From Zhongshania aliphaticivorans (lineage in GTDB: Bacteria; Pseudomonadota; Gammaproteobacteria; Pseudomonadales; Spongiibacteraceae): a DNA stretch of 64,000 nucleotides. Every line of letters starts with the position of its first letter. Positions within the stretch are counted from its first letter, which is position 1. The translations under genes were made by a program, and so were the position numbers. The stretch is taken from contig NZ_CP014544.1 in assembly GCF_001586255.1 (NCBI RefSeq), positions 1,147,501 through 1,211,500 on the forward strand, given 5' to 3'. The notes under the pieces were generated by a model. It was not told the origin of the DNA. It did not search any database and worked only from the letters and a program-made list of their open reading frames with translations. Below, piece after piece: positions 1 through 64,000 of this stretch.

Positions 1-2
1 CT

Positions 3-65
3 GCCGTGAAAGTCTTGCGGCAACAAGCGGCGTTAGCGGCGAATTATGCTGTTGTCGAGTTTTGA
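3..65 (+). CDS. C-terminal end of an unknown gene (partial)
   Basis: A short open stretch enters from the left edge and stops with TGA at 63-65. It translates to an alanine/valine-rich tail ending in AVVEF. The composition is coding-like, but 20 residues are too few to assign a family. A second frame is also open until about position 79, so even the reading frame is uncertain. Confidence 0.3.
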   Translation, partial: AVKVLRQQAALAANYAVVEF

Positions 66-636
66 ATGCTGGCGAGTATTGAATCGGTCGAATAATTCTT
101 GGGGCTTAGCGACTACGGCATTGAGGTAAACCTGCGGGGCGGACTCCAGTGCGTTGGTACCGTTGGGACGCTTTACATCTGCCGCTAATGTGGGGAATTG
201 GCGTTGAGGTGGTCGGGGCGATCACGGTTTGAATCTTATTAATGAATGCCTTCGAGGCAGCGCTCGCCTATGTTGCGTTGGCTCAATTAGAGCTGCCACC
301 AATACCATTAACGTCACACATTTCCGGTCGTCATGAACGCTGGGGCGAATCCAACGTGCGTTGTTTTTTCTTATGAAGGCGGGAGTTTGGCGATTTGAAA
401 ACAGCTATTTCGTGTTAACGCTAAGCTGAATGAACTCGATGCCAAGGCTTCCATGACGGAGCATCTGGGTGGCCTTCGTTTGTTCGCTATGGCCAAGAGA
501 TACTGCTGGCCACTGGTACTTTGCCGCTAAGCCGGCATCCTCACGTTTTTCTGCTACGTTTCTATTCGCGGTATAGGCTACTATTGCCTTTCGAGTCGAG
601 GTGGTGAATTGCTACCCATAAACACGAAGTCAATCA
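66..636. other. 570-bp stretch with no intact gene; possible gene relics
   Basis: No reading frame of normal length occurs here. Two short open stretches look coding-like. One starts at an ATG at 242 and runs to a TGA at 374-376; it encodes 44 residues containing LELPPIPLTSHISGRHERWG. The other is open from about 407 to 530 and contains AKLNELDAKASMTEHLGG. They lie in different frames and neither has a convincing ribosome-binding site. This would fit a decayed gene, but no family was recognised. Confidence 0.3.
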
Positions 637-2070
637 GTGAAAAATGAAAGCGGTCATTGGGCCATATGTCCAAATTGTCAGGGACGCGGAAAGCGAGGCC
701 GGAGAATTCGTAAGAAAGTGCGCTTGCTTTATCAGCGGCAGTTGGGCGAATTCGAAAAAATGAAAGGCGCGGGACCGAGCCCCGTTCGGCCGACGGCCCA
801 CCTTGAGCTGTGCCTGAATTGCCTTGGCTCCGGTTTGATCCCAGCCGTTGCCCGCACTGTTGCGAACCAAGAAAACTACCCCCATATAGCGATTATTGGC
901 GGTGGCATTGGCGGGGTCGCCCTAGCGGTGGCATGTTTGCATCGTGGCATTCCTTTTACGCTCTATGAACGAGACAGCGGTTTTGATGTCCGCTCGCAGG
1001 GATATGGGCTCACTCTGCAGCAAGCGAGTAAGGCCATAGAAGGCTTCGGCATTTTCGGCTTAGAGGCCGGAGTGATTTCAACTAGGCATGTGGTTCATAC
1101 CACAGCAGGGAAGGTGGTTGGTGAGTGGGGAATGCGCAAATGGATGCATTCCGGTAGCAAAAAATCACCCAAGCGCACCAACGTGCATATTGCACGGCAG
1201 TCTTTGCGTTTAGCACTGCTTGAACAGCTCGGTGGCGTCAATGCGGTGGCATGGGGGCATCAGTTAGTCGATTTTAAAGAATGCGAGGGTGAGGGTGTTG
1301 ACCTGCGCTTTCAGGTAAGCGGGGAAATAAAACAGGCCAAGGCTGACCTTGTGGTAGGTGCTGACGGTATTCGCAGTGTTGTGCGCAGCATACTGATAGG
1401 TGATGAAAGCCCTTTACGCTACCTTGGTTGTGTTGTGATCTTGGGCATTTGTGCCTTGGCAGATCTTGACGGCATACAGAGTGATCTATTGGACTCGGCC
1501 ACGGTGTTTCAAACTGCCAATGGCAATGAACGAATCTATATTATGCCTTATGCGGCAGATTCAGTAATGTGGCAGCTGAGCTTTCCGATGGCAGAAAACG
1601 ACGCTAAGGTGTTAAGTGCTAAGGGCGCACAAGCTCTTAAAGATGAAGCTTGTCGACGAACCCCGTGGCACGATCCCATTCCTCAGATTTTAGCGGCGAC
1701 GCCGCTCGCGCGGGTGTCTGGCTACCCAGTATATGACCGAGAATTACTCACAGCAGAAGACTTGGAAAAAGGCGCGAAAGCAACTCTGATTGGCGATGCG
1801 GCGCACCCCATGAGTCCCTTCAAGGGGCAGGGCGCAAATCAAGCGCTACTGGATGCCTTGGCGCTGGCGCGGGCAATTTCAAAAGGTTGCTGGTCTTCAT
1901 CTCAATGGCGCGACGTTGGCGTGAGAGCGAGTGTGTTAACTGAGTTTGAAACAGAAATGTTGGCGCGCAGTGCGATCAAAGTAGAGGGGTCCGCAGAGGC
2001 AGCAGAGTTCCTGCATTCAGATATTGTGCTCTATGAGGGCGATGAGCCACGTGGGCGGAGTCGAAGCTAG
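637..2070 (+). CDS. FAD-dependent monooxygenase with N-terminal DnaJ-like zinc finger
   Basis: This 477-residue protein has two parts. Residues 1-70 carry two CxxC pairs (C11/C14 in CPNCQGRG and C59/C62 in CLNCLGSG). These resemble the CxxCxGxG knuckles of DnaJ and could hold one zinc ion. A basic helix lies between the pairs. From about residue 83 the protein is a PHBH-fold flavoprotein monooxygenase. It has the dinucleotide motif GGGIGG (88-93), the GADG motif (241-244) and the second FAD motif GDAAHPMSPFKGQGAN (386-401). Such enzymes use NAD(P)H and O2 to hydroxylate small, often aromatic, substrates; the substrate here is unknown. The only in-frame start before the upstream stop (619-621) is GTG at 637, with a weak ribosome-binding site. 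The gene stands alone. Confidence 0.85.
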   Translation: MKNESGHWAICPNCQGRGKRGRRIRKKVRLLYQRQLGEFEKMKGAGPSPVRPTAHLELCLNCLGSGLIPAVARTVANQENYPHIAIIGGGIGGVALAVACLHRGIPFTLYERDSGFDVRSQGYGLTLQQASKAIEGFGIFGLEAGVISTRHVVHTTAGKVVGEWGMRKWMHSGSKKSPKRTNVHIARQSLRLALLEQLGGVNAVAWGHQLVDFKECEGEGVDLRFQVSGEIKQAKADLVVGADGIRSVVRSILIGDESPLRYLGCVVILGICALADLDGIQSDLLDSATVFQTANGNERIYIMPYAADSVMWQLSFPMAENDAKVLSAKGAQALKDEACRRTPWHDPIPQILAATPLARVSGYPVYDRELLTAEDLEKGAKATLIGDAAHPMSPFKGQGANQALLDALALARAISKGCWSSSQWRDVGVRASVLTEFETEMLARSAIKVEGSAEAAEFLHSDIVLYEGDEPRGRSRS

Positions 2071-2254
2071 CTGAGTTGGTGGCGTCGGTTAAGCAATTTT
2101 GGGAGCTCAGTCACCGCAGGATGCTAATTGCTTACGCGGTTGCGTACTGGCAATTGATACGCTAAACGTGGAATTTTGTGTGTTGAGATATCGCTGTATT
2201 GCCCAAGCCGCAATACTGCCTAGGCGAGTTTGGCTAAATTACCCCGCCATAACG

Positions 2255-2260
2255 TACAAT
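2255..2260 (+). promoter_or_regulatory. Possible -10 box for ylqF
   Basis: TACAAT lies 31 bp before the ylqF start codon. The best -35 candidate (TTGGCT) is 19 bp upstream, which is longer than ideal, so this is only a suggestion. Confidence 0.3.
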
Positions 2261-2291
2261 ACGGCCTTTATCTAAAAGCAAGGCGCATTAC

Positions 2292-3326
2292 ATGGCAATT
2301 CAGTGGTATCCGGGGCATATGCATAAGGCCCAGAAGGACATCAGGGAGCTTTTGCCCCAGGTCGATCTGCTGATCGAGGTATTGGATGCCCGTATTCCGT
2401 ATTCCAGTGAAAACCCTTCTATTGCCAAAATTCGCGGTGACAAGCCCTGTATTAAAATACTGAGTAAATCCGATTTAGCTGACCCCTTGGTGACTGCGGC
2501 GTGGCAGACGCATTTGGAGCTGCAGCGAGGGGTGAAAACCTTTGCGACCACCACCGATGAGCCGGCTAAAATTAAGCAGTTGTTAACGCTGTGTCGGCAA
2601 ATGTTTCCCGCAAAAGATGCCGGCGTTAAAACCATTAACGCGATGATTGTTGGTATTCCCAATGTGGGTAAATCAACCATTATTAATACGCTGGCAGACC
2701 GGGTTATTGCCAAAACGGGCAATGAACCGGCGGTCACCAAAAGCCAGCAGCGCATAAATTTGGGCAGTGGCATTGTGCTCTTTGATACCCCCGGAATTCT
2801 CTGGCCAAAAATTGAAAACCCCAATAGTAGCTACCGCCTTGCTGTGACTGGTGCAATTAAAAGCACTGCCATGGAATACGACGACGTGGGTTTTTACGCG
2901 GCGGATTACTTGATTAAGGCCTACCCAGAACTGCTCAAAGAGCGCTTTCAGCTTGAGAGTATTCCGGATACCGAGTTGGCCTTTTTGGAAGTGGCGGCCT
3001 TGCGGCGAGGTGCTTTAAGCGCGGGCGGCCGTATTAATCTGCATAAAATTTGTGAATTGCTGATCAATGAGCTCCGTGCGGGTACGGTGGGCCGAATTAG
3101 CTTGGAAACGCCAGACATGGTGGTGGCTGAGGAAATTATTATTGCCGAAGCGCAAGCGAAAAAAGCGGCAGACGCTGCGGAGCGCAAGCGACGCTTTAAG
3201 CAGGGTTCACGTAATCCCAGCGAGAGTCAGTTAGCGGAGCAAGAGGCCAATAACGCAAAACGGGCGCCCCGTGGTTCTCGTCCACCAAAAGCGACGAAGC
3301 CGACCAAATCGCGCAAATCTAAGTAG
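2292..3326 (+). CDS. ylqF: Ribosome biogenesis GTPase YlqF/RbgA
   Basis: This is a circularly permuted GTPase that, in characterised relatives, helps late assembly of the 50S ribosomal subunit. The permuted order of motifs is visible. The G4-type SKSD (58-61) comes first, followed by the P-loop GIPNVGKST (121-129) and the G3 motif DTPG (165-168). The N-terminus MAIQWYPGHMHKA is the family signature. Beyond about residue 285 is a long, lysine/arginine-rich tail ending KSRKSK, which probably contacts rRNA. The 344-residue length is somewhat more than the roughly 280-320 usual for the family because of this tail. The ATG at 2292 fits the conserved N-terminus. Confidence 0.93.
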   Translation: MAIQWYPGHMHKAQKDIRELLPQVDLLIEVLDARIPYSSENPSIAKIRGDKPCIKILSKSDLADPLVTAAWQTHLELQRGVKTFATTTDEPAKIKQLLTLCRQMFPAKDAGVKTINAMIVGIPNVGKSTIINTLADRVIAKTGNEPAVTKSQQRINLGSGIVLFDTPGILWPKIENPNSSYRLAVTGAIKSTAMEYDDVGFYAADYLIKAYPELLKERFQLESIPDTELAFLEVAALRRGALSAGGRINLHKICELLINELRAGTVGRISLETPDMVVAEEIIIAEAQAKKAADAAERKRRFKQGSRNPSESQLAEQEANNAKRAPRGSRPPKATKPTKSRKSK

Positions 3327-3414
3327 TTGCGTGCTTTGGCGAGGAGTGGATTGACGGAGTGCTTGGCCCTATTTGGGGCGAACCCTTGGCAGTGTGTTAT
3401 GAAGAACGTGGGCC

Positions 3415-4404
3415 ATGAGCGAATTTTCTGAGTTTGATAGTGCGTTGCGTGTTGCTGACGATGTAAATACAGAGCTTAAATCTGATGTTGAACGCGCTAT
3501 TAATGCCGCTGCAGCCCGCTATTTTGACGAATGTCGGGCGGCGGTACCGGCCTTTATTGATCGTCATTTTCACTACCCCGGCGCCATAGCCTTAAACCGT
3601 GTTGCCCTAGGCTGGGATATGCTGCGAGCACCACTGAATTTGTTTTGGGCGCCGTTATACGGCGTACTTGCCTTGTTGAAATACAGCTTGGTGAAGTCAA
3701 ATAGCCTAAGCGGTTTGTGCCGCGTGCTCGACGCGATTCCAGCGGGTCTTAATACCAAGGTGCAAACCCAGATTAGCGATTTAATTAAGCGTGAATTGCT
3801 GAATCGTGAAGGCCACGATAATGCCTTAGAAGCAAATATACTGGCCGCCCTACATGATGTCTATCGCCAGCATAATCAGCAGCCCATAGCGGAGCAAGGG
3901 TTTAGCCAGCTGATTGAACCTCTTTTGATTGATGCCTTGCAGCAATATCAATACACGCGCACGGCCTCGGCCGATATTGCCAATAGCTTGTCTTGCACGG
4001 TGCTTGGTGCTTTTGCTTTTCAAAAGTTTACCCCAGGTGGTATTGGTGTTGCTGCGCTGCTGGCATCGCTGGCGGCAGAGGAGTTGGCAATCCAGCAATT
4101 TTGGCTAGGTGATACTCTCGGGCAGTGGTATTACAGTTTGTTTCCGCCGGAGCCAAGTATGGCGCTAAGTCTGGGCATGTTTGCGGGTGTCTTGGCTGCC
4201 TTGGCGTCGTTTGCCGCATTTTCTGGGGTGGTCACCGATCCTTTGCAAGCGATGATGGGCATGCATCGTCGCCGCTTACTCAAAATGTTAAATCACCTGC
4301 AGCAAGATTTTAATGCGAATAGTCAGGGGAGCTTTCGGCCAAAAGACCATTTAGTTGCGCGAATATTGGACGGTTTCGATATGTTGAGGTCGAGTGTGCT
4401 CTAG
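3415..4404 (+). CDS. Uncharacterised membrane-associated protein
   Basis: This 329-residue protein was not recognised with certainty. Residues 1-50 are acidic and helical. The segment DRHFHYPGAIALNRVALGWDML is followed by a hydrophobic stretch (about 75-93). Two further hydrophobic segments follow around 195-225 (AFAFQKFTPGGIGVAALLASLAAEE) and 250-275 (LSLGMFAGVLAALASFAAFSG). The layout suggests a peripheral or polytopic inner-membrane protein with no obvious catalytic motif. It starts 88 bp after ylqF on the same strand, so the two may be co-transcribed. It resembles conserved DUF-type proteins of marine gammaproteobacteria, but no function is proposed. Confidence 0.75.
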   Translation: MSEFSEFDSALRVADDVNTELKSDVERAINAAAARYFDECRAAVPAFIDRHFHYPGAIALNRVALGWDMLRAPLNLFWAPLYGVLALLKYSLVKSNSLSGLCRVLDAIPAGLNTKVQTQISDLIKRELLNREGHDNALEANILAALHDVYRQHNQQPIAEQGFSQLIEPLLIDALQQYQYTRTASADIANSLSCTVLGAFAFQKFTPGGIGVAALLASLAAEELAIQQFWLGDTLGQWYYSLFPPEPSMALSLGMFAGVLAALASFAAFSGVVTDPLQAMMGMHRRRLLKMLNHLQQDFNANSQGSFRPKDHLVARILDGFDMLRSSVL

Positions 4405-4592
4405 GATTTTGGGCGCAGTGCTGTGCTTTAATGGGTTCGCAGCCTCTTGTTGAGGCAAGTATGGCATAATAGCCCGCGAGCTATAAATTTGTGGCCTTGG
4501 GCGTGACCTTGCAGGCCTTAAGTTTTGAGCAGAAAGGCGTTTAGAGTAAATAAGGCAATAGGCCTTAGCGTTTAATCAATTGGGAAGTAAGC

Positions 4593-5090
4593 ATGGATAA
4601 TAATGATGTTCTGCGCCGAGTGCGCTACATCTTCGATTTTAATGACGCAAAAATGATATCGGTTTTTGGTTTGGCAGATCATTTGGTGAGTCGAGAAGAG
4701 GTGAGCGATTGGTTGAAGCGTGAAGGCGACCCAACTTATCAGCCCCTCAGTGATCTGCATCTTGCGGCATTTCTCAACGGTTTGATTAGCGATAAACGTG
4801 GTAAGCGCGAAGGTCCAAAGCCAGAGAACGAAAAGCGGTTAAGCAATAATATGATTTTTATGAAGCTGAAAATTGCCCTTAACCTCAAGGCCGAGGATGT
4901 AATGGCAATCTTGGCGTTAGCGGACGTGATTATCAGCAAGCATGAGCTGAGTGCGTTCTTCCGCAAAACCGATCACAAGCATTATCGGGATTGTAAGGAT
5001 CAAATTTTGCGTAATTTCTTAAAGGGATTGCAGCTTCAATACCGCAACGATGCGGCGATGGAAGCGGAATTTGATGCCGAAGTAGAATAG
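4593..5090 (+). CDS. yehS: DUF1456 family protein YehS
   Basis: This 165-residue protein is built from two copies of the DUF1456 module. The first, about residues 3-68, begins NNDVLRRVRYIFDFND. The second, about 85-150, begins NNMIFMKLKIALNLKAEDV. Each has a helical pattern with a central LADxxxSxxE motif. Its E. coli relative YehS has no established biochemical role. It converges with the rnf operon, from which it is separated by a strong hairpin at 5102-5128. The ATG at 4593 follows a GGGAAG ribosome-binding site. Confidence 0.9.
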   Translation: MDNNDVLRRVRYIFDFNDAKMISVFGLADHLVSREEVSDWLKREGDPTYQPLSDLHLAAFLNGLISDKRGKREGPKPENEKRLSNNMIFMKLKIALNLKAEDVMAILALADVIISKHELSAFFRKTDHKHYRDCKDQILRNFLKGLQLQYRNDAAMEAEFDAEVE

Positions 5091-5101
5091 CTTTGTGATA
5101 G

Positions 5102-5128
5102 GGGGTGGCGCTGTTATCGCGCCACCCC
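5102..5128. terminator. Hairpin between convergent yehS and rnfE
   Basis: A perfect 10-bp GC-rich stem (GGGGTGGCGC / GCGCCACCCC) with a 7-nt loop sits between the convergent stop codons. Neither side has a real U-tract, but the position suggests a bidirectional terminator or 3'-end stabiliser. Confidence 0.6.
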
Positions 5129-5134
5129 TAAGAC

Positions 5135-5848
5135 TTAGCTAATATTGCCCGTCACCCGAACTCGACGGCTGGTGGGTGTCGCATTCACGGATTTTGCGGC
5201 TTCGCGCTTTTTAATGCCATCGTCAATGATGTTTTTCAGGGCGATAATCATGCCCGTAAAGATAAACGCGCCGGGCGGTAGAATCGCCACCAGTACGGCA
5301 GTGTAATCATCAACCAAGACAATCTTCCACGCTTTGGCGCCCTCGCCAAAGAGTAAGTCCATATTCGCGAATATCGCGCCGGTACCAATCACTTCGCGTA
5401 CCGCGCCGAGCAACATCAATATTACCCCAAAGCCGACGCCCATAATAAAGCCGTCGTACATGGCGGGTAGCACTTTGTTCTTACAGGCAAAGGCGTCGGC
5501 ACGGCCAAGAATTACGCAGTTGGTGGTAATCAGCGGCAGAAAAATACCCAGAATTTGGAATAGCTCATAGGCGAAGGCCTGCATTAGTAATTCGATGCAG
5601 GTTACGGCCGCCGCAATAATCATTACAAAGGCGGGCAGGCGAATGGCGTCTGAGGCAAAGCTGCGAATCATTGATACGCAGGTATTGGATATCGTGAGCA
5701 CCAGCATGGTCGCTAAGCCCATACCGAGTGCGTTAATCACCGAGCCAGTCACGGCGAGCAGAGGACATAATCCGAGTAACTGGACAATGGCGGGGTTATT
5801 TTTCCACAGGCCATTTACGGAAATGTCACGATAGCTAATATCACTCAT
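5135..5848 (-). CDS. rnfE: Rnf electron transport complex subunit E
   Basis: RnfE (237 residues) is an integral membrane subunit of the Rnf complex, which couples electron transfer between NADH and ferredoxin to ion movement across the inner membrane. In enterobacteria the same complex (Rsx) keeps SoxR reduced. The sequence has the expected hydrophobic helices and the family's internal similarity to RnfA, seen in [20 protein letters not shown] and [18 protein letters not shown]. The frame is open 18 codons further upstream, but the start chosen is ATG at 5848 (MSDISYRD), which overlaps the rnfG stop by 8 bp and matches the family. It is the last gene of the operon. No nth gene follows, unlike in many gammaproteobacteria. 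Confidence 0.95.
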
Positions 5849-6488
5849 GGCTGTGCTCCTGATCGGACTCGATGCCCGTAATCGTCGTGCGATTGGCATC
5901 AAAGTAAAGTAGGGCGCGGTGTACTGCGGCAGTCACGGCGCGGGGAGTGATGGTTGCACCCGTAAATTGGTCAAACACGCCCTTGTCTTTTTTTACGGCC
6001 CATTTGCTTTCGTCTGGGTTGTTCAGGCTCTTGCCGATAAAGCCGTCTACCCAGTGGCTCTTTTTATAGTCTACCTGATCGCCAAGGCCAGGGGTTTCTC
6101 TGTGGGATAAAACCCGTACGCCAGCAATGCTGCCGTCGCCATTGATGCCAACGATCATATCGATATCGCCGGTATAACCGTCGCGGGCGGTCGCGGGCAA
6201 AATAGCGCCGACAAACTCGCCGTTTTGGGTGGCGCGATAAAATTTCTTGGTTTCGCGCAGGCCCAATAATTCGCTGTCGGCGACGGTGTCGACATCGTCG
6301 AGCATAGAGTTATCGTGCCTGGATTTAGGAATAATTTGCAGTAAGGCACGTTCTTCGGCGTGACGGATATTTTCTTGAATTAAACCCCGGGTCGAAAGGT
6401 AAGTGCCCGCAATAACACCCGTGGTGAGTACTGCAAACAGGCCGAGGAGTAAGCTGTTTTTACTAATGGATTGGCCGAGAATATTCAT
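5841..6488 (-). CDS. rnfG: Rnf complex subunit G, covalent FMN carrier
   Basis: This is a 215-residue subunit with one N-terminal membrane anchor (about residues 12-32) and a large periplasmic FMN-binding domain. The covalent flavinylation motif is TGAT at 176-179 ([13 protein letters not shown]), in which Thr179 would carry FMN through a phosphoester bond. [11 protein letters not shown] (129-139) is also typical of RnfG/NqrC proteins. It overlaps rnfD by 4 bp and rnfE by 8 bp, indicating translational coupling. Flavinylation needs an ApbE transferase, which is not encoded in this window. Confidence 0.95.
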
Positions 6489-7522
6489 TTTTCGGCTCCG
6501 GTGTTGTGTCCATAAGTGCGGGGCTGAGTGAAGTGGTCAATAAAGGGTGCCGCAAAATTCATTAATAGCACGGAGAAGGCCACTGCGTCGGGGTAATTGC
6601 CCCAGACCCGGATAATATAAATTAACAAGCCGATCAAGGCGCCGTAAATCAGGCGGCCGCGATTGGACACCGCCGAGGTGACAGGATCGGTAACAATAAA
6701 AAAGGCACCGAGCATGGTAGCGCCGCTGAACAAGTGGAAGAACGGCGAGCCGCCAGAGGCAGAACTGCCGCCGTCATAGAAGAACAGTGACATAAGCGTT
6801 AAGGCGGCGAGCATGCTCAGTGGCGCGTGCCAGGTAAAAATGCGGCGGTATATTAGGTAGGCGCCGCCCAATAAAAAACCGGCGTTTGCCCATTCCCAAC
6901 CTTTACCCGAAATTTGGCCGAATTGGGCTGACTGGGACCAGAGATCGTCGACCAGTAATGCGTTATTTTGTTTGAGCACATCCAGCGGCGTGGCCATGGT
7001 AATTGCGTCAATGGCTTCGCGACCAAAACCAAAGCAGTAACGCAGGGCCTCAATGGGGCCGAGTAGGTCGCCGGCAAAACTGCCCTTGGGGGCCATCCAC
7101 GTGGTCATTTCCACGGGGAAGGAAATCAGCAGCATGACGTAGGCGGCCATGGCGGGGTTGAAGGGGTTGTAGCCCATGCCGCCATAGAGTTGTTTGCAGA
7201 TTAAAATAGCGAAGCCAGTACCGATCATAATCAGCCAAAATGGCGCGGCAGGTGGCAGGGCAATGCCAAGCAAAAATGCGGTGACAAGGGCGCTGTAATC
7301 ATTGAGATAAAAACCAATAGGGCGCTTGCGCCAGCGCAGCGCCAAGGCTTCAAACGCTAAGGCGGTAATACTGGCCCACAGTACGTTGACAATGGTGCCA
7401 AAACCAAAGAACCAGGTCAGTGCCAGCATGCCGGGCAGGGTTGCCATAAGCACAAGGCGCATGACGCTGGCGGTGCTCATCGGCCCGTGAGCGTGGGGTG
7501 AACTGACTTTTAAAAATCCCAT
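6485..7522 (-). CDS. rnfD: Rnf complex subunit D
   Basis: RnfD (345 residues) is a polytopic inner-membrane subunit, homologous to NqrB, that takes part in the ion-translocating electron path. The covalent FMN site is expected at Thr178 in MATPLDVL. GYNPFNPAMAAYVMLLISFP and FFIVTDPVTSAVS are conserved family segments. About nine hydrophobic helices are evident. The gene follows rnfC after 27 bp and overlaps rnfG by 4 bp. Confidence 0.95.
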   Translation of the reverse strand: MGFLKVSSPHAHGPMSTASVMRLVLMATLPGMLALTWFFGFGTIVNVLWASITALAFEALALRWRKRPIGFYLNDYSALVTAFLLGIALPPAAPFWLIMIGTGFAILICKQLYGGMGYNPFNPAMAAYVMLLISFPVEMTTWMAPKGSFAGDLLGPIEALRYCFGFGREAIDAITMATPLDVLKQNNALLVDDLWSQSAQFGQISGKGWEWANAGFLLGGAYLIYRRIFTWHAPLSMLAALTLMSLFFYDGGSSASGGSPFFHLFSGATMLGAFFIVTDPVTSAVSNRGRLIYGALIGLLIYIIRVWGNYPDAVAFSVLLMNFAAPFIDHFTQPRTYGHNTGAEK

Positions 7523-7549
7523 AGTCTGCTTTGTGCTCTGTATAAAAGT

Positions 7550-9937
7550 TTAGCCCAACTTCTCTTTAGCGCTAGCCAGTTTGTCTTGTAGCTTCGCGAT
7601 TGAGTCGGCGAGAATCTCGGCCTTGTCGTCGCCGCTTTCTTGGGCGGCGCTTAGTTTTTCTTGCGTGCGAGCGATGCGGTTTTCTAAAGACGCAATGCTT
7701 TGCTTGAGTTTGTCGTCCTCGCTCATATCAGCCTGGGCGGCGCGCGCGGCTTTGGCGCGTTCTATTGCGGCCTGCACTGGATCGTCGCTGCTCGCTTGCT
7801 CTGCTGATACGGCTTCTTTGGTGATGGCCTTTGCCGAAACTTTGGCAAGGTGTTCTGCCAATTCTTGTTTTGCGCTGTCGAGTTTGCTTTGGGTTTTCTT
7901 AGCACCAGTGGCAAAGGCGGCGACATTGGCGTCGTTTTGCTCTTGGGCAATACTCAGCTTTTGCTGGGCGGCGGCGAGGCGTTTTTCGGTGGTGGCGACC
8001 AGGTTTTGCAAACGTTGAGTTTTGTCTTCGTCGCTTTCGTCGGCGCTGGCACCGGCGCGTTTGGCCATCGCGCGGGCGATGGCGGCTTGCGCGGGATCGG
8101 TGGCGCCGGTGTCTGCGGGCGCACTCGTCGAGCGGGCTTGGTGCTCTGCGAGTTCTTTTTGCAAGGCGGTAAGCTTGTCTTCGGTTTTGATTACCGCAGT
8201 AGCAAAGGCCTCGACGTTTTCGCCGCCCTGTTCTTTGGCTAGGGCGAGCTTTTCGCGGGCGCTGGTGAGTCTGCGCTCCGCGCTGGCAATGAGTAATTGC
8301 AGACGCTCAGTTTTTGCTGCGGGGGTTTCTTCCTCAACTTTGCCGTCGCGTTTGGCCTGTGCGCGAGCAATGGCGTCGTGGGCAGGGTCGGCAGCATCGG
8401 CCTTTTTAGCCTTGCTGCGCTCAATGGCCGCTTGAATAAGATCAGTTTTGCTGCTGTCGGGGTTGCTCACAGCGGCAGCGGCTTTATCTTTTGCTGCTTG
8501 CAGCCGCGCCGCGCGTTTAGCTTCTTTTTCGGCTTCTTCTTGTTCGAGTCTGGCGGTGCGGGCTTCAAAACGTTCTTTGGAGCGCTCGGCTTTTATCTTG
8601 TCTTGCTGGGCTTGGCGAATCTCGGCTTTTGATGCGCGGTAGTACTGCACCAATGGAATATTGCTGGGGCACACATAGGAACAGGCGCCGCACTCTATGC
8701 AGTCGAAAAGTTTGTGATCTTCAAGTTTTTCGTGTTCCTGCGCTCGGGAAAACCAGTACATTTGCTGGGGCAACAGCGACACTGGGCAGGCCTCGGCGCA
8801 CATGCCGCAGCGGATACAAGCTTGTGCTGGCGGTGGTGGCGGCAGTTCGGCCGCAGTGGGCGCGAGTACACAGTTGCTGGTTTTCACGATTGGTACTGCG
8901 GTGTCTTGCAGGGTATAGCCCATCATGGGGCCGCCCATGACCAAGCGAATGCAGTCGTCTTTTTTAAAGCCGCTTTGGTCCAGCAGAAATTGCACTGGCG
9001 TGCCGAGTAGTACTTCGTAATTGCGGGGCTGGCTGCAGGCTTCACCGGTAATGGTCGTAATGCGTGAGATGAGCGGCTCACCTAAGCATATGGCGCGGTA
9101 GATTGCGGTGGCGGTGCCGATGTTTTGGCAGACAATGCCGATATCAGCAGGCAGGCCGCCAGCGGGTACTTCTTTGCCGGTTAATATTTGAATCAATTGT
9201 TTTTCGCCACCAGAGGGGTATTTGGTGGGGAAGGGTACAATTTCGATACCGGTGCCTTGCGCGGCTTTTTGCAGCGCGGCAATGCCCTCGGGTTTATTGT
9301 CTTCAACGCCGATCAGGGTTTCTTTGCTGGGCTTGATTAAATGACGAAGAATTTCTGCACCGGCAATAATTTCGGCGGCGCGCTCGCGCATTAAAATATC
9401 GTCGGCAGTGATATAGGGTTCGCACTCGGTGCCGTTGAGAATTAAGGTCTCAATGGGTTTGTCGTCGCGGGTACTGAGTTTTACTGCGGACGGAAAGCCC
9501 GCACCGCCCATGCCGGCAATACCGGCTTGGCGAACGCGGTCAATTAAATCCATTTTGCTTAAGCTGCGAAAGTCTTCGACGCCGCTATGCTTAGCCCACT
9601 CGTCTTGGCCGTCGGTGTCGATCACAATACAGGCACCGCTCATGCCAGAGGGGTGAGGGATTAAGCGCGATTCAATGGCCACTACCGTGCCAGATGTTGG
9701 CGCGTGTACGGGGGCGCTAACAAAGCCCTTGGCTTCGGCAATCATTTGGCCTTTTAAAACGCGGTCGCCGACGCTAATGATCGGACTGGCGGGGGCGCCA
9801 ATGTGCTGAGCGAGCGGTAGTATTATTTGCGGGGGTATACCAGCTGCTTTAATGGGCGATTGCAGAGACTGCTGTTTGTTTTCTGCGGGGTGAATACCGC
9901 CGTGAATATCCCACACCTTTCTGCTTGGCTGGCTCAT
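7550..9937 (-). CDS. rnfC: Rnf complex subunit C with long repeated C-terminal coiled coil
   Basis: RnfC is the peripheral subunit that meets NADH and the soluble electron carrier. The core (about residues 1-440) has the glycine-rich region [12 protein letters not shown] (142-153) for NADH/FMN. It also has two [4Fe-4S] motifs: C374/C377/C380 with C384, and C413/C416/C419 with C423. From about 445 to 795 the protein continues as a charged, alanine-rich coiled coil. This contains three repeats of about 95 residues, each beginning DPxxAAIxRAxAKR and containing a KLxxAxEQ helix. RnfC proteins of about 440-500 residues lack this tail; long tails are common in gammaproteobacteria but vary in repeat number. 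The start overlaps the rnfB stop by 4 bp. Confidence 0.95.
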
Positions 9938-10527
9938 GCGCTGGCCCCGCTGCGGTCGGTGGCGATCAGATCTTCTGGCGGCTTGGGTTTGTCCCAGGCC
10001 CAGGTTTGCAAGCTGGTTTCAATGGGGCGCATTTCTATACAGTCAACAGGGCAGGGTTCAACGCAAAGATCGCAGCCGGTACATTCACTGGCGATGACGG
10101 TGTGCATGTGTTTAGCCGAGCCCAAAATGGCGTCGACGGGGCAGGCTTGAATACATTTGGTGCAGCCGATGCATTCGTCTTCGCGAATATAGGCCACCGA
10201 GGGCACGGACTCTTCTACCGCGTCTAGGGGTTTGGCTTCTACACCCAATAAATCGGCAAGTGCGGCAATAGTGGCTTCGCCGCCGGGTGGGCATTTGTTA
10301 ATGTCGTCGCCGTCGGCAATGGCTTGGGCGTAAGGGCGGCAGCCTGGGTAGCCACACTGGCCGCACTGGGTTTGGGGCAGCAATGCCTCAACTTGGTCGG
10401 CGATTGGGTCGCCCTCGGTTTTAAATTTTACTGCAGCAAAACCGAGTAGGGCGCCGAACACCACGCCGAGACTGACCAGTGCCAGCAGGGATGCGATAAA
10501 CGGGTTTTGGGCAATTAATTCAATCAT
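9934..10527 (-). CDS. rnfB: Rnf complex subunit B, polyferredoxin
   Basis: This 197-residue iron-sulfur subunit begins with a membrane anchor (about 9-32). Next come a Fe-S (4Fe4S) domain with C55, C58, C63 and C79 (CGQCGYPGC...CPPGG) and two ferredoxin clusters: C119/C122/C125/C129 and C149/C152/C155/C159. In the complex it links RnfC to the membrane subunits. It starts 2 bp after the rnfA stop and overlaps rnfC by 4 bp. Confidence 0.96.
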
Positions 10528-10529
10528 CG

Positions 10530-11108
10530 TTATACCAAACCGGCGAAGCCCATAAAGGCCAGTGACATGAGTCCGGCGGTAATCATACCAACGGCAGGGC
10601 CTTTAAAGGGTTGGGGCACATCGGCGGCGGTAATGCGTTCGCGCATGGCGGCAAACAATACCAAAACCATGGAAAAGCCAGCGGCGGCGCCAAAGCCATA
10701 CAGGGCTGATTCAACAAAGCTGTGGTCTTTATTGATGTTGAGCAGGGCAACACCGAGTACCGCGCAATTGGTGGTGATCAGGGGCAGGAATACGCCAAGC
10801 ACCTTGTAGAGCATAGGGCTAGATTTACGTACCACCATTTCGGTGAACTGCACGACAACGGCTATGACCAAGATGAAGGTAATGGTGCGTAGGTATTCGA
10901 GACCGAGTGGAACCAATAGCCACTCATAGGTCAGCCAGCTGCAAATCGAGGCGAGGGTCAGTACAAAGGTAGTTGCACTGGACATGCCAATGGCGGTTTC
11001 CAATTTATTGGAAACCCCCATAAATGGACACAGGCCCAAAAACTGCACCAGTACAAAGTTGTTAACCAGAATGGCGCCGATTAACAGTATTGAATAGTCT
11101 GCTAACAC
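10530..11108 (-). CDS. rnfA: Rnf complex subunit A
   Basis: RnfA (192 residues) is a six-helix inner-membrane protein paralogous to RnfE. Characteristic segments are [18 protein letters not shown] and [17 protein letters not shown]. The short motifs around the cysteines C26 and C111 are where the family is thought to bind an intramembrane iron-sulfur centre together with RnfE. It is the first rnf gene. The 174-bp gap to metG upstream holds a GC-rich hairpin, so the operon probably has its own promoter there. Confidence 0.96.
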
Positions 11109-11250
11109 AATTGTAGCCTCGTTTAGTTCTGTGTTGACACCGCGCTGAGTATTGGTGCGCAGTGACCAGCAAAATAAGCTGGCTAGACACTCATGGCTCG
11201 GATCTTAGTTTATTTCGATCAAGCGTTCAATTTAAAATACTGTAACCCTG

Positions 11251-11270
11251 GCGCGCGGCTGGCCGCGCGC
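11251..11270 (-). terminator. GC-rich hairpin after metG
   Basis: This is a perfect 8-bp stem (GCGCGCGG / CCGCGCGC) with a 4-nt loop, 13 bp past the metG stop. The minus-strand sequence downstream turns AT-rich (TATTTTAAATT) about 10 nt later but has no clean U-tract. It may act as a terminator or attenuator between metG and rnfA. Confidence 0.4.
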
Positions 11271-11282
11271 AGCAGCTTGAAT

Positions 11283-13325
11283 TTACTGGATTTTCATGCC
11301 GGCTTTGGCACCACTGTCGGGGCTGAGCAACCAAATTTCCTGATCGCCAGGGCCTGCAGCCAATACCATGCCTTCGGATAGACCAAAGCGCATTTTACGG
11401 GCTTCGAGGTTGGCCACCATGACCGTGAGTTTACCCACCAATTGCTCGGCAGTGTAAGCGGTTTTAATGCCCGCAAAGACTTGGCGCTCGCCGTATTCGC
11501 CAAGGCTTAAGGTGAGTCGCAGTAATTTGTCGGCGCCCTCGACTGCCTCGGCAGCGATGATCTCGGCTACTCGCAGGTCGATTTTAGCAAAATCGGGGTA
11601 GGCTATTGTGTCTGCGATACCCATGTCTTTGTCTTTCGCTGCCTTTTTCACTTTGTTTTTTACTGGCGCTGCTGGTGCCTTGGCGGTGCTGCTGTCGCCG
11701 CTGGCAGCGACCATGGCCGCTACTTTGTCAGCGTCAACGCGATTCATCATCGCCTTAAAGGGCTCAATGGCGTGGTCTTGCAGTGGGCTGAATTCGCCCT
11801 GCCATGTCAGCTTGCAGTTTAAGAAGGCTTCGGCTTGCACGGCAAGTTCTGGGAGTACTGGTGTGAGATAGGTCATTAGCACGCGGAATATATCGATGCA
11901 CTGGGAGGCAACGTCGGCGGCTTGGCCCGCGGTGTCTTCGCTTTTTGCCAGTTTCCACGGTTCGCAGGAATCAAAGTATTCGTTGGTGGCATCGGCCAGC
12001 GCCATGATTTCGCGCACGGCTTTGCTGTATTCGCGCTGCTCGTAAAGTTCGGCAATCGCATCGCTGGCGCCAGTGACGCGTTTCCACAGTTCGACGTTGT
12101 GCTGCGTGCTAGCCAGTTTGCCAGCATTGCCCTTGTGTACAAATTTGGCGCTGCGGCTGGCGATATTGACTAGCTTGCCAACGAGGTCTGAGTTAACTCG
12201 GTTGATAAAGTCTTCGAGGTTTAAGTCGATGTCGTCTACCGCACCGGATAATTTAGCCGCAAAGTAATAGCGCAGGTATTCGGCGGGTAAGTGTTCCAGA
12301 TAGGTTTCGGCCTTGATAAAGGTGCCGCGAGACTTCGACATTTTCTTGCCGTTAACGGTTAAGAAACCATGGGCATAAATCGCTGTGGGCTGGCGGAAAC
12401 CTGCTGAGTCGAGCATCGCAGGCCAGAACAAACCGTGGAAGTTGATAATGTCTTTGCCAATAAAATGATAAAGCTCAGCTTTGGAGTCAACACCCCAAAA
12501 TTCATTAAAGTCGCGGCCATTGGCCTCGCACCAGTTGGCGCAGCTGGCCATATAGCCAATGGGAGCGTCTAGCCAAACATAGAAGAACTTGCCTGGCGCA
12601 CCGGGGATTTCAAAGCCGAAGTAGGGTGCATCGCGAGAGATGTCCCAGCTGTGCAGGCCGGCATCCAACCATTCGCGCAGTTTATTGGCGATTTGCGGCT
12701 GCAGGGCGTCGCTGCTGGTCCACTGACGTAGCAGGTTTTCAAAGTCGCCGAGCTTAAAGAAAAAGTGGGTGGAGCTTTTCTCGATTGGCGTGGCGCCGGA
12801 GATGGCCGAACGCGGATTAATTAATTCCGCTGGGGTGTAGGTGGCACCACAAGCTTCGCAGTTGTCGCCGTATTGATCTTCGGTTTTACATTTGGGGCAG
12901 GTGCCCTTGATGTAGCGGTCGGCGAGAAATAACTGCTTCTCGGGATCAAATAGCTGGGTGACATCTTTGCGCTCAATATGGCCATTGGCGTCGAGGCGGC
13001 GATAGATTTCTTCAGAGTAATGTTTGCACTCAGGCGAGTGGGTGGAATGGTAGTTGTCGAAGCGGATTAAAAATCCGGCCAAATCCCGCTCGTGCTCGGC
13101 TTTTACCCTAGCAATTTGCTCTTCCGGCGTAATGCCGAGCTTTTCAGCGGTGAGCATTATCGCGGTGCCGTGGGCATCGTCGGCGCATAAATAGATGCAG
13201 TCGTTGCCGCGCTGTTTTTGAAAACGCACCCAAATATCGGTCTGGATAGATTCCAGTAAGTGGCCGAGGTGGAGTGGGCCATTGGCGTAGGGCAGAGCGC
13301 TGGTAACGAGGATCTGGCGCGACAT
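11283..13325 (-). CDS. metG: Methionyl-tRNA synthetase
   Basis: MetG (680 residues) attaches methionine to its tRNAs. The class I HIGH-type motif is HLGH (19-22) and the KMSKS motif is at 328-332. A zinc knuckle is formed by C143, C146, C156 and C159. After a linker rich in alanine and lysine, the C-terminal 110 residues form an EMAP-type tRNA-binding/dimerisation domain ([23 protein letters not shown]). The frame is open 7 codons upstream, but ATG at 13325 ([16 protein letters not shown]) matches the family start. The gene diverges from apbC, an order conserved in pseudomonads and relatives. Confidence 0.97.
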
Positions 13326-13505
13326 GAGTGTCCTTGTTGTAAACATGGCGGCGGCAGCTGCGGGGCTGGCGGCGCGGGTGGATTCCGAGGCGCCATACTA
13401 TAGCGTTTTTGGGCCACTCGTGCATCTGCTATGGCGTTGTTCGATGCTTGTCTGCCGCGTATACTCGCCCGCTGATTAAAAGGTTTATTTGAGTAGAGGC
13501 AGGAA

Positions 13506-14603
13506 ATGGCGACAGAATTGGAATCTCAAGTTCGCGAGGCATTAATGGCCGTGGTTTTGCCGGGCTTATCCGCGCCATTAGCACAATTTGCCGATATTCA
13601 TTCTCTTGCTGTGAAGGGTGGTCGCGTCGATGCGGTTGTGGAGCTGGGTTTTGCCGCCCGCAGTGCGCAGCAATCCTACGAACAAAGCTTAGGTTCGGTG
13701 TTAAAAAGCCTTGATGGTATTGCCGATGCGGCAGTGCGAGTCACTTGGAAGATTGCGCCCTATGCCGCTCAGCAAAATATTAAAAGCATGGAGAATGTCC
13801 GCAATATTATTGCGGTAGCCTCCGGCAAAGGCGGGGTTGGTAAGTCTACTACCGCGGTGAATTTGGCCCTGGCACTGGTCTCCGAAGGCGCAAGGGTTGG
13901 TCTGTTGGATGCTGATATATACGGCCCCAGTGTGCAAATGATGTTGGGTGTGGCCAATGGTGTGCGCCCCAAGCCCTACGGTACCCATTACTTGCTGCCG
14001 ATTGAGGCGCACGGTGTGCAATCGATGTCCATGGGCTATTTGGTTACCGAAGATACGCCGATGGTATGGCGCGGGCCAATGGCAACTGGCGCACTGCAGC
14101 AGCTATTAAATCAAACCTATTGGCAGGATTTGGATTACCTCATTATTGATATGCCGCCGGGCACAGGCGATATTCAGCTGACCCTGTCCCAAAAAGTGCC
14201 AGTTTCGGGTGCAGTTATCGTTACCACGCCGCAGGATATTGCCCTGCTCGACGCTAAAAAAGGCATTGAGATGTTTCGTAAAGTCTCGGTTCCCGTACTG
14301 GGTATTGTTGAAAATATGGCAGTGCATATCTGTAGTGAGTGCGGTCATCACGAACATGTGTTTGGCGAGGGTGGCGGCGCGCGGATGGCGAGTAATTACC
14401 AAGTGCCAATGCTGGGCTCGCTGCCCTTGTCTATGCAAATCCGCAGCCAAGCCGATTGCGGTAAGCCGGTGATGGTGGCAGATCCTTCTGGCGATGCCGC
14501 GGCTTTGTATCGTAGCGTGGCCATTGGCATGACGGCGGAGCTGGCCAAACGCCAACGGGTGCAGAGTAATGCCTTTCCCAATATTTCCATTAGTGATGAT
14601 TAA
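13506..14603 (+). CDS. apbC: Iron-sulfur cluster carrier ATPase ApbC/Mrp
   Basis: This is a 365-residue P-loop ATPase that binds and transfers [4Fe-4S] clusters to apoproteins. Residues 1-90 form a MIP18/DUF59-like domain. The deviant Walker A ASGKGGVGKST is at 105-115, and the cluster-binding CxxC is C276/C279 (HICSECGHHEH). The ATG at 13506 follows an AGGCAGGAA ribosome-binding site. Its place next to metG and dcd is conserved in gammaproteobacteria, and the nearby Rnf subunits are possible cluster recipients, although that link is only inferred. Confidence 0.95.
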   Translation: MATELESQVREALMAVVLPGLSAPLAQFADIHSLAVKGGRVDAVVELGFAARSAQQSYEQSLGSVLKSLDGIADAAVRVTWKIAPYAAQQNIKSMENVRNIIAVASGKGGVGKSTTAVNLALALVSEGARVGLLDADIYGPSVQMMLGVANGVRPKPYGTHYLLPIEAHGVQSMSMGYLVTEDTPMVWRGPMATGALQQLLNQTYWQDLDYLIIDMPPGTGDIQLTLSQKVPVSGAVIVTTPQDIALLDAKKGIEMFRKVSVPVLGIVENMAVHICSECGHHEHVFGEGGGARMASNYQVPMLGSLPLSMQIRSQADCGKPVMVADPSGDAAALYRSVAIGMTAELAKRQRVQSNAFPNISISDD

Positions 14604-14663
14604 TTCATTTTTATAAAGTAGCGGCTTAAACGATAGCGGCGGTTGAGAAGGTAAGGGGACACA

Positions 14664-15230
14664 ATGAGTATCAAGTCGGATAAATGGATTCGCCGCATGG
14701 CTGAAAACGAGGGCATGATTGAACCCTTTGAGCCGAGCCAAGTGCGGGATCAGGGTGGCTCTAAGATTATTTCTTATGGCACTTCTAGCTATGGCTACGA
14801 TGTGCGCTGCGCCAATGAGTTTAAGGTTTTTACCAATATTTACTCGGCAACCGTCGACCCCAAAGCTTTTGACGAGAAGAGCTTTGTCGATATCACGGCC
14901 GACTACTGCATTATTCCCCCTAATTCGTTTGCATTGGCCCGCACCGTGGAATATTTTCGAATTCCTCGCAGTGTATTGACCATGTGTTTAGGTAAGTCGA
15001 CCTATGCGCGTTGCGGCATTATTGTGAACGTCACCCCGCTGGAGCCGGAGTGGGAAGGTCACGTGACCTTGGAGTTTTCTAATACCACCACCTTGCCCGC
15101 GAAAATTTACGCCAATGAAGGTGTGGCGCAGATGCTGTTTTTTGAGTCAGACGAAATTTGCGAAGTGAGTTATAAAGATCGCGGTGGTAAGTATCAGGGG
15201 CAAACTGGGGTGACCCTGCCGAAGACTTGA
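14664..15230 (+). CDS. dcd: dCTP deaminase
   Basis: Dcd (188 residues) deaminates dCTP to dUTP, feeding thymidylate synthesis. The fold and active-site region are recognisable in [17 protein letters not shown] near the N-terminus, SYGYD-type nucleotide contacts, and [19 protein letters not shown] followed by VTLEFSN, which carries the catalytic glutamate. The length is normal for the monofunctional bacterial enzyme. The ATG at 14664 has a good ribosome-binding site (AAGGGGA). It follows apbC by 60 bp and is probably co-transcribed. Confidence 0.97.
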
Positions 15231-15272
15231 GCAAGGCCGCTAAACGCTTGATGGGAGACGGTATACGCTAAG

Positions 15273-15850
15273 ACCGGATAAATCTCCTGCGATTACAGAG
15301 TAGTCATGTCTCTGTAGGCAGTTATCCATGTCATTGCGTGTAAGCCTAGGTCTGTACTCCGTTGCTAAGATGGGCTCCTGCTTTCGCAGGAGCGACGACC
15401 AGATAAATTCCCAGCAATTACAGAGTAATCATGCCTGTGTAGGCAGTTATTCATGTCATTGCGTGTAAACCTAGATCTGTACTCTGTTGCTAAGATGGGC
15501 TCCTGCCTTCGCAGGAGCGACGGCCAGATAAATACCCAGCAATTACAGAGTAATCATGCCTGTGTAGGCAGTTATCCATGTCATTGCGTGTAAACCTAGA
15601 TCTGTACTCTGTTGCTAAGATGGGCTCCTGCCTTCGCAGGAGCGACGGCCAGATAAATTCCCAGCGATTACAGAGTGGTCATGCCTCTGTAGGCAGTTAT
15701 CCATGTGATTGCGTGTAAGCCTAGGTCTGTACTCCGCTGCGGAGATGGGCTCCTGCCTCCGCAGGAGCGACGATTAAATAGATTCCCTGTAATTACAAAG
15801 TAGTCATACCTGCGCAGGCAGGTATCCATGTTACAGGGTGCAAACCGGCC
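15273..15850. repeat. 125-bp tandem repeat array of palindromic units
   Basis: The unit repeats with an exact 125-bp period. Copies begin at about 15273, 15398, 15523 and 15648, and a diverged partial copy runs from 15773 to about 15850. The landmark TGGGCTCCTG recurs at 15371, 15496, 15621 and 15746. Each full unit holds two hairpins. One is a perfect 8-bp stem GCTCCTGC / GCAGGAGC with a 4-nt loop. The other is a shorter one around GCCTGTGTAGGC next to GTCAT...ATCCATG. The inner copies are nearly identical and the outer ones diverge more. There are no open reading frames. The array lies between the convergent dcd and DUF3108 genes. Confidence 0.95.
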
Positions 15851-15871
15851 ACATAGGTAACACTTCAGCAG

Positions 15872-16735
15872 CTAGCCCTTAACTTTTTTACCGTTGAGGG
15901 TAGCGCTGAGTAACTCCAAGGAGTAGGTGTCATCTTCGTCGGTTTGTTCAAGCCGAACGATCAAAAAATTCCAGTCTTTCGCCAGCCACACGATGGTTTC
16001 GCTGTCGCTGCCTTCGCGGCTGCGGCGCAGCTTCACGGTATTTAATTTGCCGACTGGGCTGTCGATGATTTCTTCACCTATTTTTTCTACTTGGTAGGTT
16101 TTGTGTTTGCCGCGGTTGACCACAGTTTGCACCATGGCGGTATCGAAACGGCCAGAAATTAGCGCTTGGCGCATTTGCAGTTGGGCGCTGAGCTGGTCAA
16201 AGGTGCCTGCCGTTAGCGGTGCCGACCACGGTTTGCGGTATTTTTTATCGGTGGCGAGGGCGCGGGGCCAGTCAAAGTTAATTTTTTGGTCTTGCTTGCT
16301 GCTGAAACTATTATTGTATTCATAGCGCAGTGGCCGCAGGCCCATGGCACCGTCTTCAATTATGCTTTCTTCGCTGACTTTGATAAACATCAATTTGGCG
16401 TGTTGGGATAGCTGCCAATTATTACCTTGCTTGCTTAGGCTGCGAGTAGCTGTGGTGGTTAAGCTATTACTGCTAATTTTGTATTCAGCTTCGTAAGGCA
16501 GGATTTTGCTTGTTTGGGCGGCTGGGGTTTTAACAGATTCCGCATTAGTGGGTTCAGCGTTTATTGGCTTGGTTTTAGCGGGTGGGACGGGAACCAGCAT
16601 TTTGGGCCCAGTGTCGTGAATGGCGCTCATGCCGCCACCGCTTGCAAATGTATGGCTTGCAAGGGTGAAAAATACTAATGCGAGCAGGCTATTCTTGCTG
16701 AAAAAGAATGCCAGTTTCGGGTAAGACTTGCTCAT
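15872..16735 (-). CDS. DUF3108 family exported protein
   Basis: This is a 287-residue protein with a signal peptide (hydrophobic core about residues 14-30, SLLALVFFTLASHTFA). A proline/threonine-rich linker (about 45-78) leads into a DUF3108 domain from about 79 (ILPYEAEYKISSN). This domain is a predicted periplasmic beta-rich fold with no known activity. Its start lies inside the end of purN, an overlap of 47 bp. No later start would keep the signal peptide, so the overlap appears real. DUF3108 genes often follow purM-purN in gammaproteobacteria. Confidence 0.85.
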   Translation of the reverse strand: MSKSYPKLAFFFSKNSLLALVFFTLASHTFASGGGMSAIHDTGPKMLVPVPPAKTKPINAEPTNAESVKTPAAQTSKILPYEAEYKISSNSLTTTATRSLSKQGNNWQLSQHAKLMFIKVSEESIIEDGAMGLRPLRYEYNNSFSSKQDQKINFDWPRALATDKKYRKPWSAPLTAGTFDQLSAQLQMRQALISGRFDTAMVQTVVNRGKHKTYQVEKIGEEIIDSPVGKLNTVKLRRSREGSDSETIVWLAKDWNFLIVRLEQTDEDDTYSLELLSATLNGKKVKG

Positions 16736-17339
16736 CGAATACCGCCTTTGAGTCCTGTAACACTAAGCGTCCCTCAGCAAACCATCGCGCCGCCAGGGGG
16801 TAGATTGTATGCTCTTTGGACAGTACCCGAGTCGCAAGTGCTGCAGCATCGTCGCCAGGAAATACCGGTATTTTTGCCTGAATTATGGCGGGGCCGCCGT
16901 CTAATTCTTCGGTGACGAAGTGAACAGTGGCGCCCGCTTCACGGTCACCCGCATCGAGCGCACGCTGGTGGGTGTGCAGGCCCGGGTATTTAGGTAGTAA
17001 AGAAGGGTGGATATTAATAAGCCGCCCCAGGTAGTGACGAACAAAACCCGGGGTAAGGATGCGCATAAAGCCAGCGAGCACCACCAAGTCGGCGTCGTAG
17101 CTATCTATGCAGACTTGTAATTCGGCATCGAAGGCTTCGCGACTGGCGAATTGGGTGTGGTCGATACAAGCGGTAGCGATGCCAGCTTGCTTGGCCCGCT
17201 CCAGACCAAAGGCTTGCGCCTTATTGCTGATGACCGCGCAAATCTCGACGCTAGGTAGCAGGCCGTCTCTACTGGCATCGATAAATGCCTGGAGATTAGA
17301 GCCGCTACCCGAGAGCAGTATGACAAGTTTGCAGGGCAT
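16689..17339 (-). CDS. purN: Phosphoribosylglycinamide formyltransferase
   Basis: PurN (216 residues) transfers a formyl group from 10-formyltetrahydrofolate to GAR in purine synthesis. The N-terminal phosphate-binding loop is LLSGSGSNLQAFIDA. The active site is seen in NIHPSLLPKYPGLHTHQRAL (catalytic Asn and His) and in HFVTEELDGGPAI (catalytic Asp). It starts 3 bp after the purM stop, so the pair is translationally close, and it overlaps the DUF3108 gene downstream. Confidence 0.96.
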   Translation of the reverse strand: MPCKLVILLSGSGSNLQAFIDASRDGLLPSVEICAVISNKAQAFGLERAKQAGIATACIDHTQFASREAFDAELQVCIDSYDADLVVLAGFMRILTPGFVRHYLGRLINIHPSLLPKYPGLHTHQRALDAGDREAGATVHFVTEELDGGPAIIQAKIPVFPGDDAAALATRVLSKEHTIYPLAARWFAEGRLVLQDSKAVFDEQVLPETGILFQQE

Positions 17340-17342
17340 GAA

Positions 17343-18392
17343 TTACATGCCTGCAATAGTGACTTGCGGCTCGTCTTCCCCTGCGGCTTCAATACTGCCG
17401 ATCTCTTGAGCTACTTCACCCTGCTGGGTAAGCATGTCGATAACGGCTTCGGCGTCATCGGCGGCAACCGCCATTACCATGCCAATACCGCAGTTAAAGG
17501 TGCGATACATTTCCCGTGGCTCGACATTGCCCTGCTCTTGCAGCCAGTCAAAGATGGCTGGCCGCTGCCAAGTGCTGCTGTCAATGACGGCTTTGGTGTT
17601 GCGCGGCAGAACGCGGGGGATATTGTCGAGCAAGCCGCCGCCGGTAATATGGGCAAGGGCGTTGACCCGATATTGCTTGATAACTCGCAGTACGGGTTTA
17701 ATGTAGATTCGCGTTGGCGCCAGCAGGGTTTCCCCTAAGGTGCTATCGCCAAAAGCTTGATCCAGCGTGGCGCCGCTGTGCTCAATAATCTTGCGCACTA
17801 GCGAATAGCCATTGGAATGCGGGCCGGACGAATTGATACCTATCAACTTATCGCCGATTTTGACCGAGCTGCCGTCAATGATATTGGCTTTTTCGACCAC
17901 GCCAACACAGAAACCCGCGAGATCGTAATCATCGCCTTCATACATGCCTGGCATTTCGGCGGTTTCGCCGCCAACCAGTGCACAACCCGCCTGTTCGCAG
18001 CCGGTACCAATGCCGCTAACTACATTGGCGGCAATATCGACATTTAGGGCGCCAGTGGCGTAGTAGTCGAGAAAGAAGAGCGGTTCCGCACCGGTCACCA
18101 GTAGGTCATTGACGCACATGGCAACCAAATCGATACCGATGGTGTCGTGAATACCCACATCCATCGCGAGTTTGAGTTTGGTGCCGACGCCGTCGGTGCC
18201 TGAAACCAGTACCGGCTCTTTATAGCCAGTTGGAATTTGGCACAGGGCACCGAAGCCGCCAAGGCCACTCATGACCTCCGGGCGACGGGTGCGTTTGGCA
18301 ACATCTTTAATGCGTTCTACTAGCGCATCACCGGCATCGATATCAACGCCGGCATCTTTATAGCTTAAGCTTGGCTTACTGGTGTCAGTCAT
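17343..18392 (-). CDS. purM: Phosphoribosylformylglycinamidine cyclo-ligase (AIR synthetase)
   Basis: PurM (349 residues) closes the imidazole ring of aminoimidazole ribotide using ATP, just after the PurN and PurL steps. The N-terminal [15 protein letters not shown] and the GFGALCQIP and [12 protein letters not shown] segments are family signatures. The ATP-binding/dimer core continues with [13 protein letters not shown] and [16 protein letters not shown]. Length is typical. It heads the purM-purN-DUF3108 operon and diverges from the DUF2066 gene. Confidence 0.97.
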
Positions 18393-18503
18393 AGTCGTTG
18401 GCTGTCCTCTAAGAGGGCGCCATTCTAGCTTGATTGTGAGTTTAATTCAGCAGCAAAAGCGCGACTTTTTGCCACTACTCACGACGATGTCCCGGTTGCT
18501 TGC

Positions 18504-18509
18504 TACAAT
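18504..18509 (+). promoter_or_regulatory. Possible -10 box for the DUF2066-perM-hda operon
   Basis: TACAAT lies 35 bp before the preferred GTG start at 18544. No good -35 hexamer is found at 16-18 bp. If this box is used, the longer reading frame beginning at 18382 cannot be the translated form. Confidence 0.35.
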
Positions 18510-18543
18510 GGCGCCTTGGGACGGGCAAAAGGGCTTAAAACAA

Positions 18544-19635
18544 GTGAAGCAAATTATTAGGGTGTCGGTTGTTCTCTGGCTATTTGTCGTAGCAGGGATG
18601 AGTGCCGTGGTGGCCGGTACCGTGGCTAATTTATACGATGAGCAGCTGGTGGTGGAATCCCAGTCACCTGAAACTCTTAAAAAGGCTGCTGCTGAGGCAC
18701 TAGAGCGAGTCTTTATTCGGGTCTCCGGTCGGGGTGATATCGCGAGTAATGCCGCCGTTGCGGGGGTGTTGGCTAGGCCTGAGCCTTTGATTACTCAGTA
18801 TCATTATCAGCGCAGCAAGGGTGAAAACGGCGAAGATATACTGCTGCTCAGCCTCAGCTTTTCCCCTCGGCAAGTCAATTCAGAACTGCAGTCAGCGGGG
18901 TTGCCAGTGTGGTCGGCGAATCGCCCCGCTGTATTGGTTTGGCTGTTGGCAGATACCGCTGAGGGACGCCAGTTTGTGGGTACTGATAGTCAGGCTGAAC
19001 TCCTTAAAGATTTAAAAGAAGTGGCGCAACGCCGAGGGTTAGATTTGCAGCTGCCATTATTTGACCTAGCGGATTCAACGAATTTAACGAGTGATCAGCT
19101 CTGGCAGATGTCGGTAGACGATGTGCGCCGAGCGTCGGCGCGTTATTCCGCGCCATTTGTGTTGATGGGGCGCGCGTCGCAGTTTTCTACTGGACAGTGG
19201 ATTGCAAGCTGGATGGTTTTGCAGGGCGACGAAGTGATCCGCCTTGAGAGCGAGGGCTTGGATGGGCGAGACTTGTTAGCGAGGCCAGTGGGTGCGCTCG
19301 CCGACCTGCAGGCGTCAAAATACTCGGTGGTGGCCAGTGGGGGAGTGAATAGCGCGAATAGTTTGATACACGTGAGTGGTATCACGAACTTTGCCGCTTA
19401 CGCCGATATGATTACTTATTTAGAGGGCTTGGCGGTGGTTCAGCATGCTAACACGGTGTGGCTCTCGGATAATGAGTTGATATTGGAGCTGGTATTAAAT
19501 GACGATATGGAAAAAGTTAAGCGCTTTCTGAGTCTCGATGGCCGCTTGATGGAAGAGCCCGCGAGTACGGTGGTAATGAACAGTGCCGCGCTATCAGTGC
19601 GCGGCTTCTATCGCTGGTCGGGTCGACACCTATGA
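18544..19635 (+). CDS. DUF2066 domain exported protein
   Basis: This 363-residue protein starts with a signal peptide or anchor (VKQIIRVSVVLWLFVVAGMSAVVAG). It continues with the DUF2066 fold, recognisable in YDEQLVVESQSPETLKKAAAEALERVFIRVSG and WLLADTAEGRQFVG. The function is unknown; relatives sit beside purM/perM/hda in many gammaproteobacteria, as here. The frame is open to 18382, which would overlap purM. GTG at 18544 is preferred because it places the signal peptide at the N-terminus and follows an AAAAGGG site. The 3' end overlaps the permease start by 4 bp. Confidence 0.82.
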   Translation: MKQIIRVSVVLWLFVVAGMSAVVAGTVANLYDEQLVVESQSPETLKKAAAEALERVFIRVSGRGDIASNAAVAGVLARPEPLITQYHYQRSKGENGEDILLLSLSFSPRQVNSELQSAGLPVWSANRPAVLVWLLADTAEGRQFVGTDSQAELLKDLKEVAQRRGLDLQLPLFDLADSTNLTSDQLWQMSVDDVRRASARYSAPFVLMGRASQFSTGQWIASWMVLQGDEVIRLESEGLDGRDLLARPVGALADLQASKYSVVASGGVNSANSLIHVSGITNFAAYADMITYLEGLAVVQHANTVWLSDNELILELVLNDDMEKVKRFLSLDGRLMEEPASTVVMNSAALSVRGFYRWSGRHL

Positions 19636-20723
19636 AAGCCCTGCCAAAGCCGCTGTGGGTGATTATTGGCCTTGGCCTAATTGCACTGCTGATTCATTTG
19701 CTGGCACCAATATTAATGCCTTTTTTGCTGGCGGCAGTATTGGCTTATATGGGTGACCCTCTTGCCGACAGACTAGAGGCAAGGGGCATGGGGCGGACTT
19801 GGGCCGTAGTGACGGTGTTTGCGACCCTTAGTCTTGGTGGTGCGCTAATTTTACTTATTACCCTGCCGCTGCTGATTGAACAGCTGCAGCTATTAATGGA
19901 ACGCATATACGACGGGCTGCGCTGGGTACAGTCCACTGGTCTGCCTAAACTACGTGAATATTTGGACTTGCCTGAGCAAACTCAACCTATGGAGAGTGCT
20001 CGGGAAGCGATCAGTGAGCATTGGGCGAGTGCTGGCGGCATACTTTTTTATCTGTGGGACAAGGTCAGTGGCTCTAGTCTGGCCTTGATTGCGTGGCTGG
20101 CCAATATGACCTTGGTGCCAGTGGTGACGTTTTACTTGCTGAGGGACTGGGATGTTTTAATGGCGGCGATTCGCAATTTACTGCCGCGTTCGATTGAAGC
20201 GCGCACAGTGCTTATTGCTAAAGAGTGTGATGAGATATTGGGTGCTTTTGCCCGTGGCCAGTTACTTGTTATGTTGGCCTTGGCGGTTGTGTATACGGTA
20301 GGGCTGTGGATAGTGGGGCTTGATTTGGCGTTGATCCTAGGTTTGGCTGCGGGCTTGGCGAGTATCGTGCCGTATCTCGGCGTTATCGTCGGTATTGGCG
20401 CCGCGGGTACGGCGGCGTTTTTTCAGTTTGACGGTCTATGGCCGCTGGCGGGGGTTGCGGCGGTGTTTGGGTTTGGCCAGTTATTAGAGTCGATGCTGTT
20501 AACGCCGCTATTAGTTGGCGATAAAATTGGCTTACACCCGGTAATGGTTATATTTGCAATTTTGGCGGGTGGCCAGTTGTTTGGCTTTGTCGGTATCTTG
20601 CTGGCCCTGCCTTTTGCAGCAGTAATAAAGGTGATGATTAACCATTTGCACGAATATTATAAGCAAAGTGGATTTTACGGCGCTGTTCCCGCCTCTGCCG
20701 AAGAGCGGGAGCTGGGGGATTGA
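19632..20723 (+). CDS. AI-2E family transporter (PerM-like)
   Basis: This 363-residue inner-membrane protein belongs to the AI-2E exporter/PerM family. It has hydrophobic segments at about 8-40, 55-75, 145-170 and a cluster from 205 to 340. The family region GLAAGLASIVPYLGVIVGIGAAG is followed by ESMLLTPLLVGDKIGLHPVMVIFAILAGGQLFGFVGILLALP. Members range from TqsA (quorum signal export) to sodium/proton antiporters, so the substrate cannot be named. It overlaps the DUF2066 gene by 4 bp and hda by 1 bp. Confidence 0.9.
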   Translation: MKALPKPLWVIIGLGLIALLIHLLAPILMPFLLAAVLAYMGDPLADRLEARGMGRTWAVVTVFATLSLGGALILLITLPLLIEQLQLLMERIYDGLRWVQSTGLPKLREYLDLPEQTQPMESAREAISEHWASAGGILFYLWDKVSGSSLALIAWLANMTLVPVVTFYLLRDWDVLMAAIRNLLPRSIEARTVLIAKECDEILGAFARGQLLVMLALAVVYTVGLWIVGLDLALILGLAAGLASIVPYLGVIVGIGAAGTAAFFQFDGLWPLAGVAAVFGFGQLLESMLLTPLLVGDKIGLHPVMVIFAILAGGQLFGFVGILLALPFAAVIKVMINHLHEYYKQSGFYGAVPASAEERELGD

Positions 20724-21418
20724 TGGCTAGTCAGCAACTGCCATTAGCGCTCAAACTCGACAACGATGCTACTTTTGATAATTTCTATATTGCCGATGAA
20801 CATCGGCTATTGCTTAATCAGCTTCGCCAGCAGGCAATGGCGCAGGGTGAAAAGTGGATTTATCTTAGCGGCGGGGTCGGTCGCAGCCACCTTTTGCAGG
20901 CTTGCTGCCATTTGGCTGACGCCAATGGCCTGTACGCTCGCTACATCCCCCTTGCTGACGTTGTGGATTATGAGCCCGAGGCCCTATTGGAAGGCTCAGA
21001 GTATTTAGATTTGCTCTGTTTAGACGACCTTGACGTAGTCGCGGGGCGGCCAAATTGGGAGCGAGCGCTGTTCAATTGCTACAATCAGATGCTGACAACC
21101 GGGGCGCGGATGTTAGTTGCCTCGGCAAAACCGATTGTTCAGCAGGGCATCGCCCTCGCCGACCTGCATTCACGCTTGCAGAGCTTTAGTGTTTACCTGC
21201 TTCGCGATTCCGATGAGGCCACGCGACTTGCAGCATTTCAGTTTCGGGCTAGACTGCGGGGTATTAGTATTTCGGATGCCGTAGCTGAATATATTTATAT
21301 GCGTTGTCAACGAGACCTTGCGAGTTTGTTTGGGATATTGAATACTCTTGACCAGGTCAGCTTAGTGGAGCAGAGAAAGTTGACCATTCCATTTATAAAA
21401 AAAGTGATGGAATGGTGA
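20723..21418 (+). CDS. hda: DnaA regulatory inactivator Hda
   Basis: Hda (231 residues) is a DnaA-like AAA+ protein. Together with the DNA-loaded sliding clamp it triggers ATP hydrolysis by DnaA and so prevents re-initiation. The N-terminal QQLPLALKL is the expected clamp-binding motif. DNFYIADEHRLLLNQL and the P-loop variant SGGVGRSHLLQA are typical, as is LCLDDLDVV in the Walker B position. The C-terminal DnaA DNA-binding domain is absent, as in all Hda proteins. ATG at 20723 is preferred over the preceding TTG; it overlaps the upstream stop codon as TGATG. Confidence 0.93.
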   Translation: MASQQLPLALKLDNDATFDNFYIADEHRLLLNQLRQQAMAQGEKWIYLSGGVGRSHLLQACCHLADANGLYARYIPLADVVDYEPEALLEGSEYLDLLCLDDLDVVAGRPNWERALFNCYNQMLTTGARMLVASAKPIVQQGIALADLHSRLQSFSVYLLRDSDEATRLAAFQFRARLRGISISDAVAEYIYMRCQRDLASLFGILNTLDQVSLVEQRKLTIPFIKKVMEW

Positions 21419-21428
21419 TTATTTTTTG
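21383..21428 (+). terminator. Terminator overlapping the end of hda
   Basis: A perfect 10-bp inverted repeat, ACCATTCCAT (21383-21392) and ATGGAATGGT (21407-21416), is followed by TGATTATTTTTTG. The stem lies inside the last hda codons and the right arm ends at the first base of the stop codon, so coding sequence and terminator share bases. Confidence 0.65.
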
Positions 21429-21660
21429 TCTGAAAATTTGGTAATAGCGCAAAATACGGCTATTTTTAGCATGTGCATGGGAACTTGCCTGCTAATAAGT
21501 GTTCGGAGTGCTGATTTTTAGGGATGCATTGTTCGTTGGGTGGCGTGGTAAAATTACACAAAATCAAACGTGCAAGCGTCAATACCCGTGTTATTCTGAG
21601 TTAATGGCGTGCTTTCACGGCATAGCAAAGGAAGTTTCTAAAAAAATGAAGGGGAGTGTT

Positions 21661-22767
21661 ATGCGTAAATTTATATTGGGTGCAGCCGTTGCAAGTTGCA
21701 TGTTGCCAACGATAGCGTCTGCAGCTGAAGAAGGCACATGGTATTTGAACCCTGCAATCGGCTACCAAGTATTTGATGGTTCGCGTGACTTAACCAGCAC
21801 CGAAGTTGCTTTGTTTGGTGCTGAATATGTACTCAGCAAAGACTGGGGCATTGAATTGCGTGGTTTGTACAGTGTTGCGGCAAGTGATCGCAATATTCGT
21901 GCGCTGGATCAAAAGATTCTTGGTAGTAGCGTAGATATGCTGCGTTACTTCAGCAATGACAGTAAGTTCACCCCTTACCTCGCTGGTGGTATGGGTGTTA
22001 TTGAAGCGGATTATGAAAGTGGCCGCTACGACAGCCAGACCCAGTTAAACGTGGGTGGTGGTGTACGTTATACAATTGATGAAAACTGGTCGGTTCGTGG
22101 TGACACGCGCTTGGTTTATGGTACTGACCACGAAACTCGTGACGGCAATGCCTCGATTGGCTTGAGCTACGCTTTTGGTGGCACATCTGTTGCCAAGCCC
22201 GCGCCAAAGCCAATGATGTCTGATTCTGATGCCGATGGTGTTGAAGATGGTATTGACCAGTGCCCAGGTACTCCAGCTGGTGTTGCTGTCGACGCTAAGG
22301 GCTGCGCTTTGGATAAAGACGGTGACGGCGTGCCAAACTACCGTGACAAGTGTCCAAATACCCCAGCAGGTCGTCAAGTTGATAAATTCGGTTGCAAGTT
22401 TGTAATCAAACACTCCGAAAGCATCAAGTTGGAAATCAACTTCCCTAACAACTCTGACGCCATTCCGGTTGCCTATGCCTCAGAGCTGAAAAAGGTCGCT
22501 GAGTTCATGACCAAGTTTACTGGTGTGAAAGCAGTTGTTGAAGGTCATGCCGACAGCAATGGCGCCGCCGCTTATAACAAGCAGCTGTCACAGCGTCGTG
22601 CAGACTCTGTACGCAACGCGCTGATTCGCGATTACAATATTGCGGAAAATCGTCTGAGTGCAGTTGGTTATGGTGAAGAGCGTCCGATTGCTGATAACAG
22701 AACTGCGGATGGCCGTCGTGCTAACCGCCGTGTTGTTGCGGTAATGCAGGCAGAAGTTACTGAATAA
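21661..22767 (+). CDS. OmpA family outer membrane porin
   Basis: This 368-residue outer-membrane protein resembles OprF/OmpA. A signal peptide (1-21, ending IASA) precedes an eight-stranded beta-barrel (about 22-170). A hinge with two thrombospondin type-3-like calcium repeats follows (DSDADGVEDGIDQCPGTPAG and DKDGDGVPNYRDKCPNTPAG). The C-terminal OmpA peptidoglycan-binding domain (about 250-368) has the conserved VVEGHADSNGAAAYNKQLSQRRA. The frame is open to 21499, but ATG at 21661 follows a strong AGGGGAG site and begins the signal peptide. A rho-independent terminator follows. Confidence 0.94.
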   Translation: MRKFILGAAVASCMLPTIASAAEEGTWYLNPAIGYQVFDGSRDLTSTEVALFGAEYVLSKDWGIELRGLYSVAASDRNIRALDQKILGSSVDMLRYFSNDSKFTPYLAGGMGVIEADYESGRYDSQTQLNVGGGVRYTIDENWSVRGDTRLVYGTDHETRDGNASIGLSYAFGGTSVAKPAPKPMMSDSDADGVEDGIDQCPGTPAGVAVDAKGCALDKDGDGVPNYRDKCPNTPAGRQVDKFGCKFVIKHSESIKLEINFPNNSDAIPVAYASELKKVAEFMTKFTGVKAVVEGHADSNGAAAYNKQLSQRRADSVRNALIRDYNIAENRLSAVGYGEERPIADNRTADGRRANRRVVAVMQAEVTE

Positions 22768-22785
22768 GCTTCGGTAATCTCATGG

Positions 22786-22809
22786 AAAAGGGGCTTCGGC
22801 CCCTTTTTT
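22786..22809 (+). terminator. Rho-independent terminator of the ompA-like gene
   Basis: AAAAGGGGC pairs with GCCCCTTTT around a TTCG tetraloop and runs into a T-tract. It begins 19 bp after the stop codon. Confidence 0.93.
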
Positions 22810-23167
22810 ATACTCAAATAAAATGGCACCGCCGCCGCGATCCAAATACACCTCGCCGTAAATACATGTCCCAGCTGTCAGCTTATTCTTAAAGTGCGTC
22901 ACTCCTTAAGTTAATTACAAGCCTAGAGCTTCAGTCTGCGCTCGCCCGACTTACGCTAAAACTCCCCGTGTTTAACGCTATGTTTCCAGTGCTTTGTGCC
23001 ATGGCCTCGCTCTTTTGTGGGTCTTCAGTTAACTGGCACGGTTCTTGTAGATCTTAATTAGATAGCGCCGTAAATAGCCCATAAATCACCATAATGGTGC
23101 GCTTGGCGGCGGCTTGCAATTGTCCGCATGCTCTAATTTGGTGCTGCGGTGATGAGGGGAGATGTAG
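22810..23167. other. 358-bp leader region of the molybdoenzyme operon
   Basis: No reading frame of useful length or RNA gene was seen. The right third carries a sigma-54-like promoter (23033-23049). Upstream of it is a moderately AT-rich stretch in which an activator could bind, but no clear dyad was found. Confidence 0.6.
23033..23049 (+). promoter_or_regulatory. Sigma-54-type promoter candidate
   Basis: CTGGCACGGTTCTTGTA matches the -24/-12 consensus YTGGCACGrNNNTTGCW at all fixed positions except the C of the -12 GC, which is T here. Spacing is exact. It lies about 120 bp before the molybdoenzyme start, leaving room for a leader. Sigma-54 control would suit nitrogen or alternative electron-acceptor metabolism. 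Confidence 0.5.
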
Positions 23168-25351
23168 ATGATCTTTGGGCGTAAGAATAGAAAGCCAATC
23201 ACAATTACTGATAAGAAAGTTGTCGAATGGAAATACGCGGTATGCGGGTATTGCTCCACAGGCTGCTCAATTGAGGTTGGATTGAATGCCGAAGGCAAGC
23301 CAGTGACCAGTCGTGGCAAAGGCAATGCGCCCGTTAATCAGGGCAAGTTGTGTATAAAAGGCATTTTTGAGCACGAATTGAGTGATAGCGCTGGGCGCGG
23401 TGTAGAACCGCTCATTCGCAATAAAATATACGATGCTTTTCAGCCCACCAGTTGGGATACCGCGCTGGATAAAACCGCCGCCGAGTTCATGCGCATACAA
23501 GAAAAATACGGGCGCGATAGTGTCGCGGTAGTATCTACCGGGCAATTGTTGACCGAGGAATTTTACACGCTGGGAAAATTAGTGCGGGGCGTGATCGGCA
23601 CTAATAACTACGACGGCAACACGACCTTGTGCATGGCCTCTGCGGTTTCGGGCTATAAGCGCTCCTTTGGTGCCGACGGCCCGCCAGGGTGCTACGACGA
23701 TTTTGAAAGCACTCACTGTTTAATGGCCTTTGGCTCCAATTTGCCAGAGCAGCACCCTATTATTTATTGGCGCTTGAAAGAAGCGCTGGAAAAACGCAAA
23801 TTCCCACTGATTGTGGTGGACCCGAGGGTCACCATGTTCGCTCAGTTTGCCGATATTCATTTGCCGATTACTCCCGGTACTGATCTCGTTCTACTAAATG
23901 CCCTTGCCCACGTTATCTTGGCCGAAGGCCTGCAAGATGAGGCTTATATTGAAGCCCACTGCAATGGCTTTGATGAATTGAAAGCTACGGTTGCCAAATA
24001 CGATCCCGTTACCGCCTCGCGGATCTGCGGTATCGATGCCGATATGATTAAAAACGTAGCCCGAATTTATGCTAAGGCGCCGTCGGCGATGAGCATCTGG
24101 ACTATGGGGATTAACCAGAGTACCCATGGTACCGATGGTGTATGCGGCATCAATAACCTCAATTTGATTACCGGTAATATTGGTATTCCCGGCGGCACCA
24201 GCCTGTCTATTACCGGCCAGTGCAATGCCATGGGCACACGGGAGTGGTCGTCATGCTCTGGGCTGCCCGGCTACCGCGCTCTTGAAAAACAAGAGCACCG
24301 CGACGAGGTGGCTAAATTTTGGGGTATTGACGAAAGCTTCTTCCCTGCTAAGCGCGGCTTGCAGCAAACGGATATTTTTCCCGCGATCGAATCGGGAGAA
24401 ATCAAAGCGCTGTGGATTGTTGCGACCAATCCCTTAACGTCTATGCCCAACCAACCTCGCATTAAAAAGGCCTTAGAAAAGCTGGAATTTATGGTGGTAC
24501 AAGACGGCTATAAGGACTGTGAAACGGTTAATTTCGCCCATGTTTATTTCCCCGCTGCGGTTTGGGGTGAAAAGGAGGGGGTGCTGACTAACACCGAGCG
24601 CAGAGTGAATTTAGTGCGTAAATTCGTTGAGCCACCGGGCAATGCCAAAGCTGATCACTGGATTTTTAATGAATTGGCGAAGCGTTTTGAGCGCGGCCGG
24701 GCGATGACCTTCCCAGACAGTACCTCAGATATTTTTGACGAGATGAAACAGTTATCTAAGGGCGCGGCGCGCAATCTCGATATATCGGGAATGAGTCATG
24801 ACCTGATTGAAACCCAGCGTGGCATCCAATGGCCGATGCGTGAAGGCGACGACACCGGTAATCCGCGCTTGTATAGCGATGGGGTCTTTCCAACACCTAA
24901 TGGCAAAGCCAATTTACTGGCCATGGATTATATCGAAGATAACGAAGTGCCCGATGATAGCTATCCGTTTTGGTTAAACAGTGGGCGGGTAATAGAACAT
25001 TTTCACACCCGCACCAAGACCGGGAAAATCGGTAATTTGAATAAGTTTAGCCCAACGCCGTATATGGAAATGAATCCAGATTCAGCGCGTGAACTGGGCG
25101 TTAAACACCAGAGCTATGTGCGGCTGGTATCAAAGCGCGGTGATGCCGTGGTCATGGTTCAGCTCACCCAACGTGTGCCCCATAACATGGTGTTTATCCC
25201 GATGCATTATCACGATTGTGTGAATCGGCTGTCCTTGGGGTTGCTCGATCCATATTCCCGCCAGCCCGCGTTTAAGCAGTGCGCAGTGCGCATTGAACAG
25301 ATCGATCAGAAAGAAGCAGGGCGGCTCAATGTGGAGCGCCGAGCGTATTAA
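23168..25351 (+). CDS. NapA-clade molybdopterin oxidoreductase, catalytic subunit
   Basis: This is a 727-residue enzyme with bis-molybdopterin guanine dinucleotide. An N-terminal [4Fe-4S] cluster is bound by C26, C29, C33 and C62. Cys155 in TLCMASAVSGYKRSFGADGPPGCYDD aligns with the molybdenum-ligating cysteine of periplasmic and assimilatory nitrate reductases, which places it in the Nap/Nas/Fdh branch rather than the DMSO reductase branch. There is no twin-arginine signal, so the protein should stay in the cytoplasm. The next gene is a Fe-S/membrane-anchor fusion, so electrons are probably exchanged with quinones. A quinol-linked nitrate reductase is one option, but no nitrite reductase or transporter is nearby, so the substrate is open. 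ATG at 23168 follows GGGGAGA. Confidence 0.88.
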   Translation: MIFGRKNRKPITITDKKVVEWKYAVCGYCSTGCSIEVGLNAEGKPVTSRGKGNAPVNQGKLCIKGIFEHELSDSAGRGVEPLIRNKIYDAFQPTSWDTALDKTAAEFMRIQEKYGRDSVAVVSTGQLLTEEFYTLGKLVRGVIGTNNYDGNTTLCMASAVSGYKRSFGADGPPGCYDDFESTHCLMAFGSNLPEQHPIIYWRLKEALEKRKFPLIVVDPRVTMFAQFADIHLPITPGTDLVLLNALAHVILAEGLQDEAYIEAHCNGFDELKATVAKYDPVTASRICGIDADMIKNVARIYAKAPSAMSIWTMGINQSTHGTDGVCGINNLNLITGNIGIPGGTSLSITGQCNAMGTREWSSCSGLPGYRALEKQEHRDEVAKFWGIDESFFPAKRGLQQTDIFPAIESGEIKALWIVATNPLTSMPNQPRIKKALEKLEFMVVQDGYKDCETVNFAHVYFPAAVWGEKEGVLTNTERRVNLVRKFVEPPGNAKADHWIFNELAKRFERGRAMTFPDSTSDIFDEMKQLSKGAARNLDISGMSHDLIETQRGIQWPMREGDDTGNPRLYSDGVFPTPNGKANLLAMDYIEDNEVPDDSYPFWLNSGRVIEHFHTRTKTGKIGNLNKFSPTPYMEMNPDSARELGVKHQSYVRLVSKRGDAVVMVQLTQRVPHNMVFIPMHYHDCVNRLSLGLLDPYSRQPAFKQCAVRIEQIDQKEAGRLNVERRAY

Positions 25352-25454
25352 TTGGCGCGGCGTATAGTCGCGCAGAACACCTTGTAGTTTGTCATATTGT
25401 TTTTAGAGCAGCCTAGTACCAGCGGTGCGAGGCGTTCGACAAAGGGTCTTAAAT

Positions 25455-27305
25455 ATGTGGAAAGTTAGAGACGATGAACCCAGTTATGCCTTTCTTAAGG
25501 AGCCAACAGGCCCAGAGGTAAATTACTACGAGGCGCCCATCGACCTTATTGCCCGTACCGGCGGTGCCTTGCCCGCTGGTCGGGAAATGTTCATCAATGA
25601 AGAGCCGGGGGTGGGTAATAACCCCAATCGCAATAAACAGCACGCTTTTCATTTTACGGCGGATAACTGTATAGGCTGCCATGCCTGCGAAGCGGCATGC
25701 AGTGAGAAAAATGACAATCCGGCACACATCAGCTTTCGGTCGGTTGGCTATGTTGAGGGCGGCACCTACCCTGATTTTAAGCGCATGAATATTTCCATGG
25801 CCTGTAATCATTGTGATGACCCAGTGTGCTTAAAAGGCTGCCCCACACGCGCTTATACCAAACACGTGGAATACGGCGCGGTGCTGCAAGACCCAGAAAC
25901 CTGTTTTGGCTGTGGCTATTGCACGTGGGTTTGTCCCTATAACGCGCCTCAGTTGGACCCCATAAAAGGTCAGGTCTCTAAGTGCAATATGTGTGTAGAC
26001 CGCTTGGAGGTGAATTTAAAACCGGCCTGCGTTTCGGCGTGCCTGGGCAATGCCTTGAATTTTGGCGTTGTCGATGACCTTCCAGAAAATCGCGAACAGG
26101 GTAAAACGAGTATTCCTGGCTTCCCTGACCCAGAAATCACGCACCCTAATATTCGTTTTCAGCAAATCAAAAACATGCCCGATGAGGTCACTCGCCCAGA
26201 TGGTATGGAGGTGAAATACCACAAGGGTGACGACGGTCAATATCGTCCGGTGGTAGATCAGAAGAAGGGCGTAGAGAAAAAGTGGAGCCTGGCCAAACTC
26301 AGCTCACGTGAGAATCCCTTGGTCATATTTACCCTTGTTAGCCAGACTTCGCTAGGTGCATTTTTATTGAGCTTCCTTGGCGCGCAGCTGGGTATTGAAA
26401 GCATTATTGCCCTGCGGGATTCGGTAATGTATATCCCGCTCATGGCTGTAACCGTTGGGCTTGCCGGTTTGGGAATGTTAATGTCGGCTACGCACCTTGG
26501 CAAACCATGGCGTTTTTATCGTGGCTTTAATAATTTGCGGCACTCGCCGGTGTGTCGTGAAGGCTTGGGCATGCTTCTGTATATGGTCTTTGCGGGCCTG
26601 CATTTACTCGCAATGCTGCCGGAGAACCGCGTGTTTACCGCCTTGTTGGGTGAGTGGGGTAGCTTTCCCGTCGTGGCCGCGACAACGGGCTATTTGGCGC
26701 TGATTGCAGGCGCTGTTGGCCTGTACTATATGTATCGCTGCTATCGTATTCCTGCGCGGCCCTTCTGGAATCACTGGCAGACCGGTAGTGCCTTTTTGGG
26801 TACCGCGCTTACTTTGGGTGGTGCTGTGCTCGGTGTTATTGGTGTGCCAACACTGATGCTAATTGGTGGCGATGGCTTGGCGATACTGAAACTGAGTCTG
26901 GTGAGTATTGTTATTGGCTCAGCTTTAGAAGGTGTTGGTTTGTGGCGTCACGGCCTGGCAATGAGCAAGGCGAATAATGAAGGCAGCGTGTCTCATTATA
27001 TTCAATGCACCTTGTTTGGTAAGAGCTATATGCTGCGCAATCTACTGACGCTCGCTAATCTGCTTCTTGCTGTAGCGCTGTTAAGCAGTGCTGAGCTTGG
27101 TGTTGAGACGTTGATGGCGAGCGCATTATTGTGCGGCTCGATTATGACGACGGCATTGATTGGTCGCTGCCTGTTTTATGTTTTAGTTGTGCCTACCACC
27201 ATGCCGGGTGCATTCTTTTGGAAGAACAAAGACTTCGAAGAACATGCGCGGGATATCGGTTTGGCTAATATGCCGCAGGTTGGCGTTGTGGCGCACACGC
27301 ATTAA
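25455..27305 (+). CDS. Fused iron-sulfur electron-transfer and DmsC-type membrane anchor subunit
   Basis: This is a 616-residue fusion. Residues from about 55 to 230 form a DmsB-like ferredoxin with four cysteine groups: CIGCHACEAAC, CNHCDDPVCLKGC, CFGCGYCTWVC and CNMCVDRL...CVSAC. From about 285 to 590 is a DmsC-like anchor with eight or so hydrophobic helices, which would exchange electrons with the quinone pool. In DMSO reductase these are separate proteins. The start at ATG 25455 (MWKVRDDEPSYAFL) follows AAAGGG; the frame is open 10 codons upstream. It lies 103 bp after the catalytic subunit and together they form a two-gene enzyme. Confidence 0.88.
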   Translation: MWKVRDDEPSYAFLKEPTGPEVNYYEAPIDLIARTGGALPAGREMFINEEPGVGNNPNRNKQHAFHFTADNCIGCHACEAACSEKNDNPAHISFRSVGYVEGGTYPDFKRMNISMACNHCDDPVCLKGCPTRAYTKHVEYGAVLQDPETCFGCGYCTWVCPYNAPQLDPIKGQVSKCNMCVDRLEVNLKPACVSACLGNALNFGVVDDLPENREQGKTSIPGFPDPEITHPNIRFQQIKNMPDEVTRPDGMEVKYHKGDDGQYRPVVDQKKGVEKKWSLAKLSSRENPLVIFTLVSQTSLGAFLLSFLGAQLGIESIIALRDSVMYIPLMAVTVGLAGLGMLMSATHLGKPWRFYRGFNNLRHSPVCREGLGMLLYMVFAGLHLLAMLPENRVFTALLGEWGSFPVVAATTGYLALIAGAVGLYYMYRCYRIPARPFWNHWQTGSAFLGTALTLGGAVLGVIGVPTLMLIGGDGLAILKLSLVSIVIGSALEGVGLWRHGLAMSKANNEGSVSHYIQCTLFGKSYMLRNLLTLANLLLAVALLSSAELGVETLMASALLCGSIMTTALIGRCLFYVLVVPTTMPGAFFWKNKDFEEHARDIGLANMPQVGVVAHTH

Positions 27306-27311
27306 TCCGTT

Positions 27312-27355
27312 AGCGCAAAGATAGCGAAGGCCGAGTCTTCGCTATCTTTACAGCG
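27312..27355. terminator. Bidirectional terminator
   Basis: A 13-bp perfect stem, AAAGATAGCGAAG (27317-27329) and CTTCGCTATCTTT (27337-27349) with a 7-nt loop, is extended by outer AGCGC/GCGCT pairing. It lies between two convergent genes. The A and T ends serve as short U-tracts on either strand. Confidence 0.85.
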
Positions 27356-27366
27356 CTATTACGCGA

Positions 27367-28047
27367 TTAGCGAGGTCCAATGGATAGGGCCAAAATCATA
27401 CTTAGCTCGGCCAGGGTGCGGCCACTCTCTTGTTGCATTTCATTAAAGGCCATTTGCACCTTTTTTAGATCGCGTTGCGCGGTAACTTGCGCCTTGTCGA
27501 TGATGCCGACGCTTAGTAGTGCGGTGCACACGTCGCGGCTTAAAATAAAGGTATCCTTGCCACTAAAACGCAGAAAATACTGGCCAGAATTACCGCCGAG
27601 ACGGCTGCCGTGTTTTTTCATGTATGCCCACAAGCCGGTGATATCGTCACTTGGCCAGCCAGCTAAAAACTTGCCAAAGCTGCCGTGTTCGCGCTGGATA
27701 TCAAGGATAAACAAGGCGTTGTCTTGAACCGATTTAACCTTGGTTAAATTGCGCACAATGCGTTTGTCACTGGCCATGGCCTCTATTTCTTCTGGCGATC
27801 TTGATGCTACCCAAATGGGCAAAAAGCCATTAAACACCTCTTCAAACCCTGGCCATTTCAGTGAAATCACCCGCCAGACAAAGCCTGCTCGAAACACGCA
27901 TGCGGCCATTTCGGCTAAAAACTGCTTGTCTGGAATTGCCTCCAGCTCCTTATTGCTTAGGACCCTAGGCAGCTGATCTTCAATGGCGGCTAAGGAGCCG
28001 TGTTGAGCCAGCGCGCGCTCCAGAAAGGTGCTATACAGTGTCGTCAT
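27367..28047 (-). CDS. DNA-3-methyladenine glycosylase I family protein
   Basis: This 226-residue protein is of the type annotated as DNA-3-methyladenine glycosylase I. Such enzymes remove alkylated adenine to start base-excision repair. Supporting segments are KQFLAEMAACVFRAGFVWRVI, KWPGFEEVFNGF, GGNSGQYFLRFSGKDTFILSRDVCTALL (helix-hairpin-helix-like region) and ESGRTLAELSMILALS. It is diverged from the E. coli Tag, and the four zinc ligands of Tag are not obvious, so activity should not be assumed. It is a single gene divergent from the kstD-like gene. Confidence 0.75.
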   Translation of the reverse strand: MTTLYSTFLERALAQHGSLAAIEDQLPRVLSNKELEAIPDKQFLAEMAACVFRAGFVWRVISLKWPGFEEVFNGFLPIWVASRSPEEIEAMASDKRIVRNLTKVKSVQDNALFILDIQREHGSFGKFLAGWPSDDITGLWAYMKKHGSRLGGNSGQYFLRFSGKDTFILSRDVCTALLSVGIIDKAQVTAQRDLKKVQMAFNEMQQESGRTLAELSMILALSIGPR

Positions 28048-28165
28048 AATATGGGATCCCTTGATGCGGGGCTGTCGTCGTCAAACTTTGCTTAGCCTAC
28101 CTGATGTGTGGCGAGTCGTCATGGTTGTTGTCGCGTACTGCAGACGGATGATAGAGCTATTGGCC

Positions 28166-28219
28166 CATAGCCGTTTATGATAGTGCAATGACGGGCTTTA
28201 TATCGCCGATACGGCTATG
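28166..28219. promoter_or_regulatory. Inverted repeat upstream of the kstD-like gene
   Basis: CATAGCCGT (28166-28174) and ACGGCTATG (28211-28219) form a perfect 9-bp inverted repeat with a 36-bp spacer, about 80 bp before the dehydrogenase start. It could be a pair of regulator half-sites or a structured leader; nothing decides between these. Confidence 0.4.
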
Positions 28220-28298
28220 ACATACCTTAATCACGCTGGTTGGTGCGTAAACCACCTAAAATGCCATCGCGATTTTAGATTGAATGCAGGAAATAATA

Positions 28299-30011
28299 AT
28301 GACTGAGACAAGCTGGGATCACAGCGTAGATGTATTAATTGTTGGCAGCGGCAACGGTGCGCTTACCGCCGCCTTAAGCAGCTACGAGATGGGTGTGACC
28401 GACGTACTGATTGTTGAAAAGTCAGCGAAGATTGGCGGCACCAGCGCGACATCTGGCGGAGGGGTGTGGATTCCCTGTAACCGCTACGCCAAAGCTGCTG
28501 GTGCCCAAGACAGCTTTGATGATGCTAAAGCTTATTTGTTAAACACTACCCCGCCAGGGGCTGTACCTGAGGAAATGATCGACAGCTATTTACGCAATGG
28601 CCCCAAGATGATCGATTTCTTGCACGAGCGCAGTGATGTTCGCTATGAAACCCTGGAGCATTACCCAGATTATTACACCAATGTTGAGGGCTCGCGTACC
28701 GGCCACCGGTCGATGGAGCCAGCGCGCTTTGACTCATCATTGCTGGGCGAGGACGTCAAGCGTCTCCGTCCCTCACATCATATGATGCGTTTGTTTAATC
28801 GCATTTATTTCACTCAAGTGGAAGCGGCTTTACTGACCTTGCAAGGACCTGGCTGGATTAAATTAACCATGAAGTTAATTGCCAGCTGGGCTTTGGATTT
28901 TGCGTGGCTAATCAAAGGCAACGGCCTCGGACGTGATGTTTGTACCGGTGCGGCCGGTGTGGCCAGACTGTGGTATTCGGTAAAAAAGCGCAATATACCC
29001 TTATGGGCTAGTGCGCCGATGGAAGAGCTAATCGAAGACAATGGCCGCGTGGTCGGCGCGATCATCAAGCGTGACGGCAAGCTCATGCGCGTGCAGGCGC
29101 GCAAGGGCGTGATTCTGGCCGCGGGCGGCTTTGAGCGCAATCAGCAGATGCGCGAGCAGTACCTGCCCGCGCCCACCAGTAGCGATTGGAGTGGCGGCGT
29201 TGAGGGCAATACGGGTGATGCAATTCAGGCTGGCCTGAAACTGGGTGCGGCAACCCGCTTAATGGATGGCGCATGGTGGTGCACCACCGTGTCAGTGCCC
29301 GGTGAACCGGCGCCTCGCCTTAGCGTGATGGAAAAATCCTACCCTGGCTCGTGTATTGTGAATTTGCGCGGTGAGCGCTTTGCCAACGAGTCGCAAAATT
29401 ACATGGCGTTTCAGAAAGACCTCTACAAGCAGCACACCGAGGCGGCCCCTTGCTCGCCAATGTATCAAATATTTGATGCTCGTTTTCGCCGCGACTATAT
29501 CGTTGGTCCGCTGATGACGGCCTCCTTGAAGCCCGATTGGACCATACCCAAAGAGTGGTTTGAAACGAAGTTGGTGGGTAAGGCGAATACCGTGCGCGAA
29601 CTTGCTGAACAATTGGGCATCGACGCTGATAATTTAGAGACAACGGTAGGCAAAATGAACGGCTTTGCCAAAACCGGTAAAGATCTCGATTTTCAGCGCG
29701 GCGATTCGGCTTACGACCGCTATTACGGCGATCCGCGCTTTGAGCCAAACCCCTGCCTGGGCGCAATTGACGAGGCACCGTTTTACGCTATGCGTTTGGA
29801 GGCTGGCGATTTCGGTACCCAGGGCGGTTTGGCGACCAACACCGATGCCCAAGTGCTCAAAGACGATGGCAGTGCTATCGCGGGTTTGTACGCAGTAGGG
29901 AATTGCAGTGCGGCAGTACTGCCGACGTATCCGGGCCCGGGCTCGACCTTGGGACCGGCGATGACCTTTGCGTATCAAGCAGCCAAACACCTTAGCGGCT
30001 TTAAGGACTAG
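28299..30011 (+). CDS. kstD: 3-ketosteroid delta1-dehydrogenase-like flavoprotein
   Basis: This 570-residue FAD enzyme of the KstD/fumarate reductase family would introduce a double bond in ring A of 3-keto steroids, passing electrons to quinones or another acceptor. The FAD motif is DVLIVGSGNGALTAA (near residue 11), followed by the family segment IGGTSATSGGGVWIPCN. The C-terminal YPGPGSTLGPAMTFAYQAA carries the Tyr and Gly that bind the substrate C3 keto group in KstD1. Related enzymes act at delta4 or on other steroids, so the exact substrate is inferred. ATG at 28299 is preferred over 28284 because an AGGAAA site lies 5 bp before it. It is monocistronic. Confidence 0.82.
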   Translation: MTETSWDHSVDVLIVGSGNGALTAALSSYEMGVTDVLIVEKSAKIGGTSATSGGGVWIPCNRYAKAAGAQDSFDDAKAYLLNTTPPGAVPEEMIDSYLRNGPKMIDFLHERSDVRYETLEHYPDYYTNVEGSRTGHRSMEPARFDSSLLGEDVKRLRPSHHMMRLFNRIYFTQVEAALLTLQGPGWIKLTMKLIASWALDFAWLIKGNGLGRDVCTGAAGVARLWYSVKKRNIPLWASAPMEELIEDNGRVVGAIIKRDGKLMRVQARKGVILAAGGFERNQQMREQYLPAPTSSDWSGGVEGNTGDAIQAGLKLGAATRLMDGAWWCTTVSVPGEPAPRLSVMEKSYPGSCIVNLRGERFANESQNYMAFQKDLYKQHTEAAPCSPMYQIFDARFRRDYIVGPLMTASLKPDWTIPKEWFETKLVGKANTVRELAEQLGIDADNLETTVGKMNGFAKTGKDLDFQRGDSAYDRYYGDPRFEPNPCLGAIDEAPFYAMRLEAGDFGTQGGLATNTDAQVLKDDGSAIAGLYAVGNCSAAVLPTYPGPGSTLGPAMTFAYQAAKHLSGFKD

Positions 30012-30081
30012 CCGCACTTACTAAAGTGACGCGGGCCGCCGGACCAGAGGGCGCGGTCAGCGTCATATAAAGTCCATCTTA

Positions 30082-30114
30082 CTGACATAAAACTGTCAGC
30101 GCTTTGTCGCAATT
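30082..30114 (+). promoter_or_regulatory. Pho box (PhoB binding site)
   Basis: CTGACATAAAACTGTCAG is a near-perfect Pho box: two 11-bp direct repeats of the CTGTCAT type. A weaker third repeat, TTGTCGCAATT, follows at exactly the same 11-bp step (30104-30114). A -10-like TAATCT begins 7 bp later at 30121, and the lipoprotein gene starts at 30165. Confidence 0.85.
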
Positions 30115-30164
30115 CCTCCGTAATCTACAGCGATTCATATTTTTGTCGCATTTTCGGAGGATTC

Positions 30165-32435
30165 ATGCAATTTAAAAAAACAGCATTATCGTGGGGGATT
30201 GCACTGGCAACGCCGCTAATCTTGGCTGCTTGTGGCGGTGACAACAATAAAACGCCTGCGTCGCAAGCCAGCGCTGAAAAAAACTTTAATCGCATTGCCG
30301 TGTACCCGGTATGCATGCAGGCCGACGCGACCTGCAATACTGATGACGCAACGGCCGCCGAAATTGTCGCTGCCAGCACCGACGGTATGACCCTCGTTTA
30401 CACTGACAGCCCCAAAGAGCAGTTGGGCTTTGTCGATATCACCAATCCCGCTGCGCCAACTGGCTTGGGTGTATTGCCGCTCGTTGGCGAACCGACGTCA
30501 GTCGCAATTAAAGGCGGTTATGCACTGGTCGGCGTCAATACCAGCAGCGATTATGTGAGTGTTTCCGGTTTGCTAGTAGTAGTGGATATTGCCACTCGCA
30601 GCATTGTTCACTCAATTGATGTTGGCGGTCAGCCAGACTCGGTAGCGGTGAGCCCAGACGGTAGCTATGCCGCCGTGGTGATCGAAAATGAGCGTGACGA
30701 AGATCTTAATGATGGCGCGTTGCCGCAAATGCCAGCGGGTAAGTTGGTGGTGGTAAATTTAAGCGGAGCGCCCGCTGACTGGACCAGCAGCGCCGTGGGG
30801 CTCACAGGGTTAGCGGATTTATACCCAACTGATCCAGAGCCTGAGTTTGTGGATATCAATGCCGATAATATTGCGCTTGTTTCCATGCAGGAAAACAATC
30901 ACATCGTCCTTGTTGATCTTACTGACGGCAGTATCGTGAAATCCTTCAGTGCAGGAACTGTCGATTTGACTGGGATTGATGCCAATGAAGATGATGTGAT
31001 TAACCAGAGCGAATCGCTAAGCGGCGTATTACGTGAGCCCGACGGTGTGAGCTGGTTGTCTACGGAATATTTTGTTACCGCCAATGAGGGAGACCTCGAC
31101 GGTGGCAGTCGTAGTTTTAGTGTTTTTAATACCGCTGGTGAAGTGGTTTTCGAGGCCGGTAATAGTCTAGATCAACTGACGGCCCGTATTGGCCACTACC
31201 CTGAGTCGCGCTCAGAAAACAAAGGTAATGAACCGGAAAACGCGGAGTACGGCGTATTTGGTGAAGACCGCCTACTCTTTGTGAATTCGGAGCGAGCTAG
31301 TGTGGTGTTTGTATACGACGTGGCCGATTTTACCAAGCCGGTATTAAAGCAAGTGCTCCCTGCCGGTGTTGGGCCGGAGGGCGCCTTGGCCATACCCGCG
31401 CGCAATTTGCTCATTGCTGCCAGTGAAGAAGATGACCGTGGCGCCGTTATTCGCTCAGGTCTGAATATCTATCAGTACGGTATAGCGCCGGCCAGCTACC
31501 CAACCATCGTATCCAATGATCGTGACGATGGTTCGCCAATTCCTTGGAGCGCTTTGTCTGGCTTGTCTGCCGACCCGTCGGATGGCACCTTGGTATACGC
31601 GGTGGATGACAGCTACTACAAGAAAAATCGGATTTTCACCTTGGATGTTAGCCAGCAACCCGCCGTAATCACCACCGAAACTCATATTATCGACAGCAAC
31701 GGGGTGTTAGCTAATTTACCATTGGGTACCTTGCCTGCGGCTACAGTTAACGATGACAAGACGGTTAATATCGACCCAGAAGGTATTGTCAAACTGGCCG
31801 ATGGCGATTTTTGGATTGCCTCAGAGGGCAAGGGCAACCAGATTGATGGGCCTGTTGCGAGTAGGAATGTGCTAATTAACACCGACGCCGATGGTCTTAT
31901 TCAAAAGGCGGTGACTTTGCCTGCAGCGGTGAATTTGCTTCAGCGCAACAATGGTTTTGAAGGGGTGGCTGAGTACGAGGGCAAACTGTATGTTGCGTTC
32001 CAGCGCGCCTGGCAAAACGAAGATGCGGTGCGGATTGGTATCTATGATATCGCCGCCGAAAGTTGGAGTTTCCTCTATTACGAGCTTGACGCTCCTGAGT
32101 CTCAGAATGGTGGCTGGGTAGGTTTGTCGGAAATTACCGCTCTTGGTAATGGCGAATTTGTGGTGATTGAGCGGGACAATCAGGGCGGGCCAGACGCGGC
32201 CATCAAACGCTTGTATAAATTCGACACGACTGGCCTCGCCGATGGCGCCACAGTGACTAAAACCTTGGTTCGCGACGTATTGCCGGATATGAAAGCCACC
32301 GGTGGTCTTGTTACCGAGAAAATCGAAGGTTTGGCCTTGTTAGCCAATGGCGATTTACTGATGGTGAACGATAACGATGGCGTTGATGACAGCAACGGTG
32401 AAACCCAATTAATGAATTTGGGTAAGTTATTCTAA
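30165..32435 (+). CDS. Lipoprotein with phytase-like esterase domain, probably PhoB-regulated
   Basis: This 756-residue exported lipoprotein has a signal peptide ending in the lipobox LAAC, with Cys at about residue 23. Residues about 40-430 look like a beta-propeller of the YncE/choice-of-anchor type (VDVGGQPDSVAVSPDGSYAAVV and NSERASVVFVYDV). From about 445 the sequence matches the esterase-like activity of phytase domain (DDGSPIPWSALSGLSADPSDGTLVYAVDDSYY, IDPEGIVKLADGDFWIASEG, and FEGVAEYEGKLYVAFQRAW). With a Pho box upstream, a role in releasing phosphate from organic esters at the cell surface is likely, though the substrate is unknown. A terminator follows. Confidence 0.85.
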   Translation: MQFKKTALSWGIALATPLILAACGGDNNKTPASQASAEKNFNRIAVYPVCMQADATCNTDDATAAEIVAASTDGMTLVYTDSPKEQLGFVDITNPAAPTGLGVLPLVGEPTSVAIKGGYALVGVNTSSDYVSVSGLLVVVDIATRSIVHSIDVGGQPDSVAVSPDGSYAAVVIENERDEDLNDGALPQMPAGKLVVVNLSGAPADWTSSAVGLTGLADLYPTDPEPEFVDINADNIALVSMQENNHIVLVDLTDGSIVKSFSAGTVDLTGIDANEDDVINQSESLSGVLREPDGVSWLSTEYFVTANEGDLDGGSRSFSVFNTAGEVVFEAGNSLDQLTARIGHYPESRSENKGNEPENAEYGVFGEDRLLFVNSERASVVFVYDVADFTKPVLKQVLPAGVGPEGALAIPARNLLIAASEEDDRGAVIRSGLNIYQYGIAPASYPTIVSNDRDDGSPIPWSALSGLSADPSDGTLVYAVDDSYYKKNRIFTLDVSQQPAVITTETHIIDSNGVLANLPLGTLPAATVNDDKTVNIDPEGIVKLADGDFWIASEGKGNQIDGPVASRNVLINTDADGLIQKAVTLPAAVNLLQRNNGFEGVAEYEGKLYVAFQRAWQNEDAVRIGIYDIAAESWSFLYYELDAPESQNGGWVGLSEITALGNGEFVVIERDNQGGPDAAIKRLYKFDTTGLADGATVTKTLVRDVLPDMKATGGLVTEKIEGLALLANGDLLMVNDNDGVDDSNGETQLMNLGKLF

Positions 32436-32456
32436 AATCCAGCTCGATCTACAGCT

Positions 32457-32485
32457 AAAGCCCGCCGTTGTGCGGGCTTTTTGCT
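32457..32485 (+). terminator. Rho-independent terminator of the phytase-like gene
   Basis: AAAGCCCGC pairs with GCGGGCTTT across a 6-nt loop and is followed by TTGCTTTT. It starts 22 bp after the stop codon. Confidence 0.92.
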
Positions 32486-32636
32486 TTTGAGCTTGGGGTG
32501 CTAAGGTGGTGCCGATTACAGCGCTTCTTCGACCGGAGGTTTGTAATTTTGACCCATTAATTTTCTTTGTTGCGCGGGTGTAGCTCCTCTTATATTAAGT
32601 AGGAATGGAAGTATGCGGCAACAAAAGGGATTTTAT

Positions 32637-33041
32637 ATGCGAATCACAAGGCCTCTATTATCTAGAGTCATTGTTGTGGTCATGGCGCTTAATATAAGCG
32701 CTTGCACAACTACCCGAGCTTACCAAGCAACAGTGAACAGTCCGCCGCCGCTATTGCCTGGCAAGTCTTATCAAGTTTCCTTTGTTAATGGTAAACATGA
32801 GGCCCTGGTCGTTGCGACGGTAAATGAAAATGGCTTTAGTGATAAAGCAGGGCATAGCCATTTGTTTTCTGAAGTAGACGAAGTTGCAGAGAAACATTTT
32901 AGCTTTCTTAAGACAACGGGCGCTGTTGCGGCCGGAGCGCTAGTTTTTTTGGTGGCGGCTGGTATCTACTTGGTAGAAAAAATATTTGAAGATGGTGGGG
33001 CACGTGGTGACAATACTTCCATGCTTATGCAAGCGAAATGA
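32637..33041 (+). CDS. Small uncharacterised lipoprotein
   Basis: This is a 134-residue protein. It has an N-terminal hydrophobic signal and the lipobox LNISAC (Cys at about 23), so it is probably lipid-anchored. A second hydrophobic segment (TTGAVAAGALVFLVAAGIYLVEKIF) lies near the C-terminus. No family was recognised. Two starts are possible: ATG at 32613, eight codons earlier, and ATG at 32637. The latter has an AAGGGA site 6 bp before it and gives a more normal signal peptide. It is convergent with the response regulator gene. Confidence 0.7.
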   Translation: MRITRPLLSRVIVVVMALNISACTTTRAYQATVNSPPPLLPGKSYQVSFVNGKHEALVVATVNENGFSDKAGHSHLFSEVDEVAEKHFSFLKTTGAVAAGALVFLVAAGIYLVEKIFEDGGARGDNTSMLMQAK

Positions 33042-33068
33042 CAAATCTCATTATTCGAGCCCCAAGGA

Positions 33069-33476
33069 CTAAGAAAAATACTGATCGACAATGTCTCGTA
33101 GTTTGTCTGCCGACAGCGGTTTACTGCAATACGCGGTGACAGAGGGGTGAGACTCCGCGCGCTCATGATCGCTGGGGTTTACCGAGGTTGATAGTATGAT
33201 AATGACTGGATGACGAAGGTCTTGAGGAACAATGCCTTCGTAACGATTGAGAAACTCCCAGCCGTCAATAACGGGCATGTTAATATCTAAAAATATTAAG
33301 TCGGGTAGGCGCTGCTTATTTTTGACTGCGTCGCCGAGCATGTTCAGCGCATCGCCAGCATGGTCGTAGGCGGTGACCATTTTACAAACCTTGGCTTTCT
33401 CGACGATCATCTGATGGTAATAATTGTCGGCACCACTATCGTCAATTAATATGATTTTCTCAAGCTTGTTCGTCAT
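33069..33476 (-). CDS. Single-domain response regulator
   Basis: This 135-residue CheY-like receiver has no output domain. Phospho-acceptor Asp64 lies in LIFLDINMP, and the acidic pocket is IDDSG (11-15). The conserved Ser/Thr is in IILSTSVNPSD and the Lys in YCSKPLS. It resembles the Rcp1-type receivers that pair with phytochrome-like kinases. It overlaps the upstream kinase gene by 4 bp, so the two are almost certainly partners. The phosphoryl signal probably goes to another protein. Confidence 0.92.
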   Translation of the reverse strand: MTNKLEKIILIDDSGADNYYHQMIVEKAKVCKMVTAYDHAGDALNMLGDAVKNKQRLPDLIFLDINMPVIDGWEFLNRYEGIVPQDLRHPVIIILSTSVNPSDHERAESHPSVTAYCSKPLSADKLRDIVDQYFS

Positions 33477-35284
33477 AGTGTAATCACCTTGGGTATGGTA
33501 AAGCTGAAGGTGCTGCCTTTGTTCAAACTTGAGTTCACCCAGATTTTCCCGCCGTGTAAATTGATTACTTTTTTGCAGTTGGCGAGACCAATGCCACTGC
33601 CAGGGTATACGTCTTGGCTATGGAGCCGTTTAAATATCATAAAAATTTGGTCGAGATACTCGGCCTCTATGCCAATGCCGTTATCGCTGACAGTAAAGCA
33701 CCAGTCCTCGCCTTTATCAACGCAGACAATATCTATTTGCAAATTAGTGTCGGCTTTTTTGAATTTAAGGGCATTGCTAATGAGGTTTAGGAATAGCATG
33801 TGCAGCTCGGTTTCAAAGCCGCTAATGGTGGGTAGCTTGGCAATACTGATATTGGTGTTGCTGTGGTCGATAGCGGCGTCTAAGTCGGCAATGACGTCTG
33901 CCACGAGATTATTGCAATTAACTTGCGTGAGTGTCGGCTCGCGACCTATTCGACTGTAAGACATTAGGCCAAAGACCAAGTTGCGCATGCGCTCGGCCGC
34001 TTCACTAATAAATTTAACGGACAGTAAGACCCGTTCGCTTTGTTCCTTGTCCGCGAGCTCTTCTTCCAGAAGCTCGCTGAAATTGCTCAAGGTACGGAGT
34101 GGTTCCTGAAGATCGTGGGAGGCGGCAAAGGCAAATTGGGCTAATTCCTCATTGGATGCCTCAAGACGTACTACGGATTTTTGCAGTTCCTGTGCTTTGT
34201 ATTGATAGCTTTCAGACATGCGCTCGGCAAATAGCAGGGCGCGTCGATTTGCCCGTGAGAGCAGCAGAAATAGGCTGAGCAGCATTGTGTCGATAAAAAT
34301 ACCGCCAATCAGTATCAGGGTCGGCTGCGAGTTTTGGGTTTCAGTGCGAAATGCTTTGGTTGACCACACGTTGACCTGCCACTGGCGGCCGTAAACGTCG
34401 ATTGGATAGGTTTTGGTGAAGAGTGGTTCCGGGTCGAAGTCTGTTTCATTGGCGGTGTTTTCGTCGTAGAGGTAGTCACCATTATCACTAATGCTAATGC
34501 CGACTTGGCGACGGCTTTTTTCTAATGTGCCGCGCATGAGTTTATGGACAACAAACGGCGCATAGACCATGCCGGCAAAATTGTTGCGTCTCGCGCTTAA
34601 GTCGTCGTTTTGCAAGTCTGTGTAAAAGGGCGCATAGAATAAAAACCCCGGTGTTTTTTCGGCGTCTTGTACCAAGACAATGGGGCCAGTAATTTGCGCT
34701 TGGCCACTATCTCTGGCTTTTAATGCGGCATTTAGGCGGTTAGCTTCGTGGGCGACGTCTAAGCCGACCGCCGCTAAATTGTCTTTAGCGGGTTCGATAT
34801 ACGTTATGGGGAGTAAATAGTCGTTATTGTGCTGGGGGTGTATGGCGTAATTGGGGCGGAGTTGACGTTGCTCTTGTAGGTAGCTGTCGAGCTTGTCGGC
34901 TTGCACATTGTGGATGACGCCAATGCCATTGATGCCTTTGTACTTTGCAGGTAAATGCAGCTCGGTGGCAAATGCCTGCCACTGCTGATTGTCTATGCTG
35001 CCTTTGTGAGAGCTGATGGTCGCGACTCCGGCCCAGAGTGCGTCTTCGTATTTTTGTAGGCGCTCGGATATAAGGGTAATAACTTGGTCTGCCTCGCGCT
35101 CAAAACGGTTTTCTATTTTATCTTGTACCTGCAAGCGGGAGTATTGCCACACACCAAGCGTTAACAGAAGTGACAAGCAAACCACTAGCCAGTGAAACCA
35201 GTGCAGGCCACCGGCCTTTTGGAGTGCTTGTTGTTCCGTACGTATCGCGACTTGATCGGTTTCTTGGTTGTGGCTGTTGGTCAT
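33473..35284 (-). CDS. CHASE-domain sensor histidine kinase
   Basis: This is a 603-residue inner-membrane kinase. TM1 (about 32-46) and TM2 (about 322-343) flank a periplasmic CHASE domain, seen in INGIGVIHNVQADKLDSYL and GLDVAHEANRLNAALKARDSGQAQITGPI. CHASE domains sense small extracellular ligands. A short coiled linker leads to a HisKA domain with His390 in SHDLQEPLR, then a HATPase domain with NLISNALKF, SDNGIGI and GSGIGLANCKKV. The phospho-relay partner is the overlapping receiver gene. The ligand is unknown. No regulator with a DNA-binding domain is attached. Confidence 0.93.
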   Translation of the reverse strand: MTNSHNQETDQVAIRTEQQALQKAGGLHWFHWLVVCLSLLLTLGVWQYSRLQVQDKIENRFEREADQVITLISERLQKYEDALWAGVATISSHKGSIDNQQWQAFATELHLPAKYKGINGIGVIHNVQADKLDSYLQEQRQLRPNYAIHPQHNNDYLLPITYIEPAKDNLAAVGLDVAHEANRLNAALKARDSGQAQITGPIVLVQDAEKTPGFLFYAPFYTDLQNDDLSARRNNFAGMVYAPFVVHKLMRGTLEKSRRQVGISISDNGDYLYDENTANETDFDPEPLFTKTYPIDVYGRQWQVNVWSTKAFRTETQNSQPTLILIGGIFIDTMLLSLFLLLSRANRRALLFAERMSESYQYKAQELQKSVVRLEASNEELAQFAFAASHDLQEPLRTLSNFSELLEEELADKEQSERVLLSVKFISEAAERMRNLVFGLMSYSRIGREPTLTQVNCNNLVADVIADLDAAIDHSNTNISIAKLPTISGFETELHMLFLNLISNALKFKKADTNLQIDIVCVDKGEDWCFTVSDNGIGIEAEYLDQIFMIFKRLHSQDVYPGSGIGLANCKKVINLHGGKIWVNSSLNKGSTFSFTIPKVITL

Positions 35285-35518
35285 AAAATAAGCAAAAAAT
35301 CAGTAGTTGGCAAAATTGCTAAATCGACTGGCTTGGTGCATCGCATGTTCGTGGCAAAAGTGCACCTCAAGTACTTGAACTATATAGGAACAATACCGTT
35401 TCGTCAGAATTCTCGACAGTATAGGCAACGAATAGGGAAGCTGCCGCTCGCGAGCGGCAAAATTTAGCGGGCTGACTGCGCCGCTCTTGATTGCAGCGCA
35501 GCCAGGGGGATTGCAGAA

Positions 35519-37006
35519 TTACTTTTGCGCGGCGCTGAGGCCTGCGCGACGACCGAAATAGGTGACGTCACCTACCGACATGCCGCTGGCGTAGCCAGCG
35601 GCAGTGCGTGGTATTCCAGCGGTGGTTCGACCCGCAGCATAAAGTCCGGGAATAATGTCGCCGTCAGGATTAAGCACTTCGCCGCTGGCTAGGGTATCTA
35701 GACCGCCGAGGGTAAAAAACGGATAGAAGGGGCCGCGACCTAAGGTGCAATCCAAGGCCACATAGGGCGGTGTGAGTGGTCGGAGCCACGCCGCCGCTTT
35801 GTGAAACAAGGGGTCTTTGCCTTCACTGGCGCCAGCATTGTATTGGCTTATAGTGTGTTGCAGGCTACCTGCGGGTAATTCTAATTCTTGCTCTAACTCG
35901 ACTACGCTGTCGCCGGTTCCCGCCACCTGCGCACCGAGATAACTCATTTTCTCGTAGTCGCCATAGCCTTCAAAATCGGTAATAAAGTAAATGCGTTGGG
36001 CATTGCTTTGGGCCATTAAGGCGTTATAGCCAACACGGCCGTGATAGCAGTCTTCATTAATAAACCGCTGGGCCTTGTCGTTGATTAAAATACCGTAGGT
36101 AAGTGAGGCTGGGGGGTAATACGGCAGGCTGACAAAGCATTCGTGCATATTGGTGGTGCCAGCGCCCACTCCCATGCCCATGAGAATGCCGCTGCCGGTA
36201 TCGCCCGGATTGCCGATGGGAATTAGACCACGGTCAAAGGTGGGCGCGTATTTGCGCACCATGGCTTCGTTCATGCAGAAACCGCCGGCGCACAGTATGA
36301 CGCCTTTGCGGGCGCGCACGGCTTTTTCTTGTTGATCGATGCGCACTACGATACCTTCAACTTCACCCTTGTCATTGCTAATTAAGGTCAGTGCGCGGCT
36401 ATCGTAGTGGACGTCTACTTGGCGACTTTGTACCGCCTCAGTGAGAATCTTCATTAGTAGAGGGCCGCCGTTGTCGCCCTCTACTTCGAGGTTGTGGCCA
36501 CGGGGTACCGGCGTGGCATGCTCGGTAAAGGGATAGGCTTTTTCATTGCCAGTGAACAGCAGGCAGTCGTCGGTTAAGGCCATGATCGCCCGTTCTTTCA
36601 GCTCGCTCATTTTAAAGGGCACGCCAAGACCGATGAGCCACTGATAATGGTTGAGACTGTTTTCGCAGTAGTCGCGAATTTTACTGTCGTCGGCCTGATT
36701 GCCAAAACAGGCTTTCAGGTAATTCACCATATTCTCGGTGTCGTCGTGATAACCGCATGCTTTTTGGACTGGGGTGCCGCCATTACCGCCCATATAGATT
36801 TCAGCGCTAGACAGGGCCGTGGAGCCACCGCTGGCACTGGCTAATTCAAAAATAGTAACCTTGGCACCGGCGTCGGCCGCTTCTATCGCGGCAGCTGCCC
36901 CGGCGCCGCCGAAACCAATAATGGCAACGTCGGTTTCGATGTCCCAGTGCTGAATATCGCCGCTGTTACGGGGCTTGCTGGCAGTGGTTTTTTCTGTTGT
37001 CGTCAT
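35519..37006 (-). CDS. FAD-binding oxidoreductase, KstD/fumarate reductase family
   Basis: This is a 495-residue flavoprotein. The dinucleotide fold is AIIGFGGAGAAAAIEAADAG (about 29-48). ASGGSTALSSAEIYMGGNGGT is the family's FAD-binding loop, and RARKGVILCAGGFCMNE is typical of this superfamily. The C-terminal GLYAAGRTTAGIPRTAAGYASGMSVGDVTYFG closes the FAD site. Compared with the kstD-like gene at 28299 it is shorter and lacks the YPGPGSTLG segment, so it is not a classical delta1-dehydrogenase. Relatives are often annotated as 3-ketosteroid dehydrogenase-like or flavocytochrome-like, and the substrate is unknown. It is next to the TonB receptor but separated by a terminator. Confidence 0.8.
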   Translation of the reverse strand: MTTTEKTTASKPRNSGDIQHWDIETDVAIIGFGGAGAAAAIEAADAGAKVTIFELASASGGSTALSSAEIYMGGNGGTPVQKACGYHDDTENMVNYLKACFGNQADDSKIRDYCENSLNHYQWLIGLGVPFKMSELKERAIMALTDDCLLFTGNEKAYPFTEHATPVPRGHNLEVEGDNGGPLLMKILTEAVQSRQVDVHYDSRALTLISNDKGEVEGIVVRIDQQEKAVRARKGVILCAGGFCMNEAMVRKYAPTFDRGLIPIGNPGDTGSGILMGMGVGAGTTNMHECFVSLPYYPPASLTYGILINDKAQRFINEDCYHGRVGYNALMAQSNAQRIYFITDFEGYGDYEKMSYLGAQVAGTGDSVVELEQELELPAGSLQHTISQYNAGASEGKDPLFHKAAAWLRPLTPPYVALDCTLGRGPFYPFFTLGGLDTLASGEVLNPDGDIIPGLYAAGRTTAGIPRTAAGYASGMSVGDVTYFGRRAGLSAAQK

Positions 37007-37115
37007 GGGGCTACCTATTCATCTTATTGTCTACGCGCACGAGTGCTGATGCTTTACCGAGTGCAAATTGTGCGTGGCAGCCATTACACGGTAAATGATC
37101 TGTTTGCAGTACATA

Positions 37116-37143
37116 AAAAAAGGCTGCCGAAGCAGCCTTTTTT
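37116..37143 (-). terminator. Rho-independent terminator of the TonB receptor gene
   Basis: A 12-bp stem (AAAAAAGGCTGC / GCAGCCTTTTTT) with a CGAA loop lies 11 bp past the receptor stop codon. It has A/T tracts on both sides and separates this gene from the flavoprotein gene downstream. Confidence 0.92.
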
Positions 37144-37154
37144 ATTAGTGTTGA

Positions 37155-39671
37155 TTAATACTCGTAAAACACATCAAGCCCGAAGGTGCGCGGTTCGCCC
37201 CAGATCACTGAGCGGTCAGCTTGGGGTAGATTGTCGACGGCGGTTAATTCGTATTCCGTGTCGAGCAGGTTCTTCGCCCATATGCCTGCACCTAGACGTC
37301 CGTCGGCAAAGGCGATGTCGCTTAAGCTAAGCCGCGCATTAACTAACTCGTACTGGCGCAAATGCGTATTCTTTACATTTTCAGCGCGGGAGCCACCGTT
37401 GCGCTCGTCCATATAGTTTACGCTGATATTCGCGCTACCGGTGCCCCAATCCGCTTGGAACAAAGTGTAATCAGCAGACAGAGTGAAGGAGTTTTCAGGC
37501 GCAGAGAAGAACACGAACTTATCTGAGGCATCGTTGCCGTTTATGTCAGTCGCTTTGGTTACCTCGGTATTGAGATAGGCGTAGTTGGCCATCAACAACA
37601 GCTCGCGGGTCAGCATAAACGTAATATCGGTTTCAAAGCCGTACATTTCTGCTTCACCGGCGTTGGTGACCTTGGTGTCTGCGACAGTGCCGGTCAGGAT
37701 AAAGTTTAATTGCATGTCTTCGTATTGGCTAAAAAAGACGTTGGCATTGATACGTAGGCGGCGATCCATCAGTTCGCTTTTTAGACCTAGCTCATACGAC
37801 GTGACGTATTCCGCGTCAAAGCCGTCTGCATAACCAAAGCCATAGTCATTGCCGTCGGTTGCGGGGCCTTGATTGCCGTCTTTTTGTGGGTCGCGGGTAT
37901 TAAAACCGCCAGACTTATAGGCTTCAACACGCTTGCCGTAAATATTGATGTCGTCAGTGATGTCATATTCCGCAACAAAGCTGAAGGAATCATTGCTGAA
38001 GTCTTGTGACGCGGGAATGCTATCAAAATTACGGCAGTCGGCGTTGAGTGGATTACTGCCACACTGAACAAAGGAGACGTCAATTGCGGTCAAGGCGGTT
38101 TCTGCGATCGTCATATCTCGCTGGAACTTAACCGTTTTACGTTCGTCCTCAGAGTGACGCGCGCCAAAAGTTAGGTGAAGACGTTCATCCAGTATTTTGG
38201 GTGTCCACGTAAACTGACCAAAAATCGCAGCGGCGCTGTTGTCGATGTCGTATTTCTGGCTGAGCATATTAACCGCGCGGAACGTCGTTAGCGGATCAGT
38301 AATGCCGCCTAGTAAGGCACCAATACCGGGAATGGCAGCGACCGAGGGGAGGCCGAGGTTTATCGGGCCGCTCAGCTGGTGATGCAGGGGCGTGTTGTCT
38401 TCCTGCGCGGTTTCTTCAAAGTAATAAGCACCCACAATATAGTCTACGCTGCCGTCGAAGGCGTCGCCGCTCAATTGCAGCTCATGGGAAAACTGCTCTT
38501 GAGAAACCTTGGGGTAGACCAGTGGGGTACATTGACCAGCACCAAGCACAAACTCTGCTGCTTGGCCGCAATATTCGTTGGAGTCTAGACGGAAGACTTT
38601 TTTGCTGGTGCTGCCATTGCCGTGGGGGTCTTGGCCGGGCTCTAGGCCTTTGCCACCGCCGAGGTCGGCGTAGGATTGGTCGTAAAGCTCACGGAAGGCG
38701 CCAATATATTTCAATTGAACGTGATCAAATTCCTTGGTGAGAGTAAAGGCATGCCCTTCGATATCAGTTGATGACTGTTCAAAATTTGCAATAGTCGAGA
38801 CGCTTTGTTGACGGCTCGGTGAGTAGCTACTGTAAGCGCTAGCGTCTACTAAATCGGCTTGGCTCCCTGATATCGGGGTGCGCTTTCGAACATGCTGATA
38901 CTGGCTGTTGTAATAGTCAAAATCAGATTTGTCGTAGGCGTAGTCTAGCGCGAGGGTGTCGCTAATATCCCAGCGTAAATCAAAGCGAAAGCCGCCGACA
39001 TCACGGTCGCCAAAGTCGCCACCGGGACCGTCGTTGGCAACGTGGCCGTCTTGCATGGTTTGCAGCGCCGCGAGTTTAACAGCCAAGGTGTCGGTTAGGG
39101 GGATGTTGACCATGGTCTTGGAAGTAAAGAGATCGCGATTGCCAAAGGTCAGCTTTTGCTTAAACTCAAGGGTGTCAGTGGTCGGCTTTTTGGTGATTAA
39201 GTTAATCGCGCCGCCGGTTGTGTTGCGACCATAGAGTGTGCCCTGAGGACCGCGCAATATTTCGATACGCTCCAAATCAGCAACATCCAAGGCGGTGCCG
39301 GTAGAGCGGGCAATGTAAACACCGTCTACGTATATGCCTACTGGTGGGTCTTGGGTTATTTGGGCGTCAGAAATACCAATGCCGCGAATAAAAATTCGTA
39401 AAGTGGCGTTATTAATTGGAAATGGTTCAATAGTGAGGCTGGGAACCTTAGAACCGATATCGCCTAAACTGCTAATACCTTCAATTTCGAGGCGTTCACT
39501 GCCAAAAGCAGTCAGTGAAATGGGCGTATCCTGCAGCGATTCAGCCTTCTTCTGGGCCGTCACAATCACCTCTTCGAGAGCAAACTTCTCTTGTGCCAGG
39601 GCGTTGGTGCCGATAGCTGACAAGCTGATGCCACTGATTGCTGCTATGAATTTTAGCCTTGTTTTGTTCAT
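37155..39671 (-). CDS. TonB-dependent receptor
   Basis: This is an 838-residue outer-membrane receptor. The signal peptide (1-26, ending NALAQ) is followed by a TonB box-like EEVIVTAQK and the plug domain. The plug includes PPVGIYVDGVYIARSTGTALDVADLERIEILRGPQGTLYGRNTTGGAINLITKKP. A 22-strand barrel follows, ending in the typical terminal aromatic pattern (GLDVFYEY). The sequence type (IYVDGVYI...GRNTTGGAIN) is the large proteobacterial group used for hydrophobic compounds such as steroids and aromatic molecules, not siderophore receptors proper. Its neighbours are KstD-like flavoproteins, and an operator-like repeat shared with the fadD3-like gene lies upstream, so steroid uptake is a reasonable inference. 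Confidence 0.93.
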   Translation of the reverse strand: MNKTRLKFIAAISGISLSAIGTNALAQEKFALEEVIVTAQKKAESLQDTPISLTAFGSERLEIEGISSLGDIGSKVPSLTIEPFPINNATLRIFIRGIGISDAQITQDPPVGIYVDGVYIARSTGTALDVADLERIEILRGPQGTLYGRNTTGGAINLITKKPTTDTLEFKQKLTFGNRDLFTSKTMVNIPLTDTLAVKLAALQTMQDGHVANDGPGGDFGDRDVGGFRFDLRWDISDTLALDYAYDKSDFDYYNSQYQHVRKRTPISGSQADLVDASAYSSYSPSRQQSVSTIANFEQSSTDIEGHAFTLTKEFDHVQLKYIGAFRELYDQSYADLGGGKGLEPGQDPHGNGSTSKKVFRLDSNEYCGQAAEFVLGAGQCTPLVYPKVSQEQFSHELQLSGDAFDGSVDYIVGAYYFEETAQEDNTPLHHQLSGPINLGLPSVAAIPGIGALLGGITDPLTTFRAVNMLSQKYDIDNSAAAIFGQFTWTPKILDERLHLTFGARHSEDERKTVKFQRDMTIAETALTAIDVSFVQCGSNPLNADCRNFDSIPASQDFSNDSFSFVAEYDITDDINIYGKRVEAYKSGGFNTRDPQKDGNQGPATDGNDYGFGYADGFDAEYVTSYELGLKSELMDRRLRINANVFFSQYEDMQLNFILTGTVADTKVTNAGEAEMYGFETDITFMLTRELLLMANYAYLNTEVTKATDINGNDASDKFVFFSAPENSFTLSADYTLFQADWGTGSANISVNYMDERNGGSRAENVKNTHLRQYELVNARLSLSDIAFADGRLGAGIWAKNLLDTEYELTAVDNLPQADRSVIWGEPRTFGLDVFYEY

Positions 39672-39731
39672 GACTGCCTCTTGATGTCTTGGCGCATTAT
39701 CGCGATCTATTGATGTTTATATTTATTAATT

Positions 39732-39757
39732 CGTAATTATATATCTATTATATTACG
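39732..39757 (-). promoter_or_regulatory. Operator candidate CGTAAT-N14-ATTACG upstream of the TonB receptor
   Basis: This is an inverted repeat with 6-bp arms and a 14-bp spacer, located 61-86 bp upstream of the receptor start. The same arms and spacer occur upstream of the fadD3-like gene (49801-49826). The flanking bases TGCG/CGCA are partly shared. This suggests one dimeric regulator for both genes. Confidence 0.5.
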
Positions 39758-39963
39758 CATAAATTGCTATATGTGATTTAGGTTACAGTGTTGTTACTTT
39801 GGGATCTTACCATAGCTAGGTGTTGCTTGGTGTGAAATACATGAGATTTTTTTTAGATTTTATTCAGTGATACTGCCATAGCAGTATTAGATTAGTGGTT
39901 TTACTCAGTCTAATCGCTTTTCTATGTTGACGGTGAGTATTAGTGCGAGTCGATAAGGCTGGT

Positions 39964-39969
39964 TATAAT
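39964..39969 (+). promoter_or_regulatory. Probable -10 box for fabV
   Basis: TATAAT is a perfect -10 hexamer 45 bp before the fabV start. No convincing -35 is seen at the usual distance. Confidence 0.45.
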
Positions 39970-40014
39970 GCCCCTCGCTGAAATATCTTTTCTATAATTT
40001 GGAGCAGGGACCTT

Positions 40015-41205
40015 ATGATCATCAAGCCTCGTGTGCGCGGTTTTATGTGTGTAACCACTCACCCCAAGGGTTGTGAGGCCAACGTTAGTCAGCAAATTGA
40101 CTACGTTAAGGCTCAGGGCGCGATCACCGATGGCCCCAAGCGCGTATTGGTTATCGGTGCCTCGACGGGCTACGGTCTAGCCTCGCGTATCACCGCCGCG
40201 TTTGGCGCCGGTGCCGCTACGCTCGGGATTTTCTTTGAGAAAGAAGGTATTGACCGGAAGCCCGGCACTGCAGGTTGGTATAACTCCGCCGCATTCCACA
40301 AGTTTGCCGAAGCCGAGGGACTGTACGCTAAAAGTATTAATGGCGACGCCTTTTCAGACGAGATTAAAGAAAAAACCATCGCTCAGATAAAAGCGGATCT
40401 GGGCCAGATAGATCTGGTGGTCTATAGCTTGGCGTCACCCCGCCGTCAGCACCCAAAAACCGGTGTGGTGCATAATTCAACGCTTAAGCCGATTGGTAAG
40501 GATGTTACCCAGCGCGGCGTGAACACCGATAAAGAAACCATTGAAAACTTCACTTTGACGGCGGCGAGTGATGAAGAAATCAATAACACTGTCGCTGTCA
40601 TGGGCGGTGAAGACTGGCAGATGTGGATTGACGCCCTAGATGACGCCGGTGTATTGGCCGATGGCGCCAAAACTACTGCGTACACCTATTTGGGTGATCG
40701 CCTGACGTGGGACATCTACTGGCATGGCACTATTGGCGCCGCTAAAAAAGATCTTGATAAGCGGGTAATTAATATTCGTGAACGTCTTGCGGCCAAAGGC
40801 GGCGATGCTCGCGTGTCGGTATTAAAGGCGGTAGTCACTCAAGCGAGCTCGGCAATTCCTGTTATGCCGCTGTATTTGGCGCTGCTGTTTAAAGTCATGA
40901 AGAGTGATGGTAGCCATGAGGGCTGCATTGAGCAGGTTTATGGCTTGTTTAAAAATAGCTTATACGGCGCTGAACCGATTCGTGACGAGGAGGGAAGATT
41001 GCGCGCGGATGGTCTGGAAATGCGACCAGAAATCCAAGATGCGGTTGCTAAAATGTGGGAGGCCGTAAGCACCGAGAACCTACTTGAAACCACTGATTTC
41101 GCTGGGTATAAACGCGAGTTTTTGCGTCTGTTCGGGTTTGAAATCGACGGTGTTGATTACGACGCCGATGTCGACCCCGTGGTTGTAATCAATAATATGG
41201 TCTGA
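40015..41205 (+). CDS. fabV: Enoyl-ACP reductase FabV
   Basis: FabV (396 residues) reduces trans-2-enoyl-ACP or -CoA with NADH at the end of each fatty acid elongation cycle. Signatures are [24 protein letters not shown] at the N-terminus and the NAD motif [29 protein letters not shown] and the catalytic Tyr-x8-Lys in [11 protein letters not shown] are also present. FabV enzymes are naturally tolerant to triclosan. The gene has a good ribosome-binding site (GGAGCAGGGA) and its own terminator. Confidence 0.97.
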
Positions 41206-41223
41206 CACAGCAACTCGGTGTTT

Positions 41224-41251
41224 AAAAAGGAAGCTCAGGCTTCCTTTTTTT
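41224..41251 (+). terminator. Rho-independent terminator of fabV
   Basis: AAAAAGGAAGC pairs with GCTTCCTTTTT around a TCAG loop, with further T residues. It begins 19 bp after the fabV stop codon. Confidence 0.93.
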
Positions 41252-41320
41252 ATGCCGCTAGTATTTGCGGCGGGCGCCTTGCTGAGCTAGAGTGTGGCGG
41301 CTTTTTGCTTCGGAATTTCC

Positions 41321-42682
41321 ATGTCTTCAGTTGCTCGTCAGTTATCCAGTCTAGAGTTGCGCGCCCAGCTTAGTTTGGCGCTGCCTATATTCGGTGGTCA
41401 GTTAGCCCAGTCTGCCAACGGTTTTGTCGATACCGTTATGGCCGGTCGCGTTTCGGCTTTAGATTTGGCCGCTGTGGCGGTGGGCGCCAGTATTTGGGTG
41501 CCAGTCTTTCTGTTTATGACGGGAATGCTGATGAGTGCAACCTCGGTGTTGGCTCGCCATGTTGGAGCCAAGCAACTGCAACGAGTGAACCCCTTGGTGC
41601 ACCAAGTGGTGACGATTGCCGTGGCGGCGGGTGTGATCGCTGCGGTACTGCTTTGTAATACTGGGCCCTTGCTCGAATTTATGGACGTTGATCCGGCAAT
41701 GCGGCCGCTGGTCTTGGAATACCTCTTTGGTTTGAGTTGGGGGATGCCTGCGATCGCATTGGTGTTGGCCCTGCGTAGTTATACCGAAGCGCTTAGTCAT
41801 ACTCGGCCAGTGTTATTAATTAGCGTGATCGGTCTGCTTATCAATATTCCCGTTAACTATGTACTTATCTACGGCAAGCTGGGTATTCCGGCCATGGGCG
41901 GCGTTGGCTGTGGCTGGGCAACAGCGATTGTGATGTGGTTGATGGCGGCGATGCTACTGGTATACGTGCATCGCCATCGCGCCTATAAAGCGGTGCGGCT
42001 ATCCATTAGCCCTTGGCACTGGGAACCGCGAACTATTGCGTACTTGCTCAAACTCGGCCTGCCGGTTGGCATGACGATTTTTTTTGAAGTCAGTGTGTTT
42101 TGTATTATCGCCTTGTTTATTAGCCAGGCCGGCGCAGAAATAGTTGCGGGGCATCAGCTCACCCTCAATTTCACCTCCCTCTTGTTTATGCTGCCCTTGA
42201 GCTTTGCGCTGGCCGCAACGACCCGGGTAGGTTTGGCGCGGGGCGCCGACGATGCGGAGGGCTTGAATCGGGCCGTGAAGGTGTCGTTTAAAATAACCCT
42301 GTGCATTGGCTGTTCTGCCGCGGTGATGTTAATACTGTTAAAAAACTGGATACCGCTAATTTATACTGATAACGCCACTGTTATTGCTTTAGCGAGTTAT
42401 TTGCTGCTATTTGCGGCGCTCTACCAAATCTCCGATGCTATTCAGGTTACCGCAAATGGGTGTTTGCGGGGCTTTGAAGACACCTCCATTCCCATGGTGT
42501 TGACCTTGTTTGCTTATTGGGGGGTGGGTTTGCCGCTTGGTTATACCTTGGCAATGAGCGACGCACTGGTTCCCGCAATGGGGCCAAGTGGGTTTTGGCT
42601 GGGGTTATTTGCGGGGCTTAGCTCTGCGGCTCTGTTGCTGGGCTTGCGCTTGCGCTGGCGATTAAACCAGCCCCTGTATTAG
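41321..42682 (+). CDS. MATE family efflux transporter
   Basis: This 453-residue transporter has about twelve hydrophobic helices arranged in two similar halves. It would export organic cations or drugs in exchange for sodium or protons. Typical segments are LALPIFGGQLAQSANGFVDTVMAGRV in helix 1, TSVLARHVGAKQLQRVN, and GHQLTLNFTSLLFMLPLSFALAATTRVG in the second half. ATG at 41321 (MSSVARQL) is preferred to GTG at 41294, which would add a short nonconserved tail. The 3' end overlaps the convergent hydroxylase gene by 65 bp. Confidence 0.92.
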   Translation: MSSVARQLSSLELRAQLSLALPIFGGQLAQSANGFVDTVMAGRVSALDLAAVAVGASIWVPVFLFMTGMLMSATSVLARHVGAKQLQRVNPLVHQVVTIAVAAGVIAAVLLCNTGPLLEFMDVDPAMRPLVLEYLFGLSWGMPAIALVLALRSYTEALSHTRPVLLISVIGLLINIPVNYVLIYGKLGIPAMGGVGCGWATAIVMWLMAAMLLVYVHRHRAYKAVRLSISPWHWEPRTIAYLLKLGLPVGMTIFFEVSVFCIIALFISQAGAEIVAGHQLTLNFTSLLFMLPLSFALAATTRVGLARGADDAEGLNRAVKVSFKITLCIGCSAAVMLILLKNWIPLIYTDNATVIALASYLLLFAALYQISDAIQVTANGCLRGFEDTSIPMVLTLFAYWGVGLPLGYTLAMSDALVPAMGPSGFWLGLFAGLSSAALLLGLRLRWRLNQPLY

Positions 42683-44021
42683 GTTTTTTATAAGGCGCTT
42701 GGCCTGCCGAGTGAGGGCAGGGTGTTATTTGCGCGGTAACGGCCTGACTGTGGCGGATGGCATAATCTAGGCTGCGCGGGGGCTGGTAAGCAGAGCTGCC
42801 GGTGACAATATGCCATTTGTCCGTCCAGCTCGGGTTTATCATAAGTTCTTTGCTCAGCTGCATGATGCCAGCCAGCGCTAAGCGCAGCGGATTCATGTGC
42901 AGGCGGGGTTGACCACTGAGTCCGACGCGCGGTGTTGTGGCGCTTAATGGGCAGTACGTACCAAAAATAATATCCCAAATAAACATGGGCCCGCCGCCGA
43001 GGTTGACCAGGTTTACCGCACCGCTGCGGCCGCAATGTTCTGGCTCCGACGAGTGATGCATATAATGGTACACACCACCACCGGTGATGAAGCTGGCGAC
43101 ACGAATAATCCGGCTGCGTGAGGCGCGTCGATATAGTGCCGTTTGATGACCGAAAATTTCTGGAATCAAAATCAGGGCATTGTAAATAATAACTTCGGTA
43201 TACAGTGGTTCGCTGCTGAACAATTTAGTGCAAGCGCCAAGCACTAAATTGTAGGGTAGAACCAAGAATACAAAGAGTGGTAGCGCACTAAATACCGCGA
43301 GGGTGGTTGACTGCACCAGACCGGGTGTCATGTGGTGGGGGCGGTGGAATAGTAGCCATAGTAAGCGGCTATGATGACCTAGGCGGTGAAACCAATAATG
43401 GAAAAAGCCCGCAATAACCGCAATGCACACTACCGCTAAGGGCGCCGGCGCGTCGATCAATGTGGGGATGTGGTGCATAACCAATTGTTCGGCCAAGCTA
43501 ACGTTGAGTTCTATCCAATGCCAGCCTGCACTAAAGCCCACCCCAGCTAAACTACCTAATATTGCCAGCGCGAATAGTACTGCCGGAATAGCCGCCGTCG
43601 CGAGCATATTGCAGAGCAAAAATACCACTAGCCACTGAATCGGATAGCGCTGGCCTTGTTCGTATTGGTAAAAGAAATACCCTGCCAACATCACCATTAA
43701 GCGGAACACCGTGGTGAATACCAATAAGCCGATAGCGCAGTAATAAAGCAGAGGCTGTTCGTTGTAGAGACGCGTGAGGCTGTCTATTAAGGGTTGAAAA
43801 CTAACAAGGTCACCAAGGCCGGGGCCGAGATAGGCGCCAAGGTGCAGGAGTTGTAAAAAGCCGATGCTATAGCCAAGCGCAAAGACCAGAACAAGGCCGT
43901 TGGCTGCCCGCCGGTAGCGTTCGCCGATCTCGGGAATTTCGGCGTTTATTAACATAGCGAATAGCCGCTTCACACATTGCCCTGCTTGGCCGTCACCGCG
44001 TAATAAATCGATAGTGGGCAC
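42618..44021 (-). CDS. Fatty acid hydroxylase / sterol desaturase family protein
   Basis: This is a 467-residue integral membrane di-iron enzyme. The histidine boxes are visible as HYWFHRLGHH, FHRPHH, and YHYMHHSSEPEH. Several hydrophobic helices precede them. Members add hydroxyl groups or double bonds to sterols, fatty acids or carotenoids using O2. In a steroid-degrading strain a sterol substrate is possible but not shown. The C-terminal tail of about 60 residues is low in conservation and its coding sequence overlaps the end of the MATE gene. The start may be at 44021 or at a later Met (43955). Confidence 0.83.
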   Translation of the reverse strand: MPTIDLLRGDGQAGQCVKRLFAMLINAEIPEIGERYRRAANGLVLVFALGYSIGFLQLLHLGAYLGPGLGDLVSFQPLIDSLTRLYNEQPLLYYCAIGLLVFTTVFRLMVMLAGYFFYQYEQGQRYPIQWLVVFLLCNMLATAAIPAVLFALAILGSLAGVGFSAGWHWIELNVSLAEQLVMHHIPTLIDAPAPLAVVCIAVIAGFFHYWFHRLGHHSRLLWLLFHRPHHMTPGLVQSTTLAVFSALPLFVFLVLPYNLVLGACTKLFSSEPLYTEVIIYNALILIPEIFGHQTALYRRASRSRIIRVASFITGGGVYHYMHHSSEPEHCGRSGAVNLVNLGGGPMFIWDIIFGTYCPLSATTPRVGLSGQPRLHMNPLRLALAGIMQLSKELMINPSWTDKWHIVTGSSAYQPPRSLDYAIRHSQAVTAQITPCPHSAGQAPYKKPNTGAGLIASASASPATEPQS

Positions 44022-44221
44022 ACTTAGCCGCTATCTTATTGCGCTCTATGTGCACAATGTATCATAAATGTGTAATAGCTGCGCTTTTTTTGCTTCACTG
44101 TCTGACTTCTTCGCGTGCCTTGGTATTCTGGCTTGCTATCAGCCGGTGACCCTCTTAATCTGATATATGACTGTTTACGGCCAAGTGCTTGGTCGCTTTT
44201 TTTGAGTGAGATAGGTTTATT

Positions 44222-45055
44222 ATGCAAGCAGGTGTATTGGAAACAATTCTTCCGAGTATCCATCGATTGGTCGCGCCTAATCCCAGTGTGCTAACAGGCC
44301 CAGGCACCAATACCTATTTACTGGGCAACAAATCAATCACGGTATTAGACCCTGGTCCCGATATTCCCGAGCACATCGAGGCTATTGTCGCTGCGGTACA
44401 TAGCATGGGTGGTGAGATTGAGCGTATTGTGACCACTCACACCCATCCAGATCACTCACCGGGCGCGGCCGAGTTGCAACTGCGTTTTCCTGGGGTGCCG
44501 GTAATCGGTGCGAGGGTTGCCGATGATGGCCATCAAGACCCCCGTTTTGCGCCAACATCAGGCTTGGCGCATGATGACTGCTTTGACGTTGAGGGGCGCA
44601 TACTAAGGGCAATTCATACACCGGGTCACGTTGCCAACCACTATTGTTTTATCGAAGAGACCAGCGGCTGTGTTTTTACCGGCGACCACATTATGCAGGG
44701 TTCAACCGTGGTAATTATTCCGCCCGCCGGTGATATGGCAGATTATGTGGACTCCCTCAAGCTGTTGCTCGGCTACCCCATGCGTTATCTCGCGCCGGGT
44801 CACGGCAGTTTAATTGACACGCCGCACGCTGAAGTTGAGGGGCTGGTTGCCCATCGTCAAGGGCGGGAGGCTAGGATTGTCGCGGCGTTTAATGAGGTTC
44901 CTAAAGGTGATCTTGATGAATTGGTGGCAGTGGCCTATCGCGACGTCGACGTGAGCATTCACCCCATTGCAAAATTGTCTTTATCGGCGCATCTGCTTAA
45001 ATTAGAGAAGGAGTCTCGGGCTACTCAAAGTCAAGGTCAGTGGGAGCTAATTTAG
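44222..45055 (+). CDS. MBL-fold metallo-hydrolase (LACTB2-like)
   Basis: This is a 277-residue metallo-beta-lactamase-fold hydrolase. The metal-binding motif is THTHPDHSPGA, with further ligands in HTPGHVANHYCF, TGDHIMQG and APGHGSLID. The C-terminal helical extension with a winged-helix look (about 200-277) resembles LACTB2-type proteins, which act as endoribonucleases or thioesterases. It starts PSIHRLVAPNPSVLTGPGTNTYLLG, as is usual for the group. It lies 57 bp upstream of ald on the same strand, so the two may be co-transcribed. Confidence 0.88.
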   Translation: MQAGVLETILPSIHRLVAPNPSVLTGPGTNTYLLGNKSITVLDPGPDIPEHIEAIVAAVHSMGGEIERIVTTHTHPDHSPGAAELQLRFPGVPVIGARVADDGHQDPRFAPTSGLAHDDCFDVEGRILRAIHTPGHVANHYCFIEETSGCVFTGDHIMQGSTVVIIPPAGDMADYVDSLKLLLGYPMRYLAPGHGSLIDTPHAEVEGLVAHRQGREARIVAAFNEVPKGDLDELVAVAYRDVDVSIHPIAKLSLSAHLLKLEKESRATQSQGQWELI

Positions 45056-45112
45056 TCTAAGTAAGGTCTACAGATTTATCAGGTTTGGCAAATTGATTTA
45101 ACCGGGAGTTGT

Positions 45113-46228
45113 ATGCGGATCGGTGTACCCAAAGAAATCAAAGCGCAAGAGTATCGCGTTGGTTTGCATCCGCCAGCGCTAGCCGCACTCATTCAACAAG
45201 GTCATCGCGTTCTCGTGGAGTCTGGTGCTGGTTTGGGATCAGGTTACAGCGACGACGAATATCAGGGTGCCGGCGCCACACTTGTGTCCTCTGTTGCGGA
45301 GCTTTACCGTCAAGCCGAATTGATCGTCAAAGTGAAGGAGCCCCAAGCAGAAGAGGTTGCTCAGCTGCGACCAGGACAAATAGTATTTTGCTATTTGCAC
45401 CTTGCCCCTAATCGGTCTTTGACCGATGCGCTTATTGCCAGCGGCGCCCACTGCATTGCCTACGAAACCATCACCGACGATGAGGGTCGTCTGCCCCTGC
45501 TCAAACCCATGAGTGAAATTGCTGGGCGTTTGGCCACGCAGGCGGGCGCCCACTGTTTAGAGAAAGCGCAAGGCGGCTCGGGAGTGTTACTGGGGTCGGT
45601 GGCAGGCCTCGATCCGGGGCATGTGTTGATTTTTGGTGGCGGCGTGGTTGGCAGTAATGCCGCAGACGTGGCCTTGGGAATGGGCGCCAAAGTTACCTTG
45701 ATTGAGCCGTTTTCGCCACGACAGAACAGTTTGCGCGCGCAATTTACTCACGATCGTTTTACGGTGCTGGGCGGTGAAAATCTCGATTTGCCGCGCTTAT
45801 TGGCCGAGGTTGATATGGTCATCGGCGCCGCCCTGGTACCCGGTGCGGCAGCGCCTAAGCTTTTGTCTGCTGAGGCTCTCAATTGGCTGGCACCCGGCTC
45901 GGTGTTAGTGGACGTGGCTGTCGATCAAGGTGGGTGTTTTGCAACTACCCGCCCAACGACGCATTTAGCGCCGACCTATGTTGAGTCGGGCATTGTGCAT
46001 TACTGCGTGGCGAATATTCCCAGTGCAGTGGCGCGCACGGCTACGCAGGCTTTGAGTTTGTCCACATTGCCTTTTGTTTTGGCGCTGGCTGCACAGCCGC
46101 TAAAACAGGCCTTAAGCGCTGCCCCTAATTTGGCCCATGGCCTGAGTGTTGCGAACGGACACTTGTGTTGCGCGGCGGTGGCCGGTGCCCAACAGCGTGA
46201 TTTTCGCCGCTGGGAATCGGTTTTGTAA
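45113..46228 (+). CDS. ald: Alanine dehydrogenase
   Basis: Ald (371 residues) interconverts L-alanine and pyruvate with NAD and ammonia. The N-terminal MRIGVPKEIKAQEYRVGLHPPAL carries the conserved Arg that binds pyruvate. VKVKEPQAEE holds the catalytic Lys region, and YLHLAPN the catalytic His. The NAD fold is HVLIFGGGVVGSNAADVALGMGA. The length is normal. The stop codons of ald and the convergent asmA-type gene are only 14 bp apart, with a weak AGGGC/GCCCT hairpin between them. Confidence 0.93.
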   Translation: MRIGVPKEIKAQEYRVGLHPPALAALIQQGHRVLVESGAGLGSGYSDDEYQGAGATLVSSVAELYRQAELIVKVKEPQAEEVAQLRPGQIVFCYLHLAPNRSLTDALIASGAHCIAYETITDDEGRLPLLKPMSEIAGRLATQAGAHCLEKAQGGSGVLLGSVAGLDPGHVLIFGGGVVGSNAADVALGMGAKVTLIEPFSPRQNSLRAQFTHDRFTVLGGENLDLPRLLAEVDMVIGAALVPGAAAPKLLSAEALNWLAPGSVLVDVAVDQGGCFATTRPTTHLAPTYVESGIVHYCVANIPSAVARTATQALSLSTLPFVLALAAQPLKQALSAAPNLAHGLSVANGHLCCAAVAGAQQRDFRRWESVL

Positions 46229-46242
46229 GGGCGAAGCTGGCC

Positions 46243-48636
46243 CTATTTCTTGAAAAACTGATTGAACAGTTGTTTGGCGGCTTCACCATTCTCGCCACCC
46301 ATTTTGCGATCGATCAACTCTTTGGCTTTGTCTTCTACTTTGTCTTTGGCTTTTTCCTTGGCAATGTCTTCGATAACGCGGAAGTCTGGGAGGCAGCTGG
46401 TGGCACCGACACTGTCAAAGTTCGCTTTGCAGCGAATAGGAATGTCGCGATTAAGTAGCTTTTCGTTATTTATTTTACACGCCATCGCGTCTTGGTCGGC
46501 TTGGGCGAGGCGTGTGTTTAAGACCACATCAAAGCTATCGCTGCTTAAGTCGACTTTGCCGTTACCGCGAAGGGCGAGTTTAGTCACCCCAGCATTGAGT
46601 TGTTCAATTTTAGCCACGCCCTTGGTAATAACAATTTTTGTGGTCGCGTCTTTAAGGTCGGTGTACAGCGGCCAATTATTGGGGTCGAAGGTTTCTTGCT
46701 GAAGACGGTTAACGAGTTGGCAGAATGCGCGTTCAATATTCATATTATTTAAGCGCAGCTGTTGGGCAGAGAGCACAATATTGCCGTCGAGGTTCTTTTT
46801 AATGCTGCTAATAGTTGCTCCGTTGGTGCTTAAATTAAGGTCAACGTCGCTCAGACCAGACAGCTCCTGGCTAATTTCTAACGCTGTGAGTACTTTGCCA
46901 ATAGGTAGTTGCTTGCTGTCGGCCTTAAATTGAAATTTGGCGGCAGTCGCGCGGGTATCGATCTCGGCGGCAATCGTAAACGGACTGTCATAGACTAGGC
47001 CGCTAACAGGACTAAGCTGAGTAATGCCTTGCTTGGCCGACAGTTTTAGCTTCAGATTCTTGAATGGCAGTTGGCTGATAATAAGCTCGCCAGCGCCAAT
47101 ATTTGCTTCAATATTTAAGCTGTTCAGCATATCTCTGGGCAAGGCTATTTCGTCGCTGCTGGACGACGGCGTTGGTGCGCTGGCCTTGTCTTTACTGCTG
47201 GTGGGTGGGGTCTCTTTTGCCGGCGGCAGATAATGATCAACATTGATTTTGTCTATATTCAGTGCCAATTTCGTGAGTTTGCCCTCACCTAGCGGCAGGC
47301 TGATATCACCGCTAATAGTGCTGGTGTCGAGGGTGGCAGTAAGGCCAGATATTACGATGAGTTTGTCATCGCCTTTAATTGTCGCGTTGACGCCAACCTT
47401 GCTCAGGCTATTGGCCTCTGCCATCTCGGGTAAGCTAATCGCGAGTGTTTTGGCGATTTTACGGAAATTGGCGGGGCTGAGCAGAACACTTGACTGATAC
47501 GATAAGGGTTCAATAGTCGCCTGGGCATCGCCTTTGATACTAATGGTTTCGTCGCCAATGCTCGTTGTGAAAACCGTGCCGGTGCTGTTGATCTTATTTA
47601 AGGCGGAATCGATGCTAAGAGTAGAGGCCAGCGTGACTTGAGTATTGATGACGGGTTGTTTGGGTGCGCTATAGCTGAGTTCAGATTGCAGGCGCAGCAG
47701 GCCCGGCTCGCCACCCGGTTGAATTGTGCCGGTCAAATCTAAAGATTTCAGCTTTAGCTCGGTGCCGTCTTTGGCGCTGTATTGTAGGCTGGTGTCCTGC
47801 ACATCGAGATTGCTTAACGACCAAACGAGCGCATCTTTCATATTTGCGGTGGCGGTGAGTTTAAGGCGAGTTTTCGCCGAGAGCTTGGCTTGGGCATTGC
47901 TGTGTTCAGCGCTTAGGCGAATATCGCCATCATTCACTACGAAGTTATCGAGAGTGTCGTTGATCTGTAGTTTGGCGTTGAGCTCAATGTCGGCGGCGAG
48001 ATTTTGCTGAGCGTCTTTGAAGCTAACTTCACTACTGAGTCGCAGTGGAAACTCAGTGTTATTCAATTGAATGTTCTCGCCACTTAGGCTGAGATTCTTA
48101 AGGAGAATATCCTGTCCGGTTTGCGCGTTAACATAATGCACAGTGCTGTTGTCGAGCTGCAGTTTTTGAATGCCAAGGTCTTGCTTGGCGCTGCTTTGCC
48201 CGCTGGGTGTGGTTTCGGTTGTTTTTGTTTGGTTGCCTATTTTACTCCAATTGCCGGCGCCGTTTTTGTCGACGACTAAATTAGCATTTAGGCCGCTGAG
48301 TTTTACGCCTTGAATGACTAACTGCTTTTGCAATAAAGGTTTGAGTGCCACCGCGAGCTGGGCTTGCGTAAAGCGCAGGAGCTCAGCGCTGGCTGTGTCT
48401 GGTGACGCTGGGGTCGCTAGGCTAGCCTCGCCCACGGCAATTTGAATATTAGGGAATATCTGCCACGACAAATCACCGTCTAAGTGGAGGATGAGGCCCT
48501 GGTCTGCGGCCAATTTTTCAATTTCGTCTTTAAAGGTATTTGGATCTATCCAAAAGACGAGCGCGGCGAGGGCGCTGCCCGCTAATATCACCACACTGAG
48601 TAAACCAATAAGGGTGTATTTTAATGCGGTGGGCAT
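46243..48636 (-). CDS. AsmA family protein
   Basis: This is a 797-residue protein with one N-terminal membrane anchor (about 8-29) and a very long periplasmic part rich in beta strands. The N-terminus (FWIDPNTFKDEIEKLAADQGLILHLDGDLSWQIFPNIQIAVGEASL) is the AsmA domain signature. The C-terminal AsmA_2 region includes NLSTNGATISSIKKNLDGNIVLSAQQLRLNNMNIE. AsmA-like proteins form bridge-type grooves thought to move phospholipids between membranes. It ends in a lysine-rich helical tail (KEKAKDKVEDKAKELIDRK). It is monocistronic and divergent from the Ada-like gene. Confidence 0.92.
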   Translation of the reverse strand: MPTALKYTLIGLLSVVILAGSALAALVFWIDPNTFKDEIEKLAADQGLILHLDGDLSWQIFPNIQIAVGEASLATPASPDTASAELLRFTQAQLAVALKPLLQKQLVIQGVKLSGLNANLVVDKNGAGNWSKIGNQTKTTETTPSGQSSAKQDLGIQKLQLDNSTVHYVNAQTGQDILLKNLSLSGENIQLNNTEFPLRLSSEVSFKDAQQNLAADIELNAKLQINDTLDNFVVNDGDIRLSAEHSNAQAKLSAKTRLKLTATANMKDALVWSLSNLDVQDTSLQYSAKDGTELKLKSLDLTGTIQPGGEPGLLRLQSELSYSAPKQPVINTQVTLASTLSIDSALNKINSTGTVFTTSIGDETISIKGDAQATIEPLSYQSSVLLSPANFRKIAKTLAISLPEMAEANSLSKVGVNATIKGDDKLIVISGLTATLDTSTISGDISLPLGEGKLTKLALNIDKINVDHYLPPAKETPPTSSKDKASAPTPSSSSDEIALPRDMLNSLNIEANIGAGELIISQLPFKNLKLKLSAKQGITQLSPVSGLVYDSPFTIAAEIDTRATAAKFQFKADSKQLPIGKVLTALEISQELSGLSDVDLNLSTNGATISSIKKNLDGNIVLSAQQLRLNNMNIERAFCQLVNRLQQETFDPNNWPLYTDLKDATTKIVITKGVAKIEQLNAGVTKLALRGNGKVDLSSDSFDVVLNTRLAQADQDAMACKINNEKLLNRDIPIRCKANFDSVGATSCLPDFRVIEDIAKEKAKDKVEDKAKELIDRKMGGENGEAAKQLFNQFFKK

Positions 48637-48877
48637 ACGTCTCTCCGTGATGTTTTATCGTGGCGTGCTAAGTAGCGAGAAACACGCTAATGAATTTATT
48701 GGACAGGCCAGCCCAGATAAGTTCTATGTAGAAAATTCATCTTAGCCCAGTATAGTCAAATTCGAGCAAAGCCTGTGCCATTGATGCTAGCTCACCGTCA
48801 TTTTACGCAAGAATCGGGTGGTAGGATGTCGAGTCCATGGGCAAACTGAGAACACGACAATAAAGGTGCTAGCGCCA

Positions 48878-49729
48878 ATGAGCGAACAACATATTAATTA
48901 CCAACGGGTTGCCAAGGCAATCCGTTACCTTGCCGAGCGGCAGTTAGCACAGCCAGGCTTGGCGGAGCTGGCGAATTACGTGGGCCTGAGTGAATACCAT
49001 CTGCAGCGAGTATTTGCTGAGTGGGCAGGTATTTCGCCCAAGCAGTTTCTGCAATTTCTGACCAAGGAGCGCGCTAAACAGCAGTTGCGCAGCAATAGTG
49101 TGCAGGGCGCAGCGCTGGATAGCGGTTTAAGTGGTAGTAGTCGCCTGCACGATTTAATGATTAAAGCCGAGTGCATGACCCCTGGTGAATACCGCCGACT
49201 GGGCGCTGGACTGCAGATAACTTACGGTGTGCAGCCGTCGCTATTCGGTTGCTGCTTAATTGCCCAGACAGGGCGCGGGGTGTGTAAAGTAGCCTTTTTT
49301 GACCAGGCCAGTGATGAGCCTGCGGTGGTTCAAGAATTACAAAAAGAATGGCCGGCAGCTGAATTACTGCGCGATCAAGAAGCTGTTGGCTCCGTGTTTA
49401 CTCGGATATTTTCTGGAGCCACAGCCAGTACTGCGCCTTTGCGCGTTTTGTTAAAGGGCAGCGAGTTTCAGTTAAAGGTGTGGGAGGCCTTATTGGCGAT
49501 ACCCGAAGGCGAGGTGTGTTCTTATCAGCAATTGGCGGGTGCCATGGGGGTCGCTTCATCTGTTCGTTCGGTGGCGAGCGCCATCGCTCGCAATCATATC
49601 GCCTATCTCATACCCTGCCACCGGGTAATTCGCAGCACTGGCGAGTTCAGCCAATACCGCTGGGGGGCAGAGCGCAAACAGGCGATTTTAGTGCATGAGG
49701 CGGCGCGCGCAGCTAAGCCTGCTTGCTGA
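48878..49729 (+). CDS. Ada-like AraC/O6-methylguanine-DNA methyltransferase
   Basis: This is a 283-residue two-domain protein. Residues about 8-105 form an AraC-type helix-turn-helix (LAELANYVGLSEYHLQRVFAEWAGISPKQF). Residues about 115-280 form the methylguanine-DNA methyltransferase domain with the active Cys in IPCHRVIRSTGEF. The N-terminal zinc domain of E. coli Ada, which senses methylphosphotriesters, is missing. It may therefore repair O6-methylguanine and regulate by a different trigger. The frame is open to 48818, but ATG at 48878 (MSEQHINYQRV) matches related proteins. Confidence 0.9.
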   Translation: MSEQHINYQRVAKAIRYLAERQLAQPGLAELANYVGLSEYHLQRVFAEWAGISPKQFLQFLTKERAKQQLRSNSVQGAALDSGLSGSSRLHDLMIKAECMTPGEYRRLGAGLQITYGVQPSLFGCCLIAQTGRGVCKVAFFDQASDEPAVVQELQKEWPAAELLRDQEAVGSVFTRIFSGATASTAPLRVLLKGSEFQLKVWEALLAIPEGEVCSYQQLAGAMGVASSVRSVASAIARNHIAYLIPCHRVIRSTGEFSQYRWGAERKQAILVHEAARAAKPAC

Positions 49730-49795
49730 GAATTAGGCTTATTGTCGACGTCGGATCATTTTAGCGCAGGGTGGTTTAAATTGTAGTGATGGCTT

Positions 49796-49831
49796 AAATG
49801 CGTAATTTAGATTGCCGTAAATTACGCATTT
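49796..49831 (+). promoter_or_regulatory. Perfect 14-bp inverted repeat upstream of the fadD3-like gene
   Basis: AAATGCGTAATTTA (49796-49809) and TAAATTACGCATTT (49818-49831) are exact reverse complements around an 8-bp spacer. Inside is CGTAAT-N14-ATTACG, identical in arms and spacing to the site before the TonB receptor. It lies 3 bp before the -35 candidate of the next gene, which suits an operator. A terminator for the Ada-like gene is less likely because only a short pyrimidine run follows. Confidence 0.65.
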
Positions 49832-49834
49832 CTC

Positions 49835-49863
49835 TTGTCGTGGCTCGCGCATCCCCCTAGACT
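49835..49863 (+). promoter_or_regulatory. Candidate promoter of the fadD3-like gene
   Basis: TTGTCG (49835-49840) and TAGACT (49858-49863) are separated by exactly 17 bp. The gene starts at 49902. The inverted repeat at 49796-49831 ends just upstream of the -35. Confidence 0.45.
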
Positions 49864-49901
49864 TGGGCCTGTTGGAAATTTAAACAGGACAGTCTTCGCC
49901 T

Positions 49902-51533
49902 ATGTTGCTGGAAAACTCACCGCAAAATACCACTATGCCGCTGACTCTACCGAGGCTTTTCGGGTGGGCCGCGCAGCAATTTGGCGCTAAAGTTGCCATT
50001 CGCGAAGCGGGTCGCGACATTTCTTATACCGCTCTCAACGATTTACGCCGGTGTGCTGGCCGTGCCTTTATGGCAATGGGGCTTGGTCATGGTGACCGGG
50101 TGGCCATTTGGGCGCCAAACAGTGCCGAGTGGATCGTGGCCGCGGCGGGCGCTCAGTCAGTAGGCGCTATTCTTGTGCCACTGAATACCCGTTTGCAGGG
50201 CAGCGAGGCCGCCGATATATTGGCTCGCGCTGGCGTTACTGTGCTGCTTACTGTAACGGAGCTAGAAAAGGGTGAGCCGCTGGCGATGCTAGCGGACCAA
50301 GCTCTGCCGAATTTGCAGCAGCGAATTTTGCTGCCGTCTACTGCCACAGGCAGTGTTGCTACGGCAATAAGCTGGGCAGATTTTTTGGCAAGCGCTTCGC
50401 CGCAAGACGACGCCAAATTCATTGCCGCCGAGCGGGCCGTAAATCCCTTTGATAGCGCCGATATGCTGTTCACCTCGGGTACCACTGGCAAGGCCAAGGG
50501 CGTCTTGTGCAGCCATGAGCAGAACATTCGGGTATTCCAGAGTTGGAGTGCGACGGTTGGGCTGCGCAGCGACGACAATTATTTAATTGTGAATCCCTTT
50601 TTCCACTCTTTTGGTTATAAAGCCGGGTGGTTGGCGGCAATTATCAGTGGCGCGACCATTTTGCCGGTGGCGAAGTTCGATAAGCGCAGCGTGTTGGAGA
50701 CCATTGAGCGCGACAAAGTGACGATGTTGCCGGGCGCACCCTCGCTGTATGAAATGCTCTTGAATGCACCAGAGCGTGGTGACTACGACTTGTCGAGCCT
50801 GCGTCTGGGCGTCACGGGAGCCGCGTCTGTGCCGGTGCAGCTGGTGCGGGATATGCGAGATATTCTCGGATTTGAAACCGTGGTTACCGCCTATGGCTTG
50901 ACTGAGTCCACTGGCGTGGTCAGTATTTGCCGCCCAGAGGACGAGCCAGAAACCATTGCGAGCACCTCGGGGCGCGCGATTGAGGGCGTCGAGTTGATCT
51001 GCGCCAATCCCAACACCGGCGAAGAAGTGCCTCGCGGTAGCGAGGGCGAGGTTTGGCTGCGAGGCTATAACGTGATGCAGGGCTATTTTGATATGCCTGA
51101 AGCCACCGCCGAAGCCATTACTGCCGACGGCTGGTTGAAGACTGGCGATATTGGCGTAATGGACGAGCGTGGCTATTTGCGTATTACCGATCGTTTGAAA
51201 GACATGTACATTATGAACGGCGAAAATGTATACCCCGCCGAAGTTGAGAAAGTCTTGTACGGCTTGCCTGGGGTTGCACAGGTCGCGGTCATTGGCGTGG
51301 CCAAGGCACCGCAGGGCGAAGTGGGTATGGCCTTTGTGGTGAAAAAGACAGCCAGCGATTTAAGTGCGCAGGCGGTAAGCGAATATTGCGTCCAGCACTT
51401 GGCTAGGTATAAGTGCCCCTTTTACGTTGAGTTTGTCGAGGCTCTACCGCTAAATGCCTCGGGCAAAGTGTTGAAAACGGAATTGAAAACCCTAGCCGCA
51501 GGTCTGTTGGGCGGTAAAAACCAGAATAGCTAA
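49902..51533 (+). CDS. fadD3: FadD3-like acyl-CoA ligase
   Basis: This is a 543-residue AMP-forming ligase. Core motifs are MLFTSGTTGKAKGVL (AMP/ATP loop), TAYGLTESTGVVS, and GWLKTGDIGVMDERGYLRITDRLKDMYIMNGENVYPAEVE. The catalytic Lys lies in NASGKVLKTELK. The sequence resembles FadD3, which activates the two-ring steroid intermediate HIP with CoA and opens the ring C/D pathway. That identity is inferred from overall similarity, the nearby HIP operon 4.5 kb downstream, and the operator shared with the TonB receptor. A general medium-chain acyl-CoA ligase remains possible. Two AsnC regulators follow 11 bp downstream. Confidence 0.75.
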   Translation: MLLENSPQNTTMPLTLPRLFGWAAQQFGAKVAIREAGRDISYTALNDLRRCAGRAFMAMGLGHGDRVAIWAPNSAEWIVAAAGAQSVGAILVPLNTRLQGSEAADILARAGVTVLLTVTELEKGEPLAMLADQALPNLQQRILLPSTATGSVATAISWADFLASASPQDDAKFIAAERAVNPFDSADMLFTSGTTGKAKGVLCSHEQNIRVFQSWSATVGLRSDDNYLIVNPFFHSFGYKAGWLAAIISGATILPVAKFDKRSVLETIERDKVTMLPGAPSLYEMLLNAPERGDYDLSSLRLGVTGAASVPVQLVRDMRDILGFETVVTAYGLTESTGVVSICRPEDEPETIASTSGRAIEGVELICANPNTGEEVPRGSEGEVWLRGYNVMQGYFDMPEATAEAITADGWLKTGDIGVMDERGYLRITDRLKDMYIMNGENVYPAEVEKVLYGLPGVAQVAVIGVAKAPQGEVGMAFVVKKTASDLSAQAVSEYCVQHLARYKCPFYVEFVEALPLNASGKVLKTELKTLAAGLLGGKNQNS

Positions 51534-51544
51534 GGTAAATAACG

Positions 51545-52048
51545 ATGACAGAACTCGAAGGCGACGATCATTTACGCCCCGCGCCATCTCAGCATATGGA
51601 TGAGGTCGACCACCGCATAGTCGCTCATTTGCGCCGAGACGGTCGCATGGCTTTTAAGGCCCTGGCTACTGAATTGAGTTTGACCGAGGCCACGGTGCGT
51701 TCACGAGTACGTCGCCTTGAAGAGGGTGATAGCTTGCGGGTTGTGGCGGTGACGGACTACGAGGCGGTCGGCTATTCCATGATGCTGGCGGTGGGGATTC
51801 AAGTTGAAGGGCGTCCCGCTGATGCTGTTGCAAATGATTTGGCGGCCTTCCCTGAGGTGTTTTCGGTGTGCCAGGTGGTGGGCACCTTGGACATTGAAAC
51901 CTTGGCGGTGGCTAAGGATCAGGAGAGTCTTACCGAGTTGCTGGTGCGTTTAGGTGCGGTGCCGGGCGTGCGCAAATTGCAGCCGTCGGTGGCGCTGGAT
52001 GTGTTAAAAAATCAATCGAATTGGGTGCCCTTTGGGCACGGTGTTTAG
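51545..52048 (+). CDS. Lrp/AsnC family regulator (first of a tandem pair)
   Basis: This is a 167-residue regulator. The N-terminal winged helix-turn-helix (about 17-70) contains MDEVDHRIVAHLRRDGRMAFKALATELSLTEATVRSRVRRLEEG. A C-terminal RAM/ligand-binding domain (about 75-155) follows. AsnC-type proteins usually sense amino acids or other small acids and act as oligomers. It starts 11 bp after the fadD3-like gene and is almost certainly co-transcribed. It shares the VRSRVRRLEE recognition-helix style with its neighbour but differs enough to be a separate paralogue. Confidence 0.88.
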   Translation: MTELEGDDHLRPAPSQHMDEVDHRIVAHLRRDGRMAFKALATELSLTEATVRSRVRRLEEGDSLRVVAVTDYEAVGYSMMLAVGIQVEGRPADAVANDLAAFPEVFSVCQVVGTLDIETLAVAKDQESLTELLVRLGAVPGVRKLQPSVALDVLKNQSNWVPFGHGV

Positions 52049-52058
52049 GGCGGTGACC

Positions 52059-52529
52059 GTGGCTAAGAAGCAATTAGACGAACTCGACCGTAAAATTCTT
52101 GATGGTTTGGCCCAAGACGCCCGGATTAGCAATCGCAAAATTGCCGCCGATTTAGGTATTACCGAGGGCACCGTGCGCAGCCGCATCAAGCGGATGGAGA
52201 GCGAGGGGCAGGTGCGGATCACCGCCATGACCAATATCGCTCGCTTGCGCAATCCGACTCTTGCTTATATTTGGGTAGAGGTTGAGCGCAGCGCGCAGTG
52301 CGATGATGTCGCCGAACAACTTGCGGCCGTGCCTGAGATTGGTTTTGTCGGAAAAATGCTGGGCCGCTCGGATATTTTGGCGATTACCCTCGTGCGAGAT
52401 AATGCCGAATTAGCGCACTTCTTACACAGTAAAATCACCGGTTTGCCCGGCGTGCGCCGTACTGAATGCTCCTTAGGGGTGAATTTTGTTAAGCATGACT
52501 ATCGTATGAGCCGTATTGTCGACGGCTGA
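52059..52529 (+). CDS. Lrp/AsnC family regulator (second of a tandem pair)
   Basis: This is a 156-residue paralogue of the preceding gene. The helix-turn-helix is DELDRKILDGLAQDARISNRKIAADLGITEGTVRSRIKRMESEG and the RAM domain follows (IARLRNPTLAYIWVEVERSAQ). The frame is open from a TTG at 52032. The starts most likely used are GTG at 52059, which has AGGG eight bases before it, or GTG at 52053. Either lies just after the first regulator's stop. The pair may form mixed oligomers that control the fadD3-like operon and perhaps the HIP operon; this is a guess from position. Confidence 0.85.
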   Translation: MAKKQLDELDRKILDGLAQDARISNRKIAADLGITEGTVRSRIKRMESEGQVRITAMTNIARLRNPTLAYIWVEVERSAQCDDVAEQLAAVPEIGFVGKMLGRSDILAITLVRDNAELAHFLHSKITGLPGVRRTECSLGVNFVKHDYRMSRIVDG

Positions 52530-52636
52530 ACCCTGTTGCATCAGCGCTGCTGGTTGCCGCAACAAAGCGAGACTGCCGTTGTCTACTTGATGCATGATTT
52601 CTGGTGAAAATAGTAAAATCACAGAACGGAGCCACA

Positions 52637-53155
52637 ATGAACGAGACGCAGCAAAGCCCTGAAGAGACGCAGTTAGACTACGCCGGATTCTGGGTGCGAG
52701 TGTGGGCGTCCATTATTGATACCGTGCTTTTTGGTCTCTTACTGATGCCTGTTTTCGCGTTAACAATGGGGGACGCTCAGTGGTCGAGTATCGAGCGCGA
52801 TGGCATGCACGCCTCGACCATGAGTTTTCAAAGCATGGGTATGAGCGGTGGCGTAAGTGTGCTGCTTAACTACATTCTGCCAGCGATCGTTGTCATTATT
52901 TTCTGGACGTATAAGTCTGCAACACCGGGGAAACTGCTGCTGAAAATTCGAATCGTCGACGCCAAAACCGGCGGTAAACCTAGCACTGTGCAATGGCTAA
53001 TTCGCTATATTGGCTACTATGTTTCCGCCTTTGTGTTTATGTTGGGTTTTATTTGGGTTGGGTTTGATCGGCGTAAACAGGGTTGGCACGACAAGCTTGC
53101 CAGTACGGTTGTAATTAGCGATAAGGCAAAAGAGCCGGTGAAATTTCAAAGCTAA
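52637..53155 (+). CDS. RDD family membrane protein
   Basis: This 172-residue protein has an RDD domain. The first transmembrane segment holds the signature RVWASIIDTVLFGLLLMPVFAL (the R and D pattern of the family). A second lies near residue 78-95 and a third near 125-145. Some RDD proteins act as sodium/proton antiporters, but most are uncharacterised. ATG at 52637 follows ACGGAGCC; the frame is open 11 codons further upstream. Confidence 0.85.
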   Translation: MNETQQSPEETQLDYAGFWVRVWASIIDTVLFGLLLMPVFALTMGDAQWSSIERDGMHASTMSFQSMGMSGGVSVLLNYILPAIVVIIFWTYKSATPGKLLLKIRIVDAKTGGKPSTVQWLIRYIGYYVSAFVFMLGFIWVGFDRRKQGWHDKLASTVVISDKAKEPVKFQS

Positions 53156-53251
53156 TTTTGCCTGTTAGGGTGAGTGATTTTTACCGGTGTGAATTAAGCT
53201 CAAGCACGGGCATCGACTTGTATTTGCCATTCTAGCAGCAGCTACTCACGG

Positions 53252-53695
53252 TTAGGCTAAGCGGAGGTTATTGCTCAATGCGCGCTCACGATCAAGGCGG
53301 CGCAGACCGGCTTGCAGTCGTGCGCGTAACTCATCTCGTGCTGCCGGTTTGCAGATGAAATCATCCGCACCCGCATCTATTGCCTCAATCATGTCTGATC
53401 GGTCGCAACGGCCGGTCAGCATAATAAAATAGGGATCTCCCATCGCTGGGCTCTGACTGACACTCTCACAAACGGCTAGGCCACTCATGCTCGGCATTTG
53501 CCAGTCACAGATGACAATGTCCACGTGTTTTACCAGTAGAATTTGTAGGGCGTTACTGGGCTTGTCGCAACAAATGGTGGTGAAGCCCAAGCTCTTAAGT
53601 ATGATTTCTAGGCGATAAAGCTCGCTGGGGGTGTCGTCTATAAGCATGACTCTTGCCGTTGGTATTGTATTTACCTGCCGCCCGCTGTTGCTCAT
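53252..53695 (-). CDS. Response regulator receiver protein
   Basis: This is a 147-residue receiver with no output domain. The acidic pair is in VMLIDDTPSE, the phospho-Asp in VICDWQMPSMSG, the Thr in IMLTGRC and the Lys in DDFICKPAARDEL. A short helical tail ends it. ATG at 53695 (MSNSGRQVN) is preferred because AGGAGGA lies just upstream; a start at 53749 would add 18 residues. It is a single gene with no kinase beside it, so its partner is elsewhere. Confidence 0.88.
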   Translation of the reverse strand: MSNSGRQVNTIPTARVMLIDDTPSELYRLEIILKSLGFTTICCDKPSNALQILLVKHVDIVICDWQMPSMSGLAVCESVSQSPAMGDPYFIMLTGRCDRSDMIEAIDAGADDFICKPAARDELRARLQAGLRRLDRERALSNNLRLA

Positions 53696-53978
53696 ATTTT
53701 TGTAATCCTCCTTACCGGTAATCGCAGTAGTTCGATATGCAAGCTTCACGCCTGATTTTAAGTTATTGATATAGAAGGGTTGTTTTGCTTGTTTCGGGCG
53801 CGGCTAGCAATTTGCGAGGCGTTGCGCCTTGCGTTTTAGTTGGCGCTGCTAGTGAGGGCTAAAGTTTGTTAACATGCGCCGCCGGGCTGCCATTGAAGTA
53901 ACTATTTATTTTGTGATTGGCGATATTCATATGTAGAATGTGCAGCCTATTTCCGTATAAGCCAGAGACGAGTGTTCC

Positions 53979-55670
53979 ATGAATTCCGATAAGCCCCTAT
54001 ATATTGCCTACGCCGGTCCTCTGTTGTTGGAGACGCCGCTGCTAAATAAGGGATCGGCGTTTACTGAAAAGGAGCGCCGCAGTTTCAATCTGATGGGACT
54101 GTTGCCGCCGCGCTATGAAAATATTGACGAGCAAGTTGAGCGCGCTTATCTGCAATACTGCAGTTTCGAGGAGCCGATTAACAAGCATATCTACCTGCGT
54201 GCAGTACAGGACAATAACGAAACTCTGTTTTATCGTTTGCTCAACGATCATCTCGAAGAAATGTTACCGATTATCTATACGCCGACGGTGGGTGAGGCGT
54301 GTGAACACTTTTCCGATATTTATCGCAGTGCGCGGGGCATTTTCGTGTCTTATGAAGATCGTGGTTACATGGACGATATTCTGCACAGCGTCAGCAAGGA
54401 TCGCGTTAAGGTATTGGTGGTAACCGACGGTGAGCGCGTGCTGGGCCTCGGTGACCAAGGTGTCGGTGGTATGGGTATCCCCATTGGCAAGTTGTCGCTA
54501 TACACCGCGTGCGGCGGCATCAGTCCAGCCTACACCCTGCCAGTTGTGCTCGATGTGGGTACTAACAACCAGAGCCTACTCGACGATCCGATGTACATGG
54601 GCATGCGCCATCCGCGTATCGGTCGGGAAGAGTACGACGAATTTGTTGATCAGTTTATTGCGGCTGCGCAACAGCGCTGGCCCGGCGTGCTTATTCAGTT
54701 TGAAGATTTCGCCCAACCCAATGCCATGCCTATTTTGCAGCGTCACAAAGACAGTGCTTGCTGTTTTAATGACGACATTCAAGGTACCGCAGCGGTAACC
54801 TTGGGTACCGTGCTGTCGGCATGTAAGCGTAAGGGCGAGCGCTTGCGGGACCAAAATATTGTGTTTGTCGGTGCTGGTTCGGCGGGCTGTGGTATCGCGG
54901 AGCAATTGATTCGCGCAATGGTGGAAGAGGGGCTAACCGACGCCGAGGCGCGCTCGCAACTTTATATGGTAGACCGCTTCGGCCTCGTCAGTCAGGGTAT
55001 GACAGGTTTACTGGATTTTCAGGAGGCGCTCGCGCAGCCAGCCCAGCTGGCTTGGCAGTGCAATGGGCTTGATTACCCTAGTTTGCTCGATGTGGTCAGC
55101 AATGTTGATGTGGGTGTGTTGGTTGGTGTATCAGGTAAGCCGGGATTGTTTACTGAAAATGTTATCCGTCAGCTGCATCGCCGCTGTGCCCAGCCCATTG
55201 TGCTGCCGTTAAGCAATCCGTCGCGTCATGTTGAGGCGCGTCCCGAGCAAATTTTGCAGTGGACCGATGGTCAGGCGATTGTCGCCACCGGCAGTCCCTT
55301 TGCGCCAGTGGAGTATAAGGGCGAGCGCTACGAGATTTCCCAGTGCAACAACAGCTATATTTTTCCTGGTATCGGTTTGGGGGTGGTCGCCAGTAAGGCT
55401 CGTCGGGTGAGTGATGGCATGTTAATGGCGGCTAGCCGCTGCCTTGCTGAGGCATCTAGCGCTCATCATGCCAGCCGCAATGTGGTATTGCCGCCCCTGA
55501 CCGCGCTGGCTGAATTAAGTAAAGCGATCGCCTTTGCGGTAGCTAAGGTTGCTCAGGCCGAAGGCCTCGCTAGCGAGCGCAGCGACGACGAGTTGCGTGG
55601 CGATATTGAGCGTAATTTTTGGACGCCGCAATACCGTGAATATCGCCGTATTGCAGCGCGGGCGCGCTGA
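53979..55670 (+). CDS. maeA: NAD-dependent malic enzyme
   Basis: MaeA (563 residues) decarboxylates malate to pyruvate with NAD. Family motifs are [53 protein letters not shown] (catalytic Lys region), [14 protein letters not shown] with [12 protein letters not shown] (metal site), and the NAD fold [18 protein letters not shown]. Length matches the SfcA/MaeA type. In cells growing on steroid-derived acetyl-, propionyl- and succinyl-CoA it would supply pyruvate, but it is a common housekeeping gene. Confidence 0.95.
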
Positions 55671-56082
55671 GCTAAGGTTCAGACTTTTCGATATCCTCAT
55701 TGTCGCGGCGCAGCCTTCGCGCCCGCGGCTGTGCTCAATCTTCAGTGCTTGATCCGGCGGCAATACTCCCCTGCGCTGTCGTTGCATAGGCCGCAAGGTC
55801 ATTGACACGCCCACAGTAAGTGGGTGATTTCTCCTCATTTGGCTCCTCTATTAACTCTTTCGGTTAAAACGTCTGCTGCGAAACAAGCCTTGTGGGTGGG
55901 TATTGCTATTCACGATGACGATAATCCTTAATCTAGAGTTAAATATTGCAATAATTTATGTTTTGCGCATTTAATTGGTGTTATATTTACGTATATCGTA
56001 ATTCAGGCCGGTCGTCGACTTTCTTTTTGGGCGTCCTGCCGTTACACATCATTCCCGTATTGGGTGAATAAAAGGAGCGCTC
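55671..56082. other. 412-bp control region before the ring C/D operon
   Basis: No gene is seen. The part from about 55920 is AT-rich and promoter-like. Two small dyads occur: ACAAG-C-CTTGT at 55883-55893, and TTACG-TATAT-CGTAA at 55988-56002, about 80 bp before ipdA. The second uses the same CGTAA half-site as the repeats before the TonB receptor and fadD3-like genes but in the opposite orientation, so it is not the same site. Confidence 0.55.
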
Positions 56083-56958
56083 GTGAATAAGCAAATGAGT
56101 CTGCAGGAGATGGTTGGTCAGTTGCGAGACGGCATGACCATTGGTATTGGTGGCTGGGGCCCGCGTCGCAAGCCGATGGCGCTGATTCGCGAAATCCTTA
56201 AATCCGACTTGAAAGATTTAACAATCGTTGCCTACGGTGGTGCCGATGTCGGCATGCTGTGCGCAGCGGGTAAAGTACGCAAATTGGTGTTTGCCTTTGT
56301 GTCCTTGGATTTCATTCCCTTGGAGCCCTATTTTCGGGCAGCCCGCCAGAGCGGTGAATTGGAGGTGATGGAGATTGACGAGGGCATGATGCTCCTCGGC
56401 TTGCGCGCTGCAGCGTGGGGTTGCCCGTTTATTCCTACCAAAGTGGGCTTGGGCACCGACGTCATTAAATTTAATCCCGATATAAAAGTCATCGACAGCC
56501 CTTACGACGACAAAGAGTGGGTTGCTATGCCTGCACTCAAGCTTGATGCCGCGCTAGTTCACGTTGATCGCGCCGATGTGCGCGGCGTTTGTCAGATCAA
56601 AGCACCGGATCATCATATGGATGACTGGTTTGTGCGCGCCGCTGCTAAAACCTATGTGACGTGTGAGGAAATCGTGGAGGCCGATGCCTTTGCCGAGCCG
56701 GCCGATGCTCGTCTTGTCTTTTGGGAGCGCAATTTCACTAGCGGCGTTGCACTGGTTCCCGGTGGCGCCCACCCGTCATCGTGCAGTCCCAATTACGGTT
56801 TTGATATTCCCCATTTCCAGGAATACAACGCCTCGGCCAAAGAGGGTGGATTTGCCGCCTATTTTGACAAATACATTAAAGACAGTAGCGAAGAAGAATA
56901 TCAGGCCAAAGTTGGCGGCTTAGATGCCATTCGTAAACTGCCCCAGCCCGTCTATTAA
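56083..56958 (+). CDS. ipdA: IpdA-like CoA-transferase family ring hydrolase, alpha subunit
   Basis: IpdA (291 residues) pairs with IpdB. In characterised actinobacteria the complex opens the last steroid ring (ring C) of COCHEA-CoA by a retro-Claisen-type hydrolysis, although the fold is that of class I CoA transferases. The N-terminus MSLQEMVGQLRDGMTIGIGGWGPRRKPMALIREIL closely resembles Mycobacterium IpdA. Glu100 in MEIDEG is the likely counterpart of the catalytic Glu reported for IpdA. GTG at 56083 follows AAAGGAG; ATG at 56095 is a fallback. It heads the operon. Confidence 0.9.
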   Translation: MNKQMSLQEMVGQLRDGMTIGIGGWGPRRKPMALIREILKSDLKDLTIVAYGGADVGMLCAAGKVRKLVFAFVSLDFIPLEPYFRAARQSGELEVMEIDEGMMLLGLRAAAWGCPFIPTKVGLGTDVIKFNPDIKVIDSPYDDKEWVAMPALKLDAALVHVDRADVRGVCQIKAPDHHMDDWFVRAAAKTYVTCEEIVEADAFAEPADARLVFWERNFTSGVALVPGGAHPSSCSPNYGFDIPHFQEYNASAKEGGFAAYFDKYIKDSSEEEYQAKVGGLDAIRKLPQPVY

Positions 56959-56981
56959 TCGGTTAACAGGAGAGAATTGAA

Positions 56982-57785
56982 ATGAGTACACCTGCAAGCG
57001 ATTACAGTTTGGCGGAATTGATGATTTGCGCTAATGCCCAGGCCTATGCCAATGACGGCGAAGTATTGGTTACCGGCATCGGCGTTTTGCAGCGCCTTGC
57101 GGCAAGCCTAGCGATGTTGACTACCAATCCCGGCATTATGATGACCGACTCGGAAGCATGGATTTTATCCACGCCGAATCCCGTCGGTAAACGCCCCGCC
57201 GATTTTGTGCAAATGAACGAAAACTGGATGGGCTTTAGCCGCATTTTTGACAATGTGTGGAGCGGTCGTCGTCACCTTACTGGTGGCCCGACCCAGATTG
57301 ATCGTTTTGGTCAGTCGAATATTTCTGCCATGGGCGGCGACTACCAAAAGCCCAAAGTGCAAATGTTGGGTGTGCGGGGTTTCCCCGGTAACTCTATCTG
57401 CCACGCCAATAGCTATATGGTGCCTGCTCATGGCAAGCGGGTCTTTATCGAAGGTGAGTGCGATGTGGTCTGCACCATCGGCTATAACCCCGAGCGCCTG
57501 CCTAAGGGTTATAGCTTCGACGAGATTGATTTGCGCTGCGTCTACACCAATTTGGGTGTATTCGATTTTAACGGCCCGAATCGCCAAATGCAGATTGTTA
57601 GCCTGCATCCCGGCGTTAGCGTAGAAGAAGTGATCGAGAACACCGGCTTTGAAGTGCATGTGCCGGCTTCGATTGCCGTAACTACCGCGCCAACCGAGGA
57701 GCAGTTAGACATTATTCGGCAAATGGATCCTCATAATCTGCGCAGCAAGCAGCTGAAGGATAATCCGCCGGGAGTGCGCTTGTGA
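56982..57785 (+). CDS. ipdB: IpdB-like CoA-transferase family ring hydrolase, beta subunit
   Basis: IpdB (267 residues) is the second subunit of the ring-C hydrolase. The segments YSLAELMICANAQAYANDGEVLVTGIGVLQRLAASLAMLT and GGDYQKPKVQMLGVRGFPGNSICHANSYMVPAHGKRVFIEG fit the beta subunit of this CoA-transferase branch. It starts 23 bp after ipdA with an AGGAGAG site, so subunit synthesis is likely coupled. A hairpin of the GTCGGACGTC family follows. Confidence 0.9.
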   Translation: MSTPASDYSLAELMICANAQAYANDGEVLVTGIGVLQRLAASLAMLTTNPGIMMTDSEAWILSTPNPVGKRPADFVQMNENWMGFSRIFDNVWSGRRHLTGGPTQIDRFGQSNISAMGGDYQKPKVQMLGVRGFPGNSICHANSYMVPAHGKRVFIEGECDVVCTIGYNPERLPKGYSFDEIDLRCVYTNLGVFDFNGPNRQMQIVSLHPGVSVEEVIENTGFEVHVPASIAVTTAPTEEQLDIIRQMDPHNLRSKQLKDNPPGVRL

Positions 57786-57853
57786 GTCGGGCGTCGGACG
57801 TCAGAAGTCTGACGATGGTTTTACGTCCGACATCCGACCTCAGTCGTCAGACC
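57786..57853 (+). repeat. Intercistronic hairpin repeat, copy 1 (GTCGGACGTC family)
   Basis: GTCGGGCGTCGGACG pairs with CGTCCGACATCCGAC (two weak positions) around a loop that itself can fold (TCAGA...TCTGA). It fills the gap between ipdB and ipdC. Related sequences are at 62211 and 63460. Confidence 0.8.
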
Positions 57854-57877
57854 TTATCACCTTAGGCTGAATACGCT

Positions 57878-58957
57878 ATGTCAAAATTACTTAACACCCG
57901 CATCACCGAACTCCTCGGCTGCCGCTACCCTGTTATTCAAACGGCGATGGGCTGGGTGGCTGATCCTAATTTGGTGGCCGGTACAGGCAATGCCGGTGGT
58001 TTCGGTTTTCTTGCTGGTGCGACGATTCCTCCTGCCCAAATGGAAGCCGATATTCTCAAAGTAAAGTCGCTTACCGATGCGAACTTTGGCGTTAACTTTC
58101 ATATGTATCAGCCGAACGCGGCGGAGATTGTAGACCTTGTGATTAAACACAAGGTTAAGGCAGTGAGTTATTCCCGCTCGCCGGGTAAAGAAATGGTTGC
58201 CAAGTTAAAAGACGCCGGTGTGGTGTGTATGCCAACCGTCGGTTTGCCTAAGCACGCCATCAAAGCAGTAGAAATGGGCGCTGACGCAGTCACGGTTCAG
58301 GGCGGCGAGGGTGGTGGTCACACCGGCTCGGTACCCACAACATTATTATTGCCCCTGGTGGTTGATGCCGTGGGCGCACAAGTGCCGGTGCTCGGCGCGG
58401 GCGGATTTAAAGATGGTCGCGGCCTAGTCGCGGCTATGGCTTTCGGGGCCGATGGCATTGCCATGGGCACCCGCTTTTTATTAACGAAAGAAAGTCCGGT
58501 TCCGGATGCGACGAAGCAGCGTTATCTCGATTGCAAAAACCCCGCCGAGATTATCGTTTCTCAAGCGCTCGACGGTATCCAGCAGCGCATGATTCTCAAC
58601 CGGTTTTTAGGTGAGTTAGAGCGCGCTGGCAACCTCAAAAAATTAGTGATCGCACTGCGCAATGGTTTGGCATTTCGTAAATTCACCGGCGCCAGTATTT
58701 TTGGTTTACTGAAATCTGCGCTGGCAATGAGTAAAGACGGTGACCTTACGCCAGCGCAAGCCATTATGTCGGCCAATGCACCAATGATTATCCAAAAGGC
58801 CATGGTTGATGGGCGGCCTGATGACGGGGTTTTACCGTCTGGTCAGGTCGCTGGTGTCATTGACCAAATTCTGAGTTGTGAAGAATTAATTAGCGGCCTG
58901 GTAGTAGAAGCCGAAGCCCAATTACAGCGTCTGTGCACGCAGGGAGCAAACCAATGA
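57878..58957 (+). CDS. ipdC: IpdC-like flavin oxidoreductase (nitronate monooxygenase fold)
   Basis: This is a 359-residue FMN enzyme with a TIM-barrel of the 2-nitropropane dioxygenase/NMO type. The N-terminal RITELLGCRYPVIQTAMGWVADPNLVAGTGNAGGFGFLAG is typical. AVTVQGGEGGGHTGSV and VPVLGAGGFKDGRGLVAAMAFGADGIAMGTRFLLTKES form the flavin phosphate site. In the HIP pathway IpdC acts on a hydroxylated ring-C/D CoA thioester. The gene overlaps the next start by 4 bp (ATGA). Without this neighbourhood one would call it only an NMO-family protein. Confidence 0.88.
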   Translation: MSKLLNTRITELLGCRYPVIQTAMGWVADPNLVAGTGNAGGFGFLAGATIPPAQMEADILKVKSLTDANFGVNFHMYQPNAAEIVDLVIKHKVKAVSYSRSPGKEMVAKLKDAGVVCMPTVGLPKHAIKAVEMGADAVTVQGGEGGGHTGSVPTTLLLPLVVDAVGAQVPVLGAGGFKDGRGLVAAMAFGADGIAMGTRFLLTKESPVPDATKQRYLDCKNPAEIIVSQALDGIQQRMILNRFLGELERAGNLKKLVIALRNGLAFRKFTGASIFGLLKSALAMSKDGDLTPAQAIMSANAPMIIQKAMVDGRPDDGVLPSGQVAGVIDQILSCEELISGLVVEAEAQLQRLCTQGANQ

Positions 58958-59706
58958 GTCTGCCATTTTCTACCCGTATTGATAGTGGGATTGCCGAAGT
59001 TATTTTTAATCATCCGCCCGTTAATGCCTTTAACAGTGCGGGTTGGTTGGCGATCGCTGCCGAGCTAAACGCCTTAGGTGAAAACGCCGACGTGCGAGCA
59101 ATTATTATCGCCGCTGAAGGCCGCGGTTTTTGCGCAGGCGTCGACATAAAAGAATTGGCCGCCAATAGCGCCATGATCACCAGAGTGAACAAAGGTAATT
59201 ACGATACCTTTAAAGCCATTCATCGCAATCCTAAGCCGGTTATCGTTGCAGTGCACGGCTTTGTATTGGGTGGCGGCATCGGTATTAGCGGCGCAGCCGA
59301 TGTTTTAGTTGCCTCGGAATGCGCAACTTTCGCGGTGCCCGAAGTAGATCGCGGCGCCATGGGCGGCGGCGCGCACTTGCAGCGCATGTTCCCTGTGCAA
59401 AAGGTTCGCTATATGTACTTCACCGGTGAGCCTATCGACGCTCAAGAAGCTTACCGCCTGGGTGCAGTCGAAAAGGTTGTTCCCCGTGACCAGCTGCTCG
59501 ATACCGCCAGGGACATCGCCCGCAAAATTGCCGCGAAATCACCGCGCATGGTGCAGCTTGCTAAAGAAGCACTTAACGGCATTGAAGACGGCAACCTAGA
59601 AGATAAATACCGCTGGGAGCAAGGCTTTACCCAGGAAGCTTATGCAGATCCAGATTCCCAGGAAGCCAAAGACGCGTTTGTAGAGAAGCGCGACGCGAAA
59701 TTCTAA
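58954..59706 (+). CDS. echA20: EchA20-like crotonase family ring hydrolase
   Basis: This is a 250-residue crotonase. In the known pathway EchA20 opens ring D by hydrolysis rather than hydrating an alkene. The first oxyanion-hole segment is GRGFCAGVDIKEL (57-69), the second GFVLGGGIGISGAADVLVA, and the usual acid/base region reads FAVPEVDRGAMGGGAHL. The start is ATG at 58954 inside the ipdC stop, with AGGGAG before it; the frame is open 7 codons upstream. Role is inferred from operon position between ipdC and the acyl-CoA dehydrogenases. Confidence 0.87.
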   Translation: MSLPFSTRIDSGIAEVIFNHPPVNAFNSAGWLAIAAELNALGENADVRAIIIAAEGRGFCAGVDIKELAANSAMITRVNKGNYDTFKAIHRNPKPVIVAVHGFVLGGGIGISGAADVLVASECATFAVPEVDRGAMGGGAHLQRMFPVQKVRYMYFTGEPIDAQEAYRLGAVEKVVPRDQLLDTARDIARKIAAKSPRMVQLAKEALNGIEDGNLEDKYRWEQGFTQEAYADPDSQEAKDAFVEKRDAKF

Positions 59707-59720
59707 GGTAATGGGAGATG

Positions 59721-59780
59721 CTAGACGGGAGATGGGAGACGCAAAAGAATGTGGTTTTGCGTTTTCCGTCTCCCGCCTAG
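59721..59780 (+). repeat. Intercistronic hairpin between echA20 and the acyl-CoA dehydrogenase
   Basis: Two 26-nt arms, 59721-59746 and 59755-59780, pair with only four mismatches around an 8-nt loop. The left arm begins CTAGACGGGAGATGGGAGAC. The sequence differs from the GTCGGACGTC family but sits in the same kind of place. Confidence 0.85.
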
Positions 59781-59805
59781 CGTACTGCGAATAACGGGAT
59801 ACATC

Positions 59806-60978
59806 ATGCAACTCGAATACACCGAACAACAAAACGCCTTCCGCAAAGAAGTCCGCGCTTGGCTGGCGGCTAACGTGCCTACAGAGCCGCTACAGAGCTT
59901 CGACACCGAGCTTGGTTTTCAGCAGCACCGCGAGTGGGAGGCCAAGCTCTACGAAGGTCGCTGGGGCATGATTACCTGGCCGGAAGAAATGGGTGGTCGC
60001 GGCGCCGATTTATTGCAGTGGCTAATTTTTGAAGAAGAGTATTACGCCGCGCGGGCGCCGCTGCGGGTGAACCAAAACGGTATTTTCTTGCTTGGCCCCA
60101 CCTTAATGGAATACGGCACTGACGAGCAGAAAAAGCGTTTTTTAAATGGCATGGCGACCGGTAAAGATATCTGGTGTCAGGGCTGGTCTGAGCCCGATGC
60201 TGGTTCCGATATGGCGGCCATTCGATCTACCGCAACATTAAGCGAAGACGGTAGCCATTACATTATCAACGGCCAAAAAACCTGGTCTACCCGCGCGGTG
60301 TGGGCGGATTGGTGCTTTGGTATGTTTCGCACCGATCCAGCCTCAGAGCGCCATAAAGGCCTGACGTTTATTCTGGTGCCGCTGGAAACTGAAGGCATTA
60401 CCGTGCGGCCAATCCCCCAATTAGATGGCTTGCCAGGCTTTGCCGAGATCTTTTTTGATAACGTCAAAGTACCCGTCGACTGCCGCTTAGGTGGTGAAGG
60501 CGAGGGCTGGAATGTGGCCATGGCCACCGCCGGATTTGAACGCGGCTTAATGCTGCGTTCGCCAGCGCGTTTCCAAGAAACCGCTAAGCGTCTAGTGAAT
60601 TTATACAAAGCCAATCAGGAATCTGCTGATCAGGATCCCGCCGTACGCGACGCCGTATTGCGCGCCTATATGGATGCCGAGGCCTACGCACTAACAACCT
60701 ACCAAACCGCCTGTCGCTTAATACAGGGCGGCAAAATTGGCGCAGAGGCGTCGACCAATAAAATATTTTGGTCTGAGCTAGATCAGCAAATGCACGGCTT
60801 GGGTTTGAAAATTTTGGGTGCCCGCGCTGAATTACTGCCCCATGCGCCAGATGCCGGTGAAGTGGGTAGTTGGTTAGACGGCTGGTTGTTTGCGCAGTCG
60901 GGGCCGATATACGCAGGTACCAATGAAATACAACGCAACATCATCGCCGAAAGATTGCTGGGAATGCCGCGGAAGTAA
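59806..60978 (+). CDS. Acyl-CoA dehydrogenase, IpdE1-like alpha subunit
   Basis: This is a 390-residue flavoenzyme. WCQGWSEPDAGSDMAAIRS and WSTRAVWADWCFGMFRT form the FAD region, and IYAGTNEIQRNIIAERLLG is the usual C-terminal motif. There is an Ala where medium-chain enzymes have the catalytic Glu (YEGT in those). Glu245 in GFERGLML lies at the position used by isovaleryl-CoA dehydrogenase and by steroid-type heterotetrameric enzymes, so it is the probable base. With the next gene it should form an alpha2-beta2 enzyme like IpdE1-IpdE2. ATG at 59806 (MQLEYTEQQ) is preferred over 59749. Confidence 0.87.
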   Translation: MQLEYTEQQNAFRKEVRAWLAANVPTEPLQSFDTELGFQQHREWEAKLYEGRWGMITWPEEMGGRGADLLQWLIFEEEYYAARAPLRVNQNGIFLLGPTLMEYGTDEQKKRFLNGMATGKDIWCQGWSEPDAGSDMAAIRSTATLSEDGSHYIINGQKTWSTRAVWADWCFGMFRTDPASERHKGLTFILVPLETEGITVRPIPQLDGLPGFAEIFFDNVKVPVDCRLGGEGEGWNVAMATAGFERGLMLRSPARFQETAKRLVNLYKANQESADQDPAVRDAVLRAYMDAEAYALTTYQTACRLIQGGKIGAEASTNKIFWSELDQQMHGLGLKILGARAELLPHAPDAGEVGSWLDGWLFAQSGPIYAGTNEIQRNIIAERLLGMPRK

Positions 60979-60979
60979 C

Positions 60980-61097
60980 GCAGTGATCTTTTTGCACGCT
61001 GGCTGCGTTAAAAATATGCTCGGTTGGTCACGTATTAAATATACGCTCTCGCCCTGCGCGTATTTTTGCCTTGCCAGCGCACAAAAATCTGCGCTGC
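60980..61097 (+). repeat. Long imperfect palindrome between the two acyl-CoA dehydrogenase genes
   Basis: The left arm (about 60980-61020, with TTTTTGCACGCTGGC and AAAAATATGC) pairs with the right arm (about 61056-61097, with GCGTATTTTTG and GCCAGCGCACAAAAA). This gives a long stem with a few bulges and a loop of about 35 nt. It occupies most of the 168-bp gap between genes that otherwise look like one enzyme unit. It resembles mobile palindromic repeats rather than a terminator. Confidence 0.85.
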
Positions 61098-61146
61098 TTG
61101 GTTTGGTAATTGGTGATGAGCGAAAGTAAATAGAATAGGTAACGGA

Positions 61147-62202
61147 ATGGATTTTACATTTAGCGAAGATCAGTTGTTATTTCAGGAATCGGTAAAAGAC
61201 TTTCTGATTAATGAAGTGACGCCAGAAACAATCCGCGCCGCTTGGCAGACGGATACCGGTCGCAGTGACGGCCTTTGGCAGCAGTTTGTCGAACTGGGTT
61301 TAACAGGGATCACTGTGCCAGAAGCATTTGGCGGCTTGGGCATGAATGAATTGGATTTTGTGCTGCTGGCCCAAGAGGCGGGTTATGTCGCGTTGTCTGA
61401 GCCATTGGTACACAGCGCTTTGGTCGCGGTGCCGACTATTTTACAATTAGGCAACAGCGAGTTTTCAGCCCAATGGTTGCCGAAAATTGCGGCAGGTGAA
61501 GCCAAGGTCGTGGTTGGTTTAGCGTTGAATGCTCTGGTAGAAGACGCGCATATTGCTGATTTACTGATTCTGGAAAAAGACGGCGCCTTGTATGCCGTAA
61601 CGCCAGCGCAGGCAAATCTGCGCTATAACGAATCGATAGACCTTGGTCGTAAATTATTTGCGGTGGAGTTTGATGTTGCGGCGGCCACTAAGCTCGCCGA
61701 CGGCGAAGCTGCTCAGCAAATAATTAACGGCGCACTGAATCGTGGCGCCCTTGCCGCAGCGGCGCAGGCACTTGGCGCCACCCAGCGCATGATTGATATC
61801 TCCGTTCAGTACACCTCCGAGCGCAAGCAATTCGGTGTGGCTATCGGCACCTTCCAAGCCGTAAAACACCATATGGCCAATATCGCTTATAAACTCGAAT
61901 ACGCCAAAACCCCGGTATATCGCGCAGCTTATGCACTGGCCAATGACCTCAGCAGTGCTGGGCGCAATGTCAGTCACGCCAAAATTGTCGCCTGCGAAGT
62001 CGCCGATTTAGCAGCAAAAAACAGCATACAAGTCCACGGCGCCATGGGTTACACCTGGGAAATGGATTTACATATTTTTATGAAACGCGCCTGGGCATTA
62101 AACAGCAGCTACGGCACTGCGGGATTTCATAAACAGCGTTTAGCCGCTTATGTATTTGGTGATGACGCGCTATTGGGGGCGGGGAATACCTTTGCAGCGT
62201 GA
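61147..62202 (+). CDS. Acyl-CoA dehydrogenase, IpdE2-like beta subunit
   Basis: This is a 351-residue, somewhat short acyl-CoA dehydrogenase. SERKQFGVAIGTFQAVKHHMANIAYKLEYAKTPVYRAAYAL and VHGAMGYTWEMDLHIFMKRAWALNSSYG are recognisable. The C-terminal YEGT-type loop with the catalytic Glu is replaced by SSYGTAGFHKQRLAAYVFG. That is expected of a noncatalytic beta subunit that completes the FAD site of the partner. It follows the alpha gene, separated only by a palindrome. Confidence 0.87.
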   Translation: MDFTFSEDQLLFQESVKDFLINEVTPETIRAAWQTDTGRSDGLWQQFVELGLTGITVPEAFGGLGMNELDFVLLAQEAGYVALSEPLVHSALVAVPTILQLGNSEFSAQWLPKIAAGEAKVVVGLALNALVEDAHIADLLILEKDGALYAVTPAQANLRYNESIDLGRKLFAVEFDVAAATKLADGEAAQQIINGALNRGALAAAAQALGATQRMIDISVQYTSERKQFGVAIGTFQAVKHHMANIAYKLEYAKTPVYRAAYALANDLSSAGRNVSHAKIVACEVADLAAKNSIQVHGAMGYTWEMDLHIFMKRAWALNSSYGTAGFHKQRLAAYVFGDDALLGAGNTFAA

Positions 62203-62210
62203 GTTGCTTG

Positions 62211-62294
62211 GTCGGATGTCTGCCGTCGGACGCACGTCGAGCCCTATATAAACTAGTAATTACACGTCAGACATCAGACCTCCGACGTCCGACT
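62211..62294 (+). repeat. Intercistronic hairpin repeat, copy 2 (GTCGGACGTC family)
   Basis: GTCGGATGTC near the left end pairs with GACGTCCGAC near the right end (one mismatch), with further GTCNGAC motifs inside. It lies between the ipdE2-like gene and the thiolase gene. The thiolase ribosome-binding site (AAAGAGGAA) is just outside. Confidence 0.8.
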
Positions 62295-62311
62295 AACAAA
62301 GAGGAATAATC

Positions 62312-63460
62312 ATGGCTGAAGCCTATATCGTTGATGCAGTACGCAGTCCAACTGGACGCCGCAAGGGTGGTCTTGCTCATGTGCACGGCGCAGATTTGGG
62401 TGCCCATGTTTTAAAAGCCATCGTCGAGCGCAATGGTATTCCGGATAATGAATACGACGATGTGATCTTTGGCTGTGTCGACGCCATCGGTCCATTGGCT
62501 GGGGATATTGCCCGCAGTGCGTGGCTGGCGGCTGGTTTGTCTGACGAGGTGCCGGGCACCACGATCGATCGGCAGTGTGGTTCTTCGCAGCAGTCGGTGC
62601 ATTTTGCCGCGCAGGCCATTATGTCCGGCACCATGGACGTGGTGGTCGCGGGTGGCGTGCAGACCATGACCCAGATTCCGATCTCTTCGGCAATGACCGC
62701 GGCGATCCCAATGGGTTTTAGCGATCCGTTCTCGGGTTCAACTGGCTGGGTAGCGCGTTATGGCGCCGAGCCACCAACCCAGTTTAAATCAGCGCAAATG
62801 ATTGCTGAGAAATGGGGCTTCTCCCGTCGGGATCTTGAAGAGTATTCGTTTGAGTCTCACCAGCGGGCCTTGCGCGCCATTGCTGAAGGCCGTTTTGATC
62901 GGGAAATCATTCCTTTTGGCGACGTCAAAATGGATGAGACGCCACGCAACTCCAGTCTAGAAAAAATGGCTGAGCTGGATTTCCTTTTCGGCTGCGACAA
63001 AGTGACCGCCGCCGTATCGAGCCAGACCTGTGATGCGTCTAGTGCAATGTTATTGGTCAGCGAGGACGCCTTAAAGCGCTATAACCTAACGCCCCGCGCT
63101 CGTATTCATCATATCAGCGTGCGCGCCGACGACCCGATTTGGATGTTAACAGCGCCGATTGCCGCAACTGCTTACGCCTTAAAGAAAGCCGGTATGTCGA
63201 TGCAGGACATTGATCTTGTTGAAATCAATGAAGCCTTCGCGTCAGTGTCTATGGCCTGGTTAAAAGAAACCGGCTACGACCACGCTAAAACCAATGTTAA
63301 CGGTGGCGCCATCGCCCTTGGTCATCCACTGGGTGCCACCGGCACCAAACTTATGACCACGCTATTGCATGAGCTCGAGCGCACTGGTGGCCGCTACGGC
63401 CTGCAGACGATGTGCGAAGGCGGCGGGCAGGCGAATGTAACAATTATCGAGAGACTTTAG
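62312..63460 (+). CDS. fadA6: FadA6-like thiolase
   Basis: This is a 382-residue thiolase. The nucleophile is Cys89 in DRQCGSSQQ. His338 in GGAIALGHPLGATG and Cys368 in CEGGGQAN complete the triad. Thiolases cleave 3-ketoacyl-CoA with CoA. FadA6 is the thiolase encoded with ipdAB in actinobacteria and acts after ring opening. The N-terminus MAEAYIVDAVRSPTGRRKGGL fits ATG at 62312. The last base of its stop codon is the first base of the third GTCGGACGTC repeat. Confidence 0.9.
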   Translation: MAEAYIVDAVRSPTGRRKGGLAHVHGADLGAHVLKAIVERNGIPDNEYDDVIFGCVDAIGPLAGDIARSAWLAAGLSDEVPGTTIDRQCGSSQQSVHFAAQAIMSGTMDVVVAGGVQTMTQIPISSAMTAAIPMGFSDPFSGSTGWVARYGAEPPTQFKSAQMIAEKWGFSRRDLEEYSFESHQRALRAIAEGRFDREIIPFGDVKMDETPRNSSLEKMAELDFLFGCDKVTAAVSSQTCDASSAMLLVSEDALKRYNLTPRARIHHISVRADDPIWMLTAPIAATAYALKKAGMSMQDIDLVEINEAFASVSMAWLKETGYDHAKTNVNGGAIALGHPLGATGTKLMTTLLHELERTGGRYGLQTMCEGGGQANVTIIERL

Positions 63461-63530
63461 TCGGACGTCAGAAGTCGGGTGTCGGACGAGTTGGTTTAGC
63501 GTCAGACCTCTGACTTCCGACATCAGACCC
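63460..63530 (+). repeat. Intercistronic hairpin repeat, copy 3 (GTCGGACGTC family)
   Basis: GTCGGACGTCAGAAGTC on the left pairs with GACTTCCGACATCAGAC on the right with a few mismatches. It begins at the fadA6 stop codon and ends 27 bp before the next gene. Its left arm shares GTCGGACGTC with copies 1 and 2. Confidence 0.8.
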
Positions 63531-63556
63531 AGCATCAACATAAAGGATTCGGAACT

Positions 63557-64000
63557 ATGGGTATTTGTGACAACAGAGTGGTGATTATCACCGGTGCAGG
63601 TGGCGGCCTTGGTGCGGCACATGCCAAAGTTTTTGCCGCCGAGGGCGCCTCGGTGATTGTGAATGATATTAACGAAGAAGCTGCCCAAAAGGTTGTTGAA
63701 GAGATTACTGCAGCCGGTGGTAAGGCTGTGGTGAATACCTCTGACATTACCAATTATGACGACAGCTTGAATGCAGTTAAACAGGCCATTGAGACCTACG
63801 GTGATCTGCATATTGTCTTGAATAACGCCGGTGTGAATCGCGACCGTATGTTTGCGTCAATGACGGAAGCCGAGTGGGACACTATTATGGCGGTGCATTT
63901 GAAAGGTCACTTCTGTATTACTTCTCACGCAGTGCACTACTGGCGCGGTAAGTCGAAAGAAGGCAAAGCCGTGGACGCGCGTATTATCAATACGACTTCG
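63557..64000 (+). CDS. Short-chain dehydrogenase/reductase (partial, runs off the window)
   Basis: The first 148 residues of a classical SDR are present. The NAD(P) motif TGAGGGLGAAHAKVF follows MGICDNRVVII. VNDIN (acid after strand 2) suggests NAD preference, and NNAGVNRDRMF is the next conserved block. The Ser-Tyr-Lys active site is cut off by the end of the window. ATG at 63557 follows AAAGGATTCGGA. In this operon it may oxidise or reduce a hydroxyacyl-CoA step of the HIP pathway (IpdF-like or HSD17B-like), but which one cannot be told. Confidence 0.85.
   Translation, partial: MGICDNRVVIITGAGGGLGAAHAKVFAAEGASVIVNDINEEAAQKVVEEITAAGGKAVVNTSDITNYDDSLNAVKQAIETYGDLHIVLNNAGVNRDRMFASMTEAEWDTIMAVHLKGHFCITSHAVHYWRGKSKEGKAVDARIINTTS

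Follow-up and report, generated by a model that had tools for sequence, protein, structure and literature searches.

Genes and palindromic elements in the window

The window analysed here is a stretch of 64,000 nucleotides from Zhongshania aliphaticivorans (bases 1147501-1211500 of contig 1). It contains a gene for a fadD3-like acyl-CoA ligase followed by two regulator genes of the Lrp/AsnC family, a TonB-dependent receptor gene, and a gene set that resembles the HIP ring C/D set of the KstR2 regulon (PMC5380842; this and all other papers given by PMC number are cited from extracts of their text). The relevant features and the three predicted operators are as follows.

35519..37006, minus strand: FAD-binding protein of the PRK07121 type, downstream of the receptor (NF005510, 677 bits, cut-off 481)
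37155..39671, minus strand: TonB-dependent receptor (Pfam Plug)
39726..39763, no strand: predicted operator 3, TTCGTA-N18-TACGCA at 39730-39759, between the TonB receptor gene and the divergent fabV
49795..49832, no strand: predicted operator 1 (38 bp), TGCGTA-N18-TACGCA at 49799-49828, upstream of fadD3-asnC1-asnC2
49835..49863, plus strand: putative fadD3 promoter, -35 TTGTCG at 49835-49840, 17-bp spacer, -10 TAGACT at 49858-49863
49902..51533, plus strand: fadD3-like acyl-CoA ligase, HIP-CoA synthetase-like (NCBIfam NF005801, FadD3 family, 664 bits, cut-off 657)
51545..52048, plus strand: asnC1, candidate regulator of the Lrp/AsnC family (Pfam HTH_AsnC-type and AsnC_trans_reg; TVRSR in the HTH)
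52032..52529, plus strand: asnC2, candidate regulator of the Lrp/AsnC family (Pfam HTH_AsnC-type and AsnC_trans_reg; TVRSR in the HTH)
55960..55997, no strand: predicted operator 2, TGCGCA-N18-TACGTA at 55964-55993, upstream of ipdA, found with a profile built from fadD3 sites only
56083..57785, plus strand: ipdA-ipdB-like genes (Pfam CoA_trans for 56083-56958; ipd names by context and homology)
57878..63460, plus strand: ipdC/NMO, echA20-like, acyl-CoA dehydrogenase, IpdE2-like and thiolase genes, the remainder of the HIP ring C/D cluster (Pfam, NCBIfam)

AsnC1 and AsnC2 are 29% identical to each other, and both score above the cut-offs of PF13404 (the AsnC-type HTH, N terminus) and PF01037 (the C-terminal RAM or AsnC_trans_reg ligand domain). 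Translation of asnC2 may start a little downstream of 52032. AsnC1 has its nearest named relative in Z. antarctica (99% identical), and the best-matching solved chains were PH1519, which we take to be FL11, for AsnC1, and 7fby and PH0140 for AsnC2. The FAD-binding protein beside the receptor is related to ketosteroid dehydrogenases. No Pfam match of its own was found for the ipdB-like gene (56982-57785), no ipdA or ipdB model matched, and the IpdE2 model matched below its cut-off; the gene order ipdA-ipdB-ipdC-echA20 is kept in relatives. An Ada-like protein, in which an AraC-type HTH is combined with an O6-methylguanine methyltransferase domain, is encoded at 48818-49729 and ends just before the fadD3 operator.

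The sequence at 49796-49831 is AAATGCGTAATTTA-N8-TAAATTACGCATTT, the perfect 14-bp inverted repeat that a first-pass annotation of this DNA had described, and 39732-39757 reads CGTAAT-N14-ATTACG, with the identical arms and spacer that the annotation had also reported. These two exact copies are the only ones in the 4,204,359-base genome. With up to two mismatches the pattern has 9 matches in the window against 2.5 expected, a number attained in none of 100 shuffles, while with up to one mismatch it is not enriched over the whole genome (10 places against 20 in a reversed control). Since the pattern was not enriched genome-wide at one mismatch, conservation had to decide, and a loose consensus scan alone would have revealed no regulon.

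Comparison with relatives sets the register of the motif at TGCGTA-N18-TACGCA, so that the palindrome first described is a real conserved one with its arms slightly out of register. The original consensus (up to one mismatch) was dropped as a regulon test because of this shift. The refined consensus, again with up to one mismatch and summed over 21 genomes, was only modestly enriched (130 against 96 control places), and a profile was therefore used instead. In operator 3 the second base of the left half-site deviates (TTCGTA for TGCGTA). The site before ipdA was absent from the first-pass annotation. One exact TGCGTA-N18-TACGCA in Z. antarctica falls within a thioesterase-like open reading frame; we presume it to be a chance match and left it aside.

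Conservation of the element and co-occurrence with the AsnC pair

Within the family Spongiibacteraceae, an AsnC1 match was found in 17 of 21 genomes, and GCGTA-N18-TACGC stood before fadD3 in every one of the 17 loci of the family that have the AsnC pair, the window among them, with a spacer whose sequence varies. The first-pass annotation had named poor conservation in related genomes as an observation that would speak against its motif, and the element proved to be kept throughout these loci. G019, a genome of the same genus, retains fadD3, ipdA and the rest without the AsnC pair and without the operator. On contig 7 of that genome fadD3 and the ipd cluster are present, and the AsnC pair is missing between them.

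The ipdA site scored at least 18 in 11 of 16 family genomes and 8.6-9.5 in three (weak in G010, G011 and G013), and nothing was found in two (G001 and G003). In G020, G002 and G013 the region upstream of ipdA has an extra single TGCGTA half-site about 62-64 bp downstream of the operator, nearer ipdA (counted by eye), which a larger complex might contact in addition. At the TonB receptor, the window genome and Z. antarctica (G006) have a strong site, G010, G011 and G020 have one scoring 14-18, and G002 and G019 have none. In G009 the receptor is missing at this place and a perfect copy lies upstream of the FAD enzyme; no site was found upstream of the FAD gene of G008, G007 or G004. By this comparison the link to the TonB receptor is less conserved than the other two. 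Among the 30 of 52 receptor-like matches whose upstream regions were covered, unlinked TonB-receptor paralogues of G016, G008 and G009, all genomes of the same genus, carry the site (scores 30.3, 24.3 and 21.7) some 170-195 bp before the estimated start, those of G004, G012 and G005 score 16-18.5, and the remaining unlinked ones score below 9.

Across the order, an AsnC1 match of E 1e-28 or better was present in 33 of 390 genomes. We took 19 loci outside the family, of which 17 remained after one without upstream sequence (G179) and one without fadD3 beside the pair (G035) were removed, and found CGTA-N18-TACG before fadD3 in 15 of the 17. The exceptions were G070, with a near match only, and G095, with the pair and no operator. 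For G307, which had no FadD3 match at the cut-off, the ligase was found by tblastn and its start was assumed for the operator count. Of the 34 pair-bearing loci in both groups together, 32 thus have the core before fadD3, against 1 of 20 control fadD3 loci from genomes without an AsnC1 match (G019 included). For the control, 20 fadD3-like loci were hand-picked from the higher-scoring end; G019 not counted, 44 genomes combine a FadD3 match with the lack of an AsnC1 match, and 19 of these were represented. One of the 20 loci (G277) had no upstream sequence; of the other 19, only G050 has the core, in a contig that ends inside fadD3, and G019 completes the 20 that were counted. Fisher's test of 32/2 against 0/18, with G050 and one further negative omitted, gave p = 4e-12, a value that is too small because related genomes are not independent observations.

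Site concentration and spacing in two bacterial classes

We built a 38-bp profile from 14 non-redundant fadD3 sites alone and ran it over 695 kb (the window, 20 kb of G019 and the surroundings of the locus in each of 16 relatives), and found 33 matches scoring at least 17, against a mean of 0.05 (maximum 1) for 20 column-permuted profiles. The ipdA and TonB sites of the window were both recovered by this profile. Conservation in relatives and the genome scan described next support the proposal of the first-pass annotation that the fadD3 and TonB receptor promoters share an operator.

A second, sequence-only model was built from 44 rows, namely 22 sites in both orientations. The 22 were drawn from 27 sites by omitting near-duplicates and one further ipdA site; they include some ipdA and TonB/FAD-gene sites and exclude the TonB-paralogue sites of G008, G016 and G009 and all alphaproteobacterial sites. 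In a scan of the 21 family genomes, 150 first-look candidates per genome were scored fully (of 1614 in the window genome). Among these 150, the window genome has E below 0.01 at three places only, at 39.7, 49.8 and 56.0 kb, all of them in the window and preceding the TonB receptor/FAD-enzyme pair, fadD3 and ipdAB, respectively; the next-ranked place has E 1.26. In the four family genomes without the AsnC pair, the 150 candidates scored in each gave one place at E 4.55 in one genome and none at E 5 or better in the other three. Single weak places elsewhere (E 0.3-1) were seen in G005, G006, G008, G009 and G016, and one place at E 0.001 on another contig in G012.

A phylum-wide search of 398 genomes for AsnC1 gave three matches of E 1e-25 or better, which were the window genome, G035 and G668. 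The last is labelled as belonging to the same phylum and not to the same order, and its fetched stretch has 63% G+C; its likeness to a Novosphingobium locus suggests that it is a sphingomonad or another alphaproteobacterium. In a plasmid search, AsnC1 relatives were found in 31 records, mostly of Sphingobium and Novosphingobium, many with twin genes. No alphaproteobacterial site had gone into the second model, with which we scanned the complete G668 genome (3.2 Mb) and two complete plasmids, scoring every candidate. In G668 all matches up to E 5 lie at 132-192 kb of contig 2, around an AsnC pair at 191 kb, and in the 1.33-Mb plasmid of Novosphingobium sp. KACC 22771 all matches lie at 775-866 kb, around a pair at 810 kb. 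In the Novosphingobium ES2-1 plasmid, one of three places is near AsnC genes (247 kb) and two are far from them (529 and 616 kb, E 0.06 and 0.21). Relatives of ipdA, ipdB, ipdC, KstD-like and TonB-receptor genes are present as well in the stretches from G668 and KACC 22771. The profile found 8 sites in 100 kb of G668, 11 in 80 kb of KACC 22771 and 3 in 40 kb of ES2-1, where 30 permuted profiles gave on average 0.03, 0 and 0 sites, respectively.

Ten sphingomonad loci from the 31 plasmid records were covered, and six of the ten have at least one site scoring at least 12 within 8 kb. No site scoring at least 12 was found within 8 kb of the AsnC pair in the other four (L262, L263, L282 and L283). 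The HTH of the second protein has TIR instead of TVR in all four site-less loci, while the six site-bearing loci have TVR in five and TIR in one (L279). At the ES2-1 locus (L277, plasmid p1, 247.4 kb) the operator precedes an acyl-CoA-ligase/amidohydrolase/Rieske/amidase run about 5 kb from the twin-AsnC pair, in a stretch with no ipd relatives. L279, on a plasmid of Sphingobium sp. TomMM7A, has twin AsnC genes beside annotated hsaC and diseco-hydrolase genes; a single operator copy is located between hsaC and a gene for an acyl-CoA dehydrogenase. A scan of viral contigs found no AsnC2 relatives.

The spacing of the half-sites is fixed in both sets of sequences. CGTA-Nk-TACG with k = 18 occurs 46 times in 996 kb of gammaproteobacterial DNA and 12 times in 180 kb of G668 and KACC 22771, while any other k from 4 to 33 gives at most 17 and 2, respectively, and only spacing 18 stands out.

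Proposed regulation by the AsnC pair and alternative readings

We propose, with a probability of about 0.8, that the palindrome is the operator of the twin Lrp/AsnC regulator encoded just behind fadD3. The half-sites are 24 bp apart centre to centre, and the usual site of one Lrp dimer is roughly 15 bp. The element thus departs from the compact Lrp/AsnC operator of about 15 bp per dimer, a difference that concerns the operator and not the protein family. Because this distance is wider than a one-dimer site, two dimers must be assumed, and AsnC1 and AsnC2, probably as a heteromer of two dimers, would recognise the two TGCGTA half-sites. Such a complex would control three transcription units in Zhongshania, namely fadD3-asnC1-asnC2, which would amount to autoregulation, the ipdAB-ipdC-echA20 cluster, which serves the last two steroid rings, and the unit of TonB receptor and FAD enzyme. 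The inducer would be a steroid degradation intermediate, for example HIP or its CoA thioester, and the AsnC1/AsnC2 complex would govern HIP (steroid ring C/D) catabolism together with uptake, the role that KstR2 has in actinobacteria.

The direction of control is suggested by the promoter geometry at fadD3. In 28 of 32 fadD3 loci a TTG-type -35 starts 5-6 bp after the operator and is followed by a 17-bp spacer and a TANNNT -10; this call took the best-fitting combination when offsets of 3-8 and spacers of 16-18 were allowed, and had no shuffle control. The first-pass annotation had placed the repeat just before the -35, which agrees with this best-fit offset. A strict sigma-70 scan of the window's fadD3 promoter gave no match. 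A position just upstream of the -35 is typical of activators. Consistent promoter geometry was also sought at ipdA, the TonB receptors and the alphaproteobacterial sites, and none was found; since the geometry is constant at fadD3 only, we infer activation for fadD3 alone, where we somewhat favour it over repression.

On the other hand, the AsnC pair may act as a repressor that keeps the promoters shut until it is released by a steroid intermediate, in the manner of KstR2, and we hold this to be a tentative but serious second reading. KstR2 represses the same pathway step (PMC6678751, PMC5380842), and at ipdA and the TonB receptor, where no consistent promoter follows the operator, the operator could overlap the promoter. 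It is the activator-type position of the fadD3 operator that speaks against repression.

Another reading is that the operator belongs to a different regulator, for example of the TetR, AraC or LysR type, and that the AsnC pair merely travels with fadD3. The first-pass annotation had expected a TetR, AraC or GntR gene beside a copy of the motif, and the candidate directly downstream of fadD3 is instead the Lrp/AsnC pair; no TetR model matched any of the 20 window proteins scanned (35.5-61.0 kb). Split palindromes of such length occur with other regulator families too, and G095 has the pair and lacks the operator. The Ada-like gene with its AraC-type HTH lies just upstream of the fadD3 operator in the window. 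Of 16 relatives, 8 have it at this place too, and in the other 8, all of which have the operator, it was not seen there. Gene tracing in the relatives was confined to window genes, and an unrelated regulator gene there could therefore be missed. Against this reading, G019 lacks the pair and the operator together while fadD3 and ipdA are retained, and the sites surround the AsnC pair in the differently arranged clusters of G668 and KACC 22771. We regard it as improbable.

That two palindromes in AT-rich intergenic DNA happen to match by chance has a negligible likelihood, for although the original pattern with up to one mismatch is no commoner than its reversed control and the refined one recurs exactly within a Z. 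antarctica reading frame, the conservation across families, the peak at spacing 18 only and the permuted-profile controls argue against it, and for the fadD3 site the comparison with relatives refutes it.

Control by the AsnC pair, our preferred reading, has a counterpart in mycobacteria and Rhodococcus, where the TetR-family regulator KstR2 controls one regulon of HIP ring C/D genes including fadD3, ipdAB, ipdC and fadA6, with HIP-CoA named as its ligand (PMC6678751, PMC5380842, PMC8399759). As in that regulon, HIP ring C/D genes appear to share one operator here (the fadD3 and ipdA sites). Unlike KstR2, the candidate regulator is an Lrp/AsnC pair, the operator is different (TGCGTA-N18-TACGCA, against the CAAG...CTTG type given for KstR2 in the first-pass annotation, which had rightly set its motif apart from KstR and KstR2 sites), and the predicted regulon includes a TonB receptor. 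TonB receptors have been implicated in steroid uptake, and a review states that KstR1 and KstR2 homologues are absent from bile-acid-degrading Proteobacteria, whose regulatory mechanisms are still largely unknown (PMC8399759). The proteobacterial regulators of steroid catabolism described in Comamonas testosteroni, TeiR/TesR and HsdR, are of LuxR-type/kinase and LysR type and not of AsnC type (PMC6678751, PMC8399759). Isolates of Spongiibacteraceae and Halieaceae grow with cholesterol (PMC5790920).

An adjacent Lrp/AsnC pair inside a steroid cluster is also found in Sphingobium sp. Chol11, whose bile-salt cluster has two contiguous Lrp/AsnC genes; the extract of PMC12882949, the one paper noting such twin genes that our searches of open-licence literature brought up, comments on amino-acid metabolism and gives no operator, targets or test. 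The extracts of PMC10653915, PMC6498646 and PMC6429209 contain nothing on AsnC control of steroid genes, and in the extracts of open-licence literature consulted we found no published description of the operator. AsnC1 and AsnC2 have the HTH and RAM ligand domain of the feast/famine regulators Lrp, AsnC and FL11. They differ from these in being two paralogues side by side, in their predicted split palindrome with half-sites 24 bp apart, and in a ligand that would be of steroid type and not an amino acid.

The analysis puts forward two candidate regulators with an operator and target promoters, together with a spacing rule that spans two classes. A wider generalisation is that an obligate heteromer of twin AsnC proteins acts on TGCGTA-N18-TACGCA, senses an acid or CoA ester derived from steroids, and is the general counterpart of KstR/KstR2 in Proteobacteria, common to marine Gammaproteobacteria (mainly for the HIP branch and uptake) and sphingomonads (at many steroid-cluster promoters); we consider the chances of this to be evenly balanced. 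The operator could also be used as a signature when genomes are searched for steroid regulons and the uptake receptors that belong to them.

The window encodes a further FAD enzyme at 28284-30011, similar to 3-ketosteroid-delta-1-dehydrogenase (555 bits to PRK12844, below the cut-off of 789), and no operator match was found before it among the 150 of 1614 candidates scored fully in the window genome. The operator-rich clusters of G668 and Novosphingobium KACC 22771 contain relatives of this enzyme (41-42% identity).
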